DNA of 64,000 nucleotides from Roseburia rectibacter. Lineage in GTDB: Bacteria > Bacillota > Clostridia > Lachnospirales > Lachnospiraceae. Location: assembly GCF_014287515.2 (NCBI RefSeq), contig NZ_CP092473.1, positions 360,501-424,500 of the forward strand, read 5' to 3'. This document shows positions 1 to 64,000 of the stretch, piece after piece. The notes beneath the pieces were generated by a model. It searched no databases and had not been told where the DNA came from. It saw nothing but the letters and a program-made list of their open reading frames with translations. Each line of letters opens with the position of its first letter. Position 1 is the first letter of the stretch. The position numbers and the translations under genes were made by a program.

Positions 1-1098
1 ATGGAACTGACAGAGTCCATGTTCCGTTATCTTGCAGAGAAAGTCTGCGGAAGTACAAAGATCAGTTACAATGGCATCGAGATCGATCTTGGCAAGCCAT
101 TTACACGCATGACCATGAACGATGCGATTAAGAAATATACCGGAATTGATTTCGATACTGTAGAAGATGATGCTGCAGCGAAAAAACTTGCAGATGAGCA
201 TCATATTGCATATGAGGAGCGTCATAAGAAGGGTGATATCATCAACCTTTTCTTCGAGGAGTTCTGCGAGAAAGAGCTGATCCAGCCGACCTTCATCATG
301 GATCATCCGATCGAGATCTCTCCGCTTACAAAGAAGAAACCGAGCGATCCTACCAAGGTAGAGCGCTTCGAGCTTTTCATCAATACATGGGAAATGTGTA
401 ATGCATATTCTGAGCTTAACGATCCGGTCGACCAGCGTGAGCGTTTTGCAGCACAGGATGCAAATGCTGCAGCCGGTGATGATGAGGCAGAGCATACAGA
501 CGAAGATTTCTTAAATGCATTAGAGATCGGTATGCCGCCAACAGGTGGTATCGGATACGGAATCGACCGTCTTGTGATGCTGCTTACAGACAGCGCAGCA
601 ATCCGTGACGTTTTACTGTTCCCGACGATGAAGTCTTTAGATGGTGTAAATAAGAAAAATGATGTAAATAATACAGCTTCTGAAGCACCTGAAAAAAATG
701 TAAAAACTGAGTCTGAAAAGATTGATTTTTCTAAGGTAAAGGTAGAGCCTTTATTTGAGGAATTTGTTGATTTTGATACATTCAGCAAGTCAGATTTCCG
801 TGCAGTAAAGGTTAAAGAGTGTGTTGCAGTACCGAAGTCAAAGAAACTGTTACAGTTTACTCTTGATGACGGAACAGGCACAGACAGAACCATTTTAAGC
901 GGTATTCATGCTTACTATGAGCCGGAAGAACTGGTTGGAAAGACTCTTATTGCTATCACAAATCTTCCACCGAGAGCTATGATGGGCATTGACTCTTGCG
1001 GTATGCTCCTCAGTGCTATTCATGAAGAAGAAGGCGAAGAAAAGCTTCATCTTCTGATGGTAGATGACCACATTCCGGCAGGTGCAAAGCTCTATTAA
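1..1098 (+). CDS. lysS: Lysine--tRNA ligase, 3' part, with fused C-terminal tRNA-binding domain
   Basis: Class II lysyl-tRNA synthetase, cut by the window edge; the first codon is an internal methionine. Residues 1-205 are the C-terminal half of the catalytic core: the motif 2/3 region ends in [17 protein letters not shown] and LLFPTMK. A linker (about 205-240, rich in Asn, Lys and Glu) joins it to an EMAP/CsaA-like tRNA-binding domain (about 245-365) with [24 protein letters not shown] and a terminal AGAKLY. Such domains also occur free-standing and at the end of MetRS and raise tRNA affinity. Base composition becomes more AT-rich from about 640, at the linker, which suggests a gene fusion. 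Product call is firm; a complete gene would extend upstream. Confidence 0.93.
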
Positions 1099-1247
1099 GA
1101 TGATGTAAAGATGTACCGTTTCACCAAATAGACGGGACGTACTTCATTTGATAAAAAACTAAAAAAACAGCGATTTACATCAAACTTACATCAATTGATG
1201 CAGAAATCGGTGCAAGCAAGAAAAAATCGCATAATTAGTGCAATGAG

Positions 1248-1278
1248 TGGGCAATTCCAATCGGAGTTGCCCATTTTT
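1248..1278 (+). terminator. Rho-independent terminator downstream of lysS
   Basis: TGGGCAA (1248-1254) pairs with TTGCCCA (1267-1273) and is followed by five T residues. It lies 150 bp behind lysS. The space before it (1099-1247) holds repeated GATGTAAA/TTTACATC-like words but no gene. Confidence 0.7.
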
Positions 1279-1324
1279 AAAACAAACAGAAATACAAATC
1301 GATATTTGTGGAGGTAAAGAGTGT

Positions 1325-1765
1325 ATGAAAAAGGAACTGCGTATTCTGGTTATTTTAATTGCTGTGTTATTGGTAGGAACAGTAGGTTACTATTTCATGC
1401 CAAAGAAATTCGGTAAGAATGTAAATCCTTCTGAGGTAGACCATATAAATGTGTTCGATGGAAATACAGGAACTGGTTTTACTATCACCGATTCAGAAGA
1501 TATCGAATATATAGTGGCGAATATTCAAGGTATTTCAATGAAAAGAGATGGCATTTCACTTGGAAGAACGGGATACAGTTTTAAAATTAGTTATATAAAC
1601 AGCAACGATAAAGATATCATACCTGTATTTATTCTCAATAGTGATAATACAATTTGTAAAGATCCATTTTTCTATAGATGTGATGGAGGATTATGCTTTG
1701 ATTACTTAAAAGCATGTGAAGAGAAATATAGAACTAATGTAACAGAATCTATAGAAGAAAAATAA
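1325..1765 (+). CDS. Hypothetical membrane-anchored protein
   Basis: 146-residue protein with an N-terminal hydrophobic segment (about residues 5-25, ILVILIAVLLVGTVGYYF) that is a signal anchor or uncleaved signal peptide, followed by an extracytoplasmic domain of mixed beta character with a C-terminal cysteine pair (FYRCDGGLC). The ATG at 1325 is chosen because GGAGG (1310-1314) precedes it by 10 bases; an upstream in-frame start at 1247 lies inside the lysS terminator. AT-rich like the neighbouring accessory DNA. I do not recognise the family. Confidence 0.6.
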   Translation: MKKELRILVILIAVLLVGTVGYYFMPKKFGKNVNPSEVDHINVFDGNTGTGFTITDSEDIEYIVANIQGISMKRDGISLGRTGYSFKISYINSNDKDIIPVFILNSDNTICKDPFFYRCDGGLCFDYLKACEEKYRTNVTESIEEK

Positions 1766-1795
1766 CTTATTGCTGATAAATGTTTTGATGGGGCG

Positions 1796-1906
1796 ATGGT
1801 TTTTACATTGATAATAATGGTAATTATTTTATTGGTTTTGACACCTGTAGGAATTGTTGTAGATAAAAAGATTGAAGCTTATTTTGAAAATAAAAGAGAA
1901 CCTTAA
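1796..1906 (+). CDS. Possible 36-residue membrane peptide
   Basis: Short frame from ATG 1796 made of one strongly hydrophobic helix (IIMVIILLVLTPVGIVV) and a charged tail ending KREP. Single-helix topology and position between two other membrane proteins make it plausible, but the ribosome site is weak (GATGGGG) and nothing else supports it. Confidence 0.25.
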   Translation: MVFTLIIMVIILLVLTPVGIVVDKKIEAYFENKREP

Positions 1907-1943
1907 ATTCAAGTTTGGAGAATTGAGAAAATCGAAGATTGTG

Positions 1944-2390
1944 ATGGTAGATAATATGGAATGGTTTAATGTTTTTGGGCTGATTTTTATTGCAGTCATT
2001 ATGATACCCAATGTTGTATTTGCGATTAAGTGCAAAGATGGATTTGATAATAAGTGGAACAATAAATATGTTGAGGTCACAGAACAAGTAGGGAGATTGG
2101 GTTGTTTCGGATTCATGATAATCAATATTCCGGGAACTTGGTTCGGGTGGTGGTCTGACGAAGCATTTGTACTATATTTGATTGTAGATACCATATTGGT
2201 AATGCTTTATTGTGCTATTTGGATTATATGTTTTAAGAAAAACAGCGTTTTCAGAGCATTAGCACTTTCTATTATTCCTTCAATGTTGTTCTTGTTTAGT
2301 GGGATTATGAGTAGGTCAGTGCTATTGATTATTGCATCAGTATTATTTGCACCAAGTCATATTGTGATTTCATATAAAAATGTAAAATGA
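1944..2390 (+). CDS. Hypothetical multi-pass membrane protein
   Basis: About 148 residues with four predicted hydrophobic helices (residues about 8-25, 50-65, 75-95 and 105-140 of this start). A soluble loop between helices 1 and 2 carries KWNNKYVEVTEQVGRLG. ATG 1944 is preferred because the longer frame opens on a TTG with no ribosome site; ATG 1956 is also possible. Resembles small SdpI-like or uncharacterised immunity-type membrane proteins only in topology. Followed directly by a terminator. Confidence 0.5.
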   Translation: MVDNMEWFNVFGLIFIAVIMIPNVVFAIKCKDGFDNKWNNKYVEVTEQVGRLGCFGFMIINIPGTWFGWWSDEAFVLYLIVDTILVMLYCAIWIICFKKNSVFRALALSIIPSMLFLFSGIMSRSVLLIIASVLFAPSHIVISYKNVK

Positions 2391-2417
2391 TATTTACAAC
2401 TTCCAGTTTGCCAACCT

Positions 2418-2459
2418 GCCCTTTGAGAGAGGAGAAATCCTTTTCTCAAAGGGCTTTTT
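2418..2459 (+). terminator. Rho-independent terminator
   Basis: GCCCTTTGAGA (2418-2428) pairs with TCTCAAAGGGC (2444-2454), followed by TTTTTC. It closes the membrane-protein gene and separates it from the conjugative-element remnant. Confidence 0.8.
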
Positions 2460-2540
2460 CTATTTATACAGATATTCGCAAACTACAAGATAAAGCCAAA
2501 ACTTCATATACTCTAAGCACAAGGAGGTTGAGGTTTGGCT

Positions 2541-2681
2541 ATGAACAACAGTTTAGCAGAAGTACACCCGGAGCTTGTTTCAGAGTGGTCGGAGAAGAAC
2601 TTACCGCTTATCGTGGAACAATCTCGACTTCTTGGAGGTCACAGAATGAAGCGGCAGCAAAGGCTATTGATGCAGACCTGA
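2541..2681 (+). pseudogene. Remnant of a zinc-ribbon/treble-clef protein of conjugative elements
   Basis: A strong site (AAGGAGG near 2521) precedes ATG 2541. The first 23 residues (MNNSLAEVHPELVSEWSEKN then LPL) match the start of the zinc-ribbon proteins common in Firmicute conjugative elements, where cysteine-rich repeats normally follow. Here the frame instead runs into unrelated sequence and stops after 46 codons. A second frame, 2642-2788, is rich in Ala, Glu and Asp and may be the displaced 3' end. I read this as an internal deletion with frame loss. Confidence 0.5.
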
Positions 2682-2801
2682 GCGGACCGGAGGAAGAAAG
2701 AGAAGCTGATGACAGAATGGAATCTGCAGCAATTGTAGCAGAGGATAAAGGTGCTTATCAAGCGGACAGAGAGGGCAGAACACGATAGGAGAGTGAATAA
2801 T

Positions 2802-3419
2802 ATGAGCATAAGAAAAGTGGTCGCAGGACTACTGATTACAGCAGGGATTGCCATTATGGCAGTCCCTTTTTTCTGGCGGGCAACAGGAGAAAAACAGACA
2901 GAACAGCTCATAAGTGAATTTGAGCAGACATTGGAGGATGATTACGATGAAGAAACAGATGTGGAGGAAGAGCAAACCTCCATTAGTGAAGAGGATGAAG
3001 CCATTTTTAAAGAAGGCGGTGTTATCGGTATCATTGAGATACCGGGCATAGATATCCGGTATCCGGTAATGGAAGGAACCACAAGTAAAGTGCTTAATGC
3101 CGGGATCGGTCATATAGAAGAAACAGCAGGGATTGGGGAGAGTGGAAACTGTGTATTGTGCGGTCACAATGGCAGCAGATATGGTACATTTTTTACACCA
3201 CTAAGTCAGATATCCATAGGTGATGAAGTAATGATAACCGACAAAAATGGGCTGAAGCATATCTATGAGGTAACAGAGACAGAGGTAATAAATCCGTATG
3301 ATAACAGCATCAAGACACAGGGTACAGAAAAAGAATTAACTCTTTTTACCTGTTCCCAGAAAGGAACCATGCGTTTTGTGGTCAGGTGCATTTATAAGGA
3401 GGCGGTGATGGATGAATAA
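2802..3419 (+). CDS. Sortase, class D-like
   Basis: 205-residue membrane-anchored transpeptidase. An N-terminal hydrophobic anchor (about residues 5-24) is followed by an acidic linker and a sortase fold (about 65-200). Catalytic residues are visible: His in VLCGHNGSRYG, Cys in LTLFTCSQKG, and Arg in MRFVVRC. GVIGIIEIPGIDIRYPVMEG is the usual family entry motif. ATG 2802 follows GGAGAG. The 3' end overlaps the next gene by 8 bases. In conjugative elements such sortases anchor a cell-wall adhesin; no LPXTG substrate is left here, so the gene is probably orphaned. Confidence 0.85.
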   Translation: MSIRKVVAGLLITAGIAIMAVPFFWRATGEKQTEQLISEFEQTLEDDYDEETDVEEEQTSISEEDEAIFKEGGVIGIIEIPGIDIRYPVMEGTTSKVLNAGIGHIEETAGIGESGNCVLCGHNGSRYGTFFTPLSQISIGDEVMITDKNGLKHIYEVTETEVINPYDNSIKTQGTEKELTLFTCSQKGTMRFVVRCIYKEAVMDE

Positions 3420-3810
3420 GAGATACCGGTTAGGTGAGATAGAAGAGGCAGTATCAGAAATGGAAGAGCTAATCGGGCTTGAGGATGATATTGTTGAGAT
3501 TGATGATGACTTTCAGATAGTTGTAAGCGGCTGGTCTGTGTATGTCGAAAGCCTGAATCTGACACTCAGACAGGGAATAGCCTGTGTATGGGATGCAGAG
3601 GAAGGATTATTTATGCCTGATTTTGATGTGACTATCGTGTATGAGGGGAACATTGAAACACAGGAGTGGCTCTACTACGAGCAGGACGGAATGGTCGTTA
3701 CACTTGGCAACTGGTTAAATGGCAGATTGTCTTGTGAACAGATAGAACAGCTTTGGTGTGAGCTTATCATACCGGAGCAAAACAAAGAACAAAAAGAAAG
3801 CGAGGAATAG
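3412..3810 (+). CDS. Conjugative-element accessory protein, unknown function
   Basis: 132-residue acidic soluble protein with no membrane segment. It begins MNKRYRLGEIEEAVSEMEEL and contains several aromatic-acidic strands (VYEGNIETQEWLYYEQDG). It overlaps the sortase by 8 bases and is 3 bases from the SpoVG-type gene, so the three form one operon. I recognise the arrangement from Tn1549/CTn-like elements but not a named family. Confidence 0.6.
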   Translation: MNKRYRLGEIEEAVSEMEELIGLEDDIVEIDDDFQIVVSGWSVYVESLNLTLRQGIACVWDAEEGLFMPDFDVTIVYEGNIETQEWLYYEQDGMVVTLGNWLNGRLSCEQIEQLWCELIIPEQNKEQKESEE

Positions 3811-3813
3811 CAT

Positions 3814-4503
3814 ATGAAGTATTCAATTAAGGTAAACGAAGTAAGGGCAAAAGAGGGCAGCAACATCAAAGGATTTGCAACAGTAGTATTTGGTGATTCA
3901 TTTAAGATCACCAATATCGCAATCCTTGAGAATAAGGATAAGGGTGAGTTTTTTGTATCAATGCCAAGATACCGCTCCAATAAGCGTGATGAAAGCAATG
4001 GTGTGATCTATAAGGATGTGTGCAATCCTATCACAGCAGAGTTTCGAGAGGAACTCTATACCAATATCCTTGATGCCTATGCAAGAATCAAAGAACCGGA
4101 GAAAGAGGAGACACAGAAGCAGGATAGGACGCAGGAAATGCCGGAGTTTTCCATAACTGTGACACCTTATGAGAGGGAAGGCGGTAACATCAAGGGACTT
4201 GCACGCATTTATTTTGAAAACAGTTTTATCGTAAATAACATCAATATTGTGCAGGGCAAAGAGAAAATCTTTGTATCAATGCCTTCTTATAAGACAAAGC
4301 AGGTGGATGAGCAGGGCAAGCCAATCTATCAGGATGTCTGCTATCCGGTTACAAAGGATTTCAGGGAAAGACTCTATAATGAGATTATTTCAGAATATGA
4401 GAAAGCAAAGGATAAGAGCAACGAAAAGGCGAGGGAGAGTGCCGAGAAACATCATGGCAATCCAGATAAAGAGAAGGACAAAGAGGCAACACCCTTTCGA
4501 TAA
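3814..4503 (+). CDS. Double SpoVG-domain protein of a conjugative element
   Basis: 229 residues holding two tandem SpoVG folds. The first (about 1-85) has NIKGFATVVFGDSFKITNIAI, the second (about 107-190) NIKGLARIYFENSFIVNNI. Each is followed by the typical FVSMP.Y...K/Q, then YKDVCNPIT or YQDVCYPVT and an FRE helix. SpoVG proteins bind nucleic acid; single-domain forms regulate sporulation and cell division. Duplicated copies are common cargo of Firmicute conjugative elements. The tail (200-229) is lysine/glutamate-rich. It is the last intact gene of the element fragment. Confidence 0.85.
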   Translation: MKYSIKVNEVRAKEGSNIKGFATVVFGDSFKITNIAILENKDKGEFFVSMPRYRSNKRDESNGVIYKDVCNPITAEFREELYTNILDAYARIKEPEKEETQKQDRTQEMPEFSITVTPYEREGGNIKGLARIYFENSFIVNNINIVQGKEKIFVSMPSYKTKQVDEQGKPIYQDVCYPVTKDFRERLYNEIISEYEKAKDKSNEKARESAEKHHGNPDKEKDKEATPFR

Positions 4504-4563
4504 TTAGTAATCAGGGTACAGGGGCGGCCAAGGCTGCCCCACTTACAGAATGGAGGAAACAGA

Positions 4564-4656
4564 ATGGATATGGAGGCAGTGATAGTTTCTATCTGGGCAA
4601 GTGCATCTTTTTCCAGTTTTATTGCTTTTTCAGGTCTGGTTTCAAGGGCGGCCTGA
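4564..4656 (+). CDS. Truncated 30-residue membrane peptide at the element junction
   Basis: Good ribosome site (GGAGG 4552-4556) before ATG 4564. The peptide is one hydrophobic helix (AVIVSIWASASFSSFIAFSG) and stops at 4656, 12 bp before the end of the convergent Rrf2 gene. It resembles the first helix of small membrane proteins found behind SpoVG-type genes in conjugative elements, so it is probably the cut-off left part of such a gene. Confidence 0.4.
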   Translation: MDMEAVIVSIWASASFSSFIAFSGLVSRAA

Positions 4657-4668
4657 ATTCTTGATTAG

Positions 4669-5106
4669 TTAAAGTTTTTTAACTTTCCCGATTTTAAAAT
4701 AATACCGGTCAATAATATCCTGCAATGTAATGGATTTCATTTTTTCATCTACCATATTTTGAATTTCATGATAGAAGTCCCCAATAGCGAATTGAATGTT
4801 GATACCGATTCCACAATCCGGATTGGTATCTGTGTCCAGGTGAAGCAGCGGCTTATCGCCCTCTACGGCTCGGTAGATGTCATACATGTTGATTTTATCT
4901 GCCGATTTTGCAAGGGCGGCATTCGCATGACCTTGTGTGTTGACAACAATGCCTGCATTTTTCATGGTTGCCATAAGCTGTCTGACATAAGCCGGGTTTG
5001 TCTTGATACTTTCTGCAATTTTTGTGCTGGAGAGTTGTTCGGCATCTCCAAGCGCAATAAATATAAGAATATGAATGGTGTCACTAAGCTTTGTGGAATA
5101 TTTCAT
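4669..5106 (-). CDS. Rrf2-family transcriptional regulator
   Basis: 145 residues. N-terminal winged helix (about 1-65: KLSDTIHILIFIAL, then STKIAESIKTNPAYVRQLMA) and a C-terminal dimerisation helix. The three cysteines that bind iron-sulfur clusters in IscR or NsrR are missing; only one cysteine (NPDCGIGINIQ, about residue 98) is present, as in thiol-reactive or ligand-sensing relatives. It is divergent from the sirtuin operon that begins 150 bp away and is the obvious candidate regulator of it, possibly in response to redox stress (inference). Confidence 0.88.
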   Translation of the reverse strand: MKYSTKLSDTIHILIFIALGDAEQLSSTKIAESIKTNPAYVRQLMATMKNAGIVVNTQGHANAALAKSADKINMYDIYRAVEGDKPLLHLDTDTNPDCGIGINIQFAIGDFYHEIQNMVDEKMKSITLQDIIDRYYFKIGKVKKL

Positions 5107-5141
5107 TTGTCACCTCGAATTTTTTCTTGCAATTTTTAAAC

Positions 5142-5175
5142 TTACATGATAATATAATTTTAATGCTTGATGTAA
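5142..5175. promoter_or_regulatory. Candidate Rrf2 operator between divergent genes
   Basis: In the AT-rich space between the Rrf2 gene and the sirtuin operon, TTACAT (5142-5147) is inverted as ATGTAA (5170-5175), with TATAAT (5153-5158) between them. The arms are short and the spacing is wide, so this is a weak but positionally sensible operator/promoter candidate. Confidence 0.3.
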
Positions 5176-5259
5176 TTTTAATTTTAACAAGTAAAAAAAT
5201 AAAAGTCAAGCGAAATAAAAAGTGTGGAATCTGATATAAAAAAGGAGATAAAGTGGTGT

Positions 5260-6129
5260 ATGCAAAAGGAGGAACAAGTCAGTTTTCTGGCAGAAAAAAT
5301 CCGTCAGGCAGATGCCGTTTTGATAGGCGGTGGTTCTGGTCTTTCCAGTGCGGCGGGATATAACCATTATCATTGGCTACCCTATATGGAGGAATGTTTA
5401 CAAGATTTCAAGGAGTGGTATGGACTGAAATCTCCCTTTGACGGTTTTTACTACTGTTATTCATCGCCGGAACAACAGTGGGCATATTATGCACGTTACA
5501 TACAAAGTATGTGGGATGCACCTACAGGACAGCCATACTATGACCTGCGTGATATTGTGGCGGAAAAAGAAATCTTTGTTTTAACAACCAATATAGATAT
5601 GCAGTTTGAACGGATTTTTCAGAAAGAAAGGATTTGCGATTATCAAGGTAACATTGGCTATCTTCAATGCAGTCAGCCTTGCCATGACCAAATTTATTCC
5701 AATGTAGAAATGATTCGCAGGATGAACGAAAATATCCGGGGGCTGCGTGTTACTTCCGAGCTTCTGCCAAGATGTAATGAGTGCGGGAGAATCATGGTTC
5801 CCTGGGTAAGGGATGATACATTTTTGGAGGGGAAAGACTGGAGGAAAGGCGTAAGGCGATATGAGAATTTCCTAAAAAAATATCTCATGAATGAAACAGA
5901 TAAGAATGTTGTACTGCTGGAGCTGGGGGTTGGTGAGATGACACCCAGTATTATTAAACTTCCTTTTTGGGAAATGACATACAAAAATGAAAAAGTGTTT
6001 TATGCCTGTCTGAATCAGAAGAAATCCTCAGTTCCAGAGCATATAAGAGACAAAGGCATTTATATAGCAGGAGATTTGGCAGAAACCCTGCGGGATTTAA
6101 AAGAAAACATAGTGGGAAAGGAAATGTGA
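5260..6129 (+). CDS. Class M (macrodomain-linked type) Sir2 protein, copy 1
   Basis: 289 residues, Sir2/Rossmann NAD-binding fold. Visible motifs: GGGSGLSSAAGY at about 23-34 (nucleotide loop), TTNIDMQF at 109-116, and QG at 129-130 where classical sirtuins have the catalytic His-Gly. A four-cysteine zinc module follows (CSQPC near 137-141, RCNECG near 180). The His-to-Gln change and the ICDYQGNIGYLQC context are those of SirTM enzymes, which in staphylococci and streptococci ADP-ribosylate a lipoylated GcvH-like protein. ATG 5260 is preferred over GTG 5224 because AAAGGAG lies 12 bases upstream. First gene of a four-gene operon. Substrate unknown. Confidence 0.8.
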   Translation: MQKEEQVSFLAEKIRQADAVLIGGGSGLSSAAGYNHYHWLPYMEECLQDFKEWYGLKSPFDGFYYCYSSPEQQWAYYARYIQSMWDAPTGQPYYDLRDIVAEKEIFVLTTNIDMQFERIFQKERICDYQGNIGYLQCSQPCHDQIYSNVEMIRRMNENIRGLRVTSELLPRCNECGRIMVPWVRDDTFLEGKDWRKGVRRYENFLKKYLMNETDKNVVLLELGVGEMTPSIIKLPFWEMTYKNEKVFYACLNQKKSSVPEHIRDKGIYIAGDLAETLRDLKENIVGKEM

Positions 6130-6971
6130 TGAAGATGAATGTATATCAAGAGATAAGTCAAATCATCAAAGAAGCAGATGGTATTTTGATTGGAGCCAGT
6201 AATGGTTTGTCTATCGCAGAGGGATATAATATTTTTGCAGATGACGCATGGTTTCAGGAAAATATGGGAGATTTCAGAGAAAAATACGGACTGCGCAGTG
6301 TTTTACACGGATTTTCAGTGCCAATGAAGGTAGAAGAAAAGTGGGCGTTTGTAAGCAGACTTGTTAGGGCAAAAGCTATGCAGGATGAGCCGAGTGAGAT
6401 TATGAAAAACATCTATGCACTAGTAAAGGATAAAGAATATTTCGTAGTAACTTCCAATGCGGAGGATCATTTTGTGCCGGCAGGTTTTGAGGCAGACCGT
6501 GTTTTTGAAATGGAAGGGAAATTAACCCAGATGCGGTGCAAGAACAGATGTCATGACGAGGTCTATCCTAATCAAAAAGCAGTTCTCGCCATGACCGAAG
6601 AGGAAGTAAACGGAAGAGTACCCAAAGAGTTACTGCCGAAATGTCCAAAATGCGGTGGAGATATGGAAGTAAATTGGAGTGAGATGTCCTCGTTTACAGA
6701 AACGAAAAATTGGAAGGAAAAGGCTGCCCGCTATCAAGAATTTATTCAGAAGTTACATGGAAAGAAGCTGGTAATTCTGGAATTTGGCATTGGTTGGAGA
6801 AATCAGATGGTTAAAGCTCCTTTGATGCAGCTTGCAGCAGTAGAACCACAGGCAAGATATATCACATTTAACAAGGGCGAAATTTACATTCCAGAGGAAA
6901 TCAAAGAAAAATCAATCGGTGTGGATGGTAATCTTACGGTAGCGTTAAAGGAAATCAGAAAGGAATTCTAA
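6129..6971 (+). CDS. Class M-like Sir2 protein, copy 2, diverged active site
   Basis: 280 residues, paralogous to the flanking copies. It has GASNGLSIAEGY for the nucleotide loop, TSNAEDHF in place of TTNID, and MEGKLTQMRC in place of HG, so the catalytic position is Glu. The zinc ligands CKNRC and KCPKCG are retained. ATG 6129 overlaps the previous stop by one base, with GAAAGGA upstream, giving translational coupling. Either a different catalytic specificity or a partner subunit; a non-catalytic role is inference. Confidence 0.72.
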   Translation: MKMNVYQEISQIIKEADGILIGASNGLSIAEGYNIFADDAWFQENMGDFREKYGLRSVLHGFSVPMKVEEKWAFVSRLVRAKAMQDEPSEIMKNIYALVKDKEYFVVTSNAEDHFVPAGFEADRVFEMEGKLTQMRCKNRCHDEVYPNQKAVLAMTEEEVNGRVPKELLPKCPKCGGDMEVNWSEMSSFTETKNWKEKAARYQEFIQKLHGKKLVILEFGIGWRNQMVKAPLMQLAAVEPQARYITFNKGEIYIPEEIKEKSIGVDGNLTVALKEIRKEF

Positions 6972-6976
6972 GGAAA

Positions 6977-7372
6977 ATGACAAGAGAAGAAAAAGCAGTA
7001 TATTACAAACATAATGGATTTAATTGCTGTCAGTCGGTTATCAAGGCAATGATCGATTTAGCAGATTCTGATAAGGAAATACTGACGAATGCTGCATCCG
7101 GATTTGCGGTAGGTATGGGAGGTATGGAAGCAACTTGTGGTGCCTTGATTGGAGCAACCATGATGGCGGGAATTGTAAAGCTAGGGAAGAAAAGTGCGAT
7201 GACGGCACGCGAGATATTAAACAAATTTCAGGAATATTCAGGTGCAACCATATGTAAAGACCTAAAGGGAAAGGATACAGGTGTTGTACTCTGTGAATGC
7301 GATGATTGCATTCGCAATGCAATACGGGCTTTTGACGAGGTGTTGCCGATGGAATTAGAAAGTGAAGGATAG
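6977..7372 (+). CDS. C_GCAxxG_C_C family redox protein
   Basis: 131-residue small helical protein with the family cysteine pattern: FNCCQSVIKAM near the N-terminus, then GMGGMEATCGALIGATM (C-G-A-L variant), then ATICKDLKG and CECDDCIRNA. These proteins are common in anaerobes next to oxidoreductases and thiol or metal-handling genes, and are thought to be redox-active or metal-binding. It lies 5 bases behind sirtuin copy 2 and 44 bases before copy 3, so it belongs to the operon. Exact function unknown. Confidence 0.82.
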   Translation: MTREEKAVYYKHNGFNCCQSVIKAMIDLADSDKEILTNAASGFAVGMGGMEATCGALIGATMMAGIVKLGKKSAMTAREILNKFQEYSGATICKDLKGKDTGVVLCECDDCIRNAIRAFDEVLPMELESEG

Positions 7373-7416
7373 ACTAAGTAAGGTAGTTAAAGATATTACA
7401 GTTGTGAGACAGGAGA

Positions 7417-8403
7417 ATGAAAAAAATGAGCTGTTACGAAAATTTGGTAATGAAAACACAAATGAACTATTCAAGACACTATAGTACCTATGCATCCGGC
7501 GGTACTGCTATAGTGTTGAGCAAACAAAAACCACTTCCTTATGAGGAACAGATTCAGGAATTTGTTCGCAGAGTGCAGGAGGCAGAGTGTATCATAGTAG
7601 GCGGAGCATCCGGTTTATCAGCGGCTGGAGGTGGTGACTTTTATTATAGTGATACCCCTTCTTTTCGTGAGCATTTTGGAAAATTTGCAGATAAGTATGG
7701 ATTCAAAGGTGCTTTTAGCGGAATGATGCATCGGTTTTCTACAAGAAATGAACACTGGGGATATGTGGCAACCTTTTTAAATACTACACAAAATGCTCCT
7801 ATCAGAGAGCCATATCTGGATTTGGATAAAATTTTGCAGGGAAAAGATTTTCATATCTTAACGACTAATCAGGATACACAGTTTGTAAAGGTTTATTCGG
7901 AAGAAAAGGTCAGTGAGATTCAGGGAGATCATCGTTTCTTCCAGTGTTCCCAGTGTTGTCAGGATGAAACATGGGATGCCGTACAACCTGTGGCAGACAT
8001 GATTGCGGCTATGGGAGAGGGGACAATGGTGCCGGATGAACTGATTCCTCGCTGCCCTCATTGTGGTGCGGAAATGTTTCCGTGGGTAAGAGGATATGGG
8101 AATTTTCTGCAAGGGAAAAAATACGAAGAAGAATATGAGAAAATCTCAAAATACATTCAAAAGAACAAAGATAGAAAAATTCTCTTTATAGAACTTGGAG
8201 TAGGGCGCATGACACCGATGTTTATACAGGAACCGTTTTGGGAACTGACAAACAGCTTGAAAGGTGCATATTATATCTCCGTAAATTCAGAATATCAGTT
8301 TTTGCCGGAATTCATTGAAGATAAGGGGATTGCTATTTTGGGAGATATAGGAACAGTGTTAAAAGATTTGCTGAAAGCAAAAGAGGAAAGTGCATTTGTA
8401 TAG
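7417..8403 (+). CDS. Class M (macrodomain-linked type) Sir2 protein, copy 3
   Basis: 328 residues; longer than copies 1 and 2 because of a roughly 45-residue N-terminal extension. Motifs: VGGASGLSAAGGGD, TTNQDTQF, IQGDHRFFQC (catalytic Gln), zinc ligands CSQCC and RCPHCG, then LFIELGVGRMTPMFIQEPFW, closely shared with copy 1 (LLELGVGEMTPSIIKLPFW). ATG 7417 follows GGAGA. Last gene before the terminator. Three paralogues in one operon point to an ancient internal duplication and some division of labour, since copy 2 is much more diverged. Confidence 0.8.
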   Translation: MKKMSCYENLVMKTQMNYSRHYSTYASGGTAIVLSKQKPLPYEEQIQEFVRRVQEAECIIVGGASGLSAAGGGDFYYSDTPSFREHFGKFADKYGFKGAFSGMMHRFSTRNEHWGYVATFLNTTQNAPIREPYLDLDKILQGKDFHILTTNQDTQFVKVYSEEKVSEIQGDHRFFQCSQCCQDETWDAVQPVADMIAAMGEGTMVPDELIPRCPHCGAEMFPWVRGYGNFLQGKKYEEEYEKISKYIQKNKDRKILFIELGVGRMTPMFIQEPFWELTNSLKGAYYISVNSEYQFLPEFIEDKGIAILGDIGTVLKDLLKAKEESAFV

Positions 8404-8459
8404 GATACTTGTTCCTGATATTCCACTTGATGGAGAAACATTAGAATATTGATTGATAC

Positions 8460-8494
8460 AAAACTGCACTCAGGGATATTGTGGGTGCAGTTTT
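8460..8494. terminator. Terminator behind the sirtuin operon
   Basis: AAAACTGCAC (8460-8469) pairs with GTGCAGTTTT (8485-8494). Its A and T flanks make it work in both directions, for the sirtuin operon and the convergent AraC fragment. Confidence 0.8.
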
Positions 8495-8503
8495 GCATTA
8501 AAA

Positions 8504-8795
8504 TTATTGATTACGATACAGTTTCTGATATGCAGTAGGTAATATCTGAAATGTATCTCGGAAAGCCGATATAAATTTACTTTGGCTTTTATATCCCACA
8601 GCGGCGACAATTTCCGAAATAGATTTATCTTCATGCAACAGCATTTTTGATGCCAACTTCATACGGTAATCTTTCATGTAAGAAGCGATGGGCATTCCAT
8701 AGACTGCTTTGAAAACGGATTTCAAAGTAGTGGTGTTCATCAGGTACTGTTTTGACAACTCTTCAATAGTATAGTGGCGTTTTCCAGCATCACCT
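8504..8795 (-). pseudogene. AraC-family regulator, C-terminal fragment
   Basis: The frame encodes only the tail of an AraC/XylS regulator: one and a half helix-turn-helix motifs, with TIEELSKQYLMNTTTLKSVF, MKDYRMKLASKMLLHEDKSI and IVAAVGYKSQSKFISAFRDT. Homology-like sequence starts upstream of the first ATG (GDAGKRHYTIEEL) and meets a stop near 8800, so the N-terminal domain is deleted. No start or sensing domain remains. Confidence 0.65.
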
Positions 8796-8992
8796 ATTGA
8801 TCACATCTTTACTAAAGGATTTATAAAAAATACATGTACAGTGTCGCAACAAACAGAGTGTTCTGATCATTTAATTTTATGGGCTGAAGAAAAATAGTTA
8901 GTAGTTCTGAAAAATGGAATTATTTTATATAAAGGAGCGGACAAATTCTCATTTACAGGAAGCGGAAGATTGAGCTGGATAAAATACCCAGC

Positions 8993-9193
8993 TCAATCTT
9001 CCACATGGAATACATCTTCCACCAGCATATTAAAGTACTTTGATATCCGCAGCATAAATTCGGCAGATGGGGTACTGTCCCCACGCTCTATCCTGCCGAC
9101 AGTTTTAGTGCTGTATCCGATAGCAGCGGCAAGGTCATCCTGGTAAATGCCACGCTGTTCCCGGATTTCTCTGATATTATTGGTAACCGCCAT
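8993..9193 (-). CDS. Small XRE-family DNA-binding protein
   Basis: 66-residue Cro/CI-type helix-turn-helix protein: IREIREQRGIYQDDLAAAIG, then TKTVGRIERGDSTPSAEFML and a short hydrophobic tail (YFNMLVEDVF). AAGGGA upstream of the ATG serves as ribosome site. Such single-domain proteins are typical control genes of mobile elements. Here it stands alone among fragments, and its target is unknown. Confidence 0.78.
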   Translation of the reverse strand: MAVTNNIREIREQRGIYQDDLAAAIGYSTKTVGRIERGDSTPSAEFMLRISKYFNMLVEDVFHVED

Positions 9194-9211
9194 AAAAATC
9201 CCTTCTTTTCA

Positions 9212-9370
9212 ATGTTGCAGCCACTTCAAAGGGAACGCCTTATGAAGAATGTGTGCTGCGGTCTGAGTTCCAGAGCAATTGCAAAGCAGGAGGGCGTATA
9301 TTATAGCTCCGTGGATAAGTCTATTGCTGCGGCAAAGAAAAACTTTATCAAATTTTATGAAAATCTCTGA
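9212..9370 (+). pseudogene. C-terminal HTH fragment of an element-encoded sigma-like protein
   Basis: 52 codons: LQPLQRERLMKNVCCGLSSR then AIAKQEGVYYSSVDKSIAAA, a region-4-like helix-turn-helix as found at the end of sigma-70-like regulators of conjugative elements. The N-terminal part is missing; the ATG at 9212 has no ribosome site. It is divergent from the XRE gene by 18 bp. Could be a small functional HTH protein, but a remnant is more likely. Confidence 0.4.
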
Positions 9371-9469
9371 TTTTGGGTGTGCATTTCAGCACCCTTTGTC
9401 CAAATGAGTGAAGGGGTTATTTCATTCCGGATACGAATGACACTTTAAAAATTAGATTCTTGTGAGGTT

Positions 9470-10048
9470 ATGTATATGAAAGAAAAAATGATTTGTCGTG
9501 GGGATTTATTCTACTATGACTTTGGAGATAACAGTGGTTCAGTACAAAGCGGAGAGCGTCCAGTGCTTGTTGTTCAGGCGGACGATTATAACCAGAATGC
9601 TCCGACGATTATTGTTGCAGCGGTTACAAGTGTAATCAAGAAAAGATATTTACCATCGCACATTATTCTCGGCGAGGAGTTTGGACTGAAGAAACCGTCA
9701 ATGGTTCTTCTGGAACAGATACGGACAGTCAATAGAGAGGATTTGCGTGACTACATAGGTACGGTAGATGACGATAAACTTTTCAGACAAATAAATGCAA
9801 CTTTGAAAAAGACTTTTGGACTTTGGGTTTACAAGCCGGAGGGGAAAGAAAATATTCGCTGTCTATGTCCGAAGTGCCTGAATGATTACATTCACAATCC
9901 AGACTATACCGTAAGGCGACTCGACCCATTTGCAAAGCGAAAAGACAGATGTGATAAGTGTGATGGAGATGGTTGGGATTATGTTGTTAAAAATAGAGTA
10001 GACGAATTATTTAGCAATCTTCATCAAATCTTTATTTTTTTCTGTTAG
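9470..10048 (+). CDS. PemK/MazF-family protein with cysteine-rich C-terminal tail
   Basis: 192 residues. Residues about 8-115 form the MazF/PemK barrel: RGDLFYYDFGDNSGSVQSGE then RPVLVVQ, IIVAAVTS, and LEQIRTVNREDL with the usual Arg/Thr active-site neighbourhood of the RNA-cleaving toxins. Residues about 128-170 add CLCPKCL and CDKCDGDGWDY, two Cys-X2-Cys pairs likely binding zinc. No antitoxin gene is adjacent upstream, which is unusual for a toxin. The last 15 residues (LHQIFIFFC) look like read-through into foreign sequence. Starts at 9470 and 9476 are both possible. Confidence 0.75.
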   Translation: MYMKEKMICRGDLFYYDFGDNSGSVQSGERPVLVVQADDYNQNAPTIIVAAVTSVIKKRYLPSHIILGEEFGLKKPSMVLLEQIRTVNREDLRDYIGTVDDDKLFRQINATLKKTFGLWVYKPEGKENIRCLCPKCLNDYIHNPDYTVRRLDPFAKRKDRCDKCDGDGWDYVVKNRVDELFSNLHQIFIFFC

Positions 10049-10094
10049 GTTATATTTCAGTAAGAAATGAAATATGGAAGGAAGGATAGTAAAG

Positions 10095-10808
10095 ATGGAA
10101 ATGATGTTGCAGACACAAAATTTGTGTAAATATTTTAGAAAGCAGAAAGCGGTAAATAATGTTTCACTTAATATAGAAAAGAAACAGATTTATGGACTGC
10201 TTGGACCGAATGGTGCGGGAAAATCTACCACATTGAAAATGTTGACTGGTATGATGAAACCAACTGCAGGAAAGATTTACTTTGATGGAAAACTTTTGGA
10301 TAGGAAAGATTTATCAAAAATAGGAGCGTTAATTGAAAATCCGCCTATTTATGAAAATCTTTCCGCCAGAGAGAATTTGAAGGTAAGACAATTATTGCTT
10401 GGTACAGATGAAAACAGAATTGATGAGGTCTTGCAGATTGTATCACTTACAAACACCGGAAAGAAGAAAGCAGGACAGTTTTCTTTGGGAATGAAGCAAA
10501 GACTAGGCATTGCAATGGCATTGCTTGGAGAACCGGAACTTTTGATATTGGATGAACCTACGAATGGATTAGATCCAATAGGCATCGAGGAATTACGAGA
10601 GCTGATCCGGTCTTTTCCGGAACAGGGAATCACTGTAATTCTCTCCAGTCATATTCTCTCAGAGGTACAGTTACTTGCAGATAAAGTCGGGATTATTTCA
10701 GGTGGAATCTTAGGATACGAAGGAGCATTAAAGCAGGGAGATAATCTTGAAGATTTGTTTATGAATGTGGTAAGAAAAAACCAGAAAGCAGGTGAAATCC
10801 ATGGTTAA
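10095..10808 (+). CDS. Lantibiotic-protection-type ABC transporter, ATPase subunit
   Basis: 237-residue ATP-binding subunit. Walker A GPNGAGKST (about residue 37), signature FSLGMKQRLGIAMAL, Walker B LLILDEPTNGLDP and the switch SSHILSE. Closest to the BcrA/LanF group that, with two integral subunits, expels lantibiotics or bacitracin from the membrane. ATG 10095 is chosen with GGAAGG upstream; ATG 10074 is in frame but lacks a site. It overlaps the first permease by 8 bases. The operon continues with two permeases, a response regulator and a kinase. Confidence 0.9.
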   Translation: MEMMLQTQNLCKYFRKQKAVNNVSLNIEKKQIYGLLGPNGAGKSTTLKMLTGMMKPTAGKIYFDGKLLDRKDLSKIGALIENPPIYENLSARENLKVRQLLLGTDENRIDEVLQIVSLTNTGKKKAGQFSLGMKQRLGIAMALLGEPELLILDEPTNGLDPIGIEELRELIRSFPEQGITVILSSHILSEVQLLADKVGIISGGILGYEGALKQGDNLEDLFMNVVRKNQKAGEIHG

Positions 10809-11532
10809 TATTATAAAAGCAGAACATCAAAAAGCCAAAAGAACCATGCGAAAAAAGTTTATCTGGGGATTTCCTCTTCTTACATTTGTCATGGCATTTA
10901 TATTTACTCTTGGGATGACAAATGCTTATGCAGAAAGTGTTTGGAACTGGTGGTATACACTTTTGCTGCCGGGGATGATTGCTCTATTTTGTTATCTTTC
11001 TGTGGCGCAGGAGAAAAAGATAAAATACTATCATTTAATGACTATTCCCACAGACAGAAGAAAATTGTTACTGGGGAAAATTATTTATATTGGGTACATG
11101 ATTTTGTTTTCTAATGTGATTGTGTTTGCAGGAGCAACGCTTGGAGGCTTTCTTCTAACGACACATGTTCCAGTTGGAGGAGCGTTGATTGCAGTATTGT
11201 TTCTGACGGTTTCTGAGTTATGGGAGATTCCGGTAGCTTTATTTTTAAGTGAACGATTTGGAATGATTGTAAACCTGTTCGTCTGCTTGTTTATTACCGT
11301 CAGCGGTGTGGTAATATCACAAACCAGAATCTGGTATGTACTTGTTTCTGCAATCCCTATGCGAATGATGTGCCCGTTGCTTCATGTTTTACCAAATGGA
11401 CTTGCCGCAGAAGCAGGGAATCCTCTTTTGGATACGGGAGTCATTGTTCCGGGAATGTGTCTCTCAATCATCTGGTTTGTTTTTGTAACGGTTCTGTTTT
11501 TGAAATGGTTTGAGAGAAGAGAGGTGAAATAA
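10801..11532 (+). CDS. Lantibiotic-protection-type ABC permease subunit (LanE-like)
   Basis: 243-residue ABC-2-type permease with six hydrophobic helices: about 22-40, 52-68, 98-118, 130-150, 160-180 and 217-238. It begins MVNIIKAEHQKAKRTMRKKF, the basic N-terminus typical of LanE/MutE subunits. Overlap with the ATPase gene shows coupled translation. Two bases separate it from the second permease. Expected to form a heterodimer in the cytoplasmic membrane. Confidence 0.86.
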   Translation: MVNIIKAEHQKAKRTMRKKFIWGFPLLTFVMAFIFTLGMTNAYAESVWNWWYTLLLPGMIALFCYLSVAQEKKIKYYHLMTIPTDRRKLLLGKIIYIGYMILFSNVIVFAGATLGGFLLTTHVPVGGALIAVLFLTVSELWEIPVALFLSERFGMIVNLFVCLFITVSGVVISQTRIWYVLVSAIPMRMMCPLLHVLPNGLAAEAGNPLLDTGVIVPGMCLSIIWFVFVTVLFLKWFERREVK

Positions 11533-11533
11533 G

Positions 11534-12274
11534 ATGATTGGAAGATCTCTTAATGCAGACTTGCGAAAGATGAAAGGAACATCTGTGATTCTGGCACACT
11601 TACTGATTCCGATTATAACCAGCGTTATATTTTTAATATATTACTTTTTTTCACCATGGAATGAAAATATGAAAGTGATTGCATTTTATCAGGCAATAGG
11701 AGCAGGACTTCCGGTACTTATTGGAATTTTTACAGCAAGTGTGATGGAACAGGAACAAAATGCAGGTGATTTTCAAAATCTGTTGTCTTTACCGGATAAA
11801 CCTGCAGCATTTTTATCGAAACTGTTGATGCTACTGGTTTTGTGTCTGTGCTCTATCCTATTGACAGCAATCATATTCGGAATTGGATTTGGAAGAATCG
11901 CATCAAGCGATATCGAAATCATGAAAGGATGTATATTTGCAGCATTGCTGCTGTGGGGAAGCAGTGTTCCACTTTATCTGTGGCAGCTGATTCTGGCTTT
12001 TCAGTTTGGAAAAGGGGTATCCATTGGAGCAGGGATTATATCAGGACTAATTAGTGCATTGATGCTTACCGGACTTGGAGATTATGTGTGGAAATATGTA
12101 TTTGTCTGCTGGACGGGTAGAGTACCATATACTTATCTGCAATCTATATTGGGAGAAACTAGTGTAGGTGAATGGTTGTCATTCATACCAGGTTGCTTAA
12201 TATTTACAGGGATTAGTATGGTATACTATTTTTGGTGGGTAAACCACTGGGAAGGAAACAGAATATCGGAATAG
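11534..12274 (+). CDS. Lantibiotic-protection-type ABC permease subunit (LanG-like)
   Basis: 246-residue permease with six hydrophobic helices (about 17-38, 52-72, 95-118, 128-150, 158-180, 212-234). A short amphipathic N-terminus (MIGRSLNADLRKMKGTS) precedes the first. ERE/EQEQNAGDFQNLLSLP resembles the cytoplasmic coupling region of LanG/MutG proteins. Forms the transporter with the two genes upstream. No lantibiotic precursor or synthetase gene is near, so the set is probably for resistance and not self-immunity. Confidence 0.86.
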   Translation: MIGRSLNADLRKMKGTSVILAHLLIPIITSVIFLIYYFFSPWNENMKVIAFYQAIGAGLPVLIGIFTASVMEQEQNAGDFQNLLSLPDKPAAFLSKLLMLLVLCLCSILLTAIIFGIGFGRIASSDIEIMKGCIFAALLLWGSSVPLYLWQLILAFQFGKGVSIGAGIISGLISALMLTGLGDYVWKYVFVCWTGRVPYTYLQSILGETSVGEWLSFIPGCLIFTGISMVYYFWWVNHWEGNRISE

Positions 12275-12288
12275 AATCGAGGGAAACT

Positions 12289-12951
12289 ATGGCAAAAATA
12301 CTGGCAGTTGATGATGAACCGGCAATTTTGGAAATGATAGAAAGCATTTTGAATAAGGATGGACATCTGGTTACCAAAGTAAGTAATCCACTAAAAATTA
12401 ATATGGAAGAATTACATCGTTATGACCTGATTTTACTGGACATTATGATGCCTGGAATTGATGGCTTCGAATTATGCAAAAGAATTAGGATACTTGTGGA
12501 TTGTCCGATTTTGTTTCTTACGGCAAAAACGGAGGAAAACAGTCTGGTAAACGGACTTTCGTTGGGAGCAGATGATTATATTTCAAAGCCATTTGGAGTG
12601 ATGGAACTTCGGGCAAGGATCAATGCACATCTTAGAAGAGAGCACAGGGAACATTCTGTCCGGATGGTTTTAGGGAGGGTCTGTATTCAAATATCTCAAA
12701 AGAAACTATTGGTTGATGATAAGGAACTTCCTCTTACGAAAGCGGAGTACGAAATTTGTGAATTCCTGGCTAAAAACAGGGGACAGGTTTTCTCGAAAGA
12801 ACAGATTTTAGAAGAGGTCTTTGGTTTTGACAGTGAGAGTAATGACAGTACCATTATCACGCATATCAAAAATATAAGAGCAAAATTTGCGGATTATGAT
12901 TATACACCGATAAAAACAGTCTGGGGGATTGGATATAAATGGGAAGAGTAA
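12289..12951 (+). CDS. OmpR-family response regulator (SpaR/NisR-like)
   Basis: 220 residues. Receiver domain about 1-115 with acidic pocket DDE (VDDEPAILEMIE), phospho-acceptor Asp in YDLILLDIMMPGIDG, Thr in LFLTAK and Lys in DDYISKPFG. Winged-helix effector about 125-220 with LTKAEYEICEFLAKNRGQVF and SNDSTIITHIKNIRAK. ATG 12289 follows GAGGGA; an in-frame upstream ATG at 12232 lies in the permease gene. Overlaps the kinase gene by 13 bases. Expected to switch on the transporter operon. Confidence 0.92.
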   Translation: MAKILAVDDEPAILEMIESILNKDGHLVTKVSNPLKINMEELHRYDLILLDIMMPGIDGFELCKRIRILVDCPILFLTAKTEENSLVNGLSLGADDYISKPFGVMELRARINAHLRREHREHSVRMVLGRVCIQISQKKLLVDDKELPLTKAEYEICEFLAKNRGQVFSKEQILEEVFGFDSESNDSTIITHIKNIRAKFADYDYTPIKTVWGIGYKWEE

Positions 12952-14315
12952 AGAGAAGCAATGCACTCAGCTGGATTTTTATGAGATATGTACTGGTCAT
13001 GCTTGGATCATTAGTAGGTTTGGTGATTGTTGCTTGGTTGCTGCTGTACCTTTTGATTAGTGTGGGCTGTATCTATCCGGCGAATTATGCAGAGCAAAAG
13101 ATTAATGAAGCATATGATACGATTTTACGTGCGGATAAAGTAACTGCTGAGATGATTCCTGCACTTTGTGATTATGTAATATTTTCAGAGAATGGAGAGA
13201 AAATAGGTGGAGATCTGTCAGAACAATACGAACAGATAGCATGGAATGTTGCAAAGTACGGAAACGCATCCGGGAAATATTTTTATAAAGTAATTGTAAG
13301 GGAAAATGAATATGTTGTATTGCAATATCGCCTGACACCTCAATATCATTCAGCTTTTTTGAGGGAGCATTTTATAGGACCACAGAATGTGATGAGTATT
13401 ATGTCAGTGATTGGAGCGGTAGCGATTATCATCATTCCGTCCATACGTTTTGGAAAAAGAATCAAAAAGCAGATGCAGCCTGTATTAGACGCAATCAGAC
13501 AAATAAAGGATCAAAATCTGGAATATGAGACATCCTGTTCCGGTATCAAAGAGTTTGATGACTGTTTATCGGCAATCGATGATATGCGAGATGCATTGCG
13601 AGAATCTTTAGAAAAGCAGTGGAAAACAGAGCAGGAAAAGAAACAACAGATGTCTGCTTTGGCGCATGATATTAAAACACCTCTTACGATTGTACGGGGA
13701 AATGCAGAACTACTTTCAGAGACTGAACTGACCACAGAACAGAAGAATAATATCACTTATGTTTTGAACGGCACAACACAGATACAAAGTTATGTAAAAC
13801 AGTTGATAGATGTCACAAAATCATGGAATTGCAGTGATGTTACCTATACAACGGTGAGGTTAGAAGATTTTTTCGCAGATATAAAGGAACAGGCACTCGG
13901 ACTAGTAGAAATCTATCACCAGAAAATAGATTGGAAGGCGGGACAAAGTGATAAAAAGGTAACGATTGCTTATGATCCAATGTTCCGGGCCGTAATGAAT
14001 ATGATTCAGAATGCAGTGGAGCATACAAAAGAAAATGGAATCATTTATATTGACGCAAAGGAGCAGGATGGCCGGCTGACATTCATTGTGGAGGATAGCG
14101 GATCAGGATTTACAAAAGAAGCATTATTGCATGGCACAGAGCAGTTTTTTATGGATGACACAAGTAGAAATGGCGAAGCCCATTATGGGATGGGACTATT
14201 TTTTGCAAAAACTGTGGCTGAAAAATATGGTGGAGGTATTAAACTTTCAAATTCTGAAAATACAGGTGGGGCGAGGGTAGAAATATTTTTCCTGAGTAGT
14301 CAGGAAACAAGCTAA
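12939..14315 (+). CDS. Sensor histidine kinase (SpaK/NisK-like)
   Basis: 458 residues. Two membrane helices (about 13-40 and 148-168) frame an extracellular sensor of about 105 residues. A HAMP-like linker follows, then the dimerisation/phospho-acceptor segment LAHDIKTPLTIVRGNAE (His near 245). The ATPase domain has NMIQNAVEH (N box), VEDSGSGF (G1) and HYGMGLFFAK (G2). The extracellular loop presumably detects an antimicrobial peptide, as in NisK/SpaK. Cognate to the response regulator it overlaps. Confidence 0.9.
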   Translation: MGRVKRSNALSWIFMRYVLVMLGSLVGLVIVAWLLLYLLISVGCIYPANYAEQKINEAYDTILRADKVTAEMIPALCDYVIFSENGEKIGGDLSEQYEQIAWNVAKYGNASGKYFYKVIVRENEYVVLQYRLTPQYHSAFLREHFIGPQNVMSIMSVIGAVAIIIIPSIRFGKRIKKQMQPVLDAIRQIKDQNLEYETSCSGIKEFDDCLSAIDDMRDALRESLEKQWKTEQEKKQQMSALAHDIKTPLTIVRGNAELLSETELTTEQKNNITYVLNGTTQIQSYVKQLIDVTKSWNCSDVTYTTVRLEDFFADIKEQALGLVEIYHQKIDWKAGQSDKKVTIAYDPMFRAVMNMIQNAVEHTKENGIIYIDAKEQDGRLTFIVEDSGSGFTKEALLHGTEQFFMDDTSRNGEAHYGMGLFFAKTVAEKYGGGIKLSNSENTGGARVEIFFLSSQETS

Positions 14316-14386
14316 ATAGACCGCAATTGATAGACATTACTACTACATTTGCTGTAATCTCATGGAAGAAGGAGGCATACAGAATT

Positions 14387-14485
14387 ATGATGGCTGATAA
14401 AATTAAAAATGCTCGTACTATTCTTTATTACATAACTATCATTATAGTTGGGATTAAATGCACATATAAGAAGAGAATAATATAA
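14387..14485 (+). CDS. Possible 32-residue hydrophobic peptide behind the two-component genes
   Basis: Too short for ordinary gene calling. AAGGAGG (14369-14375) lies 11 bases before ATG 14387. The peptide has a basic start (MMADKIKNAR), one membrane helix (TILYYITIIIVGI) and a basic tail (CTYKKRII). The good ribosome site and signal-anchor pattern suggest translation; the function is unknown. The rest of the 14316-14641 gap holds AT-rich sequence with no other gene that I can see. Confidence 0.4.
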   Translation: MMADKIKNARTILYYITIIIVGIKCTYKKRII

Positions 14486-14641
14486 CTTTTGTTATGATAT
14501 CAAATGATTTTTTCATTTAATATAACATTGCATTGGATGAAAAAATGTGTTTGGAGATGAAAACATAATCGAATTGAAGGTTGACGATTCAAACCGCAGA
14601 ACATTGATGAGTATCGGTTTTGTGCAAAAACGCTTAAAAGC

Positions 14642-15022
14642 ATGATGGAACTTTTGGTAGAAAGATACGGCACAAACAGACTTCAGGCGGTGATTTCCGA
14701 AAACATGAACGGACCAATAAAACTTAGTTTTGAGGAATATGGATTTGAAATAGATATGTTTTGTGATGAAGTCACGAGAGAAGATGGAGTTTGTTTAGTC
14801 TTGGAAGAAGAAAAAGATACCTTTTTCCTCATTATAAACGGATGTAAGATAAATCCTTTTTCCAGAAACGATCAAAAGGGCAATTGTGATTTTTTATATA
14901 TGGAGGAGGGAAGTTTTCAAGATGGAGAGTGGAAAAGAGGGCGCCGTTTGAATGGAGACGAAATCTTTTCACCAGTTTTTAATCAATTTACACTGCTAAA
15001 AGTCAAATTATTCGCGTATTAG
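14642..15022 (+). pseudogene. C-terminal fragment of a GH35-type beta-galactosidase (DUF5597-like)
   Basis: 126 codons. The ending FLYMEEGSFQDGEWKRGRRL then NGDE, followed by a short beta strand to the stop, resembles the C-terminal DUF5597 domain of bacterial GH35-type glycosidases, which end with the same GRRLNGDE motif. The catalytic barrel is absent and the sequence before 14642 shows no open frame, so this is a 5'-deleted remnant. Family assignment is from motif memory and moderately sure. Confidence 0.45.
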
Positions 15023-15241
15023 GTTGTAATTTGTCAGGTAGTAACATTACCTGGAACATCGCACTACCGGCATCAATGGAACGAAATTTCTGCTGTGACT
15101 ATTCCTGGCAGATGCGCCCAGCCGCTGACAATACTGCCAGACGGCTTTATTTCTCAAACAGAGATGACATCCTGCGGATTAAACGGAGTATTCCTATTAG
15201 TAAAAAGTCTGAAAGAAAAGTTCTCGTCAATACCACTACAA

Positions 15242-15282
15242 CTATTAGCCAAAAATGAAAAAATATTGATTTTGGCTAATAG
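15242..15282. repeat. 13-bp perfect inverted repeat in debris
   Basis: CTATTAGCCAAAA (15242-15254) and TTTTGGCTAATAG (15270-15282) form a perfect stem with a 15-base loop. It lies 34 bp before the IS630 fragment. The stretch 15023-15315 has no gene that I can support, so the hairpin is either an old terminator or an insertion-sequence end. Confidence 0.5.
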
Positions 15283-15315
15283 AACGAAGCGAACCAAATA
15301 AAGGATAACGTATAA

Positions 15316-15870
15316 GGCATACAGGCTATTGCAACAACATCAGATGATTTAATGCCGAACGAAAAGCATCCGACCATCAATAGAGATTACGAATATAAAC
15401 GTTTGGGGACTCTTTCATTATTAGCTGCAATTGATCTTCAAACAGGAGAAGCGATTCCTCTTGTAAGAGACAAGCACAGCAGCACGGAATACATTGAATT
15501 TTTGAAGCTGTTAGATGATAAGTACCCAAAGGGAGACAAGCTTCGCATCGTACTCGATAATCTTAAAGTTCATACATCAGAGGCGACCAGAAAATACCTG
15601 GCAACTGTACCGGGAAGATTCGAATTTGTATTCACTCCCAAACATGGATCATGGCTCAATATGGTTGAAGGTTTCTTTAGCAAGATGACTCGTCAGATGC
15701 TCAGAGGTATCCGTGTTAAATCTAAGGAGGAACTTACTAATCGTATCTACAGATATTTTGCAGAAATAAACGAAGAGCCGATTGTGTTCCATTGAAAATA
15801 TAATCTCGATGATATTGATGTATCGGAAGAAATCATTGTTGATACACTGCCTGTCAAAAAGTCGAGTTAA
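15316..15870 (+). pseudogene. IS630-family transposase fragment
   Basis: Encodes the C-terminal two thirds of a DDE transposase: GIQAIATTSDD, RDYEYKRLGTLSLLAAIDL, LRIVLDNLKVHTS (second catalytic Asp), FVFTPKHGSWLNMVEGFFSK (catalytic Glu). The N-terminal HTH half is absent; an in-frame stop sits at 15313. A second stop at about 15793 replaces the Trp of the usual HWKYN, after which the frame runs on to a normal end at 15870. Clearly inactive. Confidence 0.85.
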
Positions 15871-15917
15871 TTAAAGGATGAAATACTAGAAACCACCTAT
15901 GTGTTCGTTCATATTTT

Positions 15918-15945
15918 AAGCCCGCTTAATTGCGGGCTTATTTGC
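15918..15945. terminator. Bidirectional terminator
   Basis: AAGCCCGC (15918-15925) and GCGGGCTT (15932-15939) with a six-base loop, followed by ATTTG. It ends the AraC-type gene on the minus strand and the transposase fragment on the plus strand. Confidence 0.8.
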
Positions 15946-15966
15946 TTTATTCTACAAACACAATCA

Positions 15967-16809
15967 TTACTTTTCATTCCTGTCAATCTGTAAATTATTG
16001 TAATATTGCATTGGAGTAACACCATATTCTTTCTTAAATGCTCTAAAAAAATGATTATACCCTCCAAATCCACCAAGCGCATATACCTCACGAATACTTT
16101 TCCCCTGCTCTATATAATGGCGGCATAAATCAAGTCTGCTCTTTACAATGTATGAATGAGGTGTCTCACCTGTCATTTTTTTAAACTCTCTTACTATATG
16201 ATAACGGCTTACATAAAATTCATTTTCCAAGCGCTCCAACGAGATATCTTCTGTCAAATGTTCTCTGATATAAATAAAAATATCATCCATTACAACGTGT
16301 TTTTTCTTATTCGTCTTAATCTGTACATCCTCCTGAACAGATGAGCGAAGTGCAAGTACAAGAATCATAGTTAATAGGCTTTTCTCGTATAATGAGCGGG
16401 CAAATTTAGGCGGCTCATTATTCATCGAATAGAGCTTTTTGGATATATTCTTTATAAGCATAGCCGATTCACTCTCAGAATGAACAATCTTAACTTGATA
16501 CGGAACAAAATCAAACGCTTCATCAAGTCTTGTTTCTTCATCTGACAATTTCCTTAAAAGTTCTCCACCTATATAAAGAACATAAACTTCAAGAGGATAC
16601 TTATTTTTACGATATTCAAGCTTTACTTTATTACCTGGCTTAATAAATATCAAATCCTCCATAGTACATACAATATTATCATCCTCCTGGTGCATATACC
16701 CTATCCCACCAGTTATAAATACAATTGTATAGCTCTTCTTTTGCCCAAAGCTTCGCTGGGTACTATCCAATATTTTCAAATATTCCATTTTGTAGCCTTG
16801 CTTTTTCAT
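15967..16809 (-). CDS. AraC-family regulator of the phenolic-ester/sugar operon
   Basis: About 280 residues. The N-terminal cupin-like ligand domain (about 1-150) contains FIKPGNKVKLEYRKNKYPLE. The C-terminal AraC domain (about 175-275) has DISLERLENEFYVSRYHIVR and ALGGFGGYNHFFRAFKKEYG. It is divergent from the transporter gene 170 bp away, so it most likely activates that operon when its substrate is present. The start is uncertain: GTG 16824, ATG 16809 and ATG 16788 are all in frame; 16809 is a compromise. The operon promoter has TATAAT (16928-16933) but no good -35, as expected for activator dependence. Confidence 0.85.
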   Translation of the reverse strand: MKKQGYKMEYLKILDSTQRSFGQKKSYTIVFITGGIGYMHQEDDNIVCTMEDLIFIKPGNKVKLEYRKNKYPLEVYVLYIGGELLRKLSDEETRLDEAFDFVPYQVKIVHSESESAMLIKNISKKLYSMNNEPPKFARSLYEKSLLTMILVLALRSSVQEDVQIKTNKKKHVVMDDIFIYIREHLTEDISLERLENEFYVSRYHIVREFKKMTGETPHSYIVKSRLDLCRHYIEQGKSIREVYALGGFGGYNHFFRAFKKEYGVTPMQYYNNLQIDRNEK

Positions 16810-16979
16810 ATGTCTATTTTGCACACTTTCCTATTATATTTTTTGTTTATTTTGTCAAAATATACAATATATCAATTTTTCGTAGTTTGCAAGCAATATT
16901 TGTATATGGATATCAGCATAACCACAATATAATAAGATTGTAGCTACCAAAACAATATAAATTTGAGAGGTAAATGATC

Positions 16980-18359
16980 ATGAAAGAAACAAGACCTTTT
17001 TCCATGAAGGACAAAATTGGTTACACTCTTGGCGATTTGGGATGTTGCTGTACTGAGCAGTTCCGTGCCATGTATCTTGCTATTTTTTATACACTGGTAT
17101 TAAAAGTTAATCCAGTACACGTAGGAATCCTTATGCTTATTACAAAGCTTTGGGATGCTATAAATGACCCTTTAATTGGTGCACTTGTTGATAGCCACAA
17201 AAACAAAGGAAAAGGAAAATTCATTCCTTGGATTAAATTCTTTGCTTTTCCAACTGCAGTACTCTGTATATTAGGATTTGTTAACGTAAGCAATTTCGCT
17301 TATGGTGCACGTATTGCTTATATGTTCATTACATATATTGTTTACGAAATTATGTACACATGTGTCAGCGTTCCATTTGGTAGTCTTTCAAGTGTAATGA
17401 CTGATGATGTTAACCAACGTACTGACCTTTCTCGTTTCAGAAGTCTTGGCGGTACAATTTTTATGACAGTTATCGTTATTGCTGGACCATTATTCTTATA
17501 TAAAGATAACCAGCCAGTACCTAGCCATTTCCTTATTATGTCAGCAATCTGTGCAGTTATTGGATTAATCTGTCTTATGTTTACATCTCATTGGTGTAAA
17601 GAGCGTATTATTACAGAGCCAGTTGTTGAGAAAAAAGAAAAGCTTAACTACTTCAAGGTAATTAAGGATATTACTAAAAACAAAGCATTACTCGGAGTTA
17701 TGTTATCAAGCTTTATCGGTATTGTTGGAGCCGGTATGATTAACGGATTAAATACTTATTTATTCCGCGATTATTTTGGAAATGTTGCCATCATGGCAGT
17801 TTCAGGTATGTTAAGTGTACTCTGGTCACTTATTGCATTCGTAGGCACAAAATTTGTTGCTAAGAAATTTGGAAAGAAAGAATGGATTATGTACAGTGCA
17901 TCTTTCTCAGTTGTTGTTTATGCTATTTTATTCTTCTTCCCACTTGAAAATCCTATGCTCTTTATTATCATCAACGGAATCTGCTATCTTGGAGTAAGTG
18001 GTTTCCAGGTATTAGTTTGGGCACTTGTAAATGATGCAATTGATTATCAGGAACTTCAGACAGGAAAACGTAATGAAGGAATTGTATACTCAGCATATAC
18101 ATTCTTCCGTAAACTTGCTAATGCTGTATCAGGAAGTATGAGTAGTTTTGCACTTGCAATTGCTGGATTCCAGGTTAATGAAGCTGTCCAGAGTGAAGCA
18201 TTCTCAGGACGTCTTTGGAAAACATATACAGGTTTATACGTTGTAGGATATTTATTAGCTGTTCTGGTATTAAAATTTGTATACCCTCTAACAAAAGAGA
18301 AAACAGCTAAAATGTTACAGGATTTATCAGACAAGAGAAAAGCTGCTACTGCAGAATAA
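16980..18359 (+). CDS. GPH-family (MelB-like) cation:solute symporter
   Basis: 459-residue, 12-helix transporter. The start KETRPFSMKDKIGYTLGDLG, the segment LWDAINDPLIGALVDSHKNK and the central NDAIDYQELQTGKRNEGIVY are hallmark sequences of the glycoside-pentoside-hexuronide family, whose members import sugars, glucuronides and related solutes with Na+ or H+. ATG 16980 is preferred to 16974 because GAGAGG is correctly spaced. First gene of an operon with an esterase and a flavin reductase, so the solute may be an ester or glycoside conjugate of a phenolic acid. Confidence 0.92.
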   Translation: MKETRPFSMKDKIGYTLGDLGCCCTEQFRAMYLAIFYTLVLKVNPVHVGILMLITKLWDAINDPLIGALVDSHKNKGKGKFIPWIKFFAFPTAVLCILGFVNVSNFAYGARIAYMFITYIVYEIMYTCVSVPFGSLSSVMTDDVNQRTDLSRFRSLGGTIFMTVIVIAGPLFLYKDNQPVPSHFLIMSAICAVIGLICLMFTSHWCKERIITEPVVEKKEKLNYFKVIKDITKNKALLGVMLSSFIGIVGAGMINGLNTYLFRDYFGNVAIMAVSGMLSVLWSLIAFVGTKFVAKKFGKKEWIMYSASFSVVVYAILFFFPLENPMLFIIINGICYLGVSGFQVLVWALVNDAIDYQELQTGKRNEGIVYSAYTFFRKLANAVSGSMSSFALAIAGFQVNEAVQSEAFSGRLWKTYTGLYVVGYLLAVLVLKFVYPLTKEKTAKMLQDLSDKRKAATAE

Positions 18360-18383
18360 AATTAGAAACAGAGGTATTTTAAA

Positions 18384-19136
18384 TTGACAAAACAAGTAGA
18401 AATTACAAACCGTGATGGACACATCTTACGTGGAATAGTTAACATTCCAGAAGATGGCACAAGATTTCCTGCTATTGTAAATGTACATGGCTTTACAGGA
18501 AATAAAAGCGGTTACAAAAGTATTTATACTCACACAGCCAGATTCTTAGCTGAACATGGATTTGCCAGTGTCCGTTTTGATTTATACGGAAATGGTGAAA
18601 GTGATGGTGAATTCGAGAACATGACCTTTACAGGTATCCTACACGATATCGAGGATATTATAAACTGGACTAAAACACAAGATTTTGCCAATCCAGATAA
18701 GATTATCTTATCTGGTCAGAGTATGGGAGGATACGCAGCTGCTACTGCAGCTCCTATTGTTAATCCTTATGCTCTCATGCTTATGTGTCCAGGTGCTGGA
18801 ATGTGGTTTGGATGTAAGGATCGTGCTGAAGCCATGGAAGCTCAGGGAATCACCAAAGCCGATATTGAAGGACTCACTTTCCCAACATCCTTTAATCATG
18901 ATTTATTTAATTATGAGCCATTCTCGTCAGCAGAAGGATACAACGGACCAGTCCTCCTTATAAGAGGAACTGCAGATGATTTGGTAGATGATGCAACATG
19001 CCATAGATATGAGTCACTTTACAATGGAAAATGCAATTATAAAACGATTGAAGGCGCTAACCACAATTTTGCCAGTGCTTTTGCAAGAGCAGAATTAGAC
19101 AAATTAATGTTAGAGTTTTTAACACCACTTAAATAG
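18384..19136 (+). CDS. Alpha/beta hydrolase, cinnamoyl-esterase-like
   Basis: 250 residues, TTG start (18384) behind AGAGG. Oxyanion region NVHGFTGNKSG, nucleophile elbow GQSMGGYAA (Ser near residue 112), acid Asp in LIRGTADDLVDD, and catalytic His in IEGANHNFASAF. The pattern fits the S33/cinnamoyl ester hydrolase group (for example Est1E of Butyrivibrio), which release ferulic or caffeic acid from plant esters. It lies between a symporter and an enoate reductase, a context that favours hydroxycinnamate ester hydrolysis. Other carboxylesterase substrates cannot be excluded. Confidence 0.8.
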   Translation: MTKQVEITNRDGHILRGIVNIPEDGTRFPAIVNVHGFTGNKSGYKSIYTHTARFLAEHGFASVRFDLYGNGESDGEFENMTFTGILHDIEDIINWTKTQDFANPDKIILSGQSMGGYAAATAAPIVNPYALMLMCPGAGMWFGCKDRAEAMEAQGITKADIEGLTFPTSFNHDLFNYEPFSSAEGYNGPVLLIRGTADDLVDDATCHRYESLYNGKCNYKTIEGANHNFASAFARAELDKLMLEFLTPLK

Positions 19137-19165
19137 TATATTCACTTTGAAAGGAAGTATGAACA

Positions 19166-21100
19166 ATGAAATTATTAGAGCCTATAAAAGTTGGAAATAT
19201 TGAGTTTAAAAACCGTATTATGTTCCCACCACTTACAACAGGATATGAGGAAAAAGATGGTTCTATTGGAGAACAAAGTTTTCGTTTTTACGAGCGTCTC
19301 GCAAAAGGCGGTGTCGGATATATAGTAATTGGAGATGTTGCACCACTTCCAACATTCTCTCCTACACCAAAGCTTTATTCACCTGAGCAGGTTCAAAGCT
19401 TCAAAAAACTTGCTGACGCATGTCATGAAAATGGTGCAAAGCTTGGAATTCAGTTATTCCATCCTGACTACAATGTTAAAGCTTTAAACGATATGTTCCA
19501 TCAGGGCAAAATGCAGGAAGCAAGAGCTAAACTTCACCATGATATGCAGCACTTTGTAAATGAAGTAACTGCAGAAGAACTTGATGAAATAATAAAGCAT
19601 ATGGAAAACTGTGCTATCTTAGCACACGAAGTTGGTGTTGATTGTATTGAAGTACATGGAGACCGTCTTGTTGGTTCTCTCTGCTCTCCTATTTTAAATC
19701 ATAGAACTGATGAATATGGCGGTGACCTGGCTAATCGTACACGTTTTGCATTAACACTTGTAAAAAGATTAAAAACAATCGTACCTGACATGGTTATCGA
19801 CTACAAGCTTCCTATAGTTACTCCTCTTGGAGAAAATAGTTTTAGAGGAAAAGGTGGTCTTCCATTAGATGAGGCTTGCATTTTTGCAAAAGAATTAGAA
19901 GCTTGCGGTGTTGACACATTACATGTTGCACAGGCTAACCATACAGGAAATATGGGTGATACAATCCCTGCCATGGGAACACAGCCATACGGATTTATGG
20001 TTTCTTATTCTAAAAAAATAAAAGAGCTTGTATCTATTCCTGTATCTGTAGTAGGCCGTATCGTTACACCAGAAGCTGCCGAAGCAGTTATTGCAAATGG
20101 TTCTGCTGATATCATTGGATTAGGTCGTTCTCTTCTCACAGACCCTGACTTTGCAAACAAATGCGCAGATGGACATTGCTGTAATGTCAGAACATGTATG
20201 ATGTGCAATAAGGGATGTACAGATAATATTCAGAATCGTGCTTTCTTAAGTTGTGTACTTAATGCTGAAAACGGTTACGAAGCAACACGACATATAACTC
20301 CTGCAGCATCATCAAAGAAAATAGCTATTATTGGTGCTGGTATTGCTGGACTTGAAGCTGCACGTGTTGCTGCATTAAGAGGTCATAGTGTAACCATTTT
20401 TGAGAAATCACTTCAGATTGGTGGTCAGTTACTTATTGCTAGTGTACCTCCAAGAAAAGAAGAAATGATGAGAAGCATTAATTATTATACAAATGTACTT
20501 CCTGAATTAGATGTTACTTTCAGACTTGGTCAGGAATTCACATCACAGGATTATAATTCATTCGATGAAGTAATTGTGGCAACAGGTGCAAACAACGCAA
20601 TAATCCCTGTTCCTGGCAAAGATCTTCCAACTGTTACAAGTGCATGGGATGTGCTTGCCAAGAAAGAAATCGTATTCGGTAATGTTTCTGTAATCGGTGG
20701 TGGTCTTGTAGGTGTTGAGACAGCTGAATATCTGGCTTCACGTGGATGTAAGGTTACAATTATTGAAATGATGGACCAGATTGCAAAAGAAGAAAGCAAC
20801 ACTGTTCTACCTACTCTAATGAGTGAATTAGAGCATTATAATGTTCAAATAGTAACATCTGCAAAATTATCAGAAATCAAAGATGATTCTGTAGTTGTTG
20901 AAAAAACAATAGACGACAATACATCAACAGAAGAAATTGCTTCAGACTTTGTTGTAATGGCTGTTGGTGCAAGAAAGAACCTTCCAGAGCTTTCTGATTG
21001 TCCTCTTCCACTTCACTATATTGGTGATTGTGCTGGAGAACGTCCAAGTAATATTGATCATGCTATTAAATCAGCATATGATGTGGCATGTGAAATATAA
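19166..21100 (+). CDS. Old-yellow-enzyme family enoate reductase (FMN, 4Fe-4S, FAD)
   Basis: 644 residues with the three-domain layout of 2,4-dienoyl-CoA reductase, BaiCD/BaiH and enoate reductases. An FMN barrel (about 1-335) has MFPPLTTGYEEKDG, IEVHGDRLVGSLCSPILNHR then TDEYGG, and DIIGLGRSLLTDPDF. Cysteines CNVRTCMMCNKGC (about 338-350) bind the 4Fe-4S cluster. An FAD/NAD(P)H module (about 375-644) has IAIIGAGIAGLEAA and VSVIGGGLVGVETAEYLA. It reduces an activated C=C bond; with the neighbouring esterase a hydroxycinnamate is the likely acceptor (inference), bile-acid or other enoates being alternatives. Confidence 0.88.
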   Translation: MKLLEPIKVGNIEFKNRIMFPPLTTGYEEKDGSIGEQSFRFYERLAKGGVGYIVIGDVAPLPTFSPTPKLYSPEQVQSFKKLADACHENGAKLGIQLFHPDYNVKALNDMFHQGKMQEARAKLHHDMQHFVNEVTAEELDEIIKHMENCAILAHEVGVDCIEVHGDRLVGSLCSPILNHRTDEYGGDLANRTRFALTLVKRLKTIVPDMVIDYKLPIVTPLGENSFRGKGGLPLDEACIFAKELEACGVDTLHVAQANHTGNMGDTIPAMGTQPYGFMVSYSKKIKELVSIPVSVVGRIVTPEAAEAVIANGSADIIGLGRSLLTDPDFANKCADGHCCNVRTCMMCNKGCTDNIQNRAFLSCVLNAENGYEATRHITPAASSKKIAIIGAGIAGLEAARVAALRGHSVTIFEKSLQIGGQLLIASVPPRKEEMMRSINYYTNVLPELDVTFRLGQEFTSQDYNSFDEVIVATGANNAIIPVPGKDLPTVTSAWDVLAKKEIVFGNVSVIGGGLVGVETAEYLASRGCKVTIIEMMDQIAKEESNTVLPTLMSELEHYNVQIVTSAKLSEIKDDSVVVEKTIDDNTSTEEIASDFVVMAVGARKNLPELSDCPLPLHYIGDCAGERPSNIDHAIKSAYDVACEI

Positions 21101-21124
21101 ATTATTAATTACCCCATTACCACA

Positions 21125-21160
21125 AAATCCATGTTCCAATTTAAGGAACATGGATTTTTA
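21125..21160 (+). terminator. Terminator of the symporter-esterase-reductase operon
   Basis: AAATCCATGTTCC (21125-21137) pairs with GGAACATGGATTT (21145-21157), followed by more T residues. A strong 13-bp stem. Confidence 0.88.
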
Positions 21161-21261
21161 TTATAATATATTTAAATATTATTGTTTAAAGTTCGTAAAC
21201 GCTCCATACGTTTACATTCCGTCGTTATCGTTTTCTCAATCGGAATTTGAGGAAAAGAAGA

Positions 21262-21510
21262 ATGGAAGATAAAAAAATATTACTCGATAATATTAACAAA
21301 ATTCATACAACTGAACTGGGAGTTGATAGAATTAAAAGAAATCTAAAAATAGATATAGTAGATGTTGTTGAGTATTGCAAAAATAAGGTGTTGGATGAAA
21401 ATTGCCATATATACAAACAAGGTAAAAATTGGTATTGCGAAATTGGAAATGTCAAAATCACTATCAATTCATATAGTTATACAATTATTACAGCACATAT
21501 TATTAAGTAA
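21262..21510 (+). CDS. DUF3781 family protein
   Basis: 82 residues: LLDNINKIHTTELGVDRIKR then NLKIDIVDVVEYCKNKVL and GKNWYCEIGNVKITINSYSY then TIITAHI. This matches the short DUF3781 proteins of Firmicutes, of unknown function. ATG 21262 follows GAGGA. It starts a cluster of small stand-alone genes of low GC. Confidence 0.8.
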   Translation: MEDKKILLDNINKIHTTELGVDRIKRNLKIDIVDVVEYCKNKVLDENCHIYKQGKNWYCEIGNVKITINSYSYTIITAHIIK

Positions 21511-21531
21511 ATTATAAGTTGAGGTGAAATT

Positions 21532-21859
21532 ATGGCGTCAAGCAAAGAATATTTAGAGTTTATTTTAGGGCAGCTATCTGAGTTAGAAGAAATTACTTAT
21601 CGAGCTATGATGGGAGAATTTATTGTTTATTATCGAGGAAAGATGGTAGGTGGTAGGTGGTATCTATGATGATAGATTACTTGTTAAACCAGTAAAATCA
21701 GCAATTAGTTATATGCCGACAGCTTCATATGAATTCCCCTATGAGGGAGCAAAAGAGATGTTGTTGGTAGATGAAGTTGATAATAAGGAATTTTTGGCAG
21801 GTTTGTTTGGTGCTATGTATGACGAACTGCCAGCTCCAAAACCGAAAAAGAAGAAATAA
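21532..21859 (+). pseudogene. TfoX N-terminal-domain protein, frameshifted
   Basis: The first frame (from ATG 21532, after GAGGTG) gives EYLEFILGQLSELEEITYRA and MMGEFIVYYRGKM; the rest (GGIYDDRLLVKPVKSAISYM to the KPKKKK end) is in the next frame. The break coincides with a 7-bp tandem duplication, GTAGGTG twice at 21646-21659. Removing one copy restores one continuous TfoX_N protein of about 106 residues. Function of this family outside competence regulation is unclear. Confidence 0.85.
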
Positions 21860-21888
21860 ACAAATTCTAGTTTGACGGAGTAATAGAT

Positions 21889-22332
21889 ATGAAAATCCGA
21901 GAAGTGAATGAGAATAAAAAGCAATTTATAGCATTATTGTTATTAGCTGATGAGCAGGAAAATATGATTGATCACTATCTTGAAAAAGGTACTATGTATG
22001 TACTTGAAGATGGTAATGTAAAAGCTGAATGTGTCGTTACTGATGAAGATAATGGAATACTTGAAATTAAAAATATTGCAGTTGATCCTCAGAATCAAGG
22101 ACAGGGCTATGGGAAAGCATTGATTGACTTCCTTGTAAGTAAATATGCAGATGAATATTCTATTTTGCAGGTTGGAACAGGTGACAGCCCGTTGACCGTA
22201 CCGTTTTATGAAAAATGCGGATTTGTCCGATCTCACAATATTCCGAATTTCTTTACGGACAATTATGACCACCCAATTTATGAGTGTGGTGTACAGTTAA
22301 TAGATATGGTATATTTGCAAAGATATTTATAA
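21889..22332 (+). CDS. GNAT-family N-acetyltransferase
   Basis: 147 residues with the acetyl-CoA-binding motif A IAVDPQNQGQGYGKALIDFL (about 64-83) and motif B VPFYEKCGFVRSHNIP. Similar to small cytoplasmic acetyltransferases with unknown substrates. The ATG at 21889 follows a weak GGAG site. Monocistronic, ended by the palindrome that also carries the MarR promoter. Confidence 0.85.
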   Translation: MKIREVNENKKQFIALLLLADEQENMIDHYLEKGTMYVLEDGNVKAECVVTDEDNGILEIKNIAVDPQNQGQGYGKALIDFLVSKYADEYSILQVGTGDSPLTVPFYEKCGFVRSHNIPNFFTDNYDHPIYECGVQLIDMVYLQRYL

Positions 22333-22389
22333 CTTCCAGTTTTTGAAACTGAGAAATCGGAATTTACTTCTACTTAGACATACAAACTG

Positions 22390-22444
22390 TTGACAGTAAA
22401 ACTCCTATATAGTATTATTTGATAAAATACTATATAGGAGTTTT
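22390..22444 (+). promoter_or_regulatory. Promoter embedded in a 19-bp perfect palindrome (MarR operator)
   Basis: TTGACA (22390-22395) and TATTAT (22413-22418) are 17 bases apart. The spacer and -10 lie inside an inverted repeat, AAAACTCCTATATAGTATT (22398-22416) and AATACTATATAGGAGTTTT (22426-22444), perfect over 19 bp with a 9-base loop. The MarR gene starts 9 bases later. The layout fits tight autorepression. The T-rich right edge could also end the upstream transcript. Confidence 0.8.
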
Positions 22445-22453
22445 TGTGTAAAA

Positions 22454-22885
22454 ATGAATGGAGGATTTCTTGTTACCAAAATAAAACAACTTGGAGATCG
22501 AATCTTTGAGAAGATTCTCAGCGAAAAGAATATTGATGCGTTTAACGGAGCCCAAGGGCGTATTCTTTATGTACTGTGGCAGGAGGATGGAATCTCAATC
22601 AGGTCACTCTCGATTAAGTGTGGATTAGCGATAACTTCTCTTACTACGATGCTGGAAAGAATGGAAAATCAAGGGCTGATAAGACGTGTTCAGTCTGAAA
22701 CGGACAAAAGGAAAACACTCCTGTTTCTGACTGAAAAAGCACATGCCTTAAAGGACGAATACGATTCTGTATCTGATAAAATGGGCAGTATTTACTACAA
22801 AGGTTTTTCGGAGGAAGAAATTACCCAGTTTGAGGAATGCCTCGACCGTATCAGAAAGAATCTTGAGGAGTGGCAGAAATCATGA
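22454..22885 (+). CDS. MarR-family regulator of the radical SAM mobile pair
   Basis: 143 residues with a winged helix: YVLWQEDGISIRSLSIKCGL, AITSLTTMLERMENQGLIRR and the wing VQSETDKRKTLLFLTEKA. The C-terminal helices support dimerisation. The TGA overlaps the ATG of the first radical SAM gene (ATGA, 22882-22885), so all three genes are translationally coupled. NCBI families include a MarR regulator defined by exactly this context. Inducer unknown; some MarR proteins respond to phenolics or oxidants. Confidence 0.9.
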   Translation: MNGGFLVTKIKQLGDRIFEKILSEKNIDAFNGAQGRILYVLWQEDGISIRSLSIKCGLAITSLTTMLERMENQGLIRRVQSETDKRKTLLFLTEKAHALKDEYDSVSDKMGSIYYKGFSEEEITQFEECLDRIRKNLEEWQKS

Positions 22886-23571
22886 GTATTTGTATCAAAG
22901 ATCAGATTCAAAACATGAATATCGTCATCGGATGTACAGTGGGGTGTGCATATTGCTATGCCCGCAATAATGTGAAACGCTGGCATATGATTGATGACTT
23001 TGCTGACCCTGAATTCTTTCCGGGTAAACTCAAGATGATGGAAAAGAAACGTCCGCAGAACTTTCTTCTTACCGGCATGAGCGATCTTTCCGGCTGGAAG
23101 TCAGAATGGAGAGACGAGGTATTTGAAAAAATCCGTGAAAATCCACAGCATCAGTTCCTGTTCCTTACAAAGCGACCAGATCTGCTGGATTTTGATACAG
23201 ATTTGGAAAACGCATGGTTTGGTGTTACGGTGACGAGAAAAGCAGAACTGTGGCGTATTGACGCACTACGGGAAAATGTCAGAGCAAAACACTATCATGT
23301 TACCTTTGAGCCGCTATTCGACAATCCAGGTTCAGTTGATCTTTCCGGGATCAACTGGATCGTTGTCGGCACCATGACTGGAGTTCAGAGCAGGAAGGTT
23401 CATACGGAGCCGGAGTGGGCATGGTCTCTGACAGATCAGGCGCATGTGCTTGACATTCCGGTATTTATGAAGGAAGATCTTGTCCCTATCATAGGGAATG
23501 AAAATATGATTCAGGAAATGCCAGATGAATTCAATAAAGTGTTGGAGGTACAGAAATCATGGCAGAAGTAA
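22882..23571 (+). CDS. Radical SAM mobile pair protein A (DUF5131-like)
   Basis: 229 residues. The cluster-binding motif is CTVGCAYCYARNN (about 16-28, CX3CX2C). Downstream are TGMSDLSGWKSEWRDEVFEK, FLFLTKRPDLLDF, WFGVTVTRKAE and WIVVGTMTGVQSRKVHTEPE, a layout like phage Gp37/Gp68 (DUF5131) proteins. The chemistry requires S-adenosylmethionine and a 4Fe-4S cluster; the substrate is not known. It overlaps protein B by 13 bases. Protein A and B almost always occur together, hence the name. Confidence 0.88.
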   Translation: MSICIKDQIQNMNIVIGCTVGCAYCYARNNVKRWHMIDDFADPEFFPGKLKMMEKKRPQNFLLTGMSDLSGWKSEWRDEVFEKIRENPQHQFLFLTKRPDLLDFDTDLENAWFGVTVTRKAELWRIDALRENVRAKHYHVTFEPLFDNPGSVDLSGINWIVVGTMTGVQSRKVHTEPEWAWSLTDQAHVLDIPVFMKEDLVPIIGNENMIQEMPDEFNKVLEVQKSWQK

Positions 23572-24467
23572 TAAATGGAATCCTCATTAATGAGGCGGAA
23601 ACAAAGAACATCATGACCAAGTCCAGTCTGCCTGTAGGCGGTTACTCGGTCAATCCATATGTAGGCTGTACACACGCCTGCAAGTATTGCTATGCTTCTT
23701 TTATGAAGCGCTTTACCGGACACAAGGAGGAATGGGGCACTTTCCTTGATGTGAAGCATTGGCCGGAAATTAAGAATCCGAAGAAATATGCCGGACAGCG
23801 GGTGGTCATCGGTTCTGTGACAGATGGCTACAATCCACAGGAGGAGCAATTCGGGAATACCAGAAAACTTCTGGAGCAGCTGATCGGCAGTGACGCAGAT
23901 ATTCTGATCTGCACAAAGTCGGATCTTGTGGTACGAGATATTGATCTGCTGAAGAAGCTTGGACGAGTAACCGTTTCATGGTCGATCAACACACTAGATG
24001 AAAATTTCAAGAACGATATGGACTCTGCTTCTAGCATTGAGCGCCGTATCGCTGCTATGAAGCAGGTATATGAAGCAGATATCCGTACAGTCTGTTTCGT
24101 ATCCCCGGTATTCCCCGGTATCACGGATTTTGAAGCAATCTTTGAGCGGGTAAAGGATCAGTGCGATCTGTTCTGGCTCGAAAATCTCAATCTTCGAGGC
24201 GGTTTCAAAAAGACAATTATGGATTATATCGCCGGAAAATATCCTGATCTTGTACCACTTTACGACGAGATCTATAACAAGCATAACCGCAGCTACTTTG
24301 AAGCACTTGAAGTAAAAGTTGAGGAAATGGCTAAGAAGTATGATTGTCCCTTTGTGGATAATGAAATGCCTTATGGCAGAGTCCCGCAGGGACATCCGGT
24401 GATCGTAGATTATTTCTATCATGAGGAAATCCGAGGGACAGAGAATACAGGAATAAGAAATCGTTAA
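23559..24467 (+). CDS. Radical SAM mobile pair protein B (SplB-like fold)
   Basis: 302 residues. CTHACKYCYASFMKRFTGHK (about 37-56) supplies the CX3CX2C cluster ligands, followed by VIGSVTDGYNPQEEQFGNTR, ICTKSDLVVRDIDLL, VSWSINTLDENF and FVSPVFPGITDFEAI. These are typical of the spore-photoproduct-lyase/Rv2578c-like radical SAM branch. The tail (VPQGHPVIVDYFYHEE) is variable. Third gene of the MarR operon; the reaction and substrate are unknown. Confidence 0.88.
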   Translation: MAEVINGILINEAETKNIMTKSSLPVGGYSVNPYVGCTHACKYCYASFMKRFTGHKEEWGTFLDVKHWPEIKNPKKYAGQRVVIGSVTDGYNPQEEQFGNTRKLLEQLIGSDADILICTKSDLVVRDIDLLKKLGRVTVSWSINTLDENFKNDMDSASSIERRIAAMKQVYEADIRTVCFVSPVFPGITDFEAIFERVKDQCDLFWLENLNLRGGFKKTIMDYIAGKYPDLVPLYDEIYNKHNRSYFEALEVKVEEMAKKYDCPFVDNEMPYGRVPQGHPVIVDYFYHEEIRGTENTGIRNR

Positions 24468-24575
24468 TCTAAACGAAAATTAAACTGATGATGGTGGAGA
24501 GATTTATTTATCGCCATTTGAAATCGAGAAGTTCTTGTTTGAAAAATAGAGAAATTGTAAAATTGAAGAAAAAAG

Positions 24576-24614
24576 ATGCACAGTTCTTAGCTTATCGGGA
24601 ACTGTGCATTTTTG
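24576..24614 (+). terminator. Terminator of the radical SAM operon, target of the group II intron
   Basis: ATGCACAGTTC (24576-24586) pairs with GAACTGTGCAT (24599-24609), followed by a T run. The group II intron begins within about 10 bases of the stem. Between rSAM B and this stem, 24497-24550 could encode a short tail (EIYLSPFEIEKFLFEK) of a lost gene. Confidence 0.85.
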
Positions 24615-25096
24615 GTTTGCGCGCCATGGGCGCGCTCTAATGGGTGAAAGTCCCGAACACGCCTAGGCAACGAGGAAGTGTATAGCAGAACAGCAAGGGT
24701 GTCCATCGTGAGGTGGAATCTGAAGGAAGCTGTAAGCAAACTCTTGGTCCGACGGACAGAAATCACATATAAGGCTCGGAAATACGGATAAGTCTGCCAA
24801 AAGAGATGAAGTCCTAAAGTTGCTGGAAGTACGAGTAAATGTGGCGGATAGATGAGAGGAAAGAGCGTGCACCTTAAGCGTGGAGGTCTCACAGGGGTTT
24901 CATTAGCCTAGTAACAACGAACTGTGAGAAGTCAGCCGAGCCCATAGTAGTGAAGAAGTCTCTGTAATAGAGATGGAGCAAAGGGGCGAACAATCAATAA
25001 GTTTGAGTATGTCTCGTATTGCAGAAGAGATAACATCTGCCGTAACCAATCGGGTAAAAGATGGTCAAATCAAGCGAGACGGAAAGGAAAGAACGC

Positions 25097-26380
25097 ATGG
25101 ACACAAGTAGTCTAATGGAGCAGATATTATCTAGCGATAACCTCAACAGAGCATATCTGCAGGTCGTACGAAACAAAGGTGCAGAGGGAGTGGACGGAAT
25201 GAAGTGCACAGAACTTAAGGAACATCTTGCAAAGAACGGCGAAATCATTAAGGAGCAGCTGAGGACAAGAAAGTATAAACCTCAGCCAGTACGGAGAGTG
25301 GAGATACCAAAACCCGATGGCGGTTTCAGAAACCTGGGAGTGCCAACAGTAACAGACAGATTTATACAACAAGCTATTGCACAGGTCTTAACACCAATCT
25401 ATGAGGAGCAGTTCCATGATCATAGTTATGGATTCAGACCGAACAGATGTGCACAACAGGCAATCCTGACAGCACTTGATATGATGAACGAGGGCAACGA
25501 CTGGATTGTAGACATTGACTTGGAAAAGTTCTTTGACACAGTAAACCATGACAAGCTTATGACCATCATAGGCAGAACTATAAAAGATGGAGATGTTATC
25601 TCTATCATTAGGAAATATCTTGTCAGTGGAATCATGATTGATGATGAGTATGAGGATTCTATTGTGGGAACACCACAAGGAGGAAATCTTTCACCATTAC
25701 TGGCAAATATCATGCTGAATGAACTTGATAAGGAAATGGAAAAGAGAGGGCTTAACTTTGTACGATACGCGGATGACTGTATTATTATGGTCGGAAGCGA
25801 AATGTCTGCCAATCGTGTAATGAGAAACATATCTCGTTTTATTGAAGAGAAACTAGGACTCAAAGTTAACATGACCAAGAGCAAAGTAGATAGACCAAGA
25901 GGATTGAAATATCTGGGTTTCGGATTCTACTTTGATTCAAGAGCACACCAATTTAAGGCAAAACCACATGCAAAATCAGTAGCAAAGTTCAAGAGGCGAA
26001 TGAAAGAACTCACTTGTCGTAGCTGGGGCGTTAGTAACAGCTATAAGGTTGAGAAACTTAATCAGCTTATCAGAGGGTGGATTAACTACTTTAAAATAGG
26101 TAGTATGAAGGTGTTATGTGCCACGCTCGACCAAAGCATAAGATTTCGATTGCGCATGTGTATATGGAAACATTGGAAAACTCCACAGAATCGCGCGAAG
26201 AACTTAATAAAGCTAGGGGTATATAAGAAACTAGCGTACTCAACGGCTTATAATGGTGCGAGAATCGCACACTGCTGTCAAGGCGGTGCCATGAATGTAG
26301 CCGTTACAAAAGAAAGACTAACCCGTTTTGGATTAATCTCAATGTTAGATTACTACACCGAAAGGTGTGTTACTTGTTAA
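25097..26380 (+). CDS. ltrA: Group II intron reverse transcriptase/maturase
   Basis: 427 residues. Reverse transcriptase blocks include RKYKPQPVRRVEIPKPDGGF, YGFRPNRCAQQAI, VDIDLEKFFDTVNHDKL, GTPQGGNLSPLLANIMLNEL and FVRYADDCIIM (catalytic YADD). The maturase X domain follows (LNQLIRGWINYF, then KTPQNRAKNLIKLGV). There is no C-terminal HNH endonuclease, which fits endonuclease-free introns. ATG 25097 has GGAAAGGA upstream; ATG 25061 is in frame but lacks a site. All catalytic residues look intact, so the intron may be active. Confidence 0.93.
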   Translation: MDTSSLMEQILSSDNLNRAYLQVVRNKGAEGVDGMKCTELKEHLAKNGEIIKEQLRTRKYKPQPVRRVEIPKPDGGFRNLGVPTVTDRFIQQAIAQVLTPIYEEQFHDHSYGFRPNRCAQQAILTALDMMNEGNDWIVDIDLEKFFDTVNHDKLMTIIGRTIKDGDVISIIRKYLVSGIMIDDEYEDSIVGTPQGGNLSPLLANIMLNELDKEMEKRGLNFVRYADDCIIMVGSEMSANRVMRNISRFIEEKLGLKVNMTKSKVDRPRGLKYLGFGFYFDSRAHQFKAKPHAKSVAKFKRRMKELTCRSWGVSNSYKVEKLNQLIRGWINYFKIGSMKVLCATLDQSIRFRLRMCIWKHWKTPQNRAKNLIKLGVYKKLAYSTAYNGARIAHCCQGGAMNVAVTKERLTRFGLISMLDYYTERCVTC

Positions 26381-26386
26381 GTTGAC

Positions 26387-26424
26387 TGAACCGCCGTGTA
26401 CCGAACGGTACGCACGGTGGTGTG
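26387..26424 (+). ncRNA. Group II intron domain V
   Basis: GAACCGCCGTGTACCGAACG followed by GTACGCACGGTGGTGTGAG folds into the short two-helix domain V hairpin with an AACCG/CGGTG lower stem. This catalytic core lies 7 bases behind the reverse-transcriptase stop. Confidence 0.75.
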
Positions 26425-26480
26425 AGAGGTCGGGAAATCACTCAGATTTCCCTCCTACTCGATTAAATAAATACTTTTAA

Positions 26481-26834
26481 TTAGCCGATTACGGCATCCT
26501 CTGCTGTAAAATGTTCCAGAGAATTTTCTTTTACCTGTATGCAGATATAAGTAATTCCGGAAATATCGGATGCAAAAAACTGACGCTTTGCAGCAGGTGC
26601 GATTTTTAGCCAGTCTCCAGTTGAAAGGCTGATTTCTTCTCCATCAATTACGGCTTTGCCGTTACCTGAAAGAATTCCATAGATTTCTTCATTTTCTTTA
26701 TGAGAATGAACAAATGGGACATTTGCTCCTGCAGGTAGTTCGTTTAAACTGATTTCTGCACCTGTTAAAGACAACTTTTCATGCAGTTCAATTCGGTTTT
26801 CCTTTCCAATAGTTGTTTTTGTGTAATTTGTCAT
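26481..26834 (-). CDS. Cupin-domain protein
   Basis: 117-residue single cupin barrel. Motif 1 is FVHSHKENEEIYGILSGNGK with metal ligands His, His and Glu. The motif 2 region ends in SGITYICIQV and has no clear second histidine. ATG 26834 is preceded by GGAGG at 26842-26846. Divergent from an HxlR regulator that probably controls it. Substrate unknown. Confidence 0.85.
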   Translation of the reverse strand: MTNYTKTTIGKENRIELHEKLSLTGAEISLNELPAGANVPFVHSHKENEEIYGILSGNGKAVIDGEEISLSTGDWLKIAPAAKRQFFASDISGITYICIQVKENSLEHFTAEDAVIG

Positions 26835-26880
26835 AATAATACCTCCATAGTTGATTTGTAGTTTCTGGTTGCTTGGTATT

Positions 26881-26909
26881 AGTATAGTGTGAGACACATA
26901 CAAAAACAA
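26881..26909 (-). promoter_or_regulatory. Promoter of the cupin gene
   Basis: On the minus strand TTGTTT (26909-26904) and TATACT (26886-26881) are 17 bases apart. A weaker plus-strand promoter for the HxlR gene (TGTACA at 26929, TACAAT at 26952) overlaps the same intergenic space, giving one regulator access to both. Confidence 0.55.
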
Positions 26910-26976
26910 GTACGCACCTTTTTGTAACTGTACACTCAAAATTGAATGTGTTACAATAGACTCGGAGGTGAGAATT

Positions 26977-27309
26977 ATGCGAGCAAAAGAAGAATTACCG
27001 GAATGCCCAGTTGCAACAGCGGTATCTCTCATCGGAGGAAAATGGAAACTGCTGATTTTGCGTAACTTGAAAGAGCGCCCATGGAGATTCAATGAGCTAC
27101 AACGAAGTATAGATGGTATTTCACAAAAGGTTTTGACAGATAGTTTAAGACAAATGATGAGTGATGGACTGGCATATCGCCACGATTACCATGAGCAGCC
27201 ACCGAGAGTCGAATACGGATTAACGGAACTCGGAACAAAAATGCTTCCAATTGTTAATTCACTTGCTGACTTTGGTAACTACTATAAATCACTTATTGAA
27301 CAGAATTAA
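26977..27309 (+). CDS. HxlR-family transcriptional regulator
   Basis: 110 residues: PVATAVSLIGGKWKLLILRN, RFNELQRSIDGISQKVLTDS and YHEQPPRVEYGLTELG, the winged helix and wing of HxlR proteins, which sense aldehydes, quinones or oxidants. ATG 26977 follows GGAGGTGA. Divergent from the cupin gene by 140 bp and followed 50 bp later by the TIGR04076 gene. Confidence 0.9.
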   Translation: MRAKEELPECPVATAVSLIGGKWKLLILRNLKERPWRFNELQRSIDGISQKVLTDSLRQMMSDGLAYRHDYHEQPPRVEYGLTELGTKMLPIVNSLADFGNYYKSLIEQN

Positions 27310-27361
27310 GTACGTTAGTATTTGAAAAGCCCGAACAATCGAAATCTGGAGGTGTTGACGA

Positions 27362-27772
27362 ATGCAACATGAATGCAAAATAACGGTATTGGAGACAAAG
27401 GTATTTCCGGAATTGCAGGAAAAGTATTTAGCTGATCCGAAATCAGGTCCGTGTCCCTGCTTCAAGGCGGGAGATACATTCCTTCTGAAAAGAACGCCGG
27501 AGCAGGATGACTTTTACCATCTAATGAACGGCAAATTCTGCGGCGAGGCATGGGATGCCATCAGCCGATATGTCTATGCGGCGCTGCAGGGTGGCTCCAT
27601 TATGCGTAAGTGGACAAATGACGACAGAATGATGATCGCCTGCTGCAATGACGGCACACGCCCTGTTATCTTCAAAATAGAGCGGATTGATATTCCGGAA
27701 AGCGAAGAAGAAAAGCAATGGTTGAAAAAGCAGAATTTTGAGAACACGGCAAATGATGCTTATACAGGCTGA
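27362..27772 (+). CDS. TIGR04076 family protein
   Basis: 136 residues: CKITVLETKVFPELQEKYLA, GPCPCFKAGDTFLLKR, FCGEAWDAISRYVYAALQGG and MIACCNDGTRPVIFKIERID. This pattern is that of TIGR04076, a cysteine-containing family of anaerobes without a known function. ATG 27362 follows GGAGGTG. Likely in one unit with the HxlR gene. Confidence 0.82.
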   Translation: MQHECKITVLETKVFPELQEKYLADPKSGPCPCFKAGDTFLLKRTPEQDDFYHLMNGKFCGEAWDAISRYVYAALQGGSIMRKWTNDDRMMIACCNDGTRPVIFKIERIDIPESEEEKQWLKKQNFENTANDAYTG

Positions 27773-27880
27773 TAAATCCCAGTTGATATTTCACATATTT
27801 TAGGAAATTTAATAACTGTTATATTTGATTATCAAATTCTTCGCAAACCCTTGAAAATACTAAGTTTGTAGCAAGTGTAC

Positions 27881-27957
27881 TTTCCCTTACTCTTTCCCTT
27901 GTGTTACATTCTCCCATTAGCTTTCATGAACCTTAATATGGGAAAAATTAAGGGAAA
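27881..27957 (+). other. Candidate left attachment-site region of the mobilizable element
   Basis: TTTCCCTTAC (27881-27890), TTTCCCTTGTG (27893-27903) and, 46 bp on, TAAGGGAAA (27949-27957). The same set in the same order flanks the integrase gene at 38859-38908. The 11-bp TTTCCCTTGTG is the longest identical block. The 27773-28072 gap holds nothing else I can identify. Confidence 0.5.
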
Positions 27958-28072
27958 GAAAATTTCATAACACAGTATAACATATAACAATAACGACATG
28001 GTGAACTGATTGAAATGTTTTCGATATTTAACTCTATTACTGATTATCAAAAGAAAATGGAGATAAGATACG

Positions 28073-28312
28073 ATGAGAACAATTTATGCAGAATACAACA
28101 TAAATCACGATAGTATTGATGTTTACACAAGTGCTGGATATATGCTTCGCATTGACTGCTGGGAAGCTGAAAAAGATTTAAAAACCACATATGGATCAGA
28201 ATGTGCACTTACTTCATTAGCTGTGGATGAGCCTTTGGAATATGCAAGATTATATCTTGAGGGCAATTTACAGATGTGGGTGGATGCAGAAGATTCATTA
28301 GAATTTTATTAA
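28073..28312 (+). CDS. DUF6061 family protein
   Basis: 79-residue acidic soluble protein: EYNINHDSIDVYTSAGYMLR, CALTSLAVDEPLEYARLYLE then GNLQMWVDAEDSLEFY. Matches my memory of DUF6061, a small family frequent in gut Firmicute elements; unknown function. ATG 28073 follows GGAGAT. First gene inside the element's left end, ended by a strong bidirectional terminator. Confidence 0.65.
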   Translation: MRTIYAEYNINHDSIDVYTSAGYMLRIDCWEAEKDLKTTYGSECALTSLAVDEPLEYARLYLEGNLQMWVDAEDSLEFY

Positions 28313-28315
28313 GTG

Positions 28316-28354
28316 AAAGAGGGATAGTGTTCATTAAGAGTGCTATCCCTCTTT
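28316..28354. terminator. Bidirectional terminator
   Basis: AAAGAGGGATAG (28316-28327) pairs perfectly with CTATCCCTCTTT (28343-28354). It separates the DUF6061 gene from the convergent permease gene. Confidence 0.85.
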
Positions 28355-28388
28355 AAAGAATGTGCGAAATGCAATAATTACATATTTT

Positions 28389-30596
28389 CTATGGATTAAC
28401 AGAATGCCTAAAAATAATCCATGTACTTATGAAATAACAAATCAATAAAATTGCCAAAATGCCCATTGTTGCCCCTATTTGTAACATCAATGCACCAAAC
28501 CCGATATAGGCTGAAATTTCTGCTGATATGGTTTGGATAAAGTAAGCTATTACAACAGCAGCTACAATGATTGCTGTGATAATTGGAAGCCCAAACCAAA
28601 CACTTAATTGTTGCAAGATAAGTTTTCCGATATGCTTTTCTTCCACCCCCAATTTTCGGAGTACAGAGAAGCGATATTTATATTGTCCTGCGTCTAAGAG
28701 TTGTTGCAAGGAAAGTACGGTAAGACATATAATCATCAATACAACAGCACCATAAAGCATTGCAGCCTGTAAAACAAAATTATTTGCTATTGTACTGTTC
28801 CTCTGTAATGTACTGAACCGTATTCCATACATAACACCGCTTTCTGCTTGCTCTGGGTATTCCTCTGTAAAAAATTTTTCCAGTTCCCTTGCATTTTCAT
28901 AGGAGATGTTTTCTTCTGTTGTGATATAGCGGTTTTTTATTACCGGCAACAGCTTTTCACAAATACTGTCTGGAAGTACATAGAGTATATCTGTATAGGA
29001 ATTGTACGCTGTTTCTCCGATTGCTTCCTCATAATAGGACTGCTCGGAAAGAGTCAATTCTCCTGCGTCTGTCAAAATACTGGTATGCTCTTTCAAAAAG
29101 CTATCCCGTTCTTCCTCGGTGGCGATTGCCGCCCATTGTGTCGTAAATTCATCTTCCCCCAGAGAAATCTGTTCATAACCCAACATTTTCCTTATGGTGT
29201 TATAATCACTTAAAGAAATTGCCACAATCGGAAAATCATATTTCTGTCTGTTGTGAAAATCGTCTTTCTCTGGCAGATATAGATTGAAAGTGCAATCATA
29301 GTCTGTATCTATTTTATGTTCTGCCAGAAAATCAGTAATGATTTCATAACTGTCCTGTGGCAGATTTTCTTCTTCATAAACATCATTGTATCTCGAATAT
29401 ACCTGCACATCATACATAGAGCGTATATCCAAATAACCAGACGACCAGCCCGTCAAAATAGGGGCTGCAACGAACATGAAAATTGCTAATACCAAAGTGA
29501 TACAAATGACTGCCATAGTCTTGCTGGTCGTATTCAGCTTTGAGGTAATCTGTCCGAAAAAGAAAAGTGCTTCCTCATGGTATCGGTGTTCTGGCGATTT
29601 TTCTTTCCATGCTACAATCAAACCACTGGTAAGATAAATGAAGGCACAAATGAAGAAAAGTAAGTCAATCACAACAAAAAGCAGATATTGATTGAGCGTT
29701 CCACCACCTAAAGGCAGATAATATTTATTTGTTAATGCTGCAACGCTGGCTGCTGTAAAAGCATTCAATACAGAACATATCAGCAAACCAGCAATGAAAC
29801 ATTCTCTTTTTTTCTTTCTGATTATGCAAAATATCGACCACAGCAAAGTAAGCAGCGGAAAAAGAATATTTCCCCAAAACATAAGCTGCACCGGAAACGC
29901 AAAGCGGGTGTCATAATAAAACCAGACCTTTTGTATTCCTGCAATCAATCCCCATACGGTAAATACTTCAAAGAGGACTACTACAACAGAAATGAAGCGG
30001 CTCTTTTTTAGCTCTGGTTCGTTCTCTTTCTCTGCGGAAAGCATATCAATAATTTTTGTTTTCTGAATGGTACGGGTATTGAAAATTCCTACCACAAAAA
30101 AACTTGCCACAAAAAATACCACTGTCAACAAAACGGTATCCGGGAATAATGTCCATGAGATTTCATAAGGCTTTCCATAAGCAGTAAGGAGCATTGCGGT
30201 AATGAATTGAGAACAAAATACACCGCAAAAAATACCAATCAAAATGGAAAACATACCCATAATCAGTGTTTCTGCAAAGAAAATCCTGCCAATAGTTTTT
30301 TGTTCCATTCCCATAATGGACTGGACAGCAAACTCTTTTTGCTTCCGTCTTAGCATATAATGATTGACGAACCGTATCAAAAATAACAACAGCAATGTTA
30401 TCATGCAGATTGCAATTTTCATTCCGTCACTTAACAGAGTAAAATCATACTCGCTGCCTATATCCGGGCTATAATAACTACTGGAAATAGACAAGAACGC
30501 ATAAAACAAGGTAACACAGATTGTCATTGTGACAATGTAGACCAGATAGTCTTTTACAGACCGTTTTGCATTTCTGAAAACAAGTTTAGCATACAT
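28389..30596 (-). CDS. BceB-type ABC transporter permease
   Basis: 735-residue FtsX-family permease of the peptide-resistance type: ten membrane helices, with a large extracellular domain of about 200 residues between helices 7 and 8 (roughly 395-600 here) that senses cell-wall-active peptides. It starts MYAKLVFRNAKRSVKDYLVY, typical of BceB/VraG proteins. ATG 30596 is chosen because GGAGGGGG lies just upstream. It overlaps the ATPase gene by 11 bases. Together they would protect the lipid II cycle and signal to the adjacent kinase. Confidence 0.9.
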   Translation of the reverse strand: MYAKLVFRNAKRSVKDYLVYIVTMTICVTLFYAFLSISSSYYSPDIGSEYDFTLLSDGMKIAICMITLLLLFLIRFVNHYMLRRKQKEFAVQSIMGMEQKTIGRIFFAETLIMGMFSILIGIFCGVFCSQFITAMLLTAYGKPYEISWTLFPDTVLLTVVFFVASFFVVGIFNTRTIQKTKIIDMLSAEKENEPELKKSRFISVVVVLFEVFTVWGLIAGIQKVWFYYDTRFAFPVQLMFWGNILFPLLTLLWSIFCIIRKKKRECFIAGLLICSVLNAFTAASVAALTNKYYLPLGGGTLNQYLLFVVIDLLFFICAFIYLTSGLIVAWKEKSPEHRYHEEALFFFGQITSKLNTTSKTMAVICITLVLAIFMFVAAPILTGWSSGYLDIRSMYDVQVYSRYNDVYEEENLPQDSYEIITDFLAEHKIDTDYDCTFNLYLPEKDDFHNRQKYDFPIVAISLSDYNTIRKMLGYEQISLGEDEFTTQWAAIATEEERDSFLKEHTSILTDAGELTLSEQSYYEEAIGETAYNSYTDILYVLPDSICEKLLPVIKNRYITTEENISYENARELEKFFTEEYPEQAESGVMYGIRFSTLQRNSTIANNFVLQAAMLYGAVVLMIICLTVLSLQQLLDAGQYKYRFSVLRKLGVEEKHIGKLILQQLSVWFGLPIITAIIVAAVVIAYFIQTISAEISAYIGFGALMLQIGATMGILAILLICYFISTWIIFRHSVNP

Positions 30597-31353
30597 GGCT
30601 CTGTCCCCCTCCAATCATGGTAAGGACATTCAGAATTTTATCAAAAAAAGCACTTCTGCTGTCGTTGCCCTTGCGCAGTTCCATAAAGATTTCTCCGTCT
30701 TTCAAAAAAAGAATACGGTTGGCATAGCTGGCGGTAAAAGCGTCATGAGTTACCATAAGAATTGTCGCCCTAAGCTGTTCATTGATACTTTGAATGGTAG
30801 ACAGCAGCATTTGTGAGGAATGGCTGTCTAATGCTCCTGTCGGTTCATCTGCCAATAAGAGTTTCGGATTGTTGATAATTGCTCTTGCACAGGCACAACG
30901 CTGTTTTTGACCGCCCGATACCTGATAAGGATATTTGTTTAGAATATCGCTGATATTCAGCTTTCCGGCTATATCCAAAATGCGGGGTTCTACAATCCCT
31001 GCAGGGACTTTATTGATTGCTAATGCCAGTGCAATGTTTTCTGAAATTGTCAATGTATCCAGCAAATTGAAGTCTTGAAATACAAAACCTAAATTCTCTC
31101 TGCGAAAGCGGGCAAGGAATTTTGGTTTGATTTCCGTTATATCTGTTCCCTCTAAAAAAATATGCCCTGCACTTACGGTATCAATCGTAGAAATACAGTT
31201 TAGCAGCGTTGTCTTTCCAGAACCGGACGCACCCATAATTCCGAGAAATTCTCCGGCTTCCACAGAAAAACTAATATCTTTAATGGCTTTGGTAATATTC
31301 CCCTCATTGCCATAATATTTCTGGATATGCTCCAGCTTCAAAATTGTATTCAT
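30586..31353 (-). CDS. BceA-type ABC transporter ATPase
   Basis: 255 residues. Walker A GASGSGKTT, Q-loop FVFQDFNLLDTLTISEN, signature VSGGQKQR, Walker B LLLADEPTGALD and H-loop MVTHDAFTA: the MacB/BceA group. AAGGAGG lies 8 bases before the ATG. It pairs with the permease downstream; a candidate BceR box precedes it. Confidence 0.92.
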   Translation of the reverse strand: MNTILKLEHIQKYYGNEGNITKAIKDISFSVEAGEFLGIMGASGSGKTTLLNCISTIDTVSAGHIFLEGTDITEIKPKFLARFRRENLGFVFQDFNLLDTLTISENIALALAINKVPAGIVEPRILDIAGKLNISDILNKYPYQVSGGQKQRCACARAIINNPKLLLADEPTGALDSHSSQMLLSTIQSINEQLRATILMVTHDAFTASYANRILFLKDGEIFMELRKGNDSRSAFFDKILNVLTMIGGGQSHVC

Positions 31354-31432
31354 CGGATAAACCTCCTTAACTGTTCCATACCCATATTGTAAATGGAGTA
31401 TCTCATTTTTTGTATCAAGTTTTCTTACACAG

Positions 31433-31452
31433 TTCTTACAAAAATGTAAGAA
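31433..31452 (-). promoter_or_regulatory. Candidate BceR-type operator upstream of the transporter genes
   Basis: TTCTTACA (31433-31440), AAAA, TGTAAGAA (31445-31452) is a perfect 8-bp inverted repeat, with a further half-site CTTACA at 31421-31426. It lies between the kinase stop and the ATPase start, 80-100 bp before the latter, where the cognate response regulator would bind. It could alternatively act as a weak terminator for the kinase transcript. Confidence 0.5.
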
Positions 31453-31464
31453 GTGCAGAACCTG

Positions 31465-32478
31465 TCAGCCCTGCACTCCGATAATAAAATCATTCATTTG
31501 AAAGATAAGTGAAATCGTTGTTCCTCTGTTTTCGGAATAAGCAGTAAGTCCTATTCCCAGTTTATCACATAGACGCTTGCAAAGATATAAGCCAATTCCA
31601 GTAGAATTTTTCCCGGTTCGCCCATTCTGACCTGTAAATCCTTTTTCAAAAATACGGGGTAAATCACTTTTAGGAATACCTATCCCATTATCGCTGATAG
31701 ATAGCACAATCTTGTCATTCGTTTTTGTTGCCCCAAAGTGCAAAATAGGCTGCTCTGCATGGTATTTGATTGCATTACCGATAATCTGATTTAAGATGAA
31801 CCGCACCCATTTTTCATCAGTGTAAACCATTGTTTCTATATCGTCTATCTGAATTGACATATTACTTTGACGCAAAAGATACTTATTATCTGCGATTGCA
31901 CTATTCACAACATCGCATAAATTGACTTCACGGACAGAATAGTCTTTTTCAGCGTGTTCACTTCTGGCATAGTAAAGTGCCTGTTCTGTATATTGATTGA
32001 TATTCTCTAACTCTGCCAATACCTCTCTGGAAAAGGGAGAACGGTTATTCTCACACAGCAGCTTCATAGCTGTAATTGGTGTTTTTACTTCGTGTATCCA
32101 TTGTTCAATGTATTCTTTATATTCCCTGCGTTCCCTCTGTACTTCGCCAATCCGTTCCAACATGGATTTTTCAGCCATTTTCATAATCTGGTAAAAAACC
32201 TGTTCATCAGCCCTTTCCGGCACTTGCATGATTTCCGGCAATAAATATCGTTCTTCTAATTGCTCCGTCATATTGAGCAATTTATTCAGATACTTTTTTC
32301 GTGAGAAATAAAAAGTCAGCAAAGATAAAACAAGGACAATCGACCAGACCGCAAGAATAAACAGGACTGTTTGGATAGGATTATCGCTTGCAATCAGGAA
32401 CAAGGCAAAGGCAAGCATACCCAGCAGATTGATTAAAATAACGGGGAGTTGATTTTTCAAATATTGTTTTCCATTCAT
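31465..32478 (-). CDS. BceS-type intramembrane-sensing histidine kinase
   Basis: 337 residues. Two N-terminal helices (about 12-30 and 37-56) are joined by only a few residues, the mark of kinases that sense via their transporter and not via an extracellular domain. Phospho-acceptor IEQWIHEVKTPITAMKLL (His near 129). ATPase boxes NQIIGNAIKY, SISDNGIGIP and STGIGLYLCKR. It overlaps the response regulator gene by 4 bases. Confidence 0.92.
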   Translation of the reverse strand: MNGKQYLKNQLPVILINLLGMLAFALFLIASDNPIQTVLFILAVWSIVLVLSLLTFYFSRKKYLNKLLNMTEQLEERYLLPEIMQVPERADEQVFYQIMKMAEKSMLERIGEVQRERREYKEYIEQWIHEVKTPITAMKLLCENNRSPFSREVLAELENINQYTEQALYYARSEHAEKDYSVREVNLCDVVNSAIADNKYLLRQSNMSIQIDDIETMVYTDEKWVRFILNQIIGNAIKYHAEQPILHFGATKTNDKIVLSISDNGIGIPKSDLPRIFEKGFTGQNGRTGKNSTGIGLYLCKRLCDKLGIGLTAYSENRGTTISLIFQMNDFIIGVQG

Positions 32479-33143
32479 AATGTATATCCTTGCCTGTGTT
32501 TTGTTTTAATGAAATCTACAAGTCCGATTGTTGCCAGTTTGTCACGAATACGGGTAATATTGACACTTAGGGCATTATCATCAACATAAAGCTGATTATC
32601 CCAAAGAAAATCCACAATATCATTTCTGGAACAGATTTTTCCAGCGTTCTTAAAAAGGTAGTAGAGGATTTTCAATTCATTCTTTGTCAATTCTGCTTTC
32701 TGTCCTTTGTACTCTATCATACTACTCTCCAAATGCAGGGTAGCTTCTTTCCACATATAAATTTCTGTTTGAGAGGAACGGTAGGCTTTCTTTAACAATG
32801 CAGCAATTTTAGCAAGAAGAATAGCAGGATTATAAGGCTTTGTGATAAACGCATCTCCACCCAGCATAATGCTGTTTAGTTCGTCCATATCTGTATTGCT
32901 GCTTGTTACAAATACAATCGGAATATCTGAAAAAGTGCGAATTTGAGAACATATTTCAAAACCGTTATTCCCCGGAAGTTTTATATCCAGAATAACCAGA
33001 TGTGGTGCAGCTTCTTTTAACTGCTCTATTGTTTGGGAAAAATCCGTAACTGCAAATACTTCATATCCATTCCCATACAAAAGAGTTTTAAGCTGTGTTT
33101 GTATCGTAAAATCATCTTCAATGATTAGTATTTTTTCCTTCAT
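32475..33143 (-). CDS. BceR-type OmpR-family response regulator
   Basis: 222 residues. Receiver with EDD pocket (LIIEDDFTIQTQLK), phospho-acceptor Asp in LVILDIKLPGNNGFE, Thr/Ser in VFVTSSN and Lys in AFITKPYNP. Winged helix at 130-222 with LTKNELKILYYLFKNAGKIC and VDDNALSVNITRIRDKL. GGGAGG precedes the ATG. Would activate the transporter operon on peptide stress. Confidence 0.92.
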   Translation of the reverse strand: MKEKILIIEDDFTIQTQLKTLLYGNGYEVFAVTDFSQTIEQLKEAAPHLVILDIKLPGNNGFEICSQIRTFSDIPIVFVTSSNTDMDELNSIMLGGDAFITKPYNPAILLAKIAALLKKAYRSSQTEIYMWKEATLHLESSMIEYKGQKAELTKNELKILYYLFKNAGKICSRNDIVDFLWDNQLYVDDNALSVNITRIRDKLATIGLVDFIKTKHRQGYTL

Positions 33144-33251
33144 AGAGATACCTCCCTAACACTTTATTATACTGTATCAGAGAGGTTTTCTCAATCGTAT
33201 TATTGAATGGGAATTTTAGAATGATTTTGTACATAGCTTTGTAAAAAATGC

Positions 33252-34217
33252 TTAATAGTTTCTTTTCTCAAGGTACGATTCTAAATAACACCTAAGTCCA
33301 ACATATGCGCCCTGCAAAAGTACAAAAAGCAATAGAAGATTTACTGACAGTGCTTTTTTGATTGCTTCTCCAAAATAAATGATGACAGCAGCACTTGTCA
33401 GTATCATCAGTAGAGTAATGACATCCCAACACTTTTCCCTATATAATTCTATAACCTTTATTTCTATCAGTATCGCCAGTATCCCTGTTCCTGCCACACA
33501 TATTCCTACAATCAATATTAGCAATATCCAATATACCATTCCGGCTATAAAAGGATTTGGAATTTTTGTGCTAATCTGTGCCACAGATTGCCCGACCTCA
33601 ATCGTCCAACCGATAAAAGTTTGTATGAATGACGCTGCATCATGGAAGAATGATTTGCAATCGGAAAGAAACACATCTGACTGTACTGCCTGAAAAAGAG
33701 TGGTTGTCAGCGAATACCATGCAAGAAGGAACAAGGTTGTTTGGAACATTACCGTTTTTGCTTTATACTGTCCTGCAAGTCGCTCTTTTTGTGTTTCGTA
33801 TTTCGCTTTTTCATTCTGATAGGCTGTCCGGTCACAGGCTTCACATTTTTCATAGGGTACCGGCTTTTCTACCGGTATCTCTACGATTTTCTGATGTGTC
33901 CGGGCATAATCCCGTTGTTGTGTTAAGCATCGTATTTTATCTTGACATTCCCCTATCGTGACGTTTGCGCTTCGCAGCTTCTCTTTCTCGTTCCGCAATG
34001 CTCTGTCTGCTAGCTTCAAGTCGTTCTTTAATGCTTGAATATTCCCGGCTCTGTTCTCTTTGTTTAATTTCTCGTTCAAGGTCAGAGATTCGTTGAGCTG
34101 CGTCTTTAGTTCCACGATAAGCTGGTCTTTCTGTTCCAGTTCTTCTTGTATCTCCTCGGTCAAGAGGAGAAGTTCTTCCAACTGTTCGGCGTTCTTTGAT
34201 TCTCTGGATTCGTTCAT
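33252..34217 (-). CDS. DUF6040-like coiled-coil membrane protein of the mobilization region
   Basis: 321 residues. A long N-terminal coiled coil (about 5-105, Glu/Lys/Leu-rich), a cysteine pair KCEACDRTAYQNEKAKYETQ (about 122-141), then four hydrophobic helices (about 160-180, 210-235, 245-262, 282-305). The ATG follows AAAGGA. Its first 281 bases overlap the 3' end of the relaxase gene in another frame. The family travels with MobA/MobL relaxases in Firmicute elements; possibly a membrane anchor for the transfer complex (inference). Confidence 0.72.
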   Translation of the reverse strand: MNESRESKNAEQLEELLLLTEEIQEELEQKDQLIVELKTQLNESLTLNEKLNKENRAGNIQALKNDLKLADRALRNEKEKLRSANVTIGECQDKIRCLTQQRDYARTHQKIVEIPVEKPVPYEKCEACDRTAYQNEKAKYETQKERLAGQYKAKTVMFQTTLFLLAWYSLTTTLFQAVQSDVFLSDCKSFFHDAASFIQTFIGWTIEVGQSVAQISTKIPNPFIAGMVYWILLILIVGICVAGTGILAILIEIKVIELYREKCWDVITLLMILTSAAVIIYFGEAIKKALSVNLLLLFVLLQGAYVGLRCYLESYLEKRNY

Positions 34218-35658
34218 CTATATCACGTCCTTTCTCTATCTGCTGTTCCAGTTCAGCAATTCGGTGTTCTGTTTCAGTAATAAACTGTTTTCGCTGTTCA
34301 GCTTCTGTACCAATTTCTGCCATTGCTGATTTTCGTTTTCCAAAAGTTCTATCTTCGTTTTCTGTTCTTCCATCTTGGAAAGCAGTTCCTCGGTATTTGG
34401 CAAAATGTTGAGCAGCTCGGATAACTCGCTGTTTAATTTTTGCAATTTCTGATTCTGTTCCTGCATAAGAGAGAGTTGGGTGTCCCGATTCTGCATTTCC
34501 AGAATCATTTCTGCCATTAAGGTCTGCTGTTCTTCGATTTGCCCAATCATGGATTCCATTAAGGGTATAATTTCCCGGCTTTCTTCTAATGTCATTTAAT
34601 CGCTCCTTCCATAATGATAATGCACCCGATACTTTTCCAAAGGTGTCCAGTATCTTTTGCAATAACGTGTTTTGTTGTTTTATGATTTGATTTTCCGCTA
34701 CTTTCCACGAACCTTTTATTTCCTGCCCGGCAAGAAACTTTTGTTCAATCTTTCTTGCGTCAGCGCCTTCATGGATGGTAGGAATCTGGAGTTTTCCCTG
34801 TTTTTCATAAGAACGGTGATCAACCTGATTATGCAAAGGAAGATGTTCATTACACACCTTTGCCCACTCACTCCGCCACAGCTCACAATTTTTGGGATTG
34901 TTCCATCCAGTAGCATCGGTCAGCACCCGTTTCCATTGCAGGCGGTTTCTTGCACCAATCTTCTGGATTCCGTTTTCGTCTAATACAGGGATACGGATTC
35001 CATGACGGTCAGGGTTTTTCTTATCCTGCCACCAGTCCGGGTGGGATTCGTCAATCACGATATTTCCGCTTTTATCTCTGACAAAATCCCAATCCTTGAC
35101 TTCTTTCTTTCCCCAAGAATGGTCCGGGTTAAAAGGTCGCATCGTCAGAAGCAGGTGGACATGGGGGTTGCCATCCCCTTTGTCGTGGATACTCCAATCA
35201 GCACACATTCCCTTATCCACAAATGTTTTTTGGATATAGTCGGATGTATATTGAATCTGTTCCTGTCTGCTCCATTCTTTTGGGAGGGCAAATTCAAATG
35301 ACCTGCCAAGTTGGGCATCCGCACTTTTTTCAATCTTCAATACCTCATTCCATAATCTTTGTTTCTGAAATGTGATTTTGAATTTTTCTAAAGCAGCTTC
35401 TTTATCTTCTGACCTTTTGTAGCGGACAGATTTTTGAAAGCGTTTTATATTTTCTTCTGGTACTATCTGCCATTCAGGAGGTGCGTTTTCACACATCATC
35501 AGACTGGTGTAGACCACTTCTTTTTTAGAAGTGTAATAACTGATTCTCCCGGTTTCCTCGTTTTTCATCACATCCCCATTGAGATATGCGGAAGCGGAGA
35601 TAACAGATTTCCCTTTACTTCGTCCGACTATTTTGATTGTGTAATGAAAAATCGCCAT
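33937..35658 (-). CDS. MobA/MobL-family relaxase (MobQ)
   Basis: 573 residues. Start AIFHYTIKIVGRSKGKSVIS, then ASAYLNGDVMKNEETGR, with catalytic Tyr candidates near the N-terminus. The metal-binding HUH motif is DKGDGNPHVHLLLTMRPF (about 150-165). The C-terminal third is highly charged (EREREAAKRKRHDRGMSR at the end). It nicks oriT and pilots single-stranded DNA into a conjugation channel. ATG 35658 is preceded by AAGGAGG. The last 640 bases overlap two other genes in a different frame, yet stay open. Confidence 0.9.
   Translation of the reverse strand: MAIFHYTIKIVGRSKGKSVISASAYLNGDVMKNEETGRISYYTSKKEVVYTSLMMCENAPPEWQIVPEENIKRFQKSVRYKRSEDKEAALEKFKITFQKQRLWNEVLKIEKSADAQLGRSFEFALPKEWSRQEQIQYTSDYIQKTFVDKGMCADWSIHDKGDGNPHVHLLLTMRPFNPDHSWGKKEVKDWDFVRDKSGNIVIDESHPDWWQDKKNPDRHGIRIPVLDENGIQKIGARNRLQWKRVLTDATGWNNPKNCELWRSEWAKVCNEHLPLHNQVDHRSYEKQGKLQIPTIHEGADARKIEQKFLAGQEIKGSWKVAENQIIKQQNTLLQKILDTFGKVSGALSLWKERLNDIRRKPGNYTLNGIHDWANRRTADLNGRNDSGNAESGHPTLSYAGTESEIAKIKQRVIRAAQHFAKYRGTAFQDGRTENEDRTFGKRKSAMAEIGTEAEQRKQFITETEHRIAELEQQIEKGRDIDERIQRIKERRTVGRTSPLDRGDTRRTGTERPAYRGTKDAAQRISDLEREIKQREQSREYSSIKERLEASRQSIAEREREAAKRKRHDRGMSR
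34236..34595 (-). CDS. Small coiled-coil protein nested in the relaxase gene
   Basis: 119 residues, entirely coiled coil with Leu/Gln/Asn heptads (MQEQNQKLQKLNSELSELLN, KIELLENENQQWQKLVQKLN). GGAAGGAG lies 7 bases before the ATG. The gene lies completely inside the relaxase reading frame, in the same frame as the DUF6040 gene 18 bases downstream. Either both frames are used or the relaxase ends earlier in related elements. Confidence 0.6.
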   Translation of the reverse strand: MTLEESREIIPLMESMIGQIEEQQTLMAEMILEMQNRDTQLSLMQEQNQKLQKLNSELSELLNILPNTEELLSKMEEQKTKIELLENENQQWQKLVQKLNSENSLLLKQNTELLNWNSR

Positions 35659-35883
35659 ATCTGGATTCCTCCTTTCTGCACATCCGGTATAGATTTCCGG
35701 CAACATTGCTTTCGATTTTAGAAAAAGCAGCATTGCCAGAACGCCCTCTGCGTAAGAGTGCCCTGCGCATAGCAGCCTGCATGGAATGCGCCTCTCTGGC
35801 GAAGAGTGCCTCCTGTGGCATGAGCAGGTCTGGCTGAAAGCCCCGCCGACGGAACGAGCCCGGCAAGCGTGAGCGCAGACCGG

Positions 35884-35939
35884 TTGCCACTTGTGGCAAA
35901 CTTATTGGGACGACCTCTGGTTGTCCATAAGTGCGCCCT
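35884..35939. other. oriT: Origin of transfer, IncQ-like
   Basis: TAAGTGCGCCCT (35928-35939) equals the conserved nick region of IncQ/MobQ origins (TAARTGCGCCCT as I recall it). Immediately before it GGACGACC (35908-35915) and GGTTGTCC (35919-35926) form the expected hairpin with one wobble pair. A second palindrome, TTGCCACTTGTGGCAA, is at 35884-35899. It lies in the 327-bp space 35659-35985 between relaxase and DUF3847 gene, which holds no convincing gene. Confidence 0.8.
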
Positions 35940-35985
35940 TCATGAAAAAGCAATGAAGGGAATGAAAAACTCATCCCATCCGCCA

Positions 35986-36300
35986 TTACACTTCCTCCAT
36001 ATCGGTATTTGTTTCTTTCTGCATTGCCTTTGAGAAAAATTTCCCATTGGCTTCCTGCTTTTTCAGAAAACCAATCAGCTTTGGGATGTCTTCCTCCTCA
36101 ATAGTCGCACCAAGAACGGATTCCACCGCACCGCCAACCTGACAGAGCCTATGGGTTCGTTTTTTACTTTCTTCGGCTTTCTTTCGTTTTAGAAGTTCTT
36201 TCTTCTGTGCTGCATATCGTTTTGCTTTTTCAAGGCTTTCCTGTTCCTTCTTTTCCATTTCAAGCATTCGTTCTTCATAACTTTTTGTTGATTTTGCCAT
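35986..36300 (-). CDS. DUF3847 family mobilization accessory protein
   Basis: 104 residues, lysine/glutamate-rich N-terminal helix (about 1-50, YEERMLEMEKKEQESLEKAK) and a small globular end (VGGAVESVLGATIEEEDIPK). DUF3847 proteins sit next to oriT and relaxase genes in Firmicute elements and probably help process oriT, like MobC-type proteins (inference). GGAGAA precedes the ATG. Confidence 0.8.
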   Translation of the reverse strand: MAKSTKSYEERMLEMEKKEQESLEKAKRYAAQKKELLKRKKAEESKKRTHRLCQVGGAVESVLGATIEEEDIPKLIGFLKKQEANGKFFSKAMQKETNTDMEEV

Positions 36301-36415
36301 TCTTACATTCTCCTTTCCTTCACAAACATAAGTTCTCGGTTGCGTATCAGAAGAAGCACATGGTATAATCTTCTTGCGTGTAGGTATATCATGGCTTCGG
36401 TCTGATAGAACCTTT

Positions 36416-36442
36416 GGCGGTTTCTTCGGAAGCCGCCTTTTT
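36416..36442 (+). terminator. Hairpin between excisionase and DUF3847 genes
   Basis: GGCGGTTTC (36416-36424) and GGAAGCCGCC (36428-36437) pair around a short loop and are followed by TTTTT on the plus strand. It touches the end of the minus-strand excisionase gene. Its T run suits plus-strand transcription, so its direction of use is unclear. Confidence 0.55.
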
Positions 36443-36671
36443 AATTTGCCGCAGTTCTTGTTACGGCTTTTACATTTCCTCTATCCCTCAAATCACGACC
36501 TTCATTAGCTTCCATAAACATTTCCAGAATATCGGTTTTAATCAGGACTTTGCGACCAACCTTTAATACTGGAAGTTTCTTCCATTCTACAAGCTGTCTT
36601 AAGGTATTTCTGCCGATTCCCGTATAGTCAGCAGCTTCTTCGATGGATAATGCAATTTTTCTTTGCGTCAT
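36441..36671 (-). CDS. xis: Excisionase (Tn916 Xis-like)
   Basis: 76 residues with a MerR/AlpA-type winged helix: LSIEEAADYTGIGRNTLRQL then VEWKKLPVLKVGRKVLIKTD. This is the usual small directionality factor next to Tn916-type integrases. AAGGAGG precedes the ATG. Its promoter (TTGACA-17-TATACT on the minus strand, 36745-36717) is strong, and an operator-like palindrome lies between promoter and start, so the XRE protein probably represses it. Confidence 0.88.
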   Translation of the reverse strand: MTQRKIALSIEEAADYTGIGRNTLRQLVEWKKLPVLKVGRKVLIKTDILEMFMEANEGRDLRDRGNVKAVTRTAAN

Positions 36672-36690
36672 ATAATCACCTCCTTATAAA

Positions 36691-36812
36691 TTGCATTATG
36701 CAATTCTTGTGATGTAAGTATATCCTTTTCATATCTTTTTGTCAAGCGTTACGAAATATCAAAAACAAACTTTATGTTGCATATTGCAATTTTGGAAAAA
36801 CAATGCTATAAT
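36691..36812. promoter_or_regulatory. Divergent xis/regulator promoters with paired operators
   Basis: Minus strand: TTGACA (36745-36740), 17 bases, TATACT (36722-36717). Plus strand: TTGCAA (36784-36789), 17 bases, TATAAT (36807-36812). Near-identical palindromes TTGCATTATGCAA (36691-36703, just downstream of the xis -10) and TTGCATATTGCAA (36777-36789, over the plus-strand -35) sit at each promoter. This is a classic lysogeny-type switch layout for the XRE regulator. Confidence 0.75.
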
Positions 36813-36842
36813 TCATACATACCGAAAAAGGAGGCAGTCAGC

Positions 36843-37472
36843 ATGAAAGATAAAGAACTACGCAAGCTGATAGGCAGCAGAGTAAAACAGCGCCGTCTGG
36901 AATTGAATCTGACACAGCCTTATGTCGCAGAAAAGATGGGGGTTACCGCTTCTACAATCCTGCGTTATGAGAATGGTTCGATTGACAATACGAAAAAAAT
37001 GGTGCTGGAAGGTCTTTCGGAAGCACTCCATGTATCTGTGGAATGGCTCAAAGGGGAAACAGATGAATATGAAACCGACATTACGGATAAGAGAGAGTTA
37101 CAGATTCGTGATGCGATGGGAGATATTCTGGAACAGTTACCGCTTGCCCTTACCAAAGAAGAAGATGCTTTTTCAAAAGATTTATTACTGCTGATGTTAA
37201 AACAATATGGTCTGTTTTTGGATTCCTTCCAGTTCGCCTGCAAAAATTTCAAGGGGAATGCTGGTCAGACGGATATTGCCAAAACAATAGGGTTTGAATC
37301 GAATGAGGAATATAATGAGATTATGTTCTTAAGGGAAATCACTCCTACCATCAATGCTCTTAATGAGATGGCAGACGTTGTAAGGCTCTATTCCAAGAAA
37401 CCAAAAACAGCAGAACAAAGGCTTGCAAATCTTTTATCAGAAGTCTTATACGAAGATTCCGAATCGGTATAG
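36843..37472 (+). CDS. XRE-family regulator of the element
   Basis: 209 residues. Helix-turn-helix at about 8-65 (IGSRVKQRRLELNLTQPYVA, ASTILRYENGSIDNTKKMVL) and a C-terminal helical domain of about 130 residues, possibly for oligomerisation or signal reception. ATG 36843 follows AGGAGG. Divergent from xis; proposed to bind the two TTGCA-N3-TGCAA sites and control excision and its own synthesis. Confidence 0.88.
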   Translation: MKDKELRKLIGSRVKQRRLELNLTQPYVAEKMGVTASTILRYENGSIDNTKKMVLEGLSEALHVSVEWLKGETDEYETDITDKRELQIRDAMGDILEQLPLALTKEEDAFSKDLLLLMLKQYGLFLDSFQFACKNFKGNAGQTDIAKTIGFESNEEYNEIMFLREITPTINALNEMADVVRLYSKKPKTAEQRLANLLSEVLYEDSESV

Positions 37473-37558
37473 TAAGACAACCGGAGTTATGATATACTTA
37501 CACGCACGAAGCATTTCATCAGTTCCGATTGTCTAATATCGAAAGGAGATATACGATT

Positions 37559-38854
37559 ATGGCAAAAGGATCTGTAAGAAAAAAAGGAAAGAAATGGTAC
37601 TACCGCTTCTATGTAGAGGACGCAAGCGGCAATCTTGTTCAAAAAGAATGCGTTGGAACAGAAAGCAAAAGTGAAACTGAAAAGCTGCTCCGTCAGGCAA
37701 TGGATGATTATGAAAAAAAGAAATTTGTTGCCAAAGCGGAAAATCTCACAGTCGGACAACTTCTGGATGTGTGGGCAGAGGAGGAATTAAAAACAGGTAC
37801 GCTCAGCAATGGTACTGTGGAGAATTACCTCGGAACAATCCGAAATATCAAGAAACACCCATTGGCAGAACGGAAATTAAAAAATGTAACCTCTGAGCAT
37901 TTGCAATCCTTCTTTGATTTGCTTTCCTTTGGGGGAGTTCATCCCGATGGAAAAGAGAAAAAGGGTTACAGCAAAGATTACATCCATTCTTTTTCCGCAG
38001 TCATGCAGCAGTCCTTCCGCTTTGCAGTATTTCCAAAACAGTATATTACGTTCAATCCCATGCAGTATATTAAACTGCGGTATCAGACGGACGAAGTTGA
38101 TTTGTTTTCGGATGAGGACATGGACGGAAATATCCAACCAATTTCACGAGAAGATTATGAAAGACTGCTTACGTATCTTCAAAAAAAGAACCCAGCCGCA
38201 ATACTTCCAATCCAGATAGCCTATTATGCCGGGCTTCGTATTGGAGAAGCCTGTGGTTTGGCATGGCAGGACGTAAATCTGGAAGAACAATGCCTTACCA
38301 TAAGACGCAGCATCCGATATGATGGCTCAAAACGCAAATATATCATCGGACCAACCAAGCGGAAAAAAGTGAGGATTGTTGATTTTGGAGATACGCTGGT
38401 AGAGATTTTCCGTAATGCCCGGAAAGAGCAGTTAAAAAATCGAATGCAGTATGGAGAACTTTATCACACGAACTACTACAAAGAGGTCAAAGAGAAAAAC
38501 AGAGTGTACTACGAGTATTATTGCTTAGACAGAACAGAGGAAGTCCCGGCAGATTATAAAGAAATTTCTTTCGTCTGCTTAAGACCTGATGGCTGTCTGG
38601 AACTTCCGACTACTTTGGGAACGGTATGCAGAAAGGTAGCAAAAACATTAGAGGGATTTGAAGGCTTTCATTTCCACCAGTTACGTCACACCTATGCAAG
38701 CAACCTTTTAGCAAATGGAGCTGCCCCAAAAGATGTGCAGGAATTGTTAGGACACTCAGATGTCAGTACCACAATGAACGTCTATGCTCACTCCACAAGA
38801 GATGCGAAACGAAAATCGGTTCGGCTTCTTGATAAAGTGGTAGGCAATGACTAA
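37559..38854 (+). CDS. int: Tn916-type tyrosine integrase
   Basis: 431 residues. An N-terminal arm-binding domain (KGSVRKKGKKWYYRFYVEDA) is followed by a SAM-like core-binding domain (about 70-170). The catalytic domain has the complete set: Arg in YYAGLRIGEACGL, the H-X-X-R box HQLRHTYASNLL, His in LLGHSDVS and the nucleophile Tyr in MNVYAHS. ATG 37559 follows AAAGGAG. It sits at the right end, 14 bp from the TTTCCCTT repeats, as usual for this family. Confidence 0.95.
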   Translation: MAKGSVRKKGKKWYYRFYVEDASGNLVQKECVGTESKSETEKLLRQAMDDYEKKKFVAKAENLTVGQLLDVWAEEELKTGTLSNGTVENYLGTIRNIKKHPLAERKLKNVTSEHLQSFFDLLSFGGVHPDGKEKKGYSKDYIHSFSAVMQQSFRFAVFPKQYITFNPMQYIKLRYQTDEVDLFSDEDMDGNIQPISREDYERLLTYLQKKNPAAILPIQIAYYAGLRIGEACGLAWQDVNLEEQCLTIRRSIRYDGSKRKYIIGPTKRKKVRIVDFGDTLVEIFRNARKEQLKNRMQYGELYHTNYYKEVKEKNRVYYEYYCLDRTEEVPADYKEISFVCLRPDGCLELPTTLGTVCRKVAKTLEGFEGFHFHQLRHTYASNLLANGAAPKDVQELLGHSDVSTTMNVYAHSTRDAKRKSVRLLDKVVGND

Positions 38855-38858
38855 AAAA

Positions 38859-38908
38859 TTTCCCTTATTTCCCTTGTGATTATCTCATAAGGGCAAAAAT
38901 AAGGGAAA
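38859..38908 (+). other. Candidate right attachment-site region
   Basis: TTTCCCTTA (38859-38867), TTTCCCTTGTG (38868-38878) and TAAGGGAAA (38900-38908) directly behind int, matching the arrangement at 27881-27957. The true crossover core cannot be fixed without an empty site. Confidence 0.5.
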
Positions 38909-39033
38909 CTACATATCATTTCACTAATGGACAGGCGGGAAAGCCTATAAAATGGGGAAAGTTAGAGAGATAATTATATAAATTCCAGTTTAAGAAGTTT
39001 ATGGGGACTGTCTCCAAGACACGTCAAATTGAA

Positions 39034-39080
39034 TTGTTTATTTTCATAAAATGTGTTACAATCAAGTTAGTCGAAACTAA
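39034..39080 (+). promoter_or_regulatory. Promoter and small operator of the methyltransferase gene
   Basis: TTGTTT (39034-39039), 17 bases, TACAAT (39057-39062). Just downstream TTAGTCGAAACTAA (39067-39080) is an inverted repeat (TTAGT and ACTAA), a likely repressor site. Confidence 0.55.
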
Positions 39081-39104
39081 TTATATTGCAAAAAAGGTAA
39101 ATGT

Positions 39105-39920
39105 ATGAGTGAAAGAATAAAACCTACTATCAGTGGCAGTGCTGAGACAATGCTCCAGAGCTTTTATGCCAGAGCCCAATATTCCAAAAGTAAGCATAAT
39201 AAATTCTATGATGCAAAGGCGGTAGAATTAGTCGACAGAATTGATTATGATTTTTCTACAGCGGCTAGGGATTCTACGATGGGGAAAGGGGTAATTGCTA
39301 GAACGATAGTTTTTGATGAATTAGTAAAGAATTTTATAGAGAAAAATCCTGATTGTACGGTGGTTAATATTGCCTGTGGTCTGGATACGAGATTTTATCG
39401 CATGGATAATGGTAAAATCACCTGGTACAATCTGGATCTGCCAGAAACGATAGCAATCCGCAAGCAGATTTTCGAGGAATCAGGACGTGTTTCTACGATA
39501 GGAATTTCTGCACTTGACCCTGCATGGTCAAAAGAAGTAAAAGTGCGGGGGAAAATGCTTTTTATCATTGAAGGATTATCAATGTATCTGACAGCAGAAG
39601 AAAACGGTAAGATATTAAAAATAATAAAGGACAACTTTGATAATGCCTGTATTCTTATGGAATGTCTGGCAAAGGCATGGGTAAAGAAAGAAGGAATAGA
39701 AAAATCCATACAGCAAACAGGCTCAAAATTTGTCTTCGGTGCAGATCATTTTGAAGACCTTGGGAATATGACAACAGGGTATCATAAAATAAAAGATGAT
39801 AATATTCTTCGTGGCATGGAGTTATTTTCATCTGCATACAGACTTTTGTCGTTATTACCGATTGCAAAAAAGGTTACGCAGAAGATTCTGATATTTGAAA
39901 AAGACGATCAAAGCATGTGA
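39105..39920 (+). CDS. Class I SAM-dependent methyltransferase (LCM/PPM family)
   Basis: 271 residues. KHNKFYDAKAVELVDRIDYD, the SAM loop CTVVNIACGLDTRFYRMD, WYNLDLPETIAIRKQIF and IIEGLSMYLTAEENGKI are those of the leucine carboxyl methyltransferase/TcmP-like O-methyltransferase family, small-molecule O-methyltransferases with unknown substrates here. No strong ribosome site (AAAGGTAA). First gene outside the mobilizable element; followed by a deletion scar and an ABC fragment. Confidence 0.88.
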   Translation: MSERIKPTISGSAETMLQSFYARAQYSKSKHNKFYDAKAVELVDRIDYDFSTAARDSTMGKGVIARTIVFDELVKNFIEKNPDCTVVNIACGLDTRFYRMDNGKITWYNLDLPETIAIRKQIFEESGRVSTIGISALDPAWSKEVKVRGKMLFIIEGLSMYLTAEENGKILKIIKDNFDNACILMECLAKAWVKKEGIEKSIQQTGSKFVFGADHFEDLGNMTTGYHKIKDDNILRGMELFSSAYRLLSLLPIAKKVTQKILIFEKDDQSM

Positions 39921-40080
39921 AAGAGTCTTTATACGTGAATGTAAAGAAGCGGTGCAGATATGAAGGTTGAAGCAGCGAAAGAAGTGCCAATGGTAAGGAC
40001 AGATAAAGCCAGATAGTAATTGGGGCGTGGGAGTAATCCTGCGTCCTTTTTGTGTTTTAATGCATCTTGGTTCATATATT

Positions 40081-40233
40081 ATGCATCTTAGTAATGCTCA
40101 TATAGACATTGAAGCAACAAAGCTTATAGTTAAACATCAGGATATATTTAGAGATTACGAGGTAGTAAAGGGCGGAATGGATGATGTATTTCTTGCGGTA
40201 ACAGGCAAGGTACTGGGAGGTGAAAACGAATGA
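40081..40233 (+). pseudogene. ABC transporter ATPase, C-terminal fragment
   Basis: About 50 codons: AHIDIEATKLIVKHQDIFRD and VKGGMDDVFLAVTGKVLGGE, the tail of an ABC-2-type (DrrA-like) ATPase. Walker and signature motifs are gone. It overlaps the start of the intact permease gene by 4 bases, as the complete gene would. The 39921-40080 stretch shows only short scraps. Confidence 0.7.
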
Positions 40234-41129
40234 AGGCAGTTATTTCTCTTATGAATAGGAACAGGAAATTATTTTTTAGAGATAAAGGAATGTTTTTTTC
40301 TGCACTTATCACACCATTTATTTTGATTGTATTGTATGCAACATTTTTAGCAAAGGTTTATAAGGACTCTTTTACATCAGCATTTCCGGAAGGATTTACG
40401 ATTGCGGAAAAGTTGATTGATGGGACAGTTGCATCCCAGCTAGTTGCCGCTCTCTTAGCAGTAAGCTGTGTAACAGTTACATTCTGCGTGAATCTTACAA
40501 TGGTTCAGGACAAGGTGAATGGTATAAGGAAGGACTTAAATGTTTCACCGATAAGTCGCTCAAAGATATATCTTGGATATTTCCTTGCAACAGTGCTGAA
40601 TTCATTGCTTGTAAATGGGCTGGCACTTGTGATCGGACTTCTTTACATAGGAAAAATGGGCTGGTATTTAAGCTTTGTGGATGTGCTTTGGATTATTATT
40701 GATGAGATTCTTCTGGTGCTATTTGGAAGTACACTTTCAAGTATTATAAGTTATCCGCTTACTACGCAGGGGCAGATGTCAGCAGTAGGAACGATTGTCA
40801 GCGCAGGCTATGGCTTTATCTGTGGAGCATATATGCCAATCTCTAATTTTGGCTCTGGATTGCAGAAAGCATTGTCATATCTTCCGGGGACTTATGGAAC
40901 TTCACTTATTAAGAATCATATGCTTCGTGGCATATTTGAGGAGATGGAGAGTGAGAAGCTGCCAGAGGAGCTGATAACGGCAATAAGGGAAACGTTAGAC
41001 TGTAATCCGCAGTTTCATGGAAATGTAGTTAATACAACACAGATGATATTAATTATGGCGGGCAGTATCGTGGTATTGGGAGCAATTTTTCTTCTTATGA
41101 CTTGTCTGCCGGAAAAAGAAAACAGGTAA
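40230..41129 (+). CDS. ABC-2-type transporter permease, orphaned
   Basis: 299 residues with six helices (about 22-42, 66-88, 110-132, 142-165, 178-200, 268-290) and the DrrB-like segment GIRKDLNVSPISRSKIYLGY. ATG 40230 follows GGGAGGTG. The ATPase gene in front has lost nearly all of its 5' part, so unless another ATPase substitutes, the permease should be inactive. Confidence 0.82.
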   Translation: MKAVISLMNRNRKLFFRDKGMFFSALITPFILIVLYATFLAKVYKDSFTSAFPEGFTIAEKLIDGTVASQLVAALLAVSCVTVTFCVNLTMVQDKVNGIRKDLNVSPISRSKIYLGYFLATVLNSLLVNGLALVIGLLYIGKMGWYLSFVDVLWIIIDEILLVLFGSTLSSIISYPLTTQGQMSAVGTIVSAGYGFICGAYMPISNFGSGLQKALSYLPGTYGTSLIKNHMLRGIFEEMESEKLPEELITAIRETLDCNPQFHGNVVNTTQMILIMAGSIVVLGAIFLLMTCLPEKENR

Positions 41130-41177
41130 AGGAGCCTAGTCATTGAAGTGATGGTCAAATGAGGTCTTCCGTTAATC

Positions 41178-41219
41178 GGTCAACGGGTGTATACTCGCAT
41201 TAACCTAATTGGTCAACGG
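41178..41219 (+). promoter_or_regulatory. Direct repeats upstream of the TetR gene
   Basis: GGTCAACGG occurs at 41178-41186 and 41211-41219, 33 bp apart (about three helical turns), around a TATACT box (41190-41195). The first copy is also part of an inverted CCGTT/AACGG pair (41169-41186). A likely autoregulatory site. Confidence 0.5.
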
Positions 41220-41228
41220 AGGCGGCTT

Positions 41229-41861
41229 ATGAATTATAAATTTTATGCTTTGCCTGTAGAAAAACAATCTCAAATATTGAATGCAGCATATAAAGTATTT
41301 GCAATGAATCAATATAAAAAGGCACCAACCTCAGAAATTGCAGCAGAAGCCGGAATTTCCAAGTCACTTTTGTTTCATTATTTTCATAACAAGCAGGAGC
41401 TGTATATTTTTTTATGGAATCATGCAGCGGATTTAACAAAAAAATACATGTGTAAATATAAGGTATATGAAACAGATGATTTTTTTGAAATGATGCGTCG
41501 GGGTCTGATGGCTAAGTGTGCAGTGATGAGAAAATACACATTTTTGTCTTTATTTTCCATAAATTCATACTTTGAAACAGAGCCGGATATTCAATCAACT
41601 ATCCAACCGTATGTACAGGATGTTACCCAAACGACATTGGAATTGCTTTTGTCAATTTTGAATCTCGATTTCATCCGTAAGGATATAGAATTTGTTCGTA
41701 TATATAAAGAAATTCTATATGCTTCAGAAGGGATGCTGAAGCATTGGTACAGAACAGGAAATTATGATGTAACTGTTTTTGAGCAGGAATATCTGGAAAT
41801 GATAAATCATTGGGAAATGGTTTATGGAAAGGGGACGGAAAATGATAGAAAACAGTTATAA
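41229..41861 (+). CDS. TetR-family regulator
   Basis: 210 residues. N-terminal helix-turn-helix: ILNAAYKVFAMNQYKKAPTS, EIAAEAGISKSLLFHYFHNK. The ligand-binding domain is all-helical. ATG 41229 follows GGAGGCGG at 41217-41224. It overlaps the hydrolase gene by 20 bases, so it probably controls itself, the hydrolase and perhaps the ABC genes upstream. Confidence 0.88.
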   Translation: MNYKFYALPVEKQSQILNAAYKVFAMNQYKKAPTSEIAAEAGISKSLLFHYFHNKQELYIFLWNHAADLTKKYMCKYKVYETDDFFEMMRRGLMAKCAVMRKYTFLSLFSINSYFETEPDIQSTIQPYVQDVTQTTLELLLSILNLDFIRKDIEFVRIYKEILYASEGMLKHWYRTGNYDVTVFEQEYLEMINHWEMVYGKGTENDRKQL

Positions 41862-42657
41862 GACATCCTGTGGCTGCATCCGTTATTTTGTAAATATAAT
41901 AGACAAGGAGAAAATTACGTTAGTATTTTTACCGGGACTTACAGCAGATCACAGACTTTTTGAGAAGCAGATAGAATATTTTGAGAATAAACAGAATGTG
42001 TTTGTATGGGATGCACCATCACATGCATTATCCAGACCATTTACGAATAATTACAGTCTGGCTGACATGGCAGAATGGCTTTATGAAATCTTAGCAAAAG
42101 AAGAAATTTATCATCCGATCATTATTGGTCAGTCTATGGGTGGATATCTGGCTCAAATGCATATGGAATTATATCCGGATAAGATAAAGGGGTTTATTTC
42201 TATTGATTCTGCACCGCTTCAAAAGTCTTATATGACTGCAATGGAAATATGGCTTCTTGAAAGAGCAGAGCCATTATATAAAATATATCCATGGAAAGCG
42301 CTTCTTAGGGCAGGGTCAAGAGGGTGCGCTGAGACAGATTATGGTCAGAATCTTATGCGGAAAATGATGATGTCCTATGATGCAGACCCTAAAGAATACG
42401 CAAGGCTTGCCGGCTTCGGGTACAGAATGCTTGCTGAAGCAATCAAAGCAGATCTGCCATATCGTATCAGTTGTCCGGCGTTACTTATCTGTGGAGAAAA
42501 GGATAAAGCGGGCTCAGCAAAAAGCTATAATAAGAAATGGCATCAGAGAGAAGGGTTACCGCTTAAATGGATAAAAAATGCCGGTCATAATTCCAATACC
42601 GACCAGCCGGATGAAGTAAACAGGCTTATAGAAAAATTTATCAGCGAGGTAGATTAG
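41842..42657 (+). CDS. Alpha/beta hydrolase
   Basis: 271 residues. Oxyanion loop FLPGLTADHRLFEKQ, nucleophile GQSMGGYLAQ (Ser near 98), acid Asp in LICGEKDKAGS and His in NAGHNSNTDQPDEV. Fold and motifs are clear; substrate unknown. ATG 41842 follows GGGGACGG within the TetR gene. Translationally coupled to the regulator. Confidence 0.85.
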   Translation: MIENSYKTSCGCIRYFVNIIDKEKITLVFLPGLTADHRLFEKQIEYFENKQNVFVWDAPSHALSRPFTNNYSLADMAEWLYEILAKEEIYHPIIIGQSMGGYLAQMHMELYPDKIKGFISIDSAPLQKSYMTAMEIWLLERAEPLYKIYPWKALLRAGSRGCAETDYGQNLMRKMMMSYDADPKEYARLAGFGYRMLAEAIKADLPYRISCPALLICGEKDKAGSAKSYNKKWHQREGLPLKWIKNAGHNSNTDQPDEVNRLIEKFISEVD

Positions 42658-42755
42658 GAAGGAAATTCACAGATTGCACTATTTTGTAGTAAATATAGGC
42701 ATAAATAGTTTACTTGCTGTATAATAGAGATATCTTAAGAAAGAAGGTATTCTCT

Positions 42756-43417
42756 ATGTCATTTAAGGAAAACGCTTACCAGCAAATGTCATTTACAGAT
42801 AGTTTTTCCGGATTAACTGCCAGAGAACAGAAAGCACAGGAAAAATCCTGAGGAAAAATCCTGGGCAAAAATCCTGGGCAAAAATCTTTGCCGATAAAAT
42901 ATTTCCTGCTATTGATGAAAAGCGCTTTTCTGTATTATACAATGATAAGGCATCCAGACCGAATACTCCGGTAAATGTGATCGTTGGCGCGCTCATCATC
43001 AAAGAGCTTTTTGATTATTCCGATGATGAGAAAGTTGAAAATCTTATGCTGGATTTTCGAATTCAGTATGCCCTTCATAATAAGGATCTCTACCATGACT
43101 GTGTGAAAGATCTAAGTGCTTCCATTGTAAAATTGATGGGAATCAGCGGCAAAGTCAGACGAATGGATTCCATGATGATTGAATCCAACATCCGCAAACT
43201 AAGCCGGATGGAACTGATATACACTTGCATTCTCCGTAATGGAGTGGAAACTGTTCCGTCAAATATTCGAAAGAATTACCATTTGGAAAAGATGCCCCGT
43301 GGAAAACAGCGTGGCAAGTTCTCTTTCGGTTCCAAAATAGCCGCATTGAATTTCCGGAAACTCTTCAATTATGTGAAGGGCTTAGGACATTACGCTCAAA
43401 ATCCGGTACTTGCATAA
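42756..43417 (+). pseudogene. IS1182-family transposase, internally deleted
   Basis: Starts SFKENAYQQMSFTDSFSGLT and is knocked out of frame by tandem repeats at 42838. The second frame has DKIFPAIDEKRFSVLYNDKA, VNVIVGALIIKELFDYSDDE and DFRIQYALHNKDLYHDCVKD. It joins segments normally 20 or more residues apart, then jumps again near LIYTCILRNG to the C-terminal GKFSFGSKIAALNFRKLFNY. Several deletions make it inactive. Confidence 0.85.
42838..42890 (+). repeat. Short tandem repeat in the transposase remnant
   Basis: Four near-copies of AAAAATCCTGGGC (about 13 bp) in a row, the first two reading GAAAAATCCTGAG. The array introduces a stop and shifts the frame of the transposase. Confidence 0.75.
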
Positions 43418-43544
43418 AACAAGGCAGGAAAGCCCCGGCATATATCTTCTAAAATCCGGCGACATACTACAAATTATGAATTTTTCAAGGTGCTATAGAA
43501 ATAGGGGAAAAGTTATTTATGGTTTTGCCCCCAACATCATGATA

Positions 43545-43581
43545 TTTTAAAATTGTAATAAAAAAAGTTACAATTTTAAAA
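43545..43581. promoter_or_regulatory. 14-bp inverted repeat before the HNH nuclease gene
   Basis: TTTTAAAATTGTAA (43545-43558) and TTACAATTTTAAAA (43568-43581), perfect, nine-base loop. It ends 39 bp before the proposed start. Either an operator or a leader hairpin; the rest of 43418-43544 shows no gene. Confidence 0.5.
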
Positions 43582-43620
43582 GACGAATTGAAACAGATAA
43601 TCAAGGGAGAAGGTGAGATA

Positions 43621-44781
43621 TTGGCTGATTTACCCATCGACAAGAAATACTACAACAAGCTTGACATAGATGGATTTTCTAAAATGATGAATTCTCCAAC
43701 GTGCAGCTATAAGTTTTATTGGCTCGAAGCAATTGTGCAGCTGATATCTGCTAATAAAAAAGAAGCTGCCTACGATGAAATCATCAACAAAATGATATCA
43801 AATGCCTGGTATCCGGTTCTTGAGTATCACATCCACTTAAGTGGAATCTATGGGGAAGGAATTATTAAGGATAATCTTGAAAAAGCCGTATTAAGATTAC
43901 AGAAATTAAGTGGACTTGCAAACAATGCAAGTGACGTAGAAATCATAAATAAATTGCTGGAGTTTTCGGAGGATAAAGAACTTGGCACTTACAAAAAAGA
44001 CCTCACGAAAAATGTTCCTTACAAGGCTTTGTCTGGCTTTGCAAATCGTGGAGTCGAGAAGATTAATCTGGAAAGCAGTGCCGGAAGAATGATGGAATAT
44101 TATAACAAACTAAGCCAGACCGAAATCTTATTGCCCTATACATTTAATGATGGTAAAAGTCTGAAAAGAGTGATTACCTTTCAAGAGGACTGGTTTCAAA
44201 TGATTCGGGACAATACCGTAAACATTCTCGGTTGGATTCAGTTGGAAAAGGTTAGGTGGCTGCAGAATAATAATCCGGAAGTTCCGGGATTGGTATATAA
44301 ACTTACCTCCGCAGATGAAAAAATACGCAAGTTGGAAAATGCAAGAAAGCTTTGGGACGCGGTGATGGAAATTACGCCAATTATAGATGTATTTAAGGGT
44401 GAACCAATCAATACACAAGAATATGATCTGGATCATTTTATTCCACACTCATTTGTGATGAATGATGAACTCTGGAATCTCATGCCGATGGATTCCATTT
44501 GGAATTCCAGGAAAAATAACAAGCTCCCAAAATGGGATTTGTTTTTTTCTAAGTTTGCAGATAATCAGTTTATTTTATATGAAAAGATGCATGAAAAGCC
44601 TGGAATTTACAAGTTATATGAAGCCTGTTACAGAGACAATTTACATTCCATTTGGGCAAATCAGGAACTTTATCGAAAAGGAAATTCAAGAGAGGAGTTC
44701 TGTAAGATATTGGATAAAAATATGCATCCCGTATACGATTCGGCAAGAAGGCAAGGTTACCAAATTTGGAATCTTGCATGA
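43621..44781 (+). CDS. HNH-endonuclease-domain protein
   Basis: About 386 residues. The HNH core is EYDLDHFIPHSFVMNDELWN then LMPMDSIWNSRKNNKLP (about residues 275-310), with DH, the central Asn and the final NSRKNNKLP matching the HNH pattern found also in Cas9-like and stand-alone nucleases. The N-terminal 250 residues are helical and specific (LPIDKKYYNKLDIDGFSKMM, CSYKFYWLEAIVQLI). TTG 43621 is preferred because AGGGAGAAGGTGAG precedes it; TTG 43588 is in frame without a site. A defence role is possible but unproven. Confidence 0.75.
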   Translation: MADLPIDKKYYNKLDIDGFSKMMNSPTCSYKFYWLEAIVQLISANKKEAAYDEIINKMISNAWYPVLEYHIHLSGIYGEGIIKDNLEKAVLRLQKLSGLANNASDVEIINKLLEFSEDKELGTYKKDLTKNVPYKALSGFANRGVEKINLESSAGRMMEYYNKLSQTEILLPYTFNDGKSLKRVITFQEDWFQMIRDNTVNILGWIQLEKVRWLQNNNPEVPGLVYKLTSADEKIRKLENARKLWDAVMEITPIIDVFKGEPINTQEYDLDHFIPHSFVMNDELWNLMPMDSIWNSRKNNKLPKWDLFFSKFADNQFILYEKMHEKPGIYKLYEACYRDNLHSIWANQELYRKGNSREEFCKILDKNMHPVYDSARRQGYQIWNLA

Positions 44782-44917
44782 AATATATTGGATTGGCTAC
44801 CTTTATAGATATTTTGCATTTATTTACGAAATAAGTTCCGTTCAGGTATACAAAATCGTAAAGCCGAAAGAGTTAAGAGGTTTATTTTTGCCTTATGCGT
44901 GGAAACTGTCATCAGAA

Positions 44918-45188
44918 GAACTGACACTGTTAAAGGGAGATGTGCGTTTCCATGATGTCGTGTTCGGCTATGTGCCGGAGAAAACGGTGCTGAACGGAAT
45001 ATCATTGTTTGCAAAACCGGGACAGATCACATATGATGGGATCGACGTCAAAGATATCAGGAAAGATGACCTGCGGCGTTCTCTTTCCATGGTAATACAG
45101 GATACACATTTGTTTACAGGCACGATCGCACACAGGCTTTCCACCGTAAGAAATTCCAATGCGATCATGGTACTTGAAAAAGGAGAGA
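44918..45188 (+). pseudogene. ABC exporter ATPase domain with two internal deletions
   Basis: Frame reads LTLLKGDVRFHDVVFGYVPE then KTVLNGISLFAKPGQ, jumps to ITYDGIDVKDIRKDDLRRSL, SMVIQDTHLFTGTI, and jumps to AHRLSTVRNSNAIMVLEKGE. The Walker A segment and the whole signature/Walker B region are missing, without frame loss. The upstream 44782-44917 is foreign sequence. Inactive. Confidence 0.8.
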
Positions 45189-45194
45189 ATGACA

Positions 45195-45428
45195 ATGGGA
45201 TATTTAATTTCCGAGACAACAAAAGAAGAACGTGAAAAGATCGTGGCAGAATCATTAGGAAACATAGATGCAGCCTGCGATGGCTGCATGTCAGGACTTG
45301 TGGAAATGTATCAGGATTATATTGATGGGAAAAAAGAATTGCGCGAGATCAATATGGAGTTCAATGCCCGCTATGTGAAAAGTGAGGATATGCCTGGAAG
45401 AGAAGGCTGCGGGTCTCAGGGAAGATAA
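45195..45428 (+). CDS. Small conserved protein, unknown function
   Basis: 77 residues: MGYLISETTKEEREKIVAES, LGNIDAACDGCMSGLVEMYQ, DYIDGKKELREINMEFNARY. I recall close relatives in many Lachnospiraceae next to ABC exporters. The pair CDGC is conserved in them. ATG 45195 follows AAAGGAGAG with normal spacing. The C-terminal 12 residues may be foreign, as the next gene is also broken. Confidence 0.55.
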   Translation: MGYLISETTKEEREKIVAESLGNIDAACDGCMSGLVEMYQDYIDGKKELREINMEFNARYVKSEDMPGREGCGSQGR

Positions 45429-45441
45429 GGAGGAAAATCAA

Positions 45442-45495
45442 ATGAGTTTCGTAAAAGGAATCCATCATGTACGTTTGAAAAGCAGCCGGATTTGA
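45442..45495 (+). pseudogene. VOC/glyoxalase-family gene, 5' stub
   Basis: AAGGAGG then ATG 45442 and only MSFVKGIHHVRLKSSRI before a stop. The first ten residues match the start of vicinal-oxygen-chelate proteins, which normally continue for about 120 residues. A deletion removed the rest. Confidence 0.5.
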
Positions 45496-45645
45496 AAAAA
45501 GAGAGTGCGGGCAGCTTTGGCAACAGATGTTGAAAATTAAAGTCAACTAAAATTTACGAAAAACCAGTTATCAAACCCACCAGGACATGATATAATGGTA
45601 AAAATGTACTAGTTATGTGCAGGAACAGAAGGGGGAGCGTAAGTG

Positions 45646-48504
45646 ATGACATTTGCGGCTTTGTGGCTGTTACTTCATATATTTGGTGTTCTTGTGGCTT
45701 TTGATTTACTGGTGATTGTTTTCCGGAAGGAAGATACAAACTATAGAGGGGAGCTTATCTTAACGATTGCCTGTTGTCTGGTGACACTTGTGGCAAAAAG
45801 TATTTACATTGTGGGCGGTCAGAAAGAAACTATGGTTGTGATCGGGAAAATGGAATACCTGGGAAAATGTTTTGGTAATTTCTGCGCTCTCATGTTTATG
45901 ATACGCTGGAAAAATATAAAAATCCCTCAGTGGGCGATTCATCTGCTTCTTGTGGTAAACATGGGATTTTATGTTATGATCGCAACCGTTGATTATCATC
46001 ATCTATACTATAAAGATTACTGGCTGGCTCCTTCGAAGGCAAACCTGAACGGATATACGCTGGAAATCTCTCCAGCACCAATGTACTATGTCTATATGGC
46101 TTTCTTACTGGCAGAAATCATGACCACGATCGGCATCATCATCTCTTCCTACTGCTCTCAGAGAAGTATGCCCAATAAAGGAAAAATCCATTTCCTTATG
46201 ATCGCAGCGATGCTTTCACCAATGCTCCTGTTGTCTCTGCGCATTTTAAAAATTCTAAAAGGAGATGATCCAACACCTCTTGGAATTCTGTTGTCCTGTA
46301 TCTTTATGAGCATTGCCGTTGTAAAATACGGCTTGTTTGATCCTGTAAAAAATGCAAAAAATTATATTATTGATAATCTGAAAGAAGCTGTCATTGTAAC
46401 AGATGCGGATCACCGTTTCCTTTTTTTAAATTCGATGGCGGATAAAATTATTACTTCTATAAATAAGGAACAGGGATATTGCACGGATGATAAGATATAT
46501 ACATTTATTCAGGGCAGTCAGGATTTTTTTGACTGGAAAGACCGGCATTATCAGGTGGAAGAAACGGTGTTAAAGGACAATGAACTGATACAGGGATATA
46601 TGATGACAATTGTCGACGTGACAAAGATCATAGAGCAGAACCATCTGATGAAGCGTCTTGTATTACAGACGGAAGATGCCAACCGTGCCAAAACCAACTT
46701 CGTTTCGAATATGTCACATGAGATACGTACGCCGATGAACTCTATTGTGGGAATTACAGAGATCTTACTGCGTTCCCGGCATTCACCGAAGGAGCAGGAA
46801 TATCTGCTGAATATCCAGAGTTCCGGGCGTGTGCTTCTTACGATCATCAATGATGTGCTGGATTGTTCAAAGATGGAAGCCGGTAAAATGCAGCTGTTTG
46901 ATGAACCGTATGATACATGTTCGATGTTTCATGATCTGAGGATTAGTATGGAAAACAGGATCGGACATTCCGGTCTGGAACTGATCTATGATATTGATCA
47001 GGATATTCCATGTAAGCTGAAAGGGGATATGGGGCGTATCCGTCAGGTCATCATAAACCTGGTGAATAACGCCATTAAATATACAGAGAAAGGCAGCGTC
47101 CGCTTTTCCGTGCATGTCAGACAGAAAAATACGGATAAAGTAATGCTTTATTATGAGGTGGCAGATACCGGGATCGGAATCCGCAAGGAAGATCAGAAAA
47201 TTCTGTTCGATGCGTTTCAGCGCGTGGAGATGGACAGAAACCGTTATGTGGAAGGAACCGGACTGGGGTTGACAATTTCCCAGAATTTAGTCAATATGAT
47301 GGGAGGAGTCATTGAAGTAGAAAGCGAATATGGCAAGGGAAGTAAGTTTTACTTTACGATAGAACAGACCATTGTTGATGCGACACCAATGTCTGCTGTT
47401 AATTACGAGCAGCAGAAGGAGAGTGTGATCGAAAAAGAAGCAGAGAATCTGTTTATTGCGCCGGAAGCTCATATTTTGCTTGTAGATGATAATGATCTGA
47501 ATCTTGTGGTTGCGCAGGAGCTTTTAAAGCCGCTTCAGATGCAGATAGATACCGCGGAAAATGGTATGCAGGCAGTTAAGATGGTTCGGCAGGATCAATA
47601 TGATCTGGTATTGATGGATCATATGATGCCGGTTATGGATGGAATAGAAGCTACAAAAGAGATTCGTGCATTGCCGGATGAAAAACGAAAAGAAGTGCCG
47701 ATCATTGCACTCACTGCAAATGCAATGGTAGATGCGAGAAAAGAATTTTTGAATGTGGGGATGAATGGTTTTGTTGCAAAACCGATTGAGTTTACACGGA
47801 TCTGTAATCAGTTAAAGTTATGGCTTCCGAAAGAGCTTATACACGAGATTTCTAAGGAAGAGGCAAAAGAACTTATTACAGAGGATGATATGGATGCTGC
47901 GGCAGAGACAGAAAGATCACAGGAAGTAACAGACGGATTTTCGTTTGAAGAGGGGGTAAAACGTTGTGGTTCAAAAGCAGCCCTTATGAAAACGATCCAG
48001 ATTTTTTACCGTACGATCGACAGCAAGGCAAATAAGATCGAACAGTGCCTGAAAGAAGGTCTGATCAATGATTATGTCATTGAAGTACATGCGTTAAAGA
48101 GTTCCGCACTTCTGATCGGTGCAGTACCGTTATCAGAGGCGGCAAAGGAACTTGAAAGTTGTGGTAAGCAGGCAGACACATCAGTGCTTGAGGAAAAAAC
48201 ACCGGATCTGCTTACGATGTACCGTGGTTTTAAAACGATACTCCGTCCCTATGCAGATAAGGAGGAAGCTGCCAAAAAAGAAGTTTCGGATGGCGAGTGG
48301 ATCGATGCGTTACAGCAGATTCATCAATGCATAGAACAATTTGATCTTGACGGAGTGGATCTGATCATGCAGCAGCTTGAAGAATATCAGATCCCGGAAT
48401 GTTTAAGAGAATCCATGGATCAGCTGCGTGTATATGTGGCGGATGTATCGATGGAAGAAATTATGGAATTGACAGATACCATGGCGGAGTTATTGCGGGA
48501 CTAA
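45646..48504 (+). CDS. Hybrid sensor histidine kinase with receiver and HPt domains
   Basis: 952 residues. N-terminal 7TM sensor region (about 1-230) of the histidine-kinase 7TM type; PAS domain (about 245-340: AVIVTDADHRFLFLNSMADK); HisKA with SNMSHEIRTPMNSIVGI (His near 366); ATPase boxes NLVNNAIKYTEKG, DTGIGIRKEDQ and GTGLGLTISQNLV; receiver with VLMDHMMPVMDG (about 610-725); C-terminal HPt with EVHALKSSALLIGA. A complete phosphorelay in one protein. GGGGGAG precedes ATG 45646. It is 12 bp upstream of a receiver-domain gene, its probable output. Confidence 0.92.
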   Translation: MTFAALWLLLHIFGVLVAFDLLVIVFRKEDTNYRGELILTIACCLVTLVAKSIYIVGGQKETMVVIGKMEYLGKCFGNFCALMFMIRWKNIKIPQWAIHLLLVVNMGFYVMIATVDYHHLYYKDYWLAPSKANLNGYTLEISPAPMYYVYMAFLLAEIMTTIGIIISSYCSQRSMPNKGKIHFLMIAAMLSPMLLLSLRILKILKGDDPTPLGILLSCIFMSIAVVKYGLFDPVKNAKNYIIDNLKEAVIVTDADHRFLFLNSMADKIITSINKEQGYCTDDKIYTFIQGSQDFFDWKDRHYQVEETVLKDNELIQGYMMTIVDVTKIIEQNHLMKRLVLQTEDANRAKTNFVSNMSHEIRTPMNSIVGITEILLRSRHSPKEQEYLLNIQSSGRVLLTIINDVLDCSKMEAGKMQLFDEPYDTCSMFHDLRISMENRIGHSGLELIYDIDQDIPCKLKGDMGRIRQVIINLVNNAIKYTEKGSVRFSVHVRQKNTDKVMLYYEVADTGIGIRKEDQKILFDAFQRVEMDRNRYVEGTGLGLTISQNLVNMMGGVIEVESEYGKGSKFYFTIEQTIVDATPMSAVNYEQQKESVIEKEAENLFIAPEAHILLVDDNDLNLVVAQELLKPLQMQIDTAENGMQAVKMVRQDQYDLVLMDHMMPVMDGIEATKEIRALPDEKRKEVPIIALTANAMVDARKEFLNVGMNGFVAKPIEFTRICNQLKLWLPKELIHEISKEEAKELITEDDMDAAAETERSQEVTDGFSFEEGVKRCGSKAALMKTIQIFYRTIDSKANKIEQCLKEGLINDYVIEVHALKSSALLIGAVPLSEAAKELESCGKQADTSVLEEKTPDLLTMYRGFKTILRPYADKEEAAKKEVSDGEWIDALQQIHQCIEQFDLDGVDLIMQQLEEYQIPECLRESMDQLRVYVADVSMEEIMELTDTMAELLRD

Positions 48505-48516
48505 AGGAGGTTTATT

Positions 48517-49281
48517 ATGCTTGAGGACAAAAGAGAATTTCTTATTTTGATGGAAGAACAGAGTTATCTGATGAAGTCATTTGAGAGTACATTTGAAAAA
48601 GAAAAGGTTAAAGCAAATGTAGTAAATATCGCAATGGCAACAACACTTACCACAAAAGAACAGCCACAGGGCTATCTGATCTGTACAAGTGCAGAACTTT
48701 TGAAAAAGGCGGTAGGTGTCAAGGTAATCGTCGATCATGCGATCAAGCATAAAACACCTGTATTTGTTATGGGAAATGTGGAAGAGCTTGAGAAACTCTG
48801 GGAAACACTTCCAAAACAGATGTTTACCGATATCTTTATAAGACCGATCAATGTTGTGGAGATGGTGGAAAACATCAAACGGCAGGTCGATGAATATTAC
48901 AGGATGAAAAAAAGAACGATTTTAGCAGTTGATGATTCGGGGGTAATACTTCGAAATATTAAGACACTGTTAGAAGATAAATATCAGGTGATCCCGGTCA
49001 ATTCCAGCGAAATGGCGATCAAATACCTTGCCTTAAATATACCGGATCTGATCTTATTAGACTATGAAATGCCGATCGTCGACGGCAGGCAGTTTATGCA
49101 GATGATACGCGAAGATGCAGAATTTCAGAATATTCCGATTATTTTCCTGACGGGAAAAAATGATGCACAGACAGTCATGAACGTGATGTCATTAAAGCCG
49201 GACGGTTATCTGTTAAAGAGCATGGATGCACAGAAACTGCATGCAGCAATCGATGATTTCTTTAAAAAGCGGACAAAATAA
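48517..49281 (+). CDS. Response regulator with degenerate and functional receiver domains
   Basis: 254 residues. Residues 1-125 look like a receiver fold without the phospho-acceptor (EFLILMEEQSYLMKSFESTF, then TDIFIRPINVVEMVENI). Residues 130-252 are a full receiver: LAVDDSGVILRNIKTLLEDK, LILLDYEMPIVDG (Asp near 185), FLTGKND and YLLKSMD. No DNA-binding or enzymatic output is attached, so it may act by protein contact. AAGGAGG precedes ATG. Coupled to the hybrid kinase upstream. Confidence 0.88.
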   Translation: MLEDKREFLILMEEQSYLMKSFESTFEKEKVKANVVNIAMATTLTTKEQPQGYLICTSAELLKKAVGVKVIVDHAIKHKTPVFVMGNVEELEKLWETLPKQMFTDIFIRPINVVEMVENIKRQVDEYYRMKKRTILAVDDSGVILRNIKTLLEDKYQVIPVNSSEMAIKYLALNIPDLILLDYEMPIVDGRQFMQMIREDAEFQNIPIIFLTGKNDAQTVMNVMSLKPDGYLLKSMDAQKLHAAIDDFFKKRTK

Positions 49282-49286
49282 TATGG

Positions 49287-49338
49287 AAAAATACCTCCTT
49301 TGCAGGCATGATATAAATCTGCTCAGGGGGTATTTTAT
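49287..49338 (+). terminator. Terminator of the kinase-regulator operon
   Basis: AAAATACCTCC (49287-49297) pairs with GGGGGTATTTT (49326-49336) with one G-T pair and a 28-base loop; ATT follows. Confidence 0.65.
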
Positions 49339-49500
49339 TGATATTGAAAACCCACCATTTACCGGGACCTGTAATATCAGAAGAATAAAAATCAAAAAAC
49401 TAAGAAAAGTTTAATCTTCACAAAATTGACAAATCTGTATGTAATGATAGAATAACTTTGTTGAAAAAGAGACTATGAGAGATTGAATTATGAGGAAACC

Positions 49501-51441
49501 ATGAAGATAAAGTTATATTTTGAAAAAGAGAATCTGATCCGGCTTGCAGTTGCAATGGTGTTTGCAGCAGTGCTGTTTGCAGTCATTCGATTTCCGATAT
49601 GGGTGCTGCTTGGTTTTGGAGTACTTTATTTTGGAATCAAGAGCTTAAAGATTGAATTAAATGAAAAACTGTCATGGCTGTGGAGTGCGCTTATGCTGGG
49701 AAGCGGCGGTATTTTTACGGCTTATCATATCCAGTACCTGCTTTTGGATGCAGAACTGAGAGCTAAGATTTCAGATAACAAAATGCTGTTAAACGTATTA
49801 TGCTGCCTGGTAGTTTTTCTGGTCGTCCAGGTATTTACGAATAATACAGGCTTAACCTGCCTGATCTCGCACATTGTGCTTTTATCCTTTGCAGGGATCA
49901 ACTATTTTGTATATTTGTTTCGGGGAAATGAATTTATTTTCAGTGATTTAAAGTCCATTCAGACAGGACTATCCGTGGCAGGCAATTATGAATTTGTCAT
50001 GGATGCAAGGGCAGGGTATGTGATACTTCTTTCCACGCTGTATGTTGCACTCATCCGGAAATTGCATGTTTCCTTCAAAAAAAGGATTCCAATGTCGATC
50101 GTCTGTATTTCACTTGCCGTGCTTTGCTGTGTATATATAGGAAAACATACGCAGACTGTAGTGACAGAAACATGGGAACAAAAGGGAAGTTATAGAAACG
50201 GTTACATCTTAAACTTTGTGTTAAGTATCCGTGACTGCTTTATTGCGGAGCCGGAGGGATATTCGAAAGAGGCAGTGCAGGAACTGGAAAAACAGTATGG
50301 AAAAGAGACGGATATCGATAACGGGGGGAAAGAAAAGAAGCCGACGATCATTGTTGTTATGAGTGAGTCTTATGCGGATTTAAGCGTGGTGGGTAATTTC
50401 TCAACGAATATCGATCTGACGCCGTTTTATGATTCTCTGGAAGATAATACGATCAAGGGACACGCGCTTTCTTCAGTATTTGGTGCTAAGACACCGAACT
50501 CGGAGTGGGAATTTTTAACCGGCAACTCCATGGCATTTCTTCCGAGCGGTTCGGTTGTCTATCAGCAGTACATTACCGATACGCCGACGTCACTGGTGTC
50601 AGATCTGAAAAATATCGGATATACCTGTGTGGCAATGCATCCTTATTATGAGACTGGATGGAGCCGGAATATTGTATATCCGAATATGGGATTTGATGAG
50701 ACACACTTTATAGATGATTTTGACCAGACCAAGATCTTACGTGATTATATTACAGATCAGGAACTGTATGAAAAGATCGTTGACCGTTATGAGAGCAAAA
50801 AGTCCAATGAAGATTTATTTATCATGAGTATTTCCATGCAGAATCATGGTGGTTATACGGAAAAATATGATAATTTTGATGAAAAGGCACGGATGCTCGG
50901 TATCAATTATCCGGATGTGAACCAGTATCTGTCATTGATTCATGAGAGTGATTCTGCATTAGAGTATCTGATCTCCTATTTTGAAAAAGTGGATGATCCG
51001 GTGGAGATCGTCTTTTTCGGAGATCATCAGCCAAGTTTATCATCCAGCTTTTATCCGTATCTGAATGGAAAAGGTCTGGGGGGACTGACGCTGTCGGAAC
51101 TTGAAAATCTCTATACAGTACCATTTTTCATCTGGACAAATTATGACAGCGAAAAAGAAAATGTTGAGTTGACAAGTCTTAATTATCTGTCTACATTGGC
51201 ATTAGAGCGTGCGGGCATCACGCTTCCGGCATATAACCAGTTTTTAGCTGACATGATGGAAGAAATTCCTGCAGTCAATTCCAGAGGTTTTTATTCAAAA
51301 TCACAGGGCAGATTTTTGCATGTGGAGGATGCGGCCGGTGAGGACGCCAGATGGCTGAAAAACTATGAGATACTGCAGTATAACAATATGTTTGATAAGC
51401 GAAATAAGAGTGAGTTATTTTTCCCATATCTAAAACAATAG
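49501..51441 (+). CDS. LTA-synthase-family membrane sulfatase
   Basis: 646 residues. Five N-terminal helices (about 12-230) and an extracellular sulfatase/alkaline-phosphatase fold (about 280-590). Metal and catalytic residues fit LtaS: Glu in VVMSESYADLS, Thr in GAKTPNSEWEF, and Asp-His in FFGDHQPSLSS. Such enzymes transfer glycerol-phosphate from phosphatidylglycerol to make lipoteichoic acid or modify surface polymers. ATG 49501 with GAGG upstream is preferred to 49483. Monocistronic. Confidence 0.9.
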   Translation: MKIKLYFEKENLIRLAVAMVFAAVLFAVIRFPIWVLLGFGVLYFGIKSLKIELNEKLSWLWSALMLGSGGIFTAYHIQYLLLDAELRAKISDNKMLLNVLCCLVVFLVVQVFTNNTGLTCLISHIVLLSFAGINYFVYLFRGNEFIFSDLKSIQTGLSVAGNYEFVMDARAGYVILLSTLYVALIRKLHVSFKKRIPMSIVCISLAVLCCVYIGKHTQTVVTETWEQKGSYRNGYILNFVLSIRDCFIAEPEGYSKEAVQELEKQYGKETDIDNGGKEKKPTIIVVMSESYADLSVVGNFSTNIDLTPFYDSLEDNTIKGHALSSVFGAKTPNSEWEFLTGNSMAFLPSGSVVYQQYITDTPTSLVSDLKNIGYTCVAMHPYYETGWSRNIVYPNMGFDETHFIDDFDQTKILRDYITDQELYEKIVDRYESKKSNEDLFIMSISMQNHGGYTEKYDNFDEKARMLGINYPDVNQYLSLIHESDSALEYLISYFEKVDDPVEIVFFGDHQPSLSSSFYPYLNGKGLGGLTLSELENLYTVPFFIWTNYDSEKENVELTSLNYLSTLALERAGITLPAYNQFLADMMEEIPAVNSRGFYSKSQGRFLHVEDAAGEDARWLKNYEILQYNNMFDKRNKSELFFPYLKQ

Positions 51442-51509
51442 AATGCATAGATGAGGCTGGGAGCAAATAGTGGTTAAAATACGATTTAAGGAGAAAAACA
51501 ATAAGAGTT

Positions 51510-52538
51510 ATGGAAGCGGTAGTACTAGGAAGTACAGGGATCAAAGTAAATAAAAATGGATTCGGTGCGTTGCCGATCCAGAGAGTCAGTACGGAGGATG
51601 CGGTAAAACTGGCGAGAAAAGCGTATGAAGCGGGCATTACATTTTTTGACACAGCGCGTTTCTACACGGACAGCGAGGAAAAGTTAGGTGAAGCATTTGA
51701 TGGAATGCGTGAGAAAGTTTATATTGCAACGAAAACAGCGGCAAATAATGCAGACGAATTCTGGGAGCAGCTTGGCATTTCTTTGCATAATTTAAGAACG
51801 GATTACATTGATATTTATCAGTTCCACAATCCGTCTTTCTGCCCGAAACTGGGGGATGGAACAGGACTTTATGAAGCAATGCTCGAAGCAAAAGCACAGG
51901 GAAAGATCCGTCATATCGGTATTACAAACCACAGACTTGCAGTTGCCGAGGAAGCGATCGAATCCGGATTGTACGAGACATTACAGTTCCCGTTCTGCTA
52001 TCTGGCAACAGATAAAGATATTGCTCTGGTGGAAAAATGCAAAAAGGCAAATATGGGCTTTATTGCGATGAAGGCACTTTCCGGTGGACTGATCACAAAT
52101 TCGGCAGCAGCCTATGCATTTGAAGCGCAGTATGAAAATGTACTGCCGATCTGGGGCGTGCAGAGAGAAAAAGAGCTGGACGAATTTATTTCTTATATTG
52201 ACAATCCGCCAGCTATGACCGATGAGATCTGTGCACTGATCGAGCATGACAGAAAAGAACTTGCGGGAGATTTCTGCCGCGGATGTGGTTATTGTATGCC
52301 GTGTCCGGCGGGTATCGAGATCAACAACTGTGCCCGCATGTCATTACTGCTCCGTCGTTCCCCGTCAGCGCTGCAGCTCACACCTGAGGTTCAGGCTAAG
52401 ATGAAGAAAATTGAAAACTGCTTACATTGCAATAAGTGTAAGAGCAAATGTCCGTATGGGCTTGATACGCCTGCGCTTCTGGCAAAAAATTATGAAGATT
52501 ACAAACAGGTGCTTGCCGGAAACGTGAGTGTTAATTAG
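51510..52538 (+). CDS. Aldo/keto reductase with C-terminal 4Fe-4S domain
   Basis: 342 residues. TIM-barrel AKR (about 1-255) with GITFFDTARFYTDSEEKLGE, KVYIATKT, DYIDIYQFHNPS and GQGKIRHIGITNH-like strand. The C-terminal ferredoxin-like part (about 258-325) has CRGCGYCMPCPAGIEINNC and CLHCNKCKSKCPYGLDTP. Cluster-bearing AKRs are common in anaerobes; physiological substrate unknown. ATG 51510 follows GGAG at some distance. Its last 44 bp are repeated behind the stop. Confidence 0.9.
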   Translation: MEAVVLGSTGIKVNKNGFGALPIQRVSTEDAVKLARKAYEAGITFFDTARFYTDSEEKLGEAFDGMREKVYIATKTAANNADEFWEQLGISLHNLRTDYIDIYQFHNPSFCPKLGDGTGLYEAMLEAKAQGKIRHIGITNHRLAVAEEAIESGLYETLQFPFCYLATDKDIALVEKCKKANMGFIAMKALSGGLITNSAAAYAFEAQYENVLPIWGVQREKELDEFISYIDNPPAMTDEICALIEHDRKELAGDFCRGCGYCMPCPAGIEINNCARMSLLLRRSPSALQLTPEVQAKMKKIENCLHCNKCKSKCPYGLDTPALLAKNYEDYKQVLAGNVSVN

Positions 52539-52627
52539 AAGATCACAAACAGATGCCTGCGGGGAACGTGAGTGTTAATTAGAAGATTACAAACAGGTGC
52601 CTGCGGAAACCGTAAGAGTCAATATTA
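52494..52627 (+). repeat. Three tandem copies of a 44-bp unit at the 3' end of the reductase gene
   Basis: Copy 1 (52494-52537) is the gene's own end plus stop; copies 2 (52538-52581) and 3 (52582-52627) follow directly with a few changes. Each begins GAAGATTACAAACAGGTGC (or close) and ends GTGAGTGTTAATTA-like. The repeats lie outside the reading frame except the first. Confidence 0.9.
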
Positions 52628-52677
52628 GGAAGATAATGGCAGTGTGAAATATAAGCTGTCTGGAAATGAGGTTCATT

Positions 52678-53331
52678 ATGAAAAAGTATGAAACAGTCGT
52701 TTTTGACCTGGATGGAACTTTATTGAATACGTTAGAGGATTTGGCGGATGCCACCAATCATGCACTGCGCACGATGCAGATGCCGGAGCGCACGATCGGT
52801 GAAGTGCGTTCATTCGTTGGAAACGGTGTGCGTCGTCTGATGGAACTTTCCGTTCCGGGAGGATTTGATAATCCAAAATTTGAAGAAACATTTTCTATAT
52901 TTAAAAAATATTATGGAGAGCACTGCAATGACAAAACCAGAGCCTATGATGGAGTGGTTCCGCTGCTTCGTGAATTAAAAGAAAAAGGTTATGCCCTTGC
53001 GATCGTTTCTAATAAGATTGATTTTGCCGTCAAAGAATTGAATGAAATTTATTTTGAAGGTATCGTGCAGGCTGCGATCGGAGAACGCGAAGGTGTGGCG
53101 AGAAAACCGGCACCGGATATGGTAAAAACTGCACTGGAAGAACTGGGTAAATCTGCTGATACAGCCGTCTATATCGGGGATTCAGATGTGGATGTCATGA
53201 CAGCAAAAAATTCCGGACTGCCATGTATCTCGGTACTCTGGGGATTCCGTGATAAGGAGTTTCTGATCGAACATGGAGCAACACATTTTGCAGAGAAACC
53301 AGAGGATATTGTAAAATTTTTAGAGCAGTAG
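52678..53331 (+). CDS. HAD-family phosphatase (phosphoglycolate phosphatase-like)
   Basis: 217 residues. HAD motif I VVFDLDGTLLNT, cap helices, motif II LAIVSNK, motif III Lys in VARKPAPDMV and motif IV VYIGDSDVDVMTAK. Size and cap fit the Gph/PGP subgroup that dephosphorylates 2-phosphoglycolate or similar. ATG 52678 has GAGG seven bases upstream; ATG 52666 is also in frame. Confidence 0.88.
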   Translation: MKKYETVVFDLDGTLLNTLEDLADATNHALRTMQMPERTIGEVRSFVGNGVRRLMELSVPGGFDNPKFEETFSIFKKYYGEHCNDKTRAYDGVVPLLRELKEKGYALAIVSNKIDFAVKELNEIYFEGIVQAAIGEREGVARKPAPDMVKTALEELGKSADTAVYIGDSDVDVMTAKNSGLPCISVLWGFRDKEFLIEHGATHFAEKPEDIVKFLEQ

Positions 53332-53373
53332 AGGATGGCAGATTAGTCTGTCTGCAGAGGAAAGGAAATTTGC

Positions 53374-54276
53374 ATGAAAAAAAGAAACTTTATATTGATT
53401 GTAGCATTGTCACTGTCATTGATGTTTGCAGCAGGCTGTGGTGAAAATAAGAGTACCGGTGCGGACAATAGCGCAGACCGTCAGGAAACGAGTGAAAGCA
53501 CGGTACAGAATGAGGCACAGGCAGATGACACAGAATCTTCTGGAGATACACAGCGGGCAGAAACAACAGACATTGCCGATGGGACAGAAGCAGAACAGGA
53601 AGCACAGAGTGATTATCAGGTAGAGATGGTAAGTTATAAAAAAACAGAGCTGGTTGATATTTCTTACCCGAAGATCACAGGATGGAGTAATACCGACAAG
53701 CAGGAAGAATGGAATAACTACTTTGAAACTACTGCGAAAGAGGCTGCCGGGGAAATGACAGGAGATACAGAGGAGATGAGCCTTGGCGCAAACGATTCTG
53801 TAATGCTTACCTACACCGTACAGGAACAGACGCAGGATATATTATCATTGACCTGTCAGGGTTATTATAATTATGAGGGAGCGGCACATCCGTCCGCAGC
53901 ACTTACATCCGTTAACATTAACATGAAGACCGGCGAAAAAATGACATTTTCTGATTTTGCCGATCCGGATCAGACAGCAAAAATTTTATTTGCCGGGAAA
54001 GAGGATGGAGGCAGCGCGCAGGGGTATACGGTACTGGATGCAGATGGAAATCCTTCTGCAGAAATCACGATGAAGGATATTTTGGAATTTAATTTTATCT
54101 GGATGGAACCGACAGAGGAATCACTTGCAGCAAGCCTTGCTCATTTTGATGGCGATCCGGAGGATTATGGAACAGATGAGACAACAGGAGAATCTTACAT
54201 GCATGATGGAAAAGTATATGTGATCTTTTATGTCAATCATGCTATGGGTGATTATGCAGTGGTAAGACTGGATTAG
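53374..54276 (+). CDS. Lipoprotein with DUF4163/DUF3298 (RsiV-like) domain
   Basis: 300 residues. Lipoprotein signal with box MFAAGC (Cys near 22), then a 65-residue Ser/Thr/Glu/Asp-rich linker, and a C-terminal domain with YEGAAHPSAALTSVNINMKT then GEKMTFSDF, the AHP and LDLF/FSDF motifs of DUF4163/DUF3298 proteins such as RsiV, which bind lysozyme or peptidoglycan fragments. Anchored outside the membrane. AAGGAAA precedes the ATG. Confidence 0.82.
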   Translation: MKKRNFILIVALSLSLMFAAGCGENKSTGADNSADRQETSESTVQNEAQADDTESSGDTQRAETTDIADGTEAEQEAQSDYQVEMVSYKKTELVDISYPKITGWSNTDKQEEWNNYFETTAKEAAGEMTGDTEEMSLGANDSVMLTYTVQEQTQDILSLTCQGYYNYEGAAHPSAALTSVNINMKTGEKMTFSDFADPDQTAKILFAGKEDGGSAQGYTVLDADGNPSAEITMKDILEFNFIWMEPTEESLAASLAHFDGDPEDYGTDETTGESYMHDGKVYVIFYVNHAMGDYAVVRLD

Positions 54277-54436
54277 ACGGAAGCGGGCGCTGGATGCAGA
54301 AGCATTTGACGTCCGTTTTGTCATACCTTTTGACACTCACATCATATCATGTTAAAATACATAGAACCTATGAGAAAACTAGGAATTAATGGAAAAATAT
54401 AGTTTTTATAAAAAGGCAGTAAGAAGAAGGATTGTT

Positions 54437-55246
54437 ATGCAGTCAGTACAGGAAAAATATAAAAATTTACAGGAATATTTAAAATCATTGGGCAGTGTTG
54501 CCGTTGCATTTTCCAGCGGAGTGGATTCTACATTTCTGCTTGCCGCTGCTAAAGAAACACTTGGTGCAGATCATGTGATCGCAGTTACCGCATCCTCCTG
54601 TTCTTTTCCGAAAAGGGAGTTAGAGGAGGCAAAGCAGTTTTGCAAGGAACAGGGAATCAGACATATCGTGTGCAAGTCAGAAGAACTTGATATCGAGGGA
54701 TTCCGGCAGAATCCGAAGAACCGCTGTTACCTTTGCAAGCATGAGCTGTTTGAAAAAATACTTGAAATCGCAAATGAATATCAGATCAATGCCGTAGCAG
54801 AGGGTTCGAATATGGATGATAACGGCGATTATCGTCCGGGACTTGTAGCCGTAGCAGAACTTGGTATCAAAAGTCCACTCAGAGAGGCCTTATTGAATAA
54901 AAAAGAGATCCGCACACTTTCCAAAGAAATGGGATTGCCGACATGGGACAAGCAGTCATTTGCGTGCCTTTCCTCCCGGTTTGTTTATGGAGAGACGATC
55001 TCTGAAGAAAAACTTGGTATGGTAGATAAGGCAGAACAGTTATTGCTTGATCTGGGATTTCATCAGGTGCGCGTAAGAATCCATGGGGATATTGCGCGTA
55101 TTGAAGTGCTGCCGGATGAGATTGAGAGACTGGTTTCCGGGGAAAACCGGGAAAAGATTTATTCTTACCTGAAACAACTGGGATTTTCCTATGTGACACT
55201 TGATCTTGGTGGATACCGTATGGGAAGTATGAATGAGACACTATAG
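54437..55246 (+). CDS. larE: ATP-dependent sulfur transferase LarE
   Basis: 269 residues. PP-loop SVAVAFSSGVDSTFLLAAA (about 18-36), then ASSCSFPKRELEEAKQF, NPKNRCYLCKHELFEKI and SFACLSSRFVYGE; the three cysteines of CYLC and ACLSSR correspond to LarE variants that bind a 4Fe-4S cluster and need not sacrifice their own sulfur. It makes the nickel-pincer cofactor of lactate racemase-type enzymes; no larB/larC is in the window. ATG 54437 is preferred by homology; ATG 54389 is also open. Confidence 0.9.
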   Translation: MQSVQEKYKNLQEYLKSLGSVAVAFSSGVDSTFLLAAAKETLGADHVIAVTASSCSFPKRELEEAKQFCKEQGIRHIVCKSEELDIEGFRQNPKNRCYLCKHELFEKILEIANEYQINAVAEGSNMDDNGDYRPGLVAVAELGIKSPLREALLNKKEIRTLSKEMGLPTWDKQSFACLSSRFVYGETISEEKLGMVDKAEQLLLDLGFHQVRVRIHGDIARIEVLPDEIERLVSGENREKIYSYLKQLGFSYVTLDLGGYRMGSMNETL

Positions 55247-55283
55247 TGAAATAGCAATAGAGATAACAGGAGATATACAGGAT

Positions 55284-56036
55284 ATGTTAAATCAATTTTC
55301 GAGAACCCAGTTATTACTTGGGGCGGATAATATGGAACGGCTTGCCAATGCGAAAGTTGCGGTCTTTGGGATCGGCGGAGTTGGCGGCTATGTTGTGGAG
55401 GCACTTGTAAGAAGCGGAGTCGGATCTTTTGTGATCGTGGATGACGACAAGGTCTGCCTGACCAATATCAACCGTCAGATCATTGCAACCAGAAAGACAG
55501 TTGGAAAATATAAAGTTGATGTGATGACAGAGCGCATCTTAGAGATCAATCCGGATGCGAAGGTGGAAGCAAGAAAATGTTTTTATCTGCCGGAAAATGC
55601 ACATGAGTTTGATTTTTCCGAATATGATTATGTCGTGGATGCAGTAGACACAGTTACAGCCAAATTAGAGATCATCATGCGGGCAAAAGAGTGTAACGTA
55701 CCGGTGATCAGCTGTATGGGAGCCGGCAATAAATTAGATCCGACCAAATTTGAAGTAGCAGATATTTATAAGACGACAGTCTGTCCGCTTGCCCGTGTCA
55801 TGCGCCGTGAGTTAAAAAAACGTGGCGTCAAAAAATTAAAAGTTGTATATTCTAAGGAACAGCCGACAAGACCGATCGAAGATATGAGTATCAGCTGCCG
55901 TTCACATTGTGTCTGCCCGCCTGGAACAGTCCATAAATGTACAGAACGCCGTGATATTCCGGGAAGTATCGCATTTGTACCGTCTGTGGCAGGTCTGATC
56001 CTTGCAGGGGAAGTTATAAAAGACCTTACAAAATAA
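55284..56036 (+). CDS. tcdA: tRNA threonylcarbamoyladenosine dehydratase
   Basis: 250 residues of the ThiF/E1-like fold. Nucleotide loop VAVFGIGGVGGYVVEALVRS (about 24-43), DDDKVCLTNINRQIIAT, DYVVDAVDTVTAKLEII, SCMGAGNKLDPTKFEVADIY and a cysteine cluster CRSHCVCPPGTVHKC. It closes threonylcarbamoyl-A37 in tRNA to the cyclic hydantoin form. ATG 55284 has AGGAGA upstream; the longer 55233 start overlaps larE. Probably co-transcribed with larE. Confidence 0.92.
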   Translation: MLNQFSRTQLLLGADNMERLANAKVAVFGIGGVGGYVVEALVRSGVGSFVIVDDDKVCLTNINRQIIATRKTVGKYKVDVMTERILEINPDAKVEARKCFYLPENAHEFDFSEYDYVVDAVDTVTAKLEIIMRAKECNVPVISCMGAGNKLDPTKFEVADIYKTTVCPLARVMRRELKKRGVKKLKVVYSKEQPTRPIEDMSISCRSHCVCPPGTVHKCTERRDIPGSIAFVPSVAGLILAGEVIKDLTK

Positions 56037-56097
56037 TTCTTACAAAAATATTTAAAATATTGATGCAGGGAACATGAGGAAGATTAAAAAAGTTATG

Positions 56098-56134
56098 GGT
56101 GAAATACATGAAAAGGTATTTCACCTATTTTTTT
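56098..56134 (+). terminator. Terminator behind tcdA
   Basis: GGTGAAATAC (56098-56107) pairs with GTATTTCACC (56116-56125), then a run of T. Confidence 0.85.
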
Positions 56135-56226
56135 GTGTGTGAATTTGCCTGTTTTTAGAAAAAATAGACAAAAACAGAATATAATAAAAAAATTAGTACA
56201 AAAGTACAAAATGTATAACATAATAC

Positions 56227-56244
56227 TTGCATTTGACAATGCAA
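56227..56244. promoter_or_regulatory. Palindrome at the presumed oppA promoter
   Basis: TTGCATT (56227-56233), TGAC, AATGCAA (56238-56244). TTGACA (56233-56238) lies inside it and may be the -35 of the opp operon; a clear -10 is not visible (TTATCA 56257-56262 is the best at 18 bases). A likely operator for a repressor. Confidence 0.45.
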
Positions 56245-56272
56245 TGTGATAAAGTGTTATCAGCGTAAAGGG

Positions 56273-56306
56273 GCGCAGAGAAAAAGAGCCATCTTTGCGC
56301 ATTTTT
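56273..56306 (+). terminator. Terminator-like hairpin in the oppA leader
   Basis: GCGCAGAGA (56273-56281) pairs with TCTTTGCGC (56292-56300), one G-U pair, followed by ATTTTT. It lies between the presumed promoter and oppA, so it would act as an attenuator. Confidence 0.5.
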
Positions 56307-56309
56307 ATT

Positions 56310-56370
56310 AAGGAGGAAAATCCTCTCCTCGTCAGAGGACTCGGATTTTTGCTTCGCAAAAACAAGGAGG
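56310..56370 (+). repeat. Shine-Dalgarno/hairpin repeat module, copy 1 (oppA leader)
   Basis: AAGGAGGAAAATCCTC (56310-56325) folds on itself (GAGGA, AAA, TCCTC), then CTCCTCGTCAGAGGACTCGG, then the hairpin TTTTTGCTTCGCAAAAA (56346-56362), then CAAGGAGG, the true ribosome site of oppA. The same module appears twice at 58243-58395. Confidence 0.75.
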
Positions 56371-56379
56371 ATTACTATT

Positions 56380-58095
56380 ATGAAAAAAACCAAAGCAGTT
56401 TTGGCTATTTTGATGGCCGGAACAATGATGCTTGGTCTTGCAGGCTGTGGCGGAAACAGTTCTTCTGCAACACAGGGAACAACCACAGGCACAGAGACAG
56501 GCAGCGCAGCAGGTGATGCTGCAGGAACAGATGCCGCAGCAAGCGCATCAGACATGAATGTTATGCTTGAGACTCCGGTCGAGTCACTCGATCCGCAGCA
56601 GGCTACCGACGGAACATCTTTTGAGGTAATCGCTGATTACACCGACGGTCTGATGCAGATGGATGCAGACGGACAGGCAGTTCCGGCAATCGCAGAAAGC
56701 TATGATTTATCAGACGATGGTTTAACTTATACATTCCATCTTCGTACCGATGCAAAATGGAGCAACGGCACACCGGTTACCGCAGCAGATTTCGTATTCG
56801 GATGGCAGAGAGCTGTTGATCCGGATGTTGCATCAGAGTATGCATATATGTTAAGCGATATCGGTCAGATCAAAAATGCAGCAGAGATCATCGCAGGTGA
56901 GAAAGACAAGAGTGAACTTGGTGTGACAGCAGTAGACGACAATACACTTCAGGTTGAACTGAATGTACCAGTCAGCTATTTCACTTCTCTGATGTATTTC
57001 CCGACTTTCTATCCGGTAAATGAGGAGTTCTTTACTTCCTGTGGAGATACATTTGCAACAAGTCCTGAGACAGTATTATCAAACGGTGCATTTGTGCTGG
57101 ATTCTTATCAGCCGGCAGCAACTGCATTCCATTTAACAAAAAATGCAGACTACTATGATACCGACAGAGTAAAACTTTCCGGATTAAGTTATCAGGTAAT
57201 CCAGGATTCACAGCAGGCATTAATGAGCTACCAGACAGGCGCACTAGATACAACATTAGTAAACGGTGAGCAGGTTGACCAGGTAAAAGATGATCCTGAA
57301 TTCACAACCGTTGGTGCAGGTTACTTATGGTATGTCAGCCCGAATATGAATTCTGTTCCTGAACTCGCAAACTTAAATATACGTCTTGCAATGACAATGG
57401 CAATCGACCGTGATTCCATCACAGCAGATGTATTAAAAGATGGTTCTGCTTCTACATACACAGCAGTTCCGATGCAGTTTGCAGCAGGACCGGATGGATC
57501 TGACTTCTCCGAAGATCAGACAAAATTCTCTGATGTATGTGCTTATGATACTGCAAAAGCAGCAGATTACTGGGCAAAAGGTTTAGAGGAACTTGGTGAA
57601 TCTGAGATCACTTTAGACATGGTAGTAGATGCAGATGACGCACCTCAGAAAGTAGCGCAGGTATTAAAAGAGCAGTGGGAGACAGCTCTTCCGGGACTGA
57701 CCGTAAACCTGGTTGTTGAGCCGAAGAAACAGCGTGTGGAAGACATGCAGAACGGTAACTTCCAGTTAGGTTTAACACGTTGGGGACCGGACTACGCAGA
57801 TCCAATGACATATCTTGGAATGTGGGTAACAGATAACTCTAACAACTACGGTCTGTGGAGCAACGCAGATTACGATGCAATCATTGATGAGTGTACAACC
57901 GGTGATCTTTGCACAGATGCAGAGGGACGCTGGGCAAGACTCTACGATGCTGAGAAGATTGTTATGGATGAGGCTGTTATTTATCCGCTTTACACACAGT
58001 GCAACGCAGAGATGCTTTCTTCTAAAGTAACGGGCGTTGAGTATCATCCGGTAGCTATCAACCGTGTATACAAAGATGCTGTAAAGACCGAATAA
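56380..58095 (+). CDS. oppA: Oligopeptide ABC transporter substrate-binding lipoprotein
   Basis: 571 residues. Lipobox MLGLAGCGG (Cys near 22), a Thr/Ala/Gly-rich linker, then a family 5 solute-binding domain: MNVMLETPVESLDPQQATDG, DGLMQMDADGQAVPAIAESY, KWSNGTPVTAADFVFGWQRA and, near the end, GLTRWGPDYADPMTYLGMWV. Captures peptides outside the membrane for the OppBCDF channel. AAGGAGG lies 9 bases before ATG 56380. Codons are strongly biased, as in an abundant protein. Confidence 0.95.
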   Translation: MKKTKAVLAILMAGTMMLGLAGCGGNSSSATQGTTTGTETGSAAGDAAGTDAAASASDMNVMLETPVESLDPQQATDGTSFEVIADYTDGLMQMDADGQAVPAIAESYDLSDDGLTYTFHLRTDAKWSNGTPVTAADFVFGWQRAVDPDVASEYAYMLSDIGQIKNAAEIIAGEKDKSELGVTAVDDNTLQVELNVPVSYFTSLMYFPTFYPVNEEFFTSCGDTFATSPETVLSNGAFVLDSYQPAATAFHLTKNADYYDTDRVKLSGLSYQVIQDSQQALMSYQTGALDTTLVNGEQVDQVKDDPEFTTVGAGYLWYVSPNMNSVPELANLNIRLAMTMAIDRDSITADVLKDGSASTYTAVPMQFAAGPDGSDFSEDQTKFSDVCAYDTAKAADYWAKGLEELGESEITLDMVVDADDAPQKVAQVLKEQWETALPGLTVNLVVEPKKQRVEDMQNGNFQLGLTRWGPDYADPMTYLGMWVTDNSNNYGLWSNADYDAIIDECTTGDLCTDAEGRWARLYDAEKIVMDEAVIYPLYTQCNAEMLSSKVTGVEYHPVAINRVYKDAVKTE

Positions 58096-58143
58096 AAAAG
58101 TGTTGAAACAGTAAATATTCTGTTTTGCAGGAAAATGAATATA

Positions 58144-58174
58144 GCCGCACTAAAGTGCAAAACTTTGGTGCGGC
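58144..58174 (+). other. Long hairpin between oppA and oppB
   Basis: GCCGCAC (58144-58150), AAAG, loop, CTTT, GTGCGGC (58168-58174): 11 paired bases with one mismatch (T51-G67). There is no long T run after it, so it more likely protects the oppA mRNA 3' end or slows polymerase than terminates fully. Confidence 0.6.
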
Positions 58175-58197
58175 AATTTCATCATATTGTTGACGCT

Positions 58198-58224
58198 ATA
58201 GGAAATGAGGCAGGAATTTCCTAT
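58198..58224 (+). other. Second hairpin between oppA and oppB
   Basis: ATAGGAAAT (58198-58206) pairs perfectly with ATTTCCTAT (58216-58224). Together with the preceding hairpin it fills the start of the 308-bp oppA-oppB space. Confidence 0.6.
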
Positions 58225-58232
58225 GTCGTGAA

Positions 58233-58395
58233 CGCAAAACTAAAGGAGGAAAATCCTCTGCTCCTGCAAGAGGCACATGCTATGCAAGCTATTGAGCATA
58301 GCATGCATAGCAGGCATTTTCCTTCGGAAAACAAGGAGGAAAATCCTCTGCTCCTGCAAAGGCAGTCGCATTTTGCTCCGCAAAACTAAAGGAGG
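58233..58395 (+). repeat. Shine-Dalgarno/hairpin repeat module, copies 2 and 3 (oppA-oppB space)
   Basis: AAGGAGGAAAATCCTCTGCT at 58243-58262 and again at 58333-58352. Each is followed by CCTGCAA and, later, a small hairpin and another ribosome-like site: TTTTCCTTCGGAAAAC then AAGGAGG; TTTTGCTCCGCAAAAC then TAAAGGAGG (the oppB site). The prefix GCAAAACTAAAGGAGGA also occurs twice (58234, 58380). Between copies lies a palindromic run around GCATAGCATGCATAGC. Confidence 0.8.
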
Positions 58396-58403
58396 ATTAG
58401 AAC

Positions 58404-59339
58404 GTGAAAAAATATGCACTTAAGAGAATCGTAACGTCTCTGTTTACGTTGCTTGCAATTTTGCTCGTTCTGTTTATTTTGATGCAGCTGATGCCGGGGT
58501 CTCCATTCAACGATGAGAAGTTAAATGCAGACCAGAAGGCAGCACTGTATACGAAATATGGACTGGATCAGCCGTTGCCGGTACAGTTTGTGAAATATGT
58601 AGGCAATATGTTAAAGGGAGATCTCGGCGTAAGTTACAATATCTCAAAGAATACACCAATTTCCCAGTTGATAAAGACAAGACTTCCGATCTCCATCAGT
58701 ATCGGAGGATATGCGGTGTTGATTGGTGCCGTGGTCGGGCTTTTGCTTGGACTTCTCGCGGCATTAAAACATGACACGATATGGGATTCGTTAGCGACGA
58801 TCATTTCAGTTATCGGTGTGTCGGTGCCGTCGTATGTGTTCGCGCTGGCACTCAGCTATAACTTCGGATTTAAATTAGGGTGGTTCCCGATGCTGTTTTC
58901 GGAGAGCGATATTTTCGGATCAAGCGTGCTGCCTAGTATCTCACTTTCGATGTTTACGATGGCGTCGATTGCCCGTTTTACACGAAGTGAAATGTTAGAA
59001 GTACTCGGCAGCGATTACATGCTGCTTGCGGAGAGCAAAGGAATTTCGGGTTCAGCGCTGATTTTTAAACATGCGCTGCGAAATGCACTGATCCCGATCA
59101 TCACCGTGCTTGCACCGCTGATTGTCGATCTGATGACCGGTTCTCTGGTTGTTGAAAAAATATTTGCAATACCGGGTGTCGGAAGTCTTCTGGTAAATGC
59201 CATTCAGTCGAACGACTACAACGTGGTTATCGCATTAAGCTTTATTTATTCTGCAATGTACATTGCCATCATGCTTGTGGTAGATATCCTTTACGGAATC
59301 ATTGACCCGAGAATTCGTCTGGCAAAGAAAGGAGACTGA
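58404..59339 (+). CDS. oppB: Oligopeptide ABC transporter permease B
   Basis: 311 residues, GTG start behind AAAGGAGG. Six helices; N-terminal KKYALKRIVTSLFTLLAILL then VLFILMQLMPGSPF, as in OppB. The EAA loop that contacts the ATPases is EMLEVLGSDYMLLAESKGIS. Pairs with OppC to form the membrane channel. Confidence 0.95.
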   Translation: MKKYALKRIVTSLFTLLAILLVLFILMQLMPGSPFNDEKLNADQKAALYTKYGLDQPLPVQFVKYVGNMLKGDLGVSYNISKNTPISQLIKTRLPISISIGGYAVLIGAVVGLLLGLLAALKHDTIWDSLATIISVIGVSVPSYVFALALSYNFGFKLGWFPMLFSESDIFGSSVLPSISLSMFTMASIARFTRSEMLEVLGSDYMLLAESKGISGSALIFKHALRNALIPIITVLAPLIVDLMTGSLVVEKIFAIPGVGSLLVNAIQSNDYNVVIALSFIYSAMYIAIMLVVDILYGIIDPRIRLAKKGD

Positions 59340-59340
59340 T

Positions 59341-60411
59341 ATGGTGTCACAGGAAAATACCATGAATGTGGGAAATGATGCTGCCGGCTACATACCGGTC
59401 GAGGCGGATTTTAAATTTAAACATACGGATGGCGAACTTGCGTTAGATGACAACTTTGCAGCACAGAGTTTCTGGAAAGACGTATTGATCCGCTATTTCA
59501 AAAAAATCAGTGCAGTGATCGGTCTGATCCTGATCATTATCATTACGGTATTTGCAATTATTGGCCCGGGAATGAATGATTTCAGTTACTCCGAACAGTC
59601 ACTGACACAGAAAAACTTTGCACCGAGGGTAAAAGGTCTTGAAAAACTTGGCATCTTCGATGGCAGTGAGGGCATGAAAACAACGACCGGAACAAAAAAG
59701 ATCAATTACTATGAAGAAAAAGGCTTAGATGATCTTTACTACTGGTTCGGAAGTGATAACTTCGGACGTGATATCTGGACACGTACCTGGTCCGGTGCAC
59801 GCGTTTCCCTGATTATCGCCGTAGCAGCCGCTATCATCGATATGGTGATCGGTATGAGCTATGGACTGATCTCCGGATATTTTGGCGGGAAAGTCGATAT
59901 GTTCATGCAGCGGTTTCTGGAGGTCGCGAACGGTATTCCGCGTCTTGTTATCGTAACTCTTTTATTATTAGTACTGCAGCCGGGTATGCTTACCATTATT
60001 TTTGCATTGATGCTGACAGAGTGGGTCGGCATGAGCCGTATCGCAAGAGCTGAGATGCTCAAATTAAAGGAGCAGGAATTTGTACTTGCATCACGGACAC
60101 TTGGAGCAGGAAATTTCTTTATTATCTTTAAAGAAGTTCTGCCAAATATCATTGGACCGATCATTACACAGGTAATGTTCTCCATCCCGACAGCGATCTT
60201 TACCGAGGCGTTCTTAAGTTTCGTAGGTCTTGGTATTCCGGTGCCGCAGTGTTCACTTGGTTCACTGATCTCCGAAGGATTTAACAGTTTTACCACACAT
60301 CCGTACCAGATCATTCCGCCGATCGTTGTAATGGCGCTTCTGATGTTAAGTTTTAACCTTGTAGCAGATGGTTTACGTGAAGCATTAGATCCGAAGCTGA
60401 AAGAAATGTAA
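59341..60411 (+). CDS. oppC: Oligopeptide ABC transporter permease C
   Basis: 356 residues with a longer cytoplasmic N-terminus, six helices (first about 60-82) and an inserted extracellular segment between helices 1 and 2 (about 85-145) ending in YYWFGSDNFGRDIWTRTWSG, typical of OppC. EAA loop EMLKLKEQEFVLASRTLGAG. ATG 59341 has AAAGGAG upstream and starts one base after the oppB stop. Confidence 0.95.
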   Translation: MVSQENTMNVGNDAAGYIPVEADFKFKHTDGELALDDNFAAQSFWKDVLIRYFKKISAVIGLILIIIITVFAIIGPGMNDFSYSEQSLTQKNFAPRVKGLEKLGIFDGSEGMKTTTGTKKINYYEEKGLDDLYYWFGSDNFGRDIWTRTWSGARVSLIIAVAAAIIDMVIGMSYGLISGYFGGKVDMFMQRFLEVANGIPRLVIVTLLLLVLQPGMLTIIFALMLTEWVGMSRIARAEMLKLKEQEFVLASRTLGAGNFFIIFKEVLPNIIGPIITQVMFSIPTAIFTEAFLSFVGLGIPVPQCSLGSLISEGFNSFTTHPYQIIPPIVVMALLMLSFNLVADGLREALDPKLKEM

Positions 60412-60427
60412 GAAAGGGGATTCGTAT

Positions 60428-61519
60428 ATGTCAGAGACAAAAGAACAGATTTTAAAAATACGGGACCTGGATATTACGTTTCAGACGACTGCAGGAAGCG
60501 TGCACGCTATCCGTGGAGTCAATATTGACCTGATGAAGGGCGAGACAGTTGCGATCGTTGGTGAGTCCGGCTCCGGTAAATCCGTAACAATGAAAGCTGC
60601 CATGGGTATTTTGGCATCCAATGCAAAAGTAACAGGCGGTACCATAGAATTTTCCTATCATCATGCGGATGGAACGCCGCAGACGGTAGACATTTTAACA
60701 AAAGATAAAAAGTGGATCAGACGCCATATCAATGGAAAAAGAATTGCCATGGTATTCCAGGATCCGATGACAAGTCTTGATCCGACCATGACGATCGGAA
60801 AACAGATCATGGAAGGTATGATCTGGCATTTTAAGACACCGAAGAAAGAAGCCTGGGATAAGGCAGTAGAACTTTTAAAAGAGGTTGGCATCGAGGATGC
60901 AGAAAAACGTATGAAAAACTATCCGCATCAGCTCTCCGGTGGTATGAGACAGCGTGTGGTCATTGCCATCGCGCTTGCCTGTAACCCGGATCTTCTGATC
61001 TGTGATGAGCCGACGACTGCACTGGATGTTACGATTCAGGCAAAGATCATCGAGCTGATCCGCAGAGTACAGAAAGAGAGAGGCATTTCCGTTATTTACA
61101 TCACACATGACCTCGGCGTGGTTGCCAAAGTTGCAGATTACGTCAATGTCATGTATGCCGGAAAAATCGTCGAGAAAGGTACGATCAATGAGATATTCTA
61201 TGATCCGAAGCATCCGTATACATGGGGACTGCTCTCCGCAATGCCTGATCTTGATACCGCGGACGAGAGGCTTTACACGATCCCTGGTTCGCCGCCAAAC
61301 CTGTTAAACGAGAAACCGGGCGATGCGTTTGCACCGCGTAACCAGTTTGCGCTTGAGATCGATGACAAGGCTGAGCCGCCAATGTTCCAGATCACAGATA
61401 CGCATTATGCGGCAACCTGGCTGTTAGATCCGCGGGCACCGAAGGCAGAGATGCCGCTTGAATTAAAAGAGCGTATTGCGCGAATGAAGAAGGAGGCTAA
61501 GATCGATGACGGTGAATGA
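60428..61519 (+). CDS. oppD: Oligopeptide ABC transporter ATPase D
   Basis: 363 residues. Walker [12 protein letters not shown]-loop [17 protein letters not shown], signature [15 protein letters not shown], Walker [16 protein letters not shown]-loop [16 protein letters not shown], then the family C-terminal extension [17 protein letters not shown] ([17 protein letters not shown]) that in many OppD/F proteins carries an iron-sulfur site. Overlaps oppF by 14 bases. Confidence 0.95.
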
Positions 61520-62441
61520 AAACAGTAAGCCTCTTCTTACCGTGAAAGGCTTGAAACAATATTTTAAGGTAAGTAATACATATACCGTGCATGCGGTAGA
61601 AAACGTAAGTTTCCAGATCTATCCGGGTGAGACATATGGTCTGGTAGGGGAATCCGGTTCCGGAAAATCAACGATCGGAAGAAGTATCATAAGACTATAT
61701 GATCCGACTGCCGGGGAGATCAATTTTAACGGAATGGACATCAGCGGAAAGATCAATAAGGCAAACAGCCAGGCACTGCGCACACAGATGCAGATGATCT
61801 TCCAGGACCCGATGGCATCTTTAAATCCAAGAAAAAAAGTGCGCGACATCATTGGCGAGGGCTTAGATATCCATCACATGTACAAGACACGCGCGGAGCG
61901 TGAGGAAAAGATCAAAAATATTCTGGCAAAGGTTGGACTTGCGCCGGAGCATGCGGGCCGTTATCCGCATCAGTTTTCCGGTGGACAGAGACAGCGTGTC
62001 GGAATTGCGAGAGCGCTGATCATGAACCCGAAACTGATCATTGCAGATGAGTGTATCTCTGCGCTGGACGTTTCCATTCAGGCACAGGTTGTAAACCTGA
62101 TGAAGGATATCCAGCAGGAGACCGGAACTGCTTATCTGTTTATCGCACATGACCTTTCCATGGTCAAATATATTTCGGATCGCATCGGGGTACTTCATCT
62201 GGGACATCTTTTAGAGACCGGAACAACGGAGGAAATCTTTGAGAATCCAATCCACCCATATACGAAGAGCCTTCTTTCTGCGATACCTGCACCGAATCCG
62301 GTCGTGGAAAAGAATCGTGTGGCATTGAGCTACGATTACAAGACTTCCGGCATTGATTACAATAAAGGAACGGATCATCTGGTGTCCGGGACACATTATG
62401 TGAAATGTACGGATGAAGAATTTAAGAAATGGACAGAATAA
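61506..62441 (+). CDS. oppF: Oligopeptide ABC transporter ATPase F
   Basis: 311 residues. Walker [14 protein letters not shown]-loop MIFQDPMASLNPRKKVRDII, signature FSGGQRQRVGIARAL, Walker B LIIADECISALDVS (Glu-Cys in place of Glu-Pro, common in OppF), H-loop FIAHDLSMVKYISDRIGVLH, and NPIHPYTKSLLSAIPAPNP. Start inside the oppD gene shows translational coupling. Last gene of the operon. Confidence 0.95.
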   Translation: MTVNENSKPLLTVKGLKQYFKVSNTYTVHAVENVSFQIYPGETYGLVGESGSGKSTIGRSIIRLYDPTAGEINFNGMDISGKINKANSQALRTQMQMIFQDPMASLNPRKKVRDIIGEGLDIHHMYKTRAEREEKIKNILAKVGLAPEHAGRYPHQFSGGQRQRVGIARALIMNPKLIIADECISALDVSIQAQVVNLMKDIQQETGTAYLFIAHDLSMVKYISDRIGVLHLGHLLETGTTEEIFENPIHPYTKSLLSAIPAPNPVVEKNRVALSYDYKTSGIDYNKGTDHLVSGTHYVKCTDEEFKKWTE

Positions 62442-62447
62442 TATAAT

Positions 62448-62496
62448 AGGAAACCATCACAAACCGGGAGCCGGGGTGTGGTGGTTTCCTTTTTTG
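62448..62496 (+). terminator. Terminator of the opp operon
   Basis: AGGAAACCATCACA (62448-62461) pairs with TGTGGTGGTTTCCT (62477-62490), one mismatch-like G-T pair, followed by six T. Confidence 0.88.
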
Positions 62497-62577
62497 GTAA
62501 AAGTGCTGAATTTTTTGGGGATGGGAGTACTGAATATTATGTGAAAAATAGAATATAAAATTTAAACCGAAACCTTA

Positions 62578-62606
62578 TTGACTTTGAAAATGGATTTTGG
62601 TATATA
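62578..62606 (+). promoter_or_regulatory. Promoter of the chemoreceptor gene
   Basis: TTGACT (62578-62583), 17 bases, TATATA (62601-62606), 45 bp before the ATG. A SigA-type promoter; I see no clear SigD (TAAA-N15-GCCGATAT) sequence. Confidence 0.6.
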
Positions 62607-62651
62607 AGAGTAAAAATTCAAAAAATTCAAAGAGAAAGGAAATAACAATCT

Positions 62652-64000
62652 ATGTTGTCACAAAAGAGTACAATGAAAAACAAATTGGAAAATATGCGTT
62701 TGAAGGAAAGGATAAACTATGGCTACAGAAAAGTCATTATTATGATGTTGATTTCGGGGCTGTTTTCTATCGTGGTCATAGGTGTGTTATTTGCTAATAT
62801 GTTACATTATATAGATGATGTCAATGCTGCGGATCAGGCGGTAAAAATCTGCAGGATCAATGTGAATGCGTCAGCGAGAAATATCAGGGAAATGGCATTA
62901 AATAATGATACATCTGCTTATGACAGTTATGAGCAGACTGTAAAAAAGCAGCTTACAGAAGTGGATTCGCAGCTGGAAATATTAAAGAAAACCAAAGTCT
63001 TACCGGATGAGGAATATAATGAGTATGCATCTGCTCTTTCTGATTGGGGAAACATTGGTTATTCGATTATAGAAGAAATTAAAAATGGCGAAAAAGAGAA
63101 AGCGATTGATGAAATTTTTAATAGTTGTACACCTGCATTAAATAAACTTGTGGAAATTGCCATAAGATTAGATGAGATCACAGATGAAGTAAGTGAGCAG
63201 TCTGCAAGAACTACAATTATTTTTGCTGTTGCAGGAATTGTGTGTATTATTATCTGTCTGGTTTATGCATGCACACTGGCTAAGGTAACAAGTAAAAAGG
63301 TACTTGAAACAATTCTGGATCCGTTACGTGCAGTGGAAGACGTTGCAAAGGAACTGACAGAAGGAAATTTACACAGTACGCTGGAATATCATTCGGAGGA
63401 TGAGATTGGAAGACTGGCGCACAGTATGCGCAAATCAATTCGTATTTTGGGAACTTATGTAGATGATATTGATCGTGCAATGAAACTGTTCTCAGAAGGA
63501 AATTTTGATGTTCAGCCGGAAGTAGAGTGGAAGGGAGATTTTGTCGGTATTTTAAATTCTTTCATGTCATTTGAGAAGAGTATGGCAGAAACGATCAAAG
63601 GAATTAAAAATGTTTCGAGTGAGGTTTCAAGTGCAGCAGACCAGGTGGCATCAAGTTCCAATGATCTTGCAGATGGAGCTACGAATCAGGCAGCGGTTGT
63701 AGAAGAACTGACGGCTACAGTTGCCGGAGTTTCTGAACAGGTAGAAAAAAATTCACAATCTGCAAAAGCAATCAGTGGAAGAGTGGATGAACTTGGAAAT
63801 GCCATTTCAGACAGCAATGGTAAGATGCATGAAATGGTTGCTTCTATGCATGAGATTAATGAGGCATCAAAAGAGATTGATAAGATTATTGCAACAATTA
63901 ATGAAATTGCTTCCCAGACAAATCTGCTGGCGTTGAATGCTTCTATTGAAGCGGCAAGGGCCGGAGAGGCAGGAAAAGGATTTGCAGTTGTAGCGAATCA
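62652..64000 (+). CDS. Methyl-accepting chemotaxis protein, 5' part
   Basis: Runs off the window after 449 codons. Helix 1 (about 27-50, [20 protein letters not shown]), an extracellular four-helix sensor (about 55-190), helix 2 (about 195-218, [20 protein letters not shown]), HAMP segments (about 228-310), then the signalling coiled coil with [20 protein letters not shown] and the invariant hairpin tip start [20 protein letters not shown]. Ligand unknown. AAAGGAAAT precedes ATG 62652. Implies a motile or chemotactic host. Confidence 0.93.

Follow-up and report, generated by a model that had tools for sequence, protein, structure and literature searches.

The class M sirtuins (SirTM) take their name from their link with a macrodomain. 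Extended SirTM operons carry GcvH-L, LplA2, OYE, and LLM genes. A minimal form, a small two-gene operon consisting of a sirtuin with a QG motif and a Zn-macrodomain, is described in Ariza et al. (2024; PMC11490716), where GcvH-L is given as the sole known SirTM target as of 2024. Partnership between two sirtuin paralogues is on record for FAM118A and FAM118B, which process NAD efficiently only together; they serve here as a working analogy but are vertebrate SIR2_2/ThsA-like proteins that have the catalytic His and belong to another family (PMC12700824). The canonical CobB-type (HG) sirtuins share the NAD-binding Rossmann fold but carry the catalytic His and are a far outgroup in the tree described below.

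The locus reported here lies in a 64,000 nt stretch of the genome of Roseburia rectibacter, a gut bacterium; this stretch is termed the window. An Rrf2-family regulator gene (4669..5106, minus strand; PF02082, E-value = 1.1e-28), with one cysteine (Cys98), diverges from four genes on the plus strand. These are S1, a QG-type sirtuin of 289 aa (5260..6129, alternative upstream start GTG at 5224); S2, an EG-type sirtuin of 280 aa (6129..6971, alternative GTG at 6126); a 131 aa accessory protein of the C_GCAxxG_C_C family (6977..7372; PF09719, E-value = 4.4e-22); and S3, a QG-type sirtuin of 328 aa with an N-terminal extension of approximately 40 residues (7417..8403). The S1 stop and S2 start codons overlap as TGATG, thus translational coupling is likely. 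S1, S2, and S3 match the solved SpySirTM structure 5a3a with E-values of 1.3e-40, 1.4e-37, and 2e-42, which excludes chance. The five open reading frames, the relationship to SirTM, the residues Q, E, and Q in S1, S2, and S3 at the catalytic-His position (SpySirTM Gln137), the four cysteines kept in each sirtuin, and the single cysteine of the regulator had all been put forward in a sequence-only reading of this DNA, and all were borne out.

The regulator and operon form an approximately 4 kb block (4657..8783, the right end varying between 8398 and 8783) that shows 97–99% identity to L001–L008, from eight Lachnospiraceae genomes. Among the fetched flanks of these copies only that of L004 has a match elsewhere in the window; L003 and L008 have right-flank DNA in common. 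Judged from these alignments, the three-sirtuin cluster is a recent acquisition by horizontal transfer as a small island. No mobility gene was seen inside the island, a megablast of the island against plasmid and phage collections gave no match, and alignment of S1 against viral contigs gave no relative. Ten flank proteins from L001, L002, L004, L005, and L006 include GGDEF/EAL, FUSC, TrkH, MatE, histidine kinase, Na/Pi symporter, and Abi_2 proteins, a tyrosine integrase in L004 only, and one protein without a match. The five island genes show a pooled dN/dS of 0.20–0.37 and no stops, which indicates purifying selection; the operon copy in the window is intact.

Compared with the SirTM of Rack et al. 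(2015; PMC4518038), the sirtuins of the window are alike in fold, in the four-Cys zinc module, in their matches to SpySirTM (E-values 1e-37 to 2e-42), and in the retention of Asn118, Gln137, and Arg192 by S1 and S3; they differ in lacking a macrodomain linkage, in falling into a separate clade, in having an EG sister, and in sequence motifs. S1 and S3 keep QG and Arg192, the partner of Gln137. In S1 the Asn, Gln, and Arg and four Cys are all kept. The loops are GVGEMTP in S1, GVGRMTP in S3, and GIGWRN in S2; the published class M loop GVGx[NT]TP is found in none of them, and Met stands at the N/T position in S1 and S3. S2 has EG and not QG, with Glu129 at the Gln137 position, and both Arg192 and the GVGxxTP loop are gone, the EG-type loop having the pattern G[VI]GxRN.

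These differences extend across relatives. All 101 pair-type QG rows have the loop GVGx[ML]TP or GIGSMTP. At the variable position all 31 macrodomain-linked rows show N or T, and 80 of the 86 EG rows show RN; the three row totals include a few loci that were fetched twice. Position 137 is E in all 86 EG rows, where it defines the type, and Q in 100 of the 101 pair-type QG rows; Arg192 is retained in 98/101 of the latter and 0/86 of the former. Asn110, His114, Glu129, Asn225, Lys229, and Asn248 are invariant across 85 EG rows, window S2 among them. The zinc module is wholly absent from 17 of the 86 EG rows, these being Bacteroidota-like. An AlphaFold2 model of S2 (pLDDT 88) has 5a3a as its nearest PDB fold (TM 0.88); being a single-chain prediction, it confirms the predicted sirtuin fold and that alone.

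In a tree of 81 rows, S1, S2, and S3 fall in a SirTM superclade against the HG sirtuins (support 100/100), yet outside the branch (95/91) that contains SpySirTM, 15 macrodomain-linked rows, and 4 others. None of the three is placed outside the superclade, the outcome that would have spoken against a class M relationship. The EG clade has a support of 100/100 and the pair-type QG clade, which includes S1 and S3, 96/99; S3 clusters with the sirtuins of L048 and L057 (100/100). The order among the three SirTM branches is weak (52/7, 77/27) and differs between two trees. By sequence, S2 is thus no further copy of the S1/S3 enzyme but a member of a separate, monophyletic EG type of sirtuin. The three genes had been read as a triplicated class M sirtuin; S1/S3 and S2 instead represent two types with a deep split between them.

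The conserved unit is the QG plus EG pair, the EG sister being a near-obligate neighbor of a QG sirtuin. In 74 of 79 EG loci, a QG gene lies no further than 1 kb away on the same strand. In 64 of these the QG open reading frame, at least 180 aa, lies within 400 bp and in 10 more within 1 kb, and another 3 of the 79 EG genes have a QG fragment as partner. Two QG genes accompany one EG gene in 20/79 loci; however, of the 7 informative island copies 4 carry an internal deletion of S1, and therefore two QG genes are not needed. EG and partner distances are correlated (Mantel r = 0.49, 29 pairs, 0 of 2000 permutations as high). The pair type is present in Bacillota, Bacteroidota, Spirochaetota, and Desulfovibrio. 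Co-operonic QG and EG genes may nevertheless share regulation without forming a complex. A strict rule, that every QG gene adjoins either a macrodomain or an EG gene, fails: 10 of 37 QG loci of relatives have neither in their fetched flanks, with a contig end close by in 4 of the 10. It is therefore possible for a QG enzyme to stand alone. Three of the ten were placed in one tree, all in the macrodomain branch.

No Zn-macrodomain is found within 5 kb of any of the 79 EG loci, and a profile built from fetched Zn-macrodomains detects none in the window. Conversely, no EG open reading frame is present in any of the 40 fetched loci with a macrodomain open reading frame, the flanks of these being short. 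A macrodomain occurs somewhere in the genome in 30 of 47 EG-carrying genomes searched (part of the 80 loci, some of them incomplete drafts), and the remaining 17 give no Pfam macrodomain match anywhere. The proposed independence from a linked macrodomain is therefore supported, and relatives do not always carry such a gene elsewhere. GcvH-L and LplA2 are absent from the operon of the window, from the window-wide ORF lists inspected by eye, and from the 25 families listed, out of 36, for 93 proteins neighboring pair operons; in this the operon is unlike the extended SirTM operon. A Staphylococcus nepalensis genome has a pair operon alongside an extended SirTM operon.

Other neighbors are shared by a minority of relatives. 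Of the 79 EG loci, 28 have an HD-domain gene no more than 300 bp away. Up to a distance of 3 kb from the EG gene, PncB (nicotinate phosphoribosyltransferase) is found at 15/79 loci, NadE at 5/79, all beside PncB, isochorismatase-family open reading frames at 17/79, and any of the three at 21/79. Some of the isochorismatase-family frames are upstream on the opposite strand and need not be nicotinamidases. Each of these four neighbors is found at 0/31 macrodomain-linked QG control loci; the Fisher values for the contrast (p = 0.0014 for 19/79 vs 0/31 at 1.5 kb; 2e-5 for HD) are optimistic, as the loci are phylogenetically non-independent and the control flanks short, many approximately 1.5 kb. 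PncB, NadE, and PncA-like genes share operons with the pair in some Bacillota and Bacteroidota. L030 and L068 encode PncB proteins that match different NCBIfam models, and the gene orders differ, which points to repeated recruitment. The operon in the window has no NAD-salvage gene. Five HD-like proteins gave a general HD domain or nothing (best E-value = 4.6e-7, most below the Pfam cut-off); one, searched against NCBIfam, matched no model, and no useful solved relative was found. The C_GCAxxG_C_C gene, among fetched loci, is confined to island copies L001, L003, L006, and L008 and refetches of two of these, and is deleted in L002, L004, L005, and L007. It is accordingly rejected as a core component, and its suggested role as target or redox partner is weakened. 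In relatives, HD and NAD-salvage genes adjoin the pair instead.

We consider it about an even chance (approximately 0.5) that the operon encodes a redox-regulated, two-component QG/EG system of the SirTM type, which would consume NAD+ and ADP-ribosylate a target independently of a macrodomain. Thiol or redox stress would relieve the Rrf2 protein. The QG subunit, here S1 and S3, would cleave NAD+ and move the ADP-ribose onto an acceptor, a transfer suggested by its retention of Asn118, Gln137, and Arg192, which have been shown to be important in SpySirTM. The EG subunit, S2, may bind NAD+ or ADP-ribose in its altered yet conserved pocket and work with the QG partner, either activating or gating it or contributing a second enzymatic activity. 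The freed nicotinamide would be recycled, in some relatives by the products of genes in the same operon (PncA-like, PncB, NadE). The limited NAD-salvage linkage counts against the proposal, such genes lying near only 15–21 of the 79 EG loci.

It is possible, if doubtful, that S2 is a regulatory pseudo-sirtuin without catalytic activity, limited to sensing NAD+ or ADP-ribose and to gating the QG enzyme beside it. Gln137 and Arg192, both required in SpySirTM, are lost, the Bacteroidota-like EG rows dispense with the zinc module, and FAM118A/B offer a precedent for paralogue partnership (PMC12700824); however, the Glu in Gln137's place, a His, and the catalytic Asn are invariant in 85 rows, which is stricter than mere binding seems to require. 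A speculative and rather unlikely proposal is that the EG sirtuins are a new catalytic type, marked in the NAD pocket by this invariant Glu together with His114 and Asn110. They would form with the QG sirtuins an obligate composite enzyme or a writer/eraser circuit, so that two sister sirtuins would, with no macrodomain involved, both attach and remove ADP-ribose or operate NAD+ signalling. That S2 specifically is an eraser or NAD(ADP-ribose) hydrolase in the macrodomain's stead, removing what the QG sirtuin writes, appears improbable. The complementary neighbors of EG and macrodomain loci, the Glu and His invariant in the pocket region, and the 17 genomes without a macrodomain match would agree with it, but such complementarity would suit any partner and some QG genes have no adjacent eraser. 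We know of no sirtuin eraser.

The salvage genes suggest another role for the pair, as a regulator of NAD homeostasis that modifies or senses the enzymes encoded beside it. Their presence in the same operons in some members of two phyla agrees with this, but an adjacent salvage gene is lacking at most EG loci and in the window, and the idea is judged unlikely. Salvage genes would in turn counter an NAD-depleting defence or stress-abortive module. Such a module would fit the NAD-binding sirtuin fold, the apparent recent transfer, and the repeated S1 deletions; however, S1, S2, S3, the C_GCAxxG_C_C protein, and one HD protein match no PADLOC family, the island is without a match in phage or plasmid collections, and divergent Rrf2-type regulators accompany many loci, which makes this quite improbable. 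A Fic neighbor in Bacteroidota does match PADLOC SoFic and some candidate models. Least probable of all is an ordinary SirTM system served by a macrodomain and GcvH-L from elsewhere in the genome. The 30 genomes with a macrodomain and the S. nepalensis genome could be read in this way, but 17 genomes lack a match, pair-type and macrodomain-linked QG enzymes are on separate branches, and two operons in one genome argue for different jobs.

The two-component QG/EG reading thus describes a SirTM branch in which the macrodomain's place would be taken by an altered sister sirtuin, whose conserved pocket is neither of the His nor of the Gln type, and in which some operon neighbors point to NAD+ recycling. 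Being small and testable, the pair could help to answer which targets SirTM-type enzymes modify beyond the lipoylation operon, and whether a sirtuin is itself active with Glu at the catalytic position. Neither EG sirtuins nor a sirtuin–NAD-salvage operon was found in the titles and abstract openings of open-access literature on SirTM, Sir2 and salvage, Rrf2, and C_GCAxxG_C_C. Such gene neighborhoods may already be covered in work on NAD-utilizing pathways and predicted functions that appeared in Mol. Biosyst. in 2012.

The cysteine column of the Rrf2 regulator is C in 44 of 45 rows near sirtuins, the window included, the remaining row being cut by a contig end. A second regulator is represented at the right end of the island by a remnant, the C-terminal fragment of an AraC-type HTH protein (8504..8758, minus strand; PF12833, E-value = 6.3e-21). 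Longer AraC-like genes, which form one cluster and of which one was checked by Pfam, are found near EG loci in relatives.

The block at 4669–8403 consists, on ORF inspection, of a divergent Rrf2 gene (4669–5106, reverse strand) and four co-directional genes: the sirtuin genes S1 (5260–6129), S2 (6129–6971) and S3 (7417–8403), and a C_GCAxxG_C_C gene (6977–7372). The stop of S1 and the start of S2 overlap in TGATG. The Pfam SIR2 model gives no match to S1 and falls just under cut-off for S2 and S3. Among solved chains, SpySirTM (5a3a) ranks first for each of the three and the fungal macrodomain-SirTM fusion Mfs1 (8rsn) second. Pairwise identities are 37% (S1/S3), 32% (S1/S2) and 28% (S2/S3). 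S3 carries an N-terminal extension of about 40 residues (7417–7540), an outline it has in common with the Desulfovibrio homologue in locus L060. Pieces of S1, S2 or S3 are fused together or to other proteins in database proteins P0012, P0002–P0004, P0121 and P0123–P0125; these are either natural deletions or assembly artefacts.

In Rack et al. (2015), mutation of Asn118, Gln137 or Arg192 much reduces SpySirTM activity, His at position 137 abolishes it, and a GVGx[NT]TP loop is described as a class M sirtuin feature (PMC4518038). Alignments show Asn, Gln and Arg all retained in S1 and S3. S2 retains the Asn, has Glu in place of Gln, lacks the Arg and displays the loop GIGWRN. Thus the sequence-only reading of Gln or Glu in the catalytic His place holds for all three proteins, but does not capture the further loss of Arg and the altered loop in S2. 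We term sirtuins QG, EG or HG by the residue at position 137. In the fetched loci the variable loop position splits three kinds cleanly: it is N or T in macrodomain-linked QG sirtuins (31 rows) and M or L in QG sirtuins paired with an EG gene (101 rows), and the EG loop has RN in 80/86 rows, a different residue preceding N in the other 6/86. These row counts include a few loci fetched twice (L081/L003, L082/L006, L125/L040, L127/L042). Glu at position 137 in 86/86 EG rows is true by definition; N118 and N258 are also retained in 86/86, and His114, Asn225 and Lys229 are likewise invariant in 85. The zinc module is absent from 17/86 EG rows, in which the NAD-pocket residues are nevertheless retained. 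Fifteen of these are in records named Bacteroidota; the other two, L076 and L078, are Bacteroidota-like EG genes from MAGs that bear the labels Lachnospiraceae and Staphylococcus and are probably mis-binned. Lactobacillus EG sirtuins carry an extra C-terminal domain (L070 7896–9299, L071 7911–9305), in L070 with a weak Cupin_5 match under cut-off (E 0.0013). The QG partner in L071 has lost the zinc cysteines.

The main tree has 81 dereplicated rows, with one very long outgroup row removed, two solved chains added and SIR2 defence proteins left out. EG sirtuins (27 rows) form a single clade (100/100), as do paired QG sirtuins (22 rows, 96/99). SpySirTM groups with the Staphylococcus extended-operon SirTM (100/100), inside a set made up of 15 macrodomain-linked rows and 4 others (95/91), and canonical HG sirtuins fall outside (100/100). 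Branch order among the SirTM groups is weakly supported (52/7 and 77/27) and differs in a quick 80-row tree, which gives the same groups (EG 96, paired QG 99, macrodomain-linked plus other 97). The window sirtuins thus sit inside the SirTM superclade but off the macrodomain-linked branch. The earlier description as three class M sirtuins is therefore right for the superclade and needs amending within it, where S2 belongs to the EG clade.

Genomes were scanned with the EG alignment, using a pattern that did not include QG adjacency; the best 80 of 141 relatives were used, and 79 yielded an EG ORF with a length of 180 aa or more. With the same length limit for QG ORFs, 64/79 EG loci have one on the same strand within 400 bp, upstream in 61 of these, and a further 10 have one at 446–997 bp. 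Three more (L034, L064, L070) show a QG fragment beside the EG gene. The two loci left over are L025 and L066; L066 lies close to the edge of its contig. Two QG genes are present in 20 of the 79. QG and EG distance matrices correlate (r 0.49, 29 non-redundant pairs), with 0/2000 permutations as high.

A Zn-macrodomain within 5 kb of the EG gene is found in 0/79 loci, which bears out the proposal that these sirtuins have no macrodomain partner beside them. Elsewhere in the genome, among 47 EG genomes from the 80 loci, 30 have at least one Pfam Macro match and 17 have none; G001, with no EG match, also carries one. GCV_H is above cut-off in 26/48 genomes of the same list. About 20 of these matches are strong; they come chiefly from Bacillus-type and Bacteroidota genomes, where the simplest reading is that they represent the ordinary glycine-cleavage H protein. 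One Staphylococcus nepalensis genome holds both systems: L061 is a QG/EG pair, and L143 is an extended operon in which a macrodomain, a SirTM and a GCV_H match are joined by ORFs that by eye resemble LplA2, LLM and OYE. A strict rule of macrodomain or EG partner is contradicted by 10/37 QG loci of relatives (L086–L110 and 12 further places) with neither in the fetched flanks, 4 of the 10 near a contig end.

By homology to the residues tested in SpySirTM, QG subunits are predicted to cleave NAD+ and transfer ADP-ribose. The EG subunit retains the Asn and the adenine-ribose Asn with the catalytic side rebuilt, and its strict conservation argues that it would act on NAD+ or ADP-ribose in some way. 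It may form a composite enzyme with QG, serve as a regulatory subunit or be an eraser. The sirtuin paralogues FAM118A/B, much more active jointly, offer a precedent for two sirtuin paralogues working together (PMC12700824).

Eight genomes carry loci (L001–L008) 97–99% identical to the window copy over up to ~4 kb: Blautia luti, Butyribacter intestini, Hominisplanchenecus faecis, Blautia sp. Marseille-P3087, Anaerobutyricum hallii, Coprococcus catus, Eubacterium ramulus and one Lachnospiraceae MAG. The left end, where the contig permits, is at 4657–4690, near the Rrf2 gene end; right ends range over 8398–8783. Fetched flanks show no match to the window except in L004, where DNA directly upstream of the island is ~97% identical to window 33936–38991, a block with a tyrosine integrase 25 kb away from the island. 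L003 and L008 have right-flank DNA in common and so are not two independent sites. S2 and S3 coverage is at least 99% in all eight copies. Among the S1 copies, those of L001, L004 and L007 are intact, those of L002, L003, L005 and L006 bear internal deletions that differ from one another, and that of L008 runs off the contig. L002, L004, L005 and L007 lack the C_GCAxxG_C_C gene through a deletion with one common junction, which has an 11-base overlap. This natural variation suggests S2 with one QG enzyme as the retained core. The five genes show no stops across island copies, and pooled dN/dS against the window, values that are not independent, is 0.20 (Rrf2), 0.33 (S1), 0.30 (S2), 0.37 (C_GCAxxG_C_C) and 0.22 (S3). 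Single values range from 0.15 to 0.55 for full-length copies and from 0.09 to 1.03 for partial ones, 1.03 being one S1 fragment. The window also holds, by eye, a group II intron-type reverse transcriptase (25061–26380) and, in a separate operon, an Old-Yellow-Enzyme-type flavin oxidoreductase (19166–21100). The extended SirTM operon includes OYE as well, a resemblance that is probably coincidental here.

Cys98, the sole cysteine of the Rrf2 protein, is found in 44/45 Rrf2 rows near sirtuins, window included and 3 from macrodomain-branch loci; the exceptional row is cut by a contig end. IscR has a three-Cys Fe-S site, which is impossible in the window protein; thiol sensing may be its mode. Its NCBIfam matches, all under cut-off, include HypR and CymR.

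When 93 neighbours of the pair, picked out of 169 proteins, were compared with Pfam, 14 matched NAPRTase_N, 12 isochorismatase, 10 Fic, 7 NAD synthase and 5 HD. By direct ORF comparison, an HD protein lies at most 300 bp from the EG gene in 28/79 loci. Within 3 kb are PncB (15), NadE (5) or isochorismatase-family ORFs (17), with any of these three in 21 of the 79. Macrodomain-linked QG loci, whose flanks are shorter, have HD or salvage neighbours in 0/31. At 1.5 kb the salvage comparison is 19/79 versus 0/31 (Fisher p 0.0014) and for HD p is 2e-5, both a guide only as the loci are related. The order is QG-QG-EG-HD-PncB-isochorismatase in L030 and HD-isochorismatase-PncB-Fic in Bacteroidota; in Cellulosilyticum L015 a fused HD-isochorismatase precedes PncB-NadE. 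PncB of L030 and of L068 match different NCBIfam models, and matches of the isochorismatase-family proteins to the nicotinamidase model stay under cut-off. The window operon contains no HD, PncB, NadE or isochorismatase-family gene. Among the titles and abstract openings listed by literature searches, none describes EG sirtuins, a macrodomain-free SirTM branch or a sirtuin-NAD-salvage operon. Family members or gene neighbourhoods may already be in print, since a 2012 survey reportedly covers NAD-utilizing pathways. Lachnospiraceae and Spirochaetaceae are moreover named among SirTM carriers by Rack et al. (PMC4518038).

Fic genes occur near the pair in 10 Bacteroidota loci (L062, L063, L064, L065, L067, L068, L069, L073, L074, L080), and the one Fic protein checked is SoFic-like. 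Two adjoining window genes at 22870–24467 appear by eye radical-SAM-like/DUF5131-like; relatives of one or both are found in the fetched stretches of eight EG loci (L020, L021, L027, L044, L048, L065, L069, L080).
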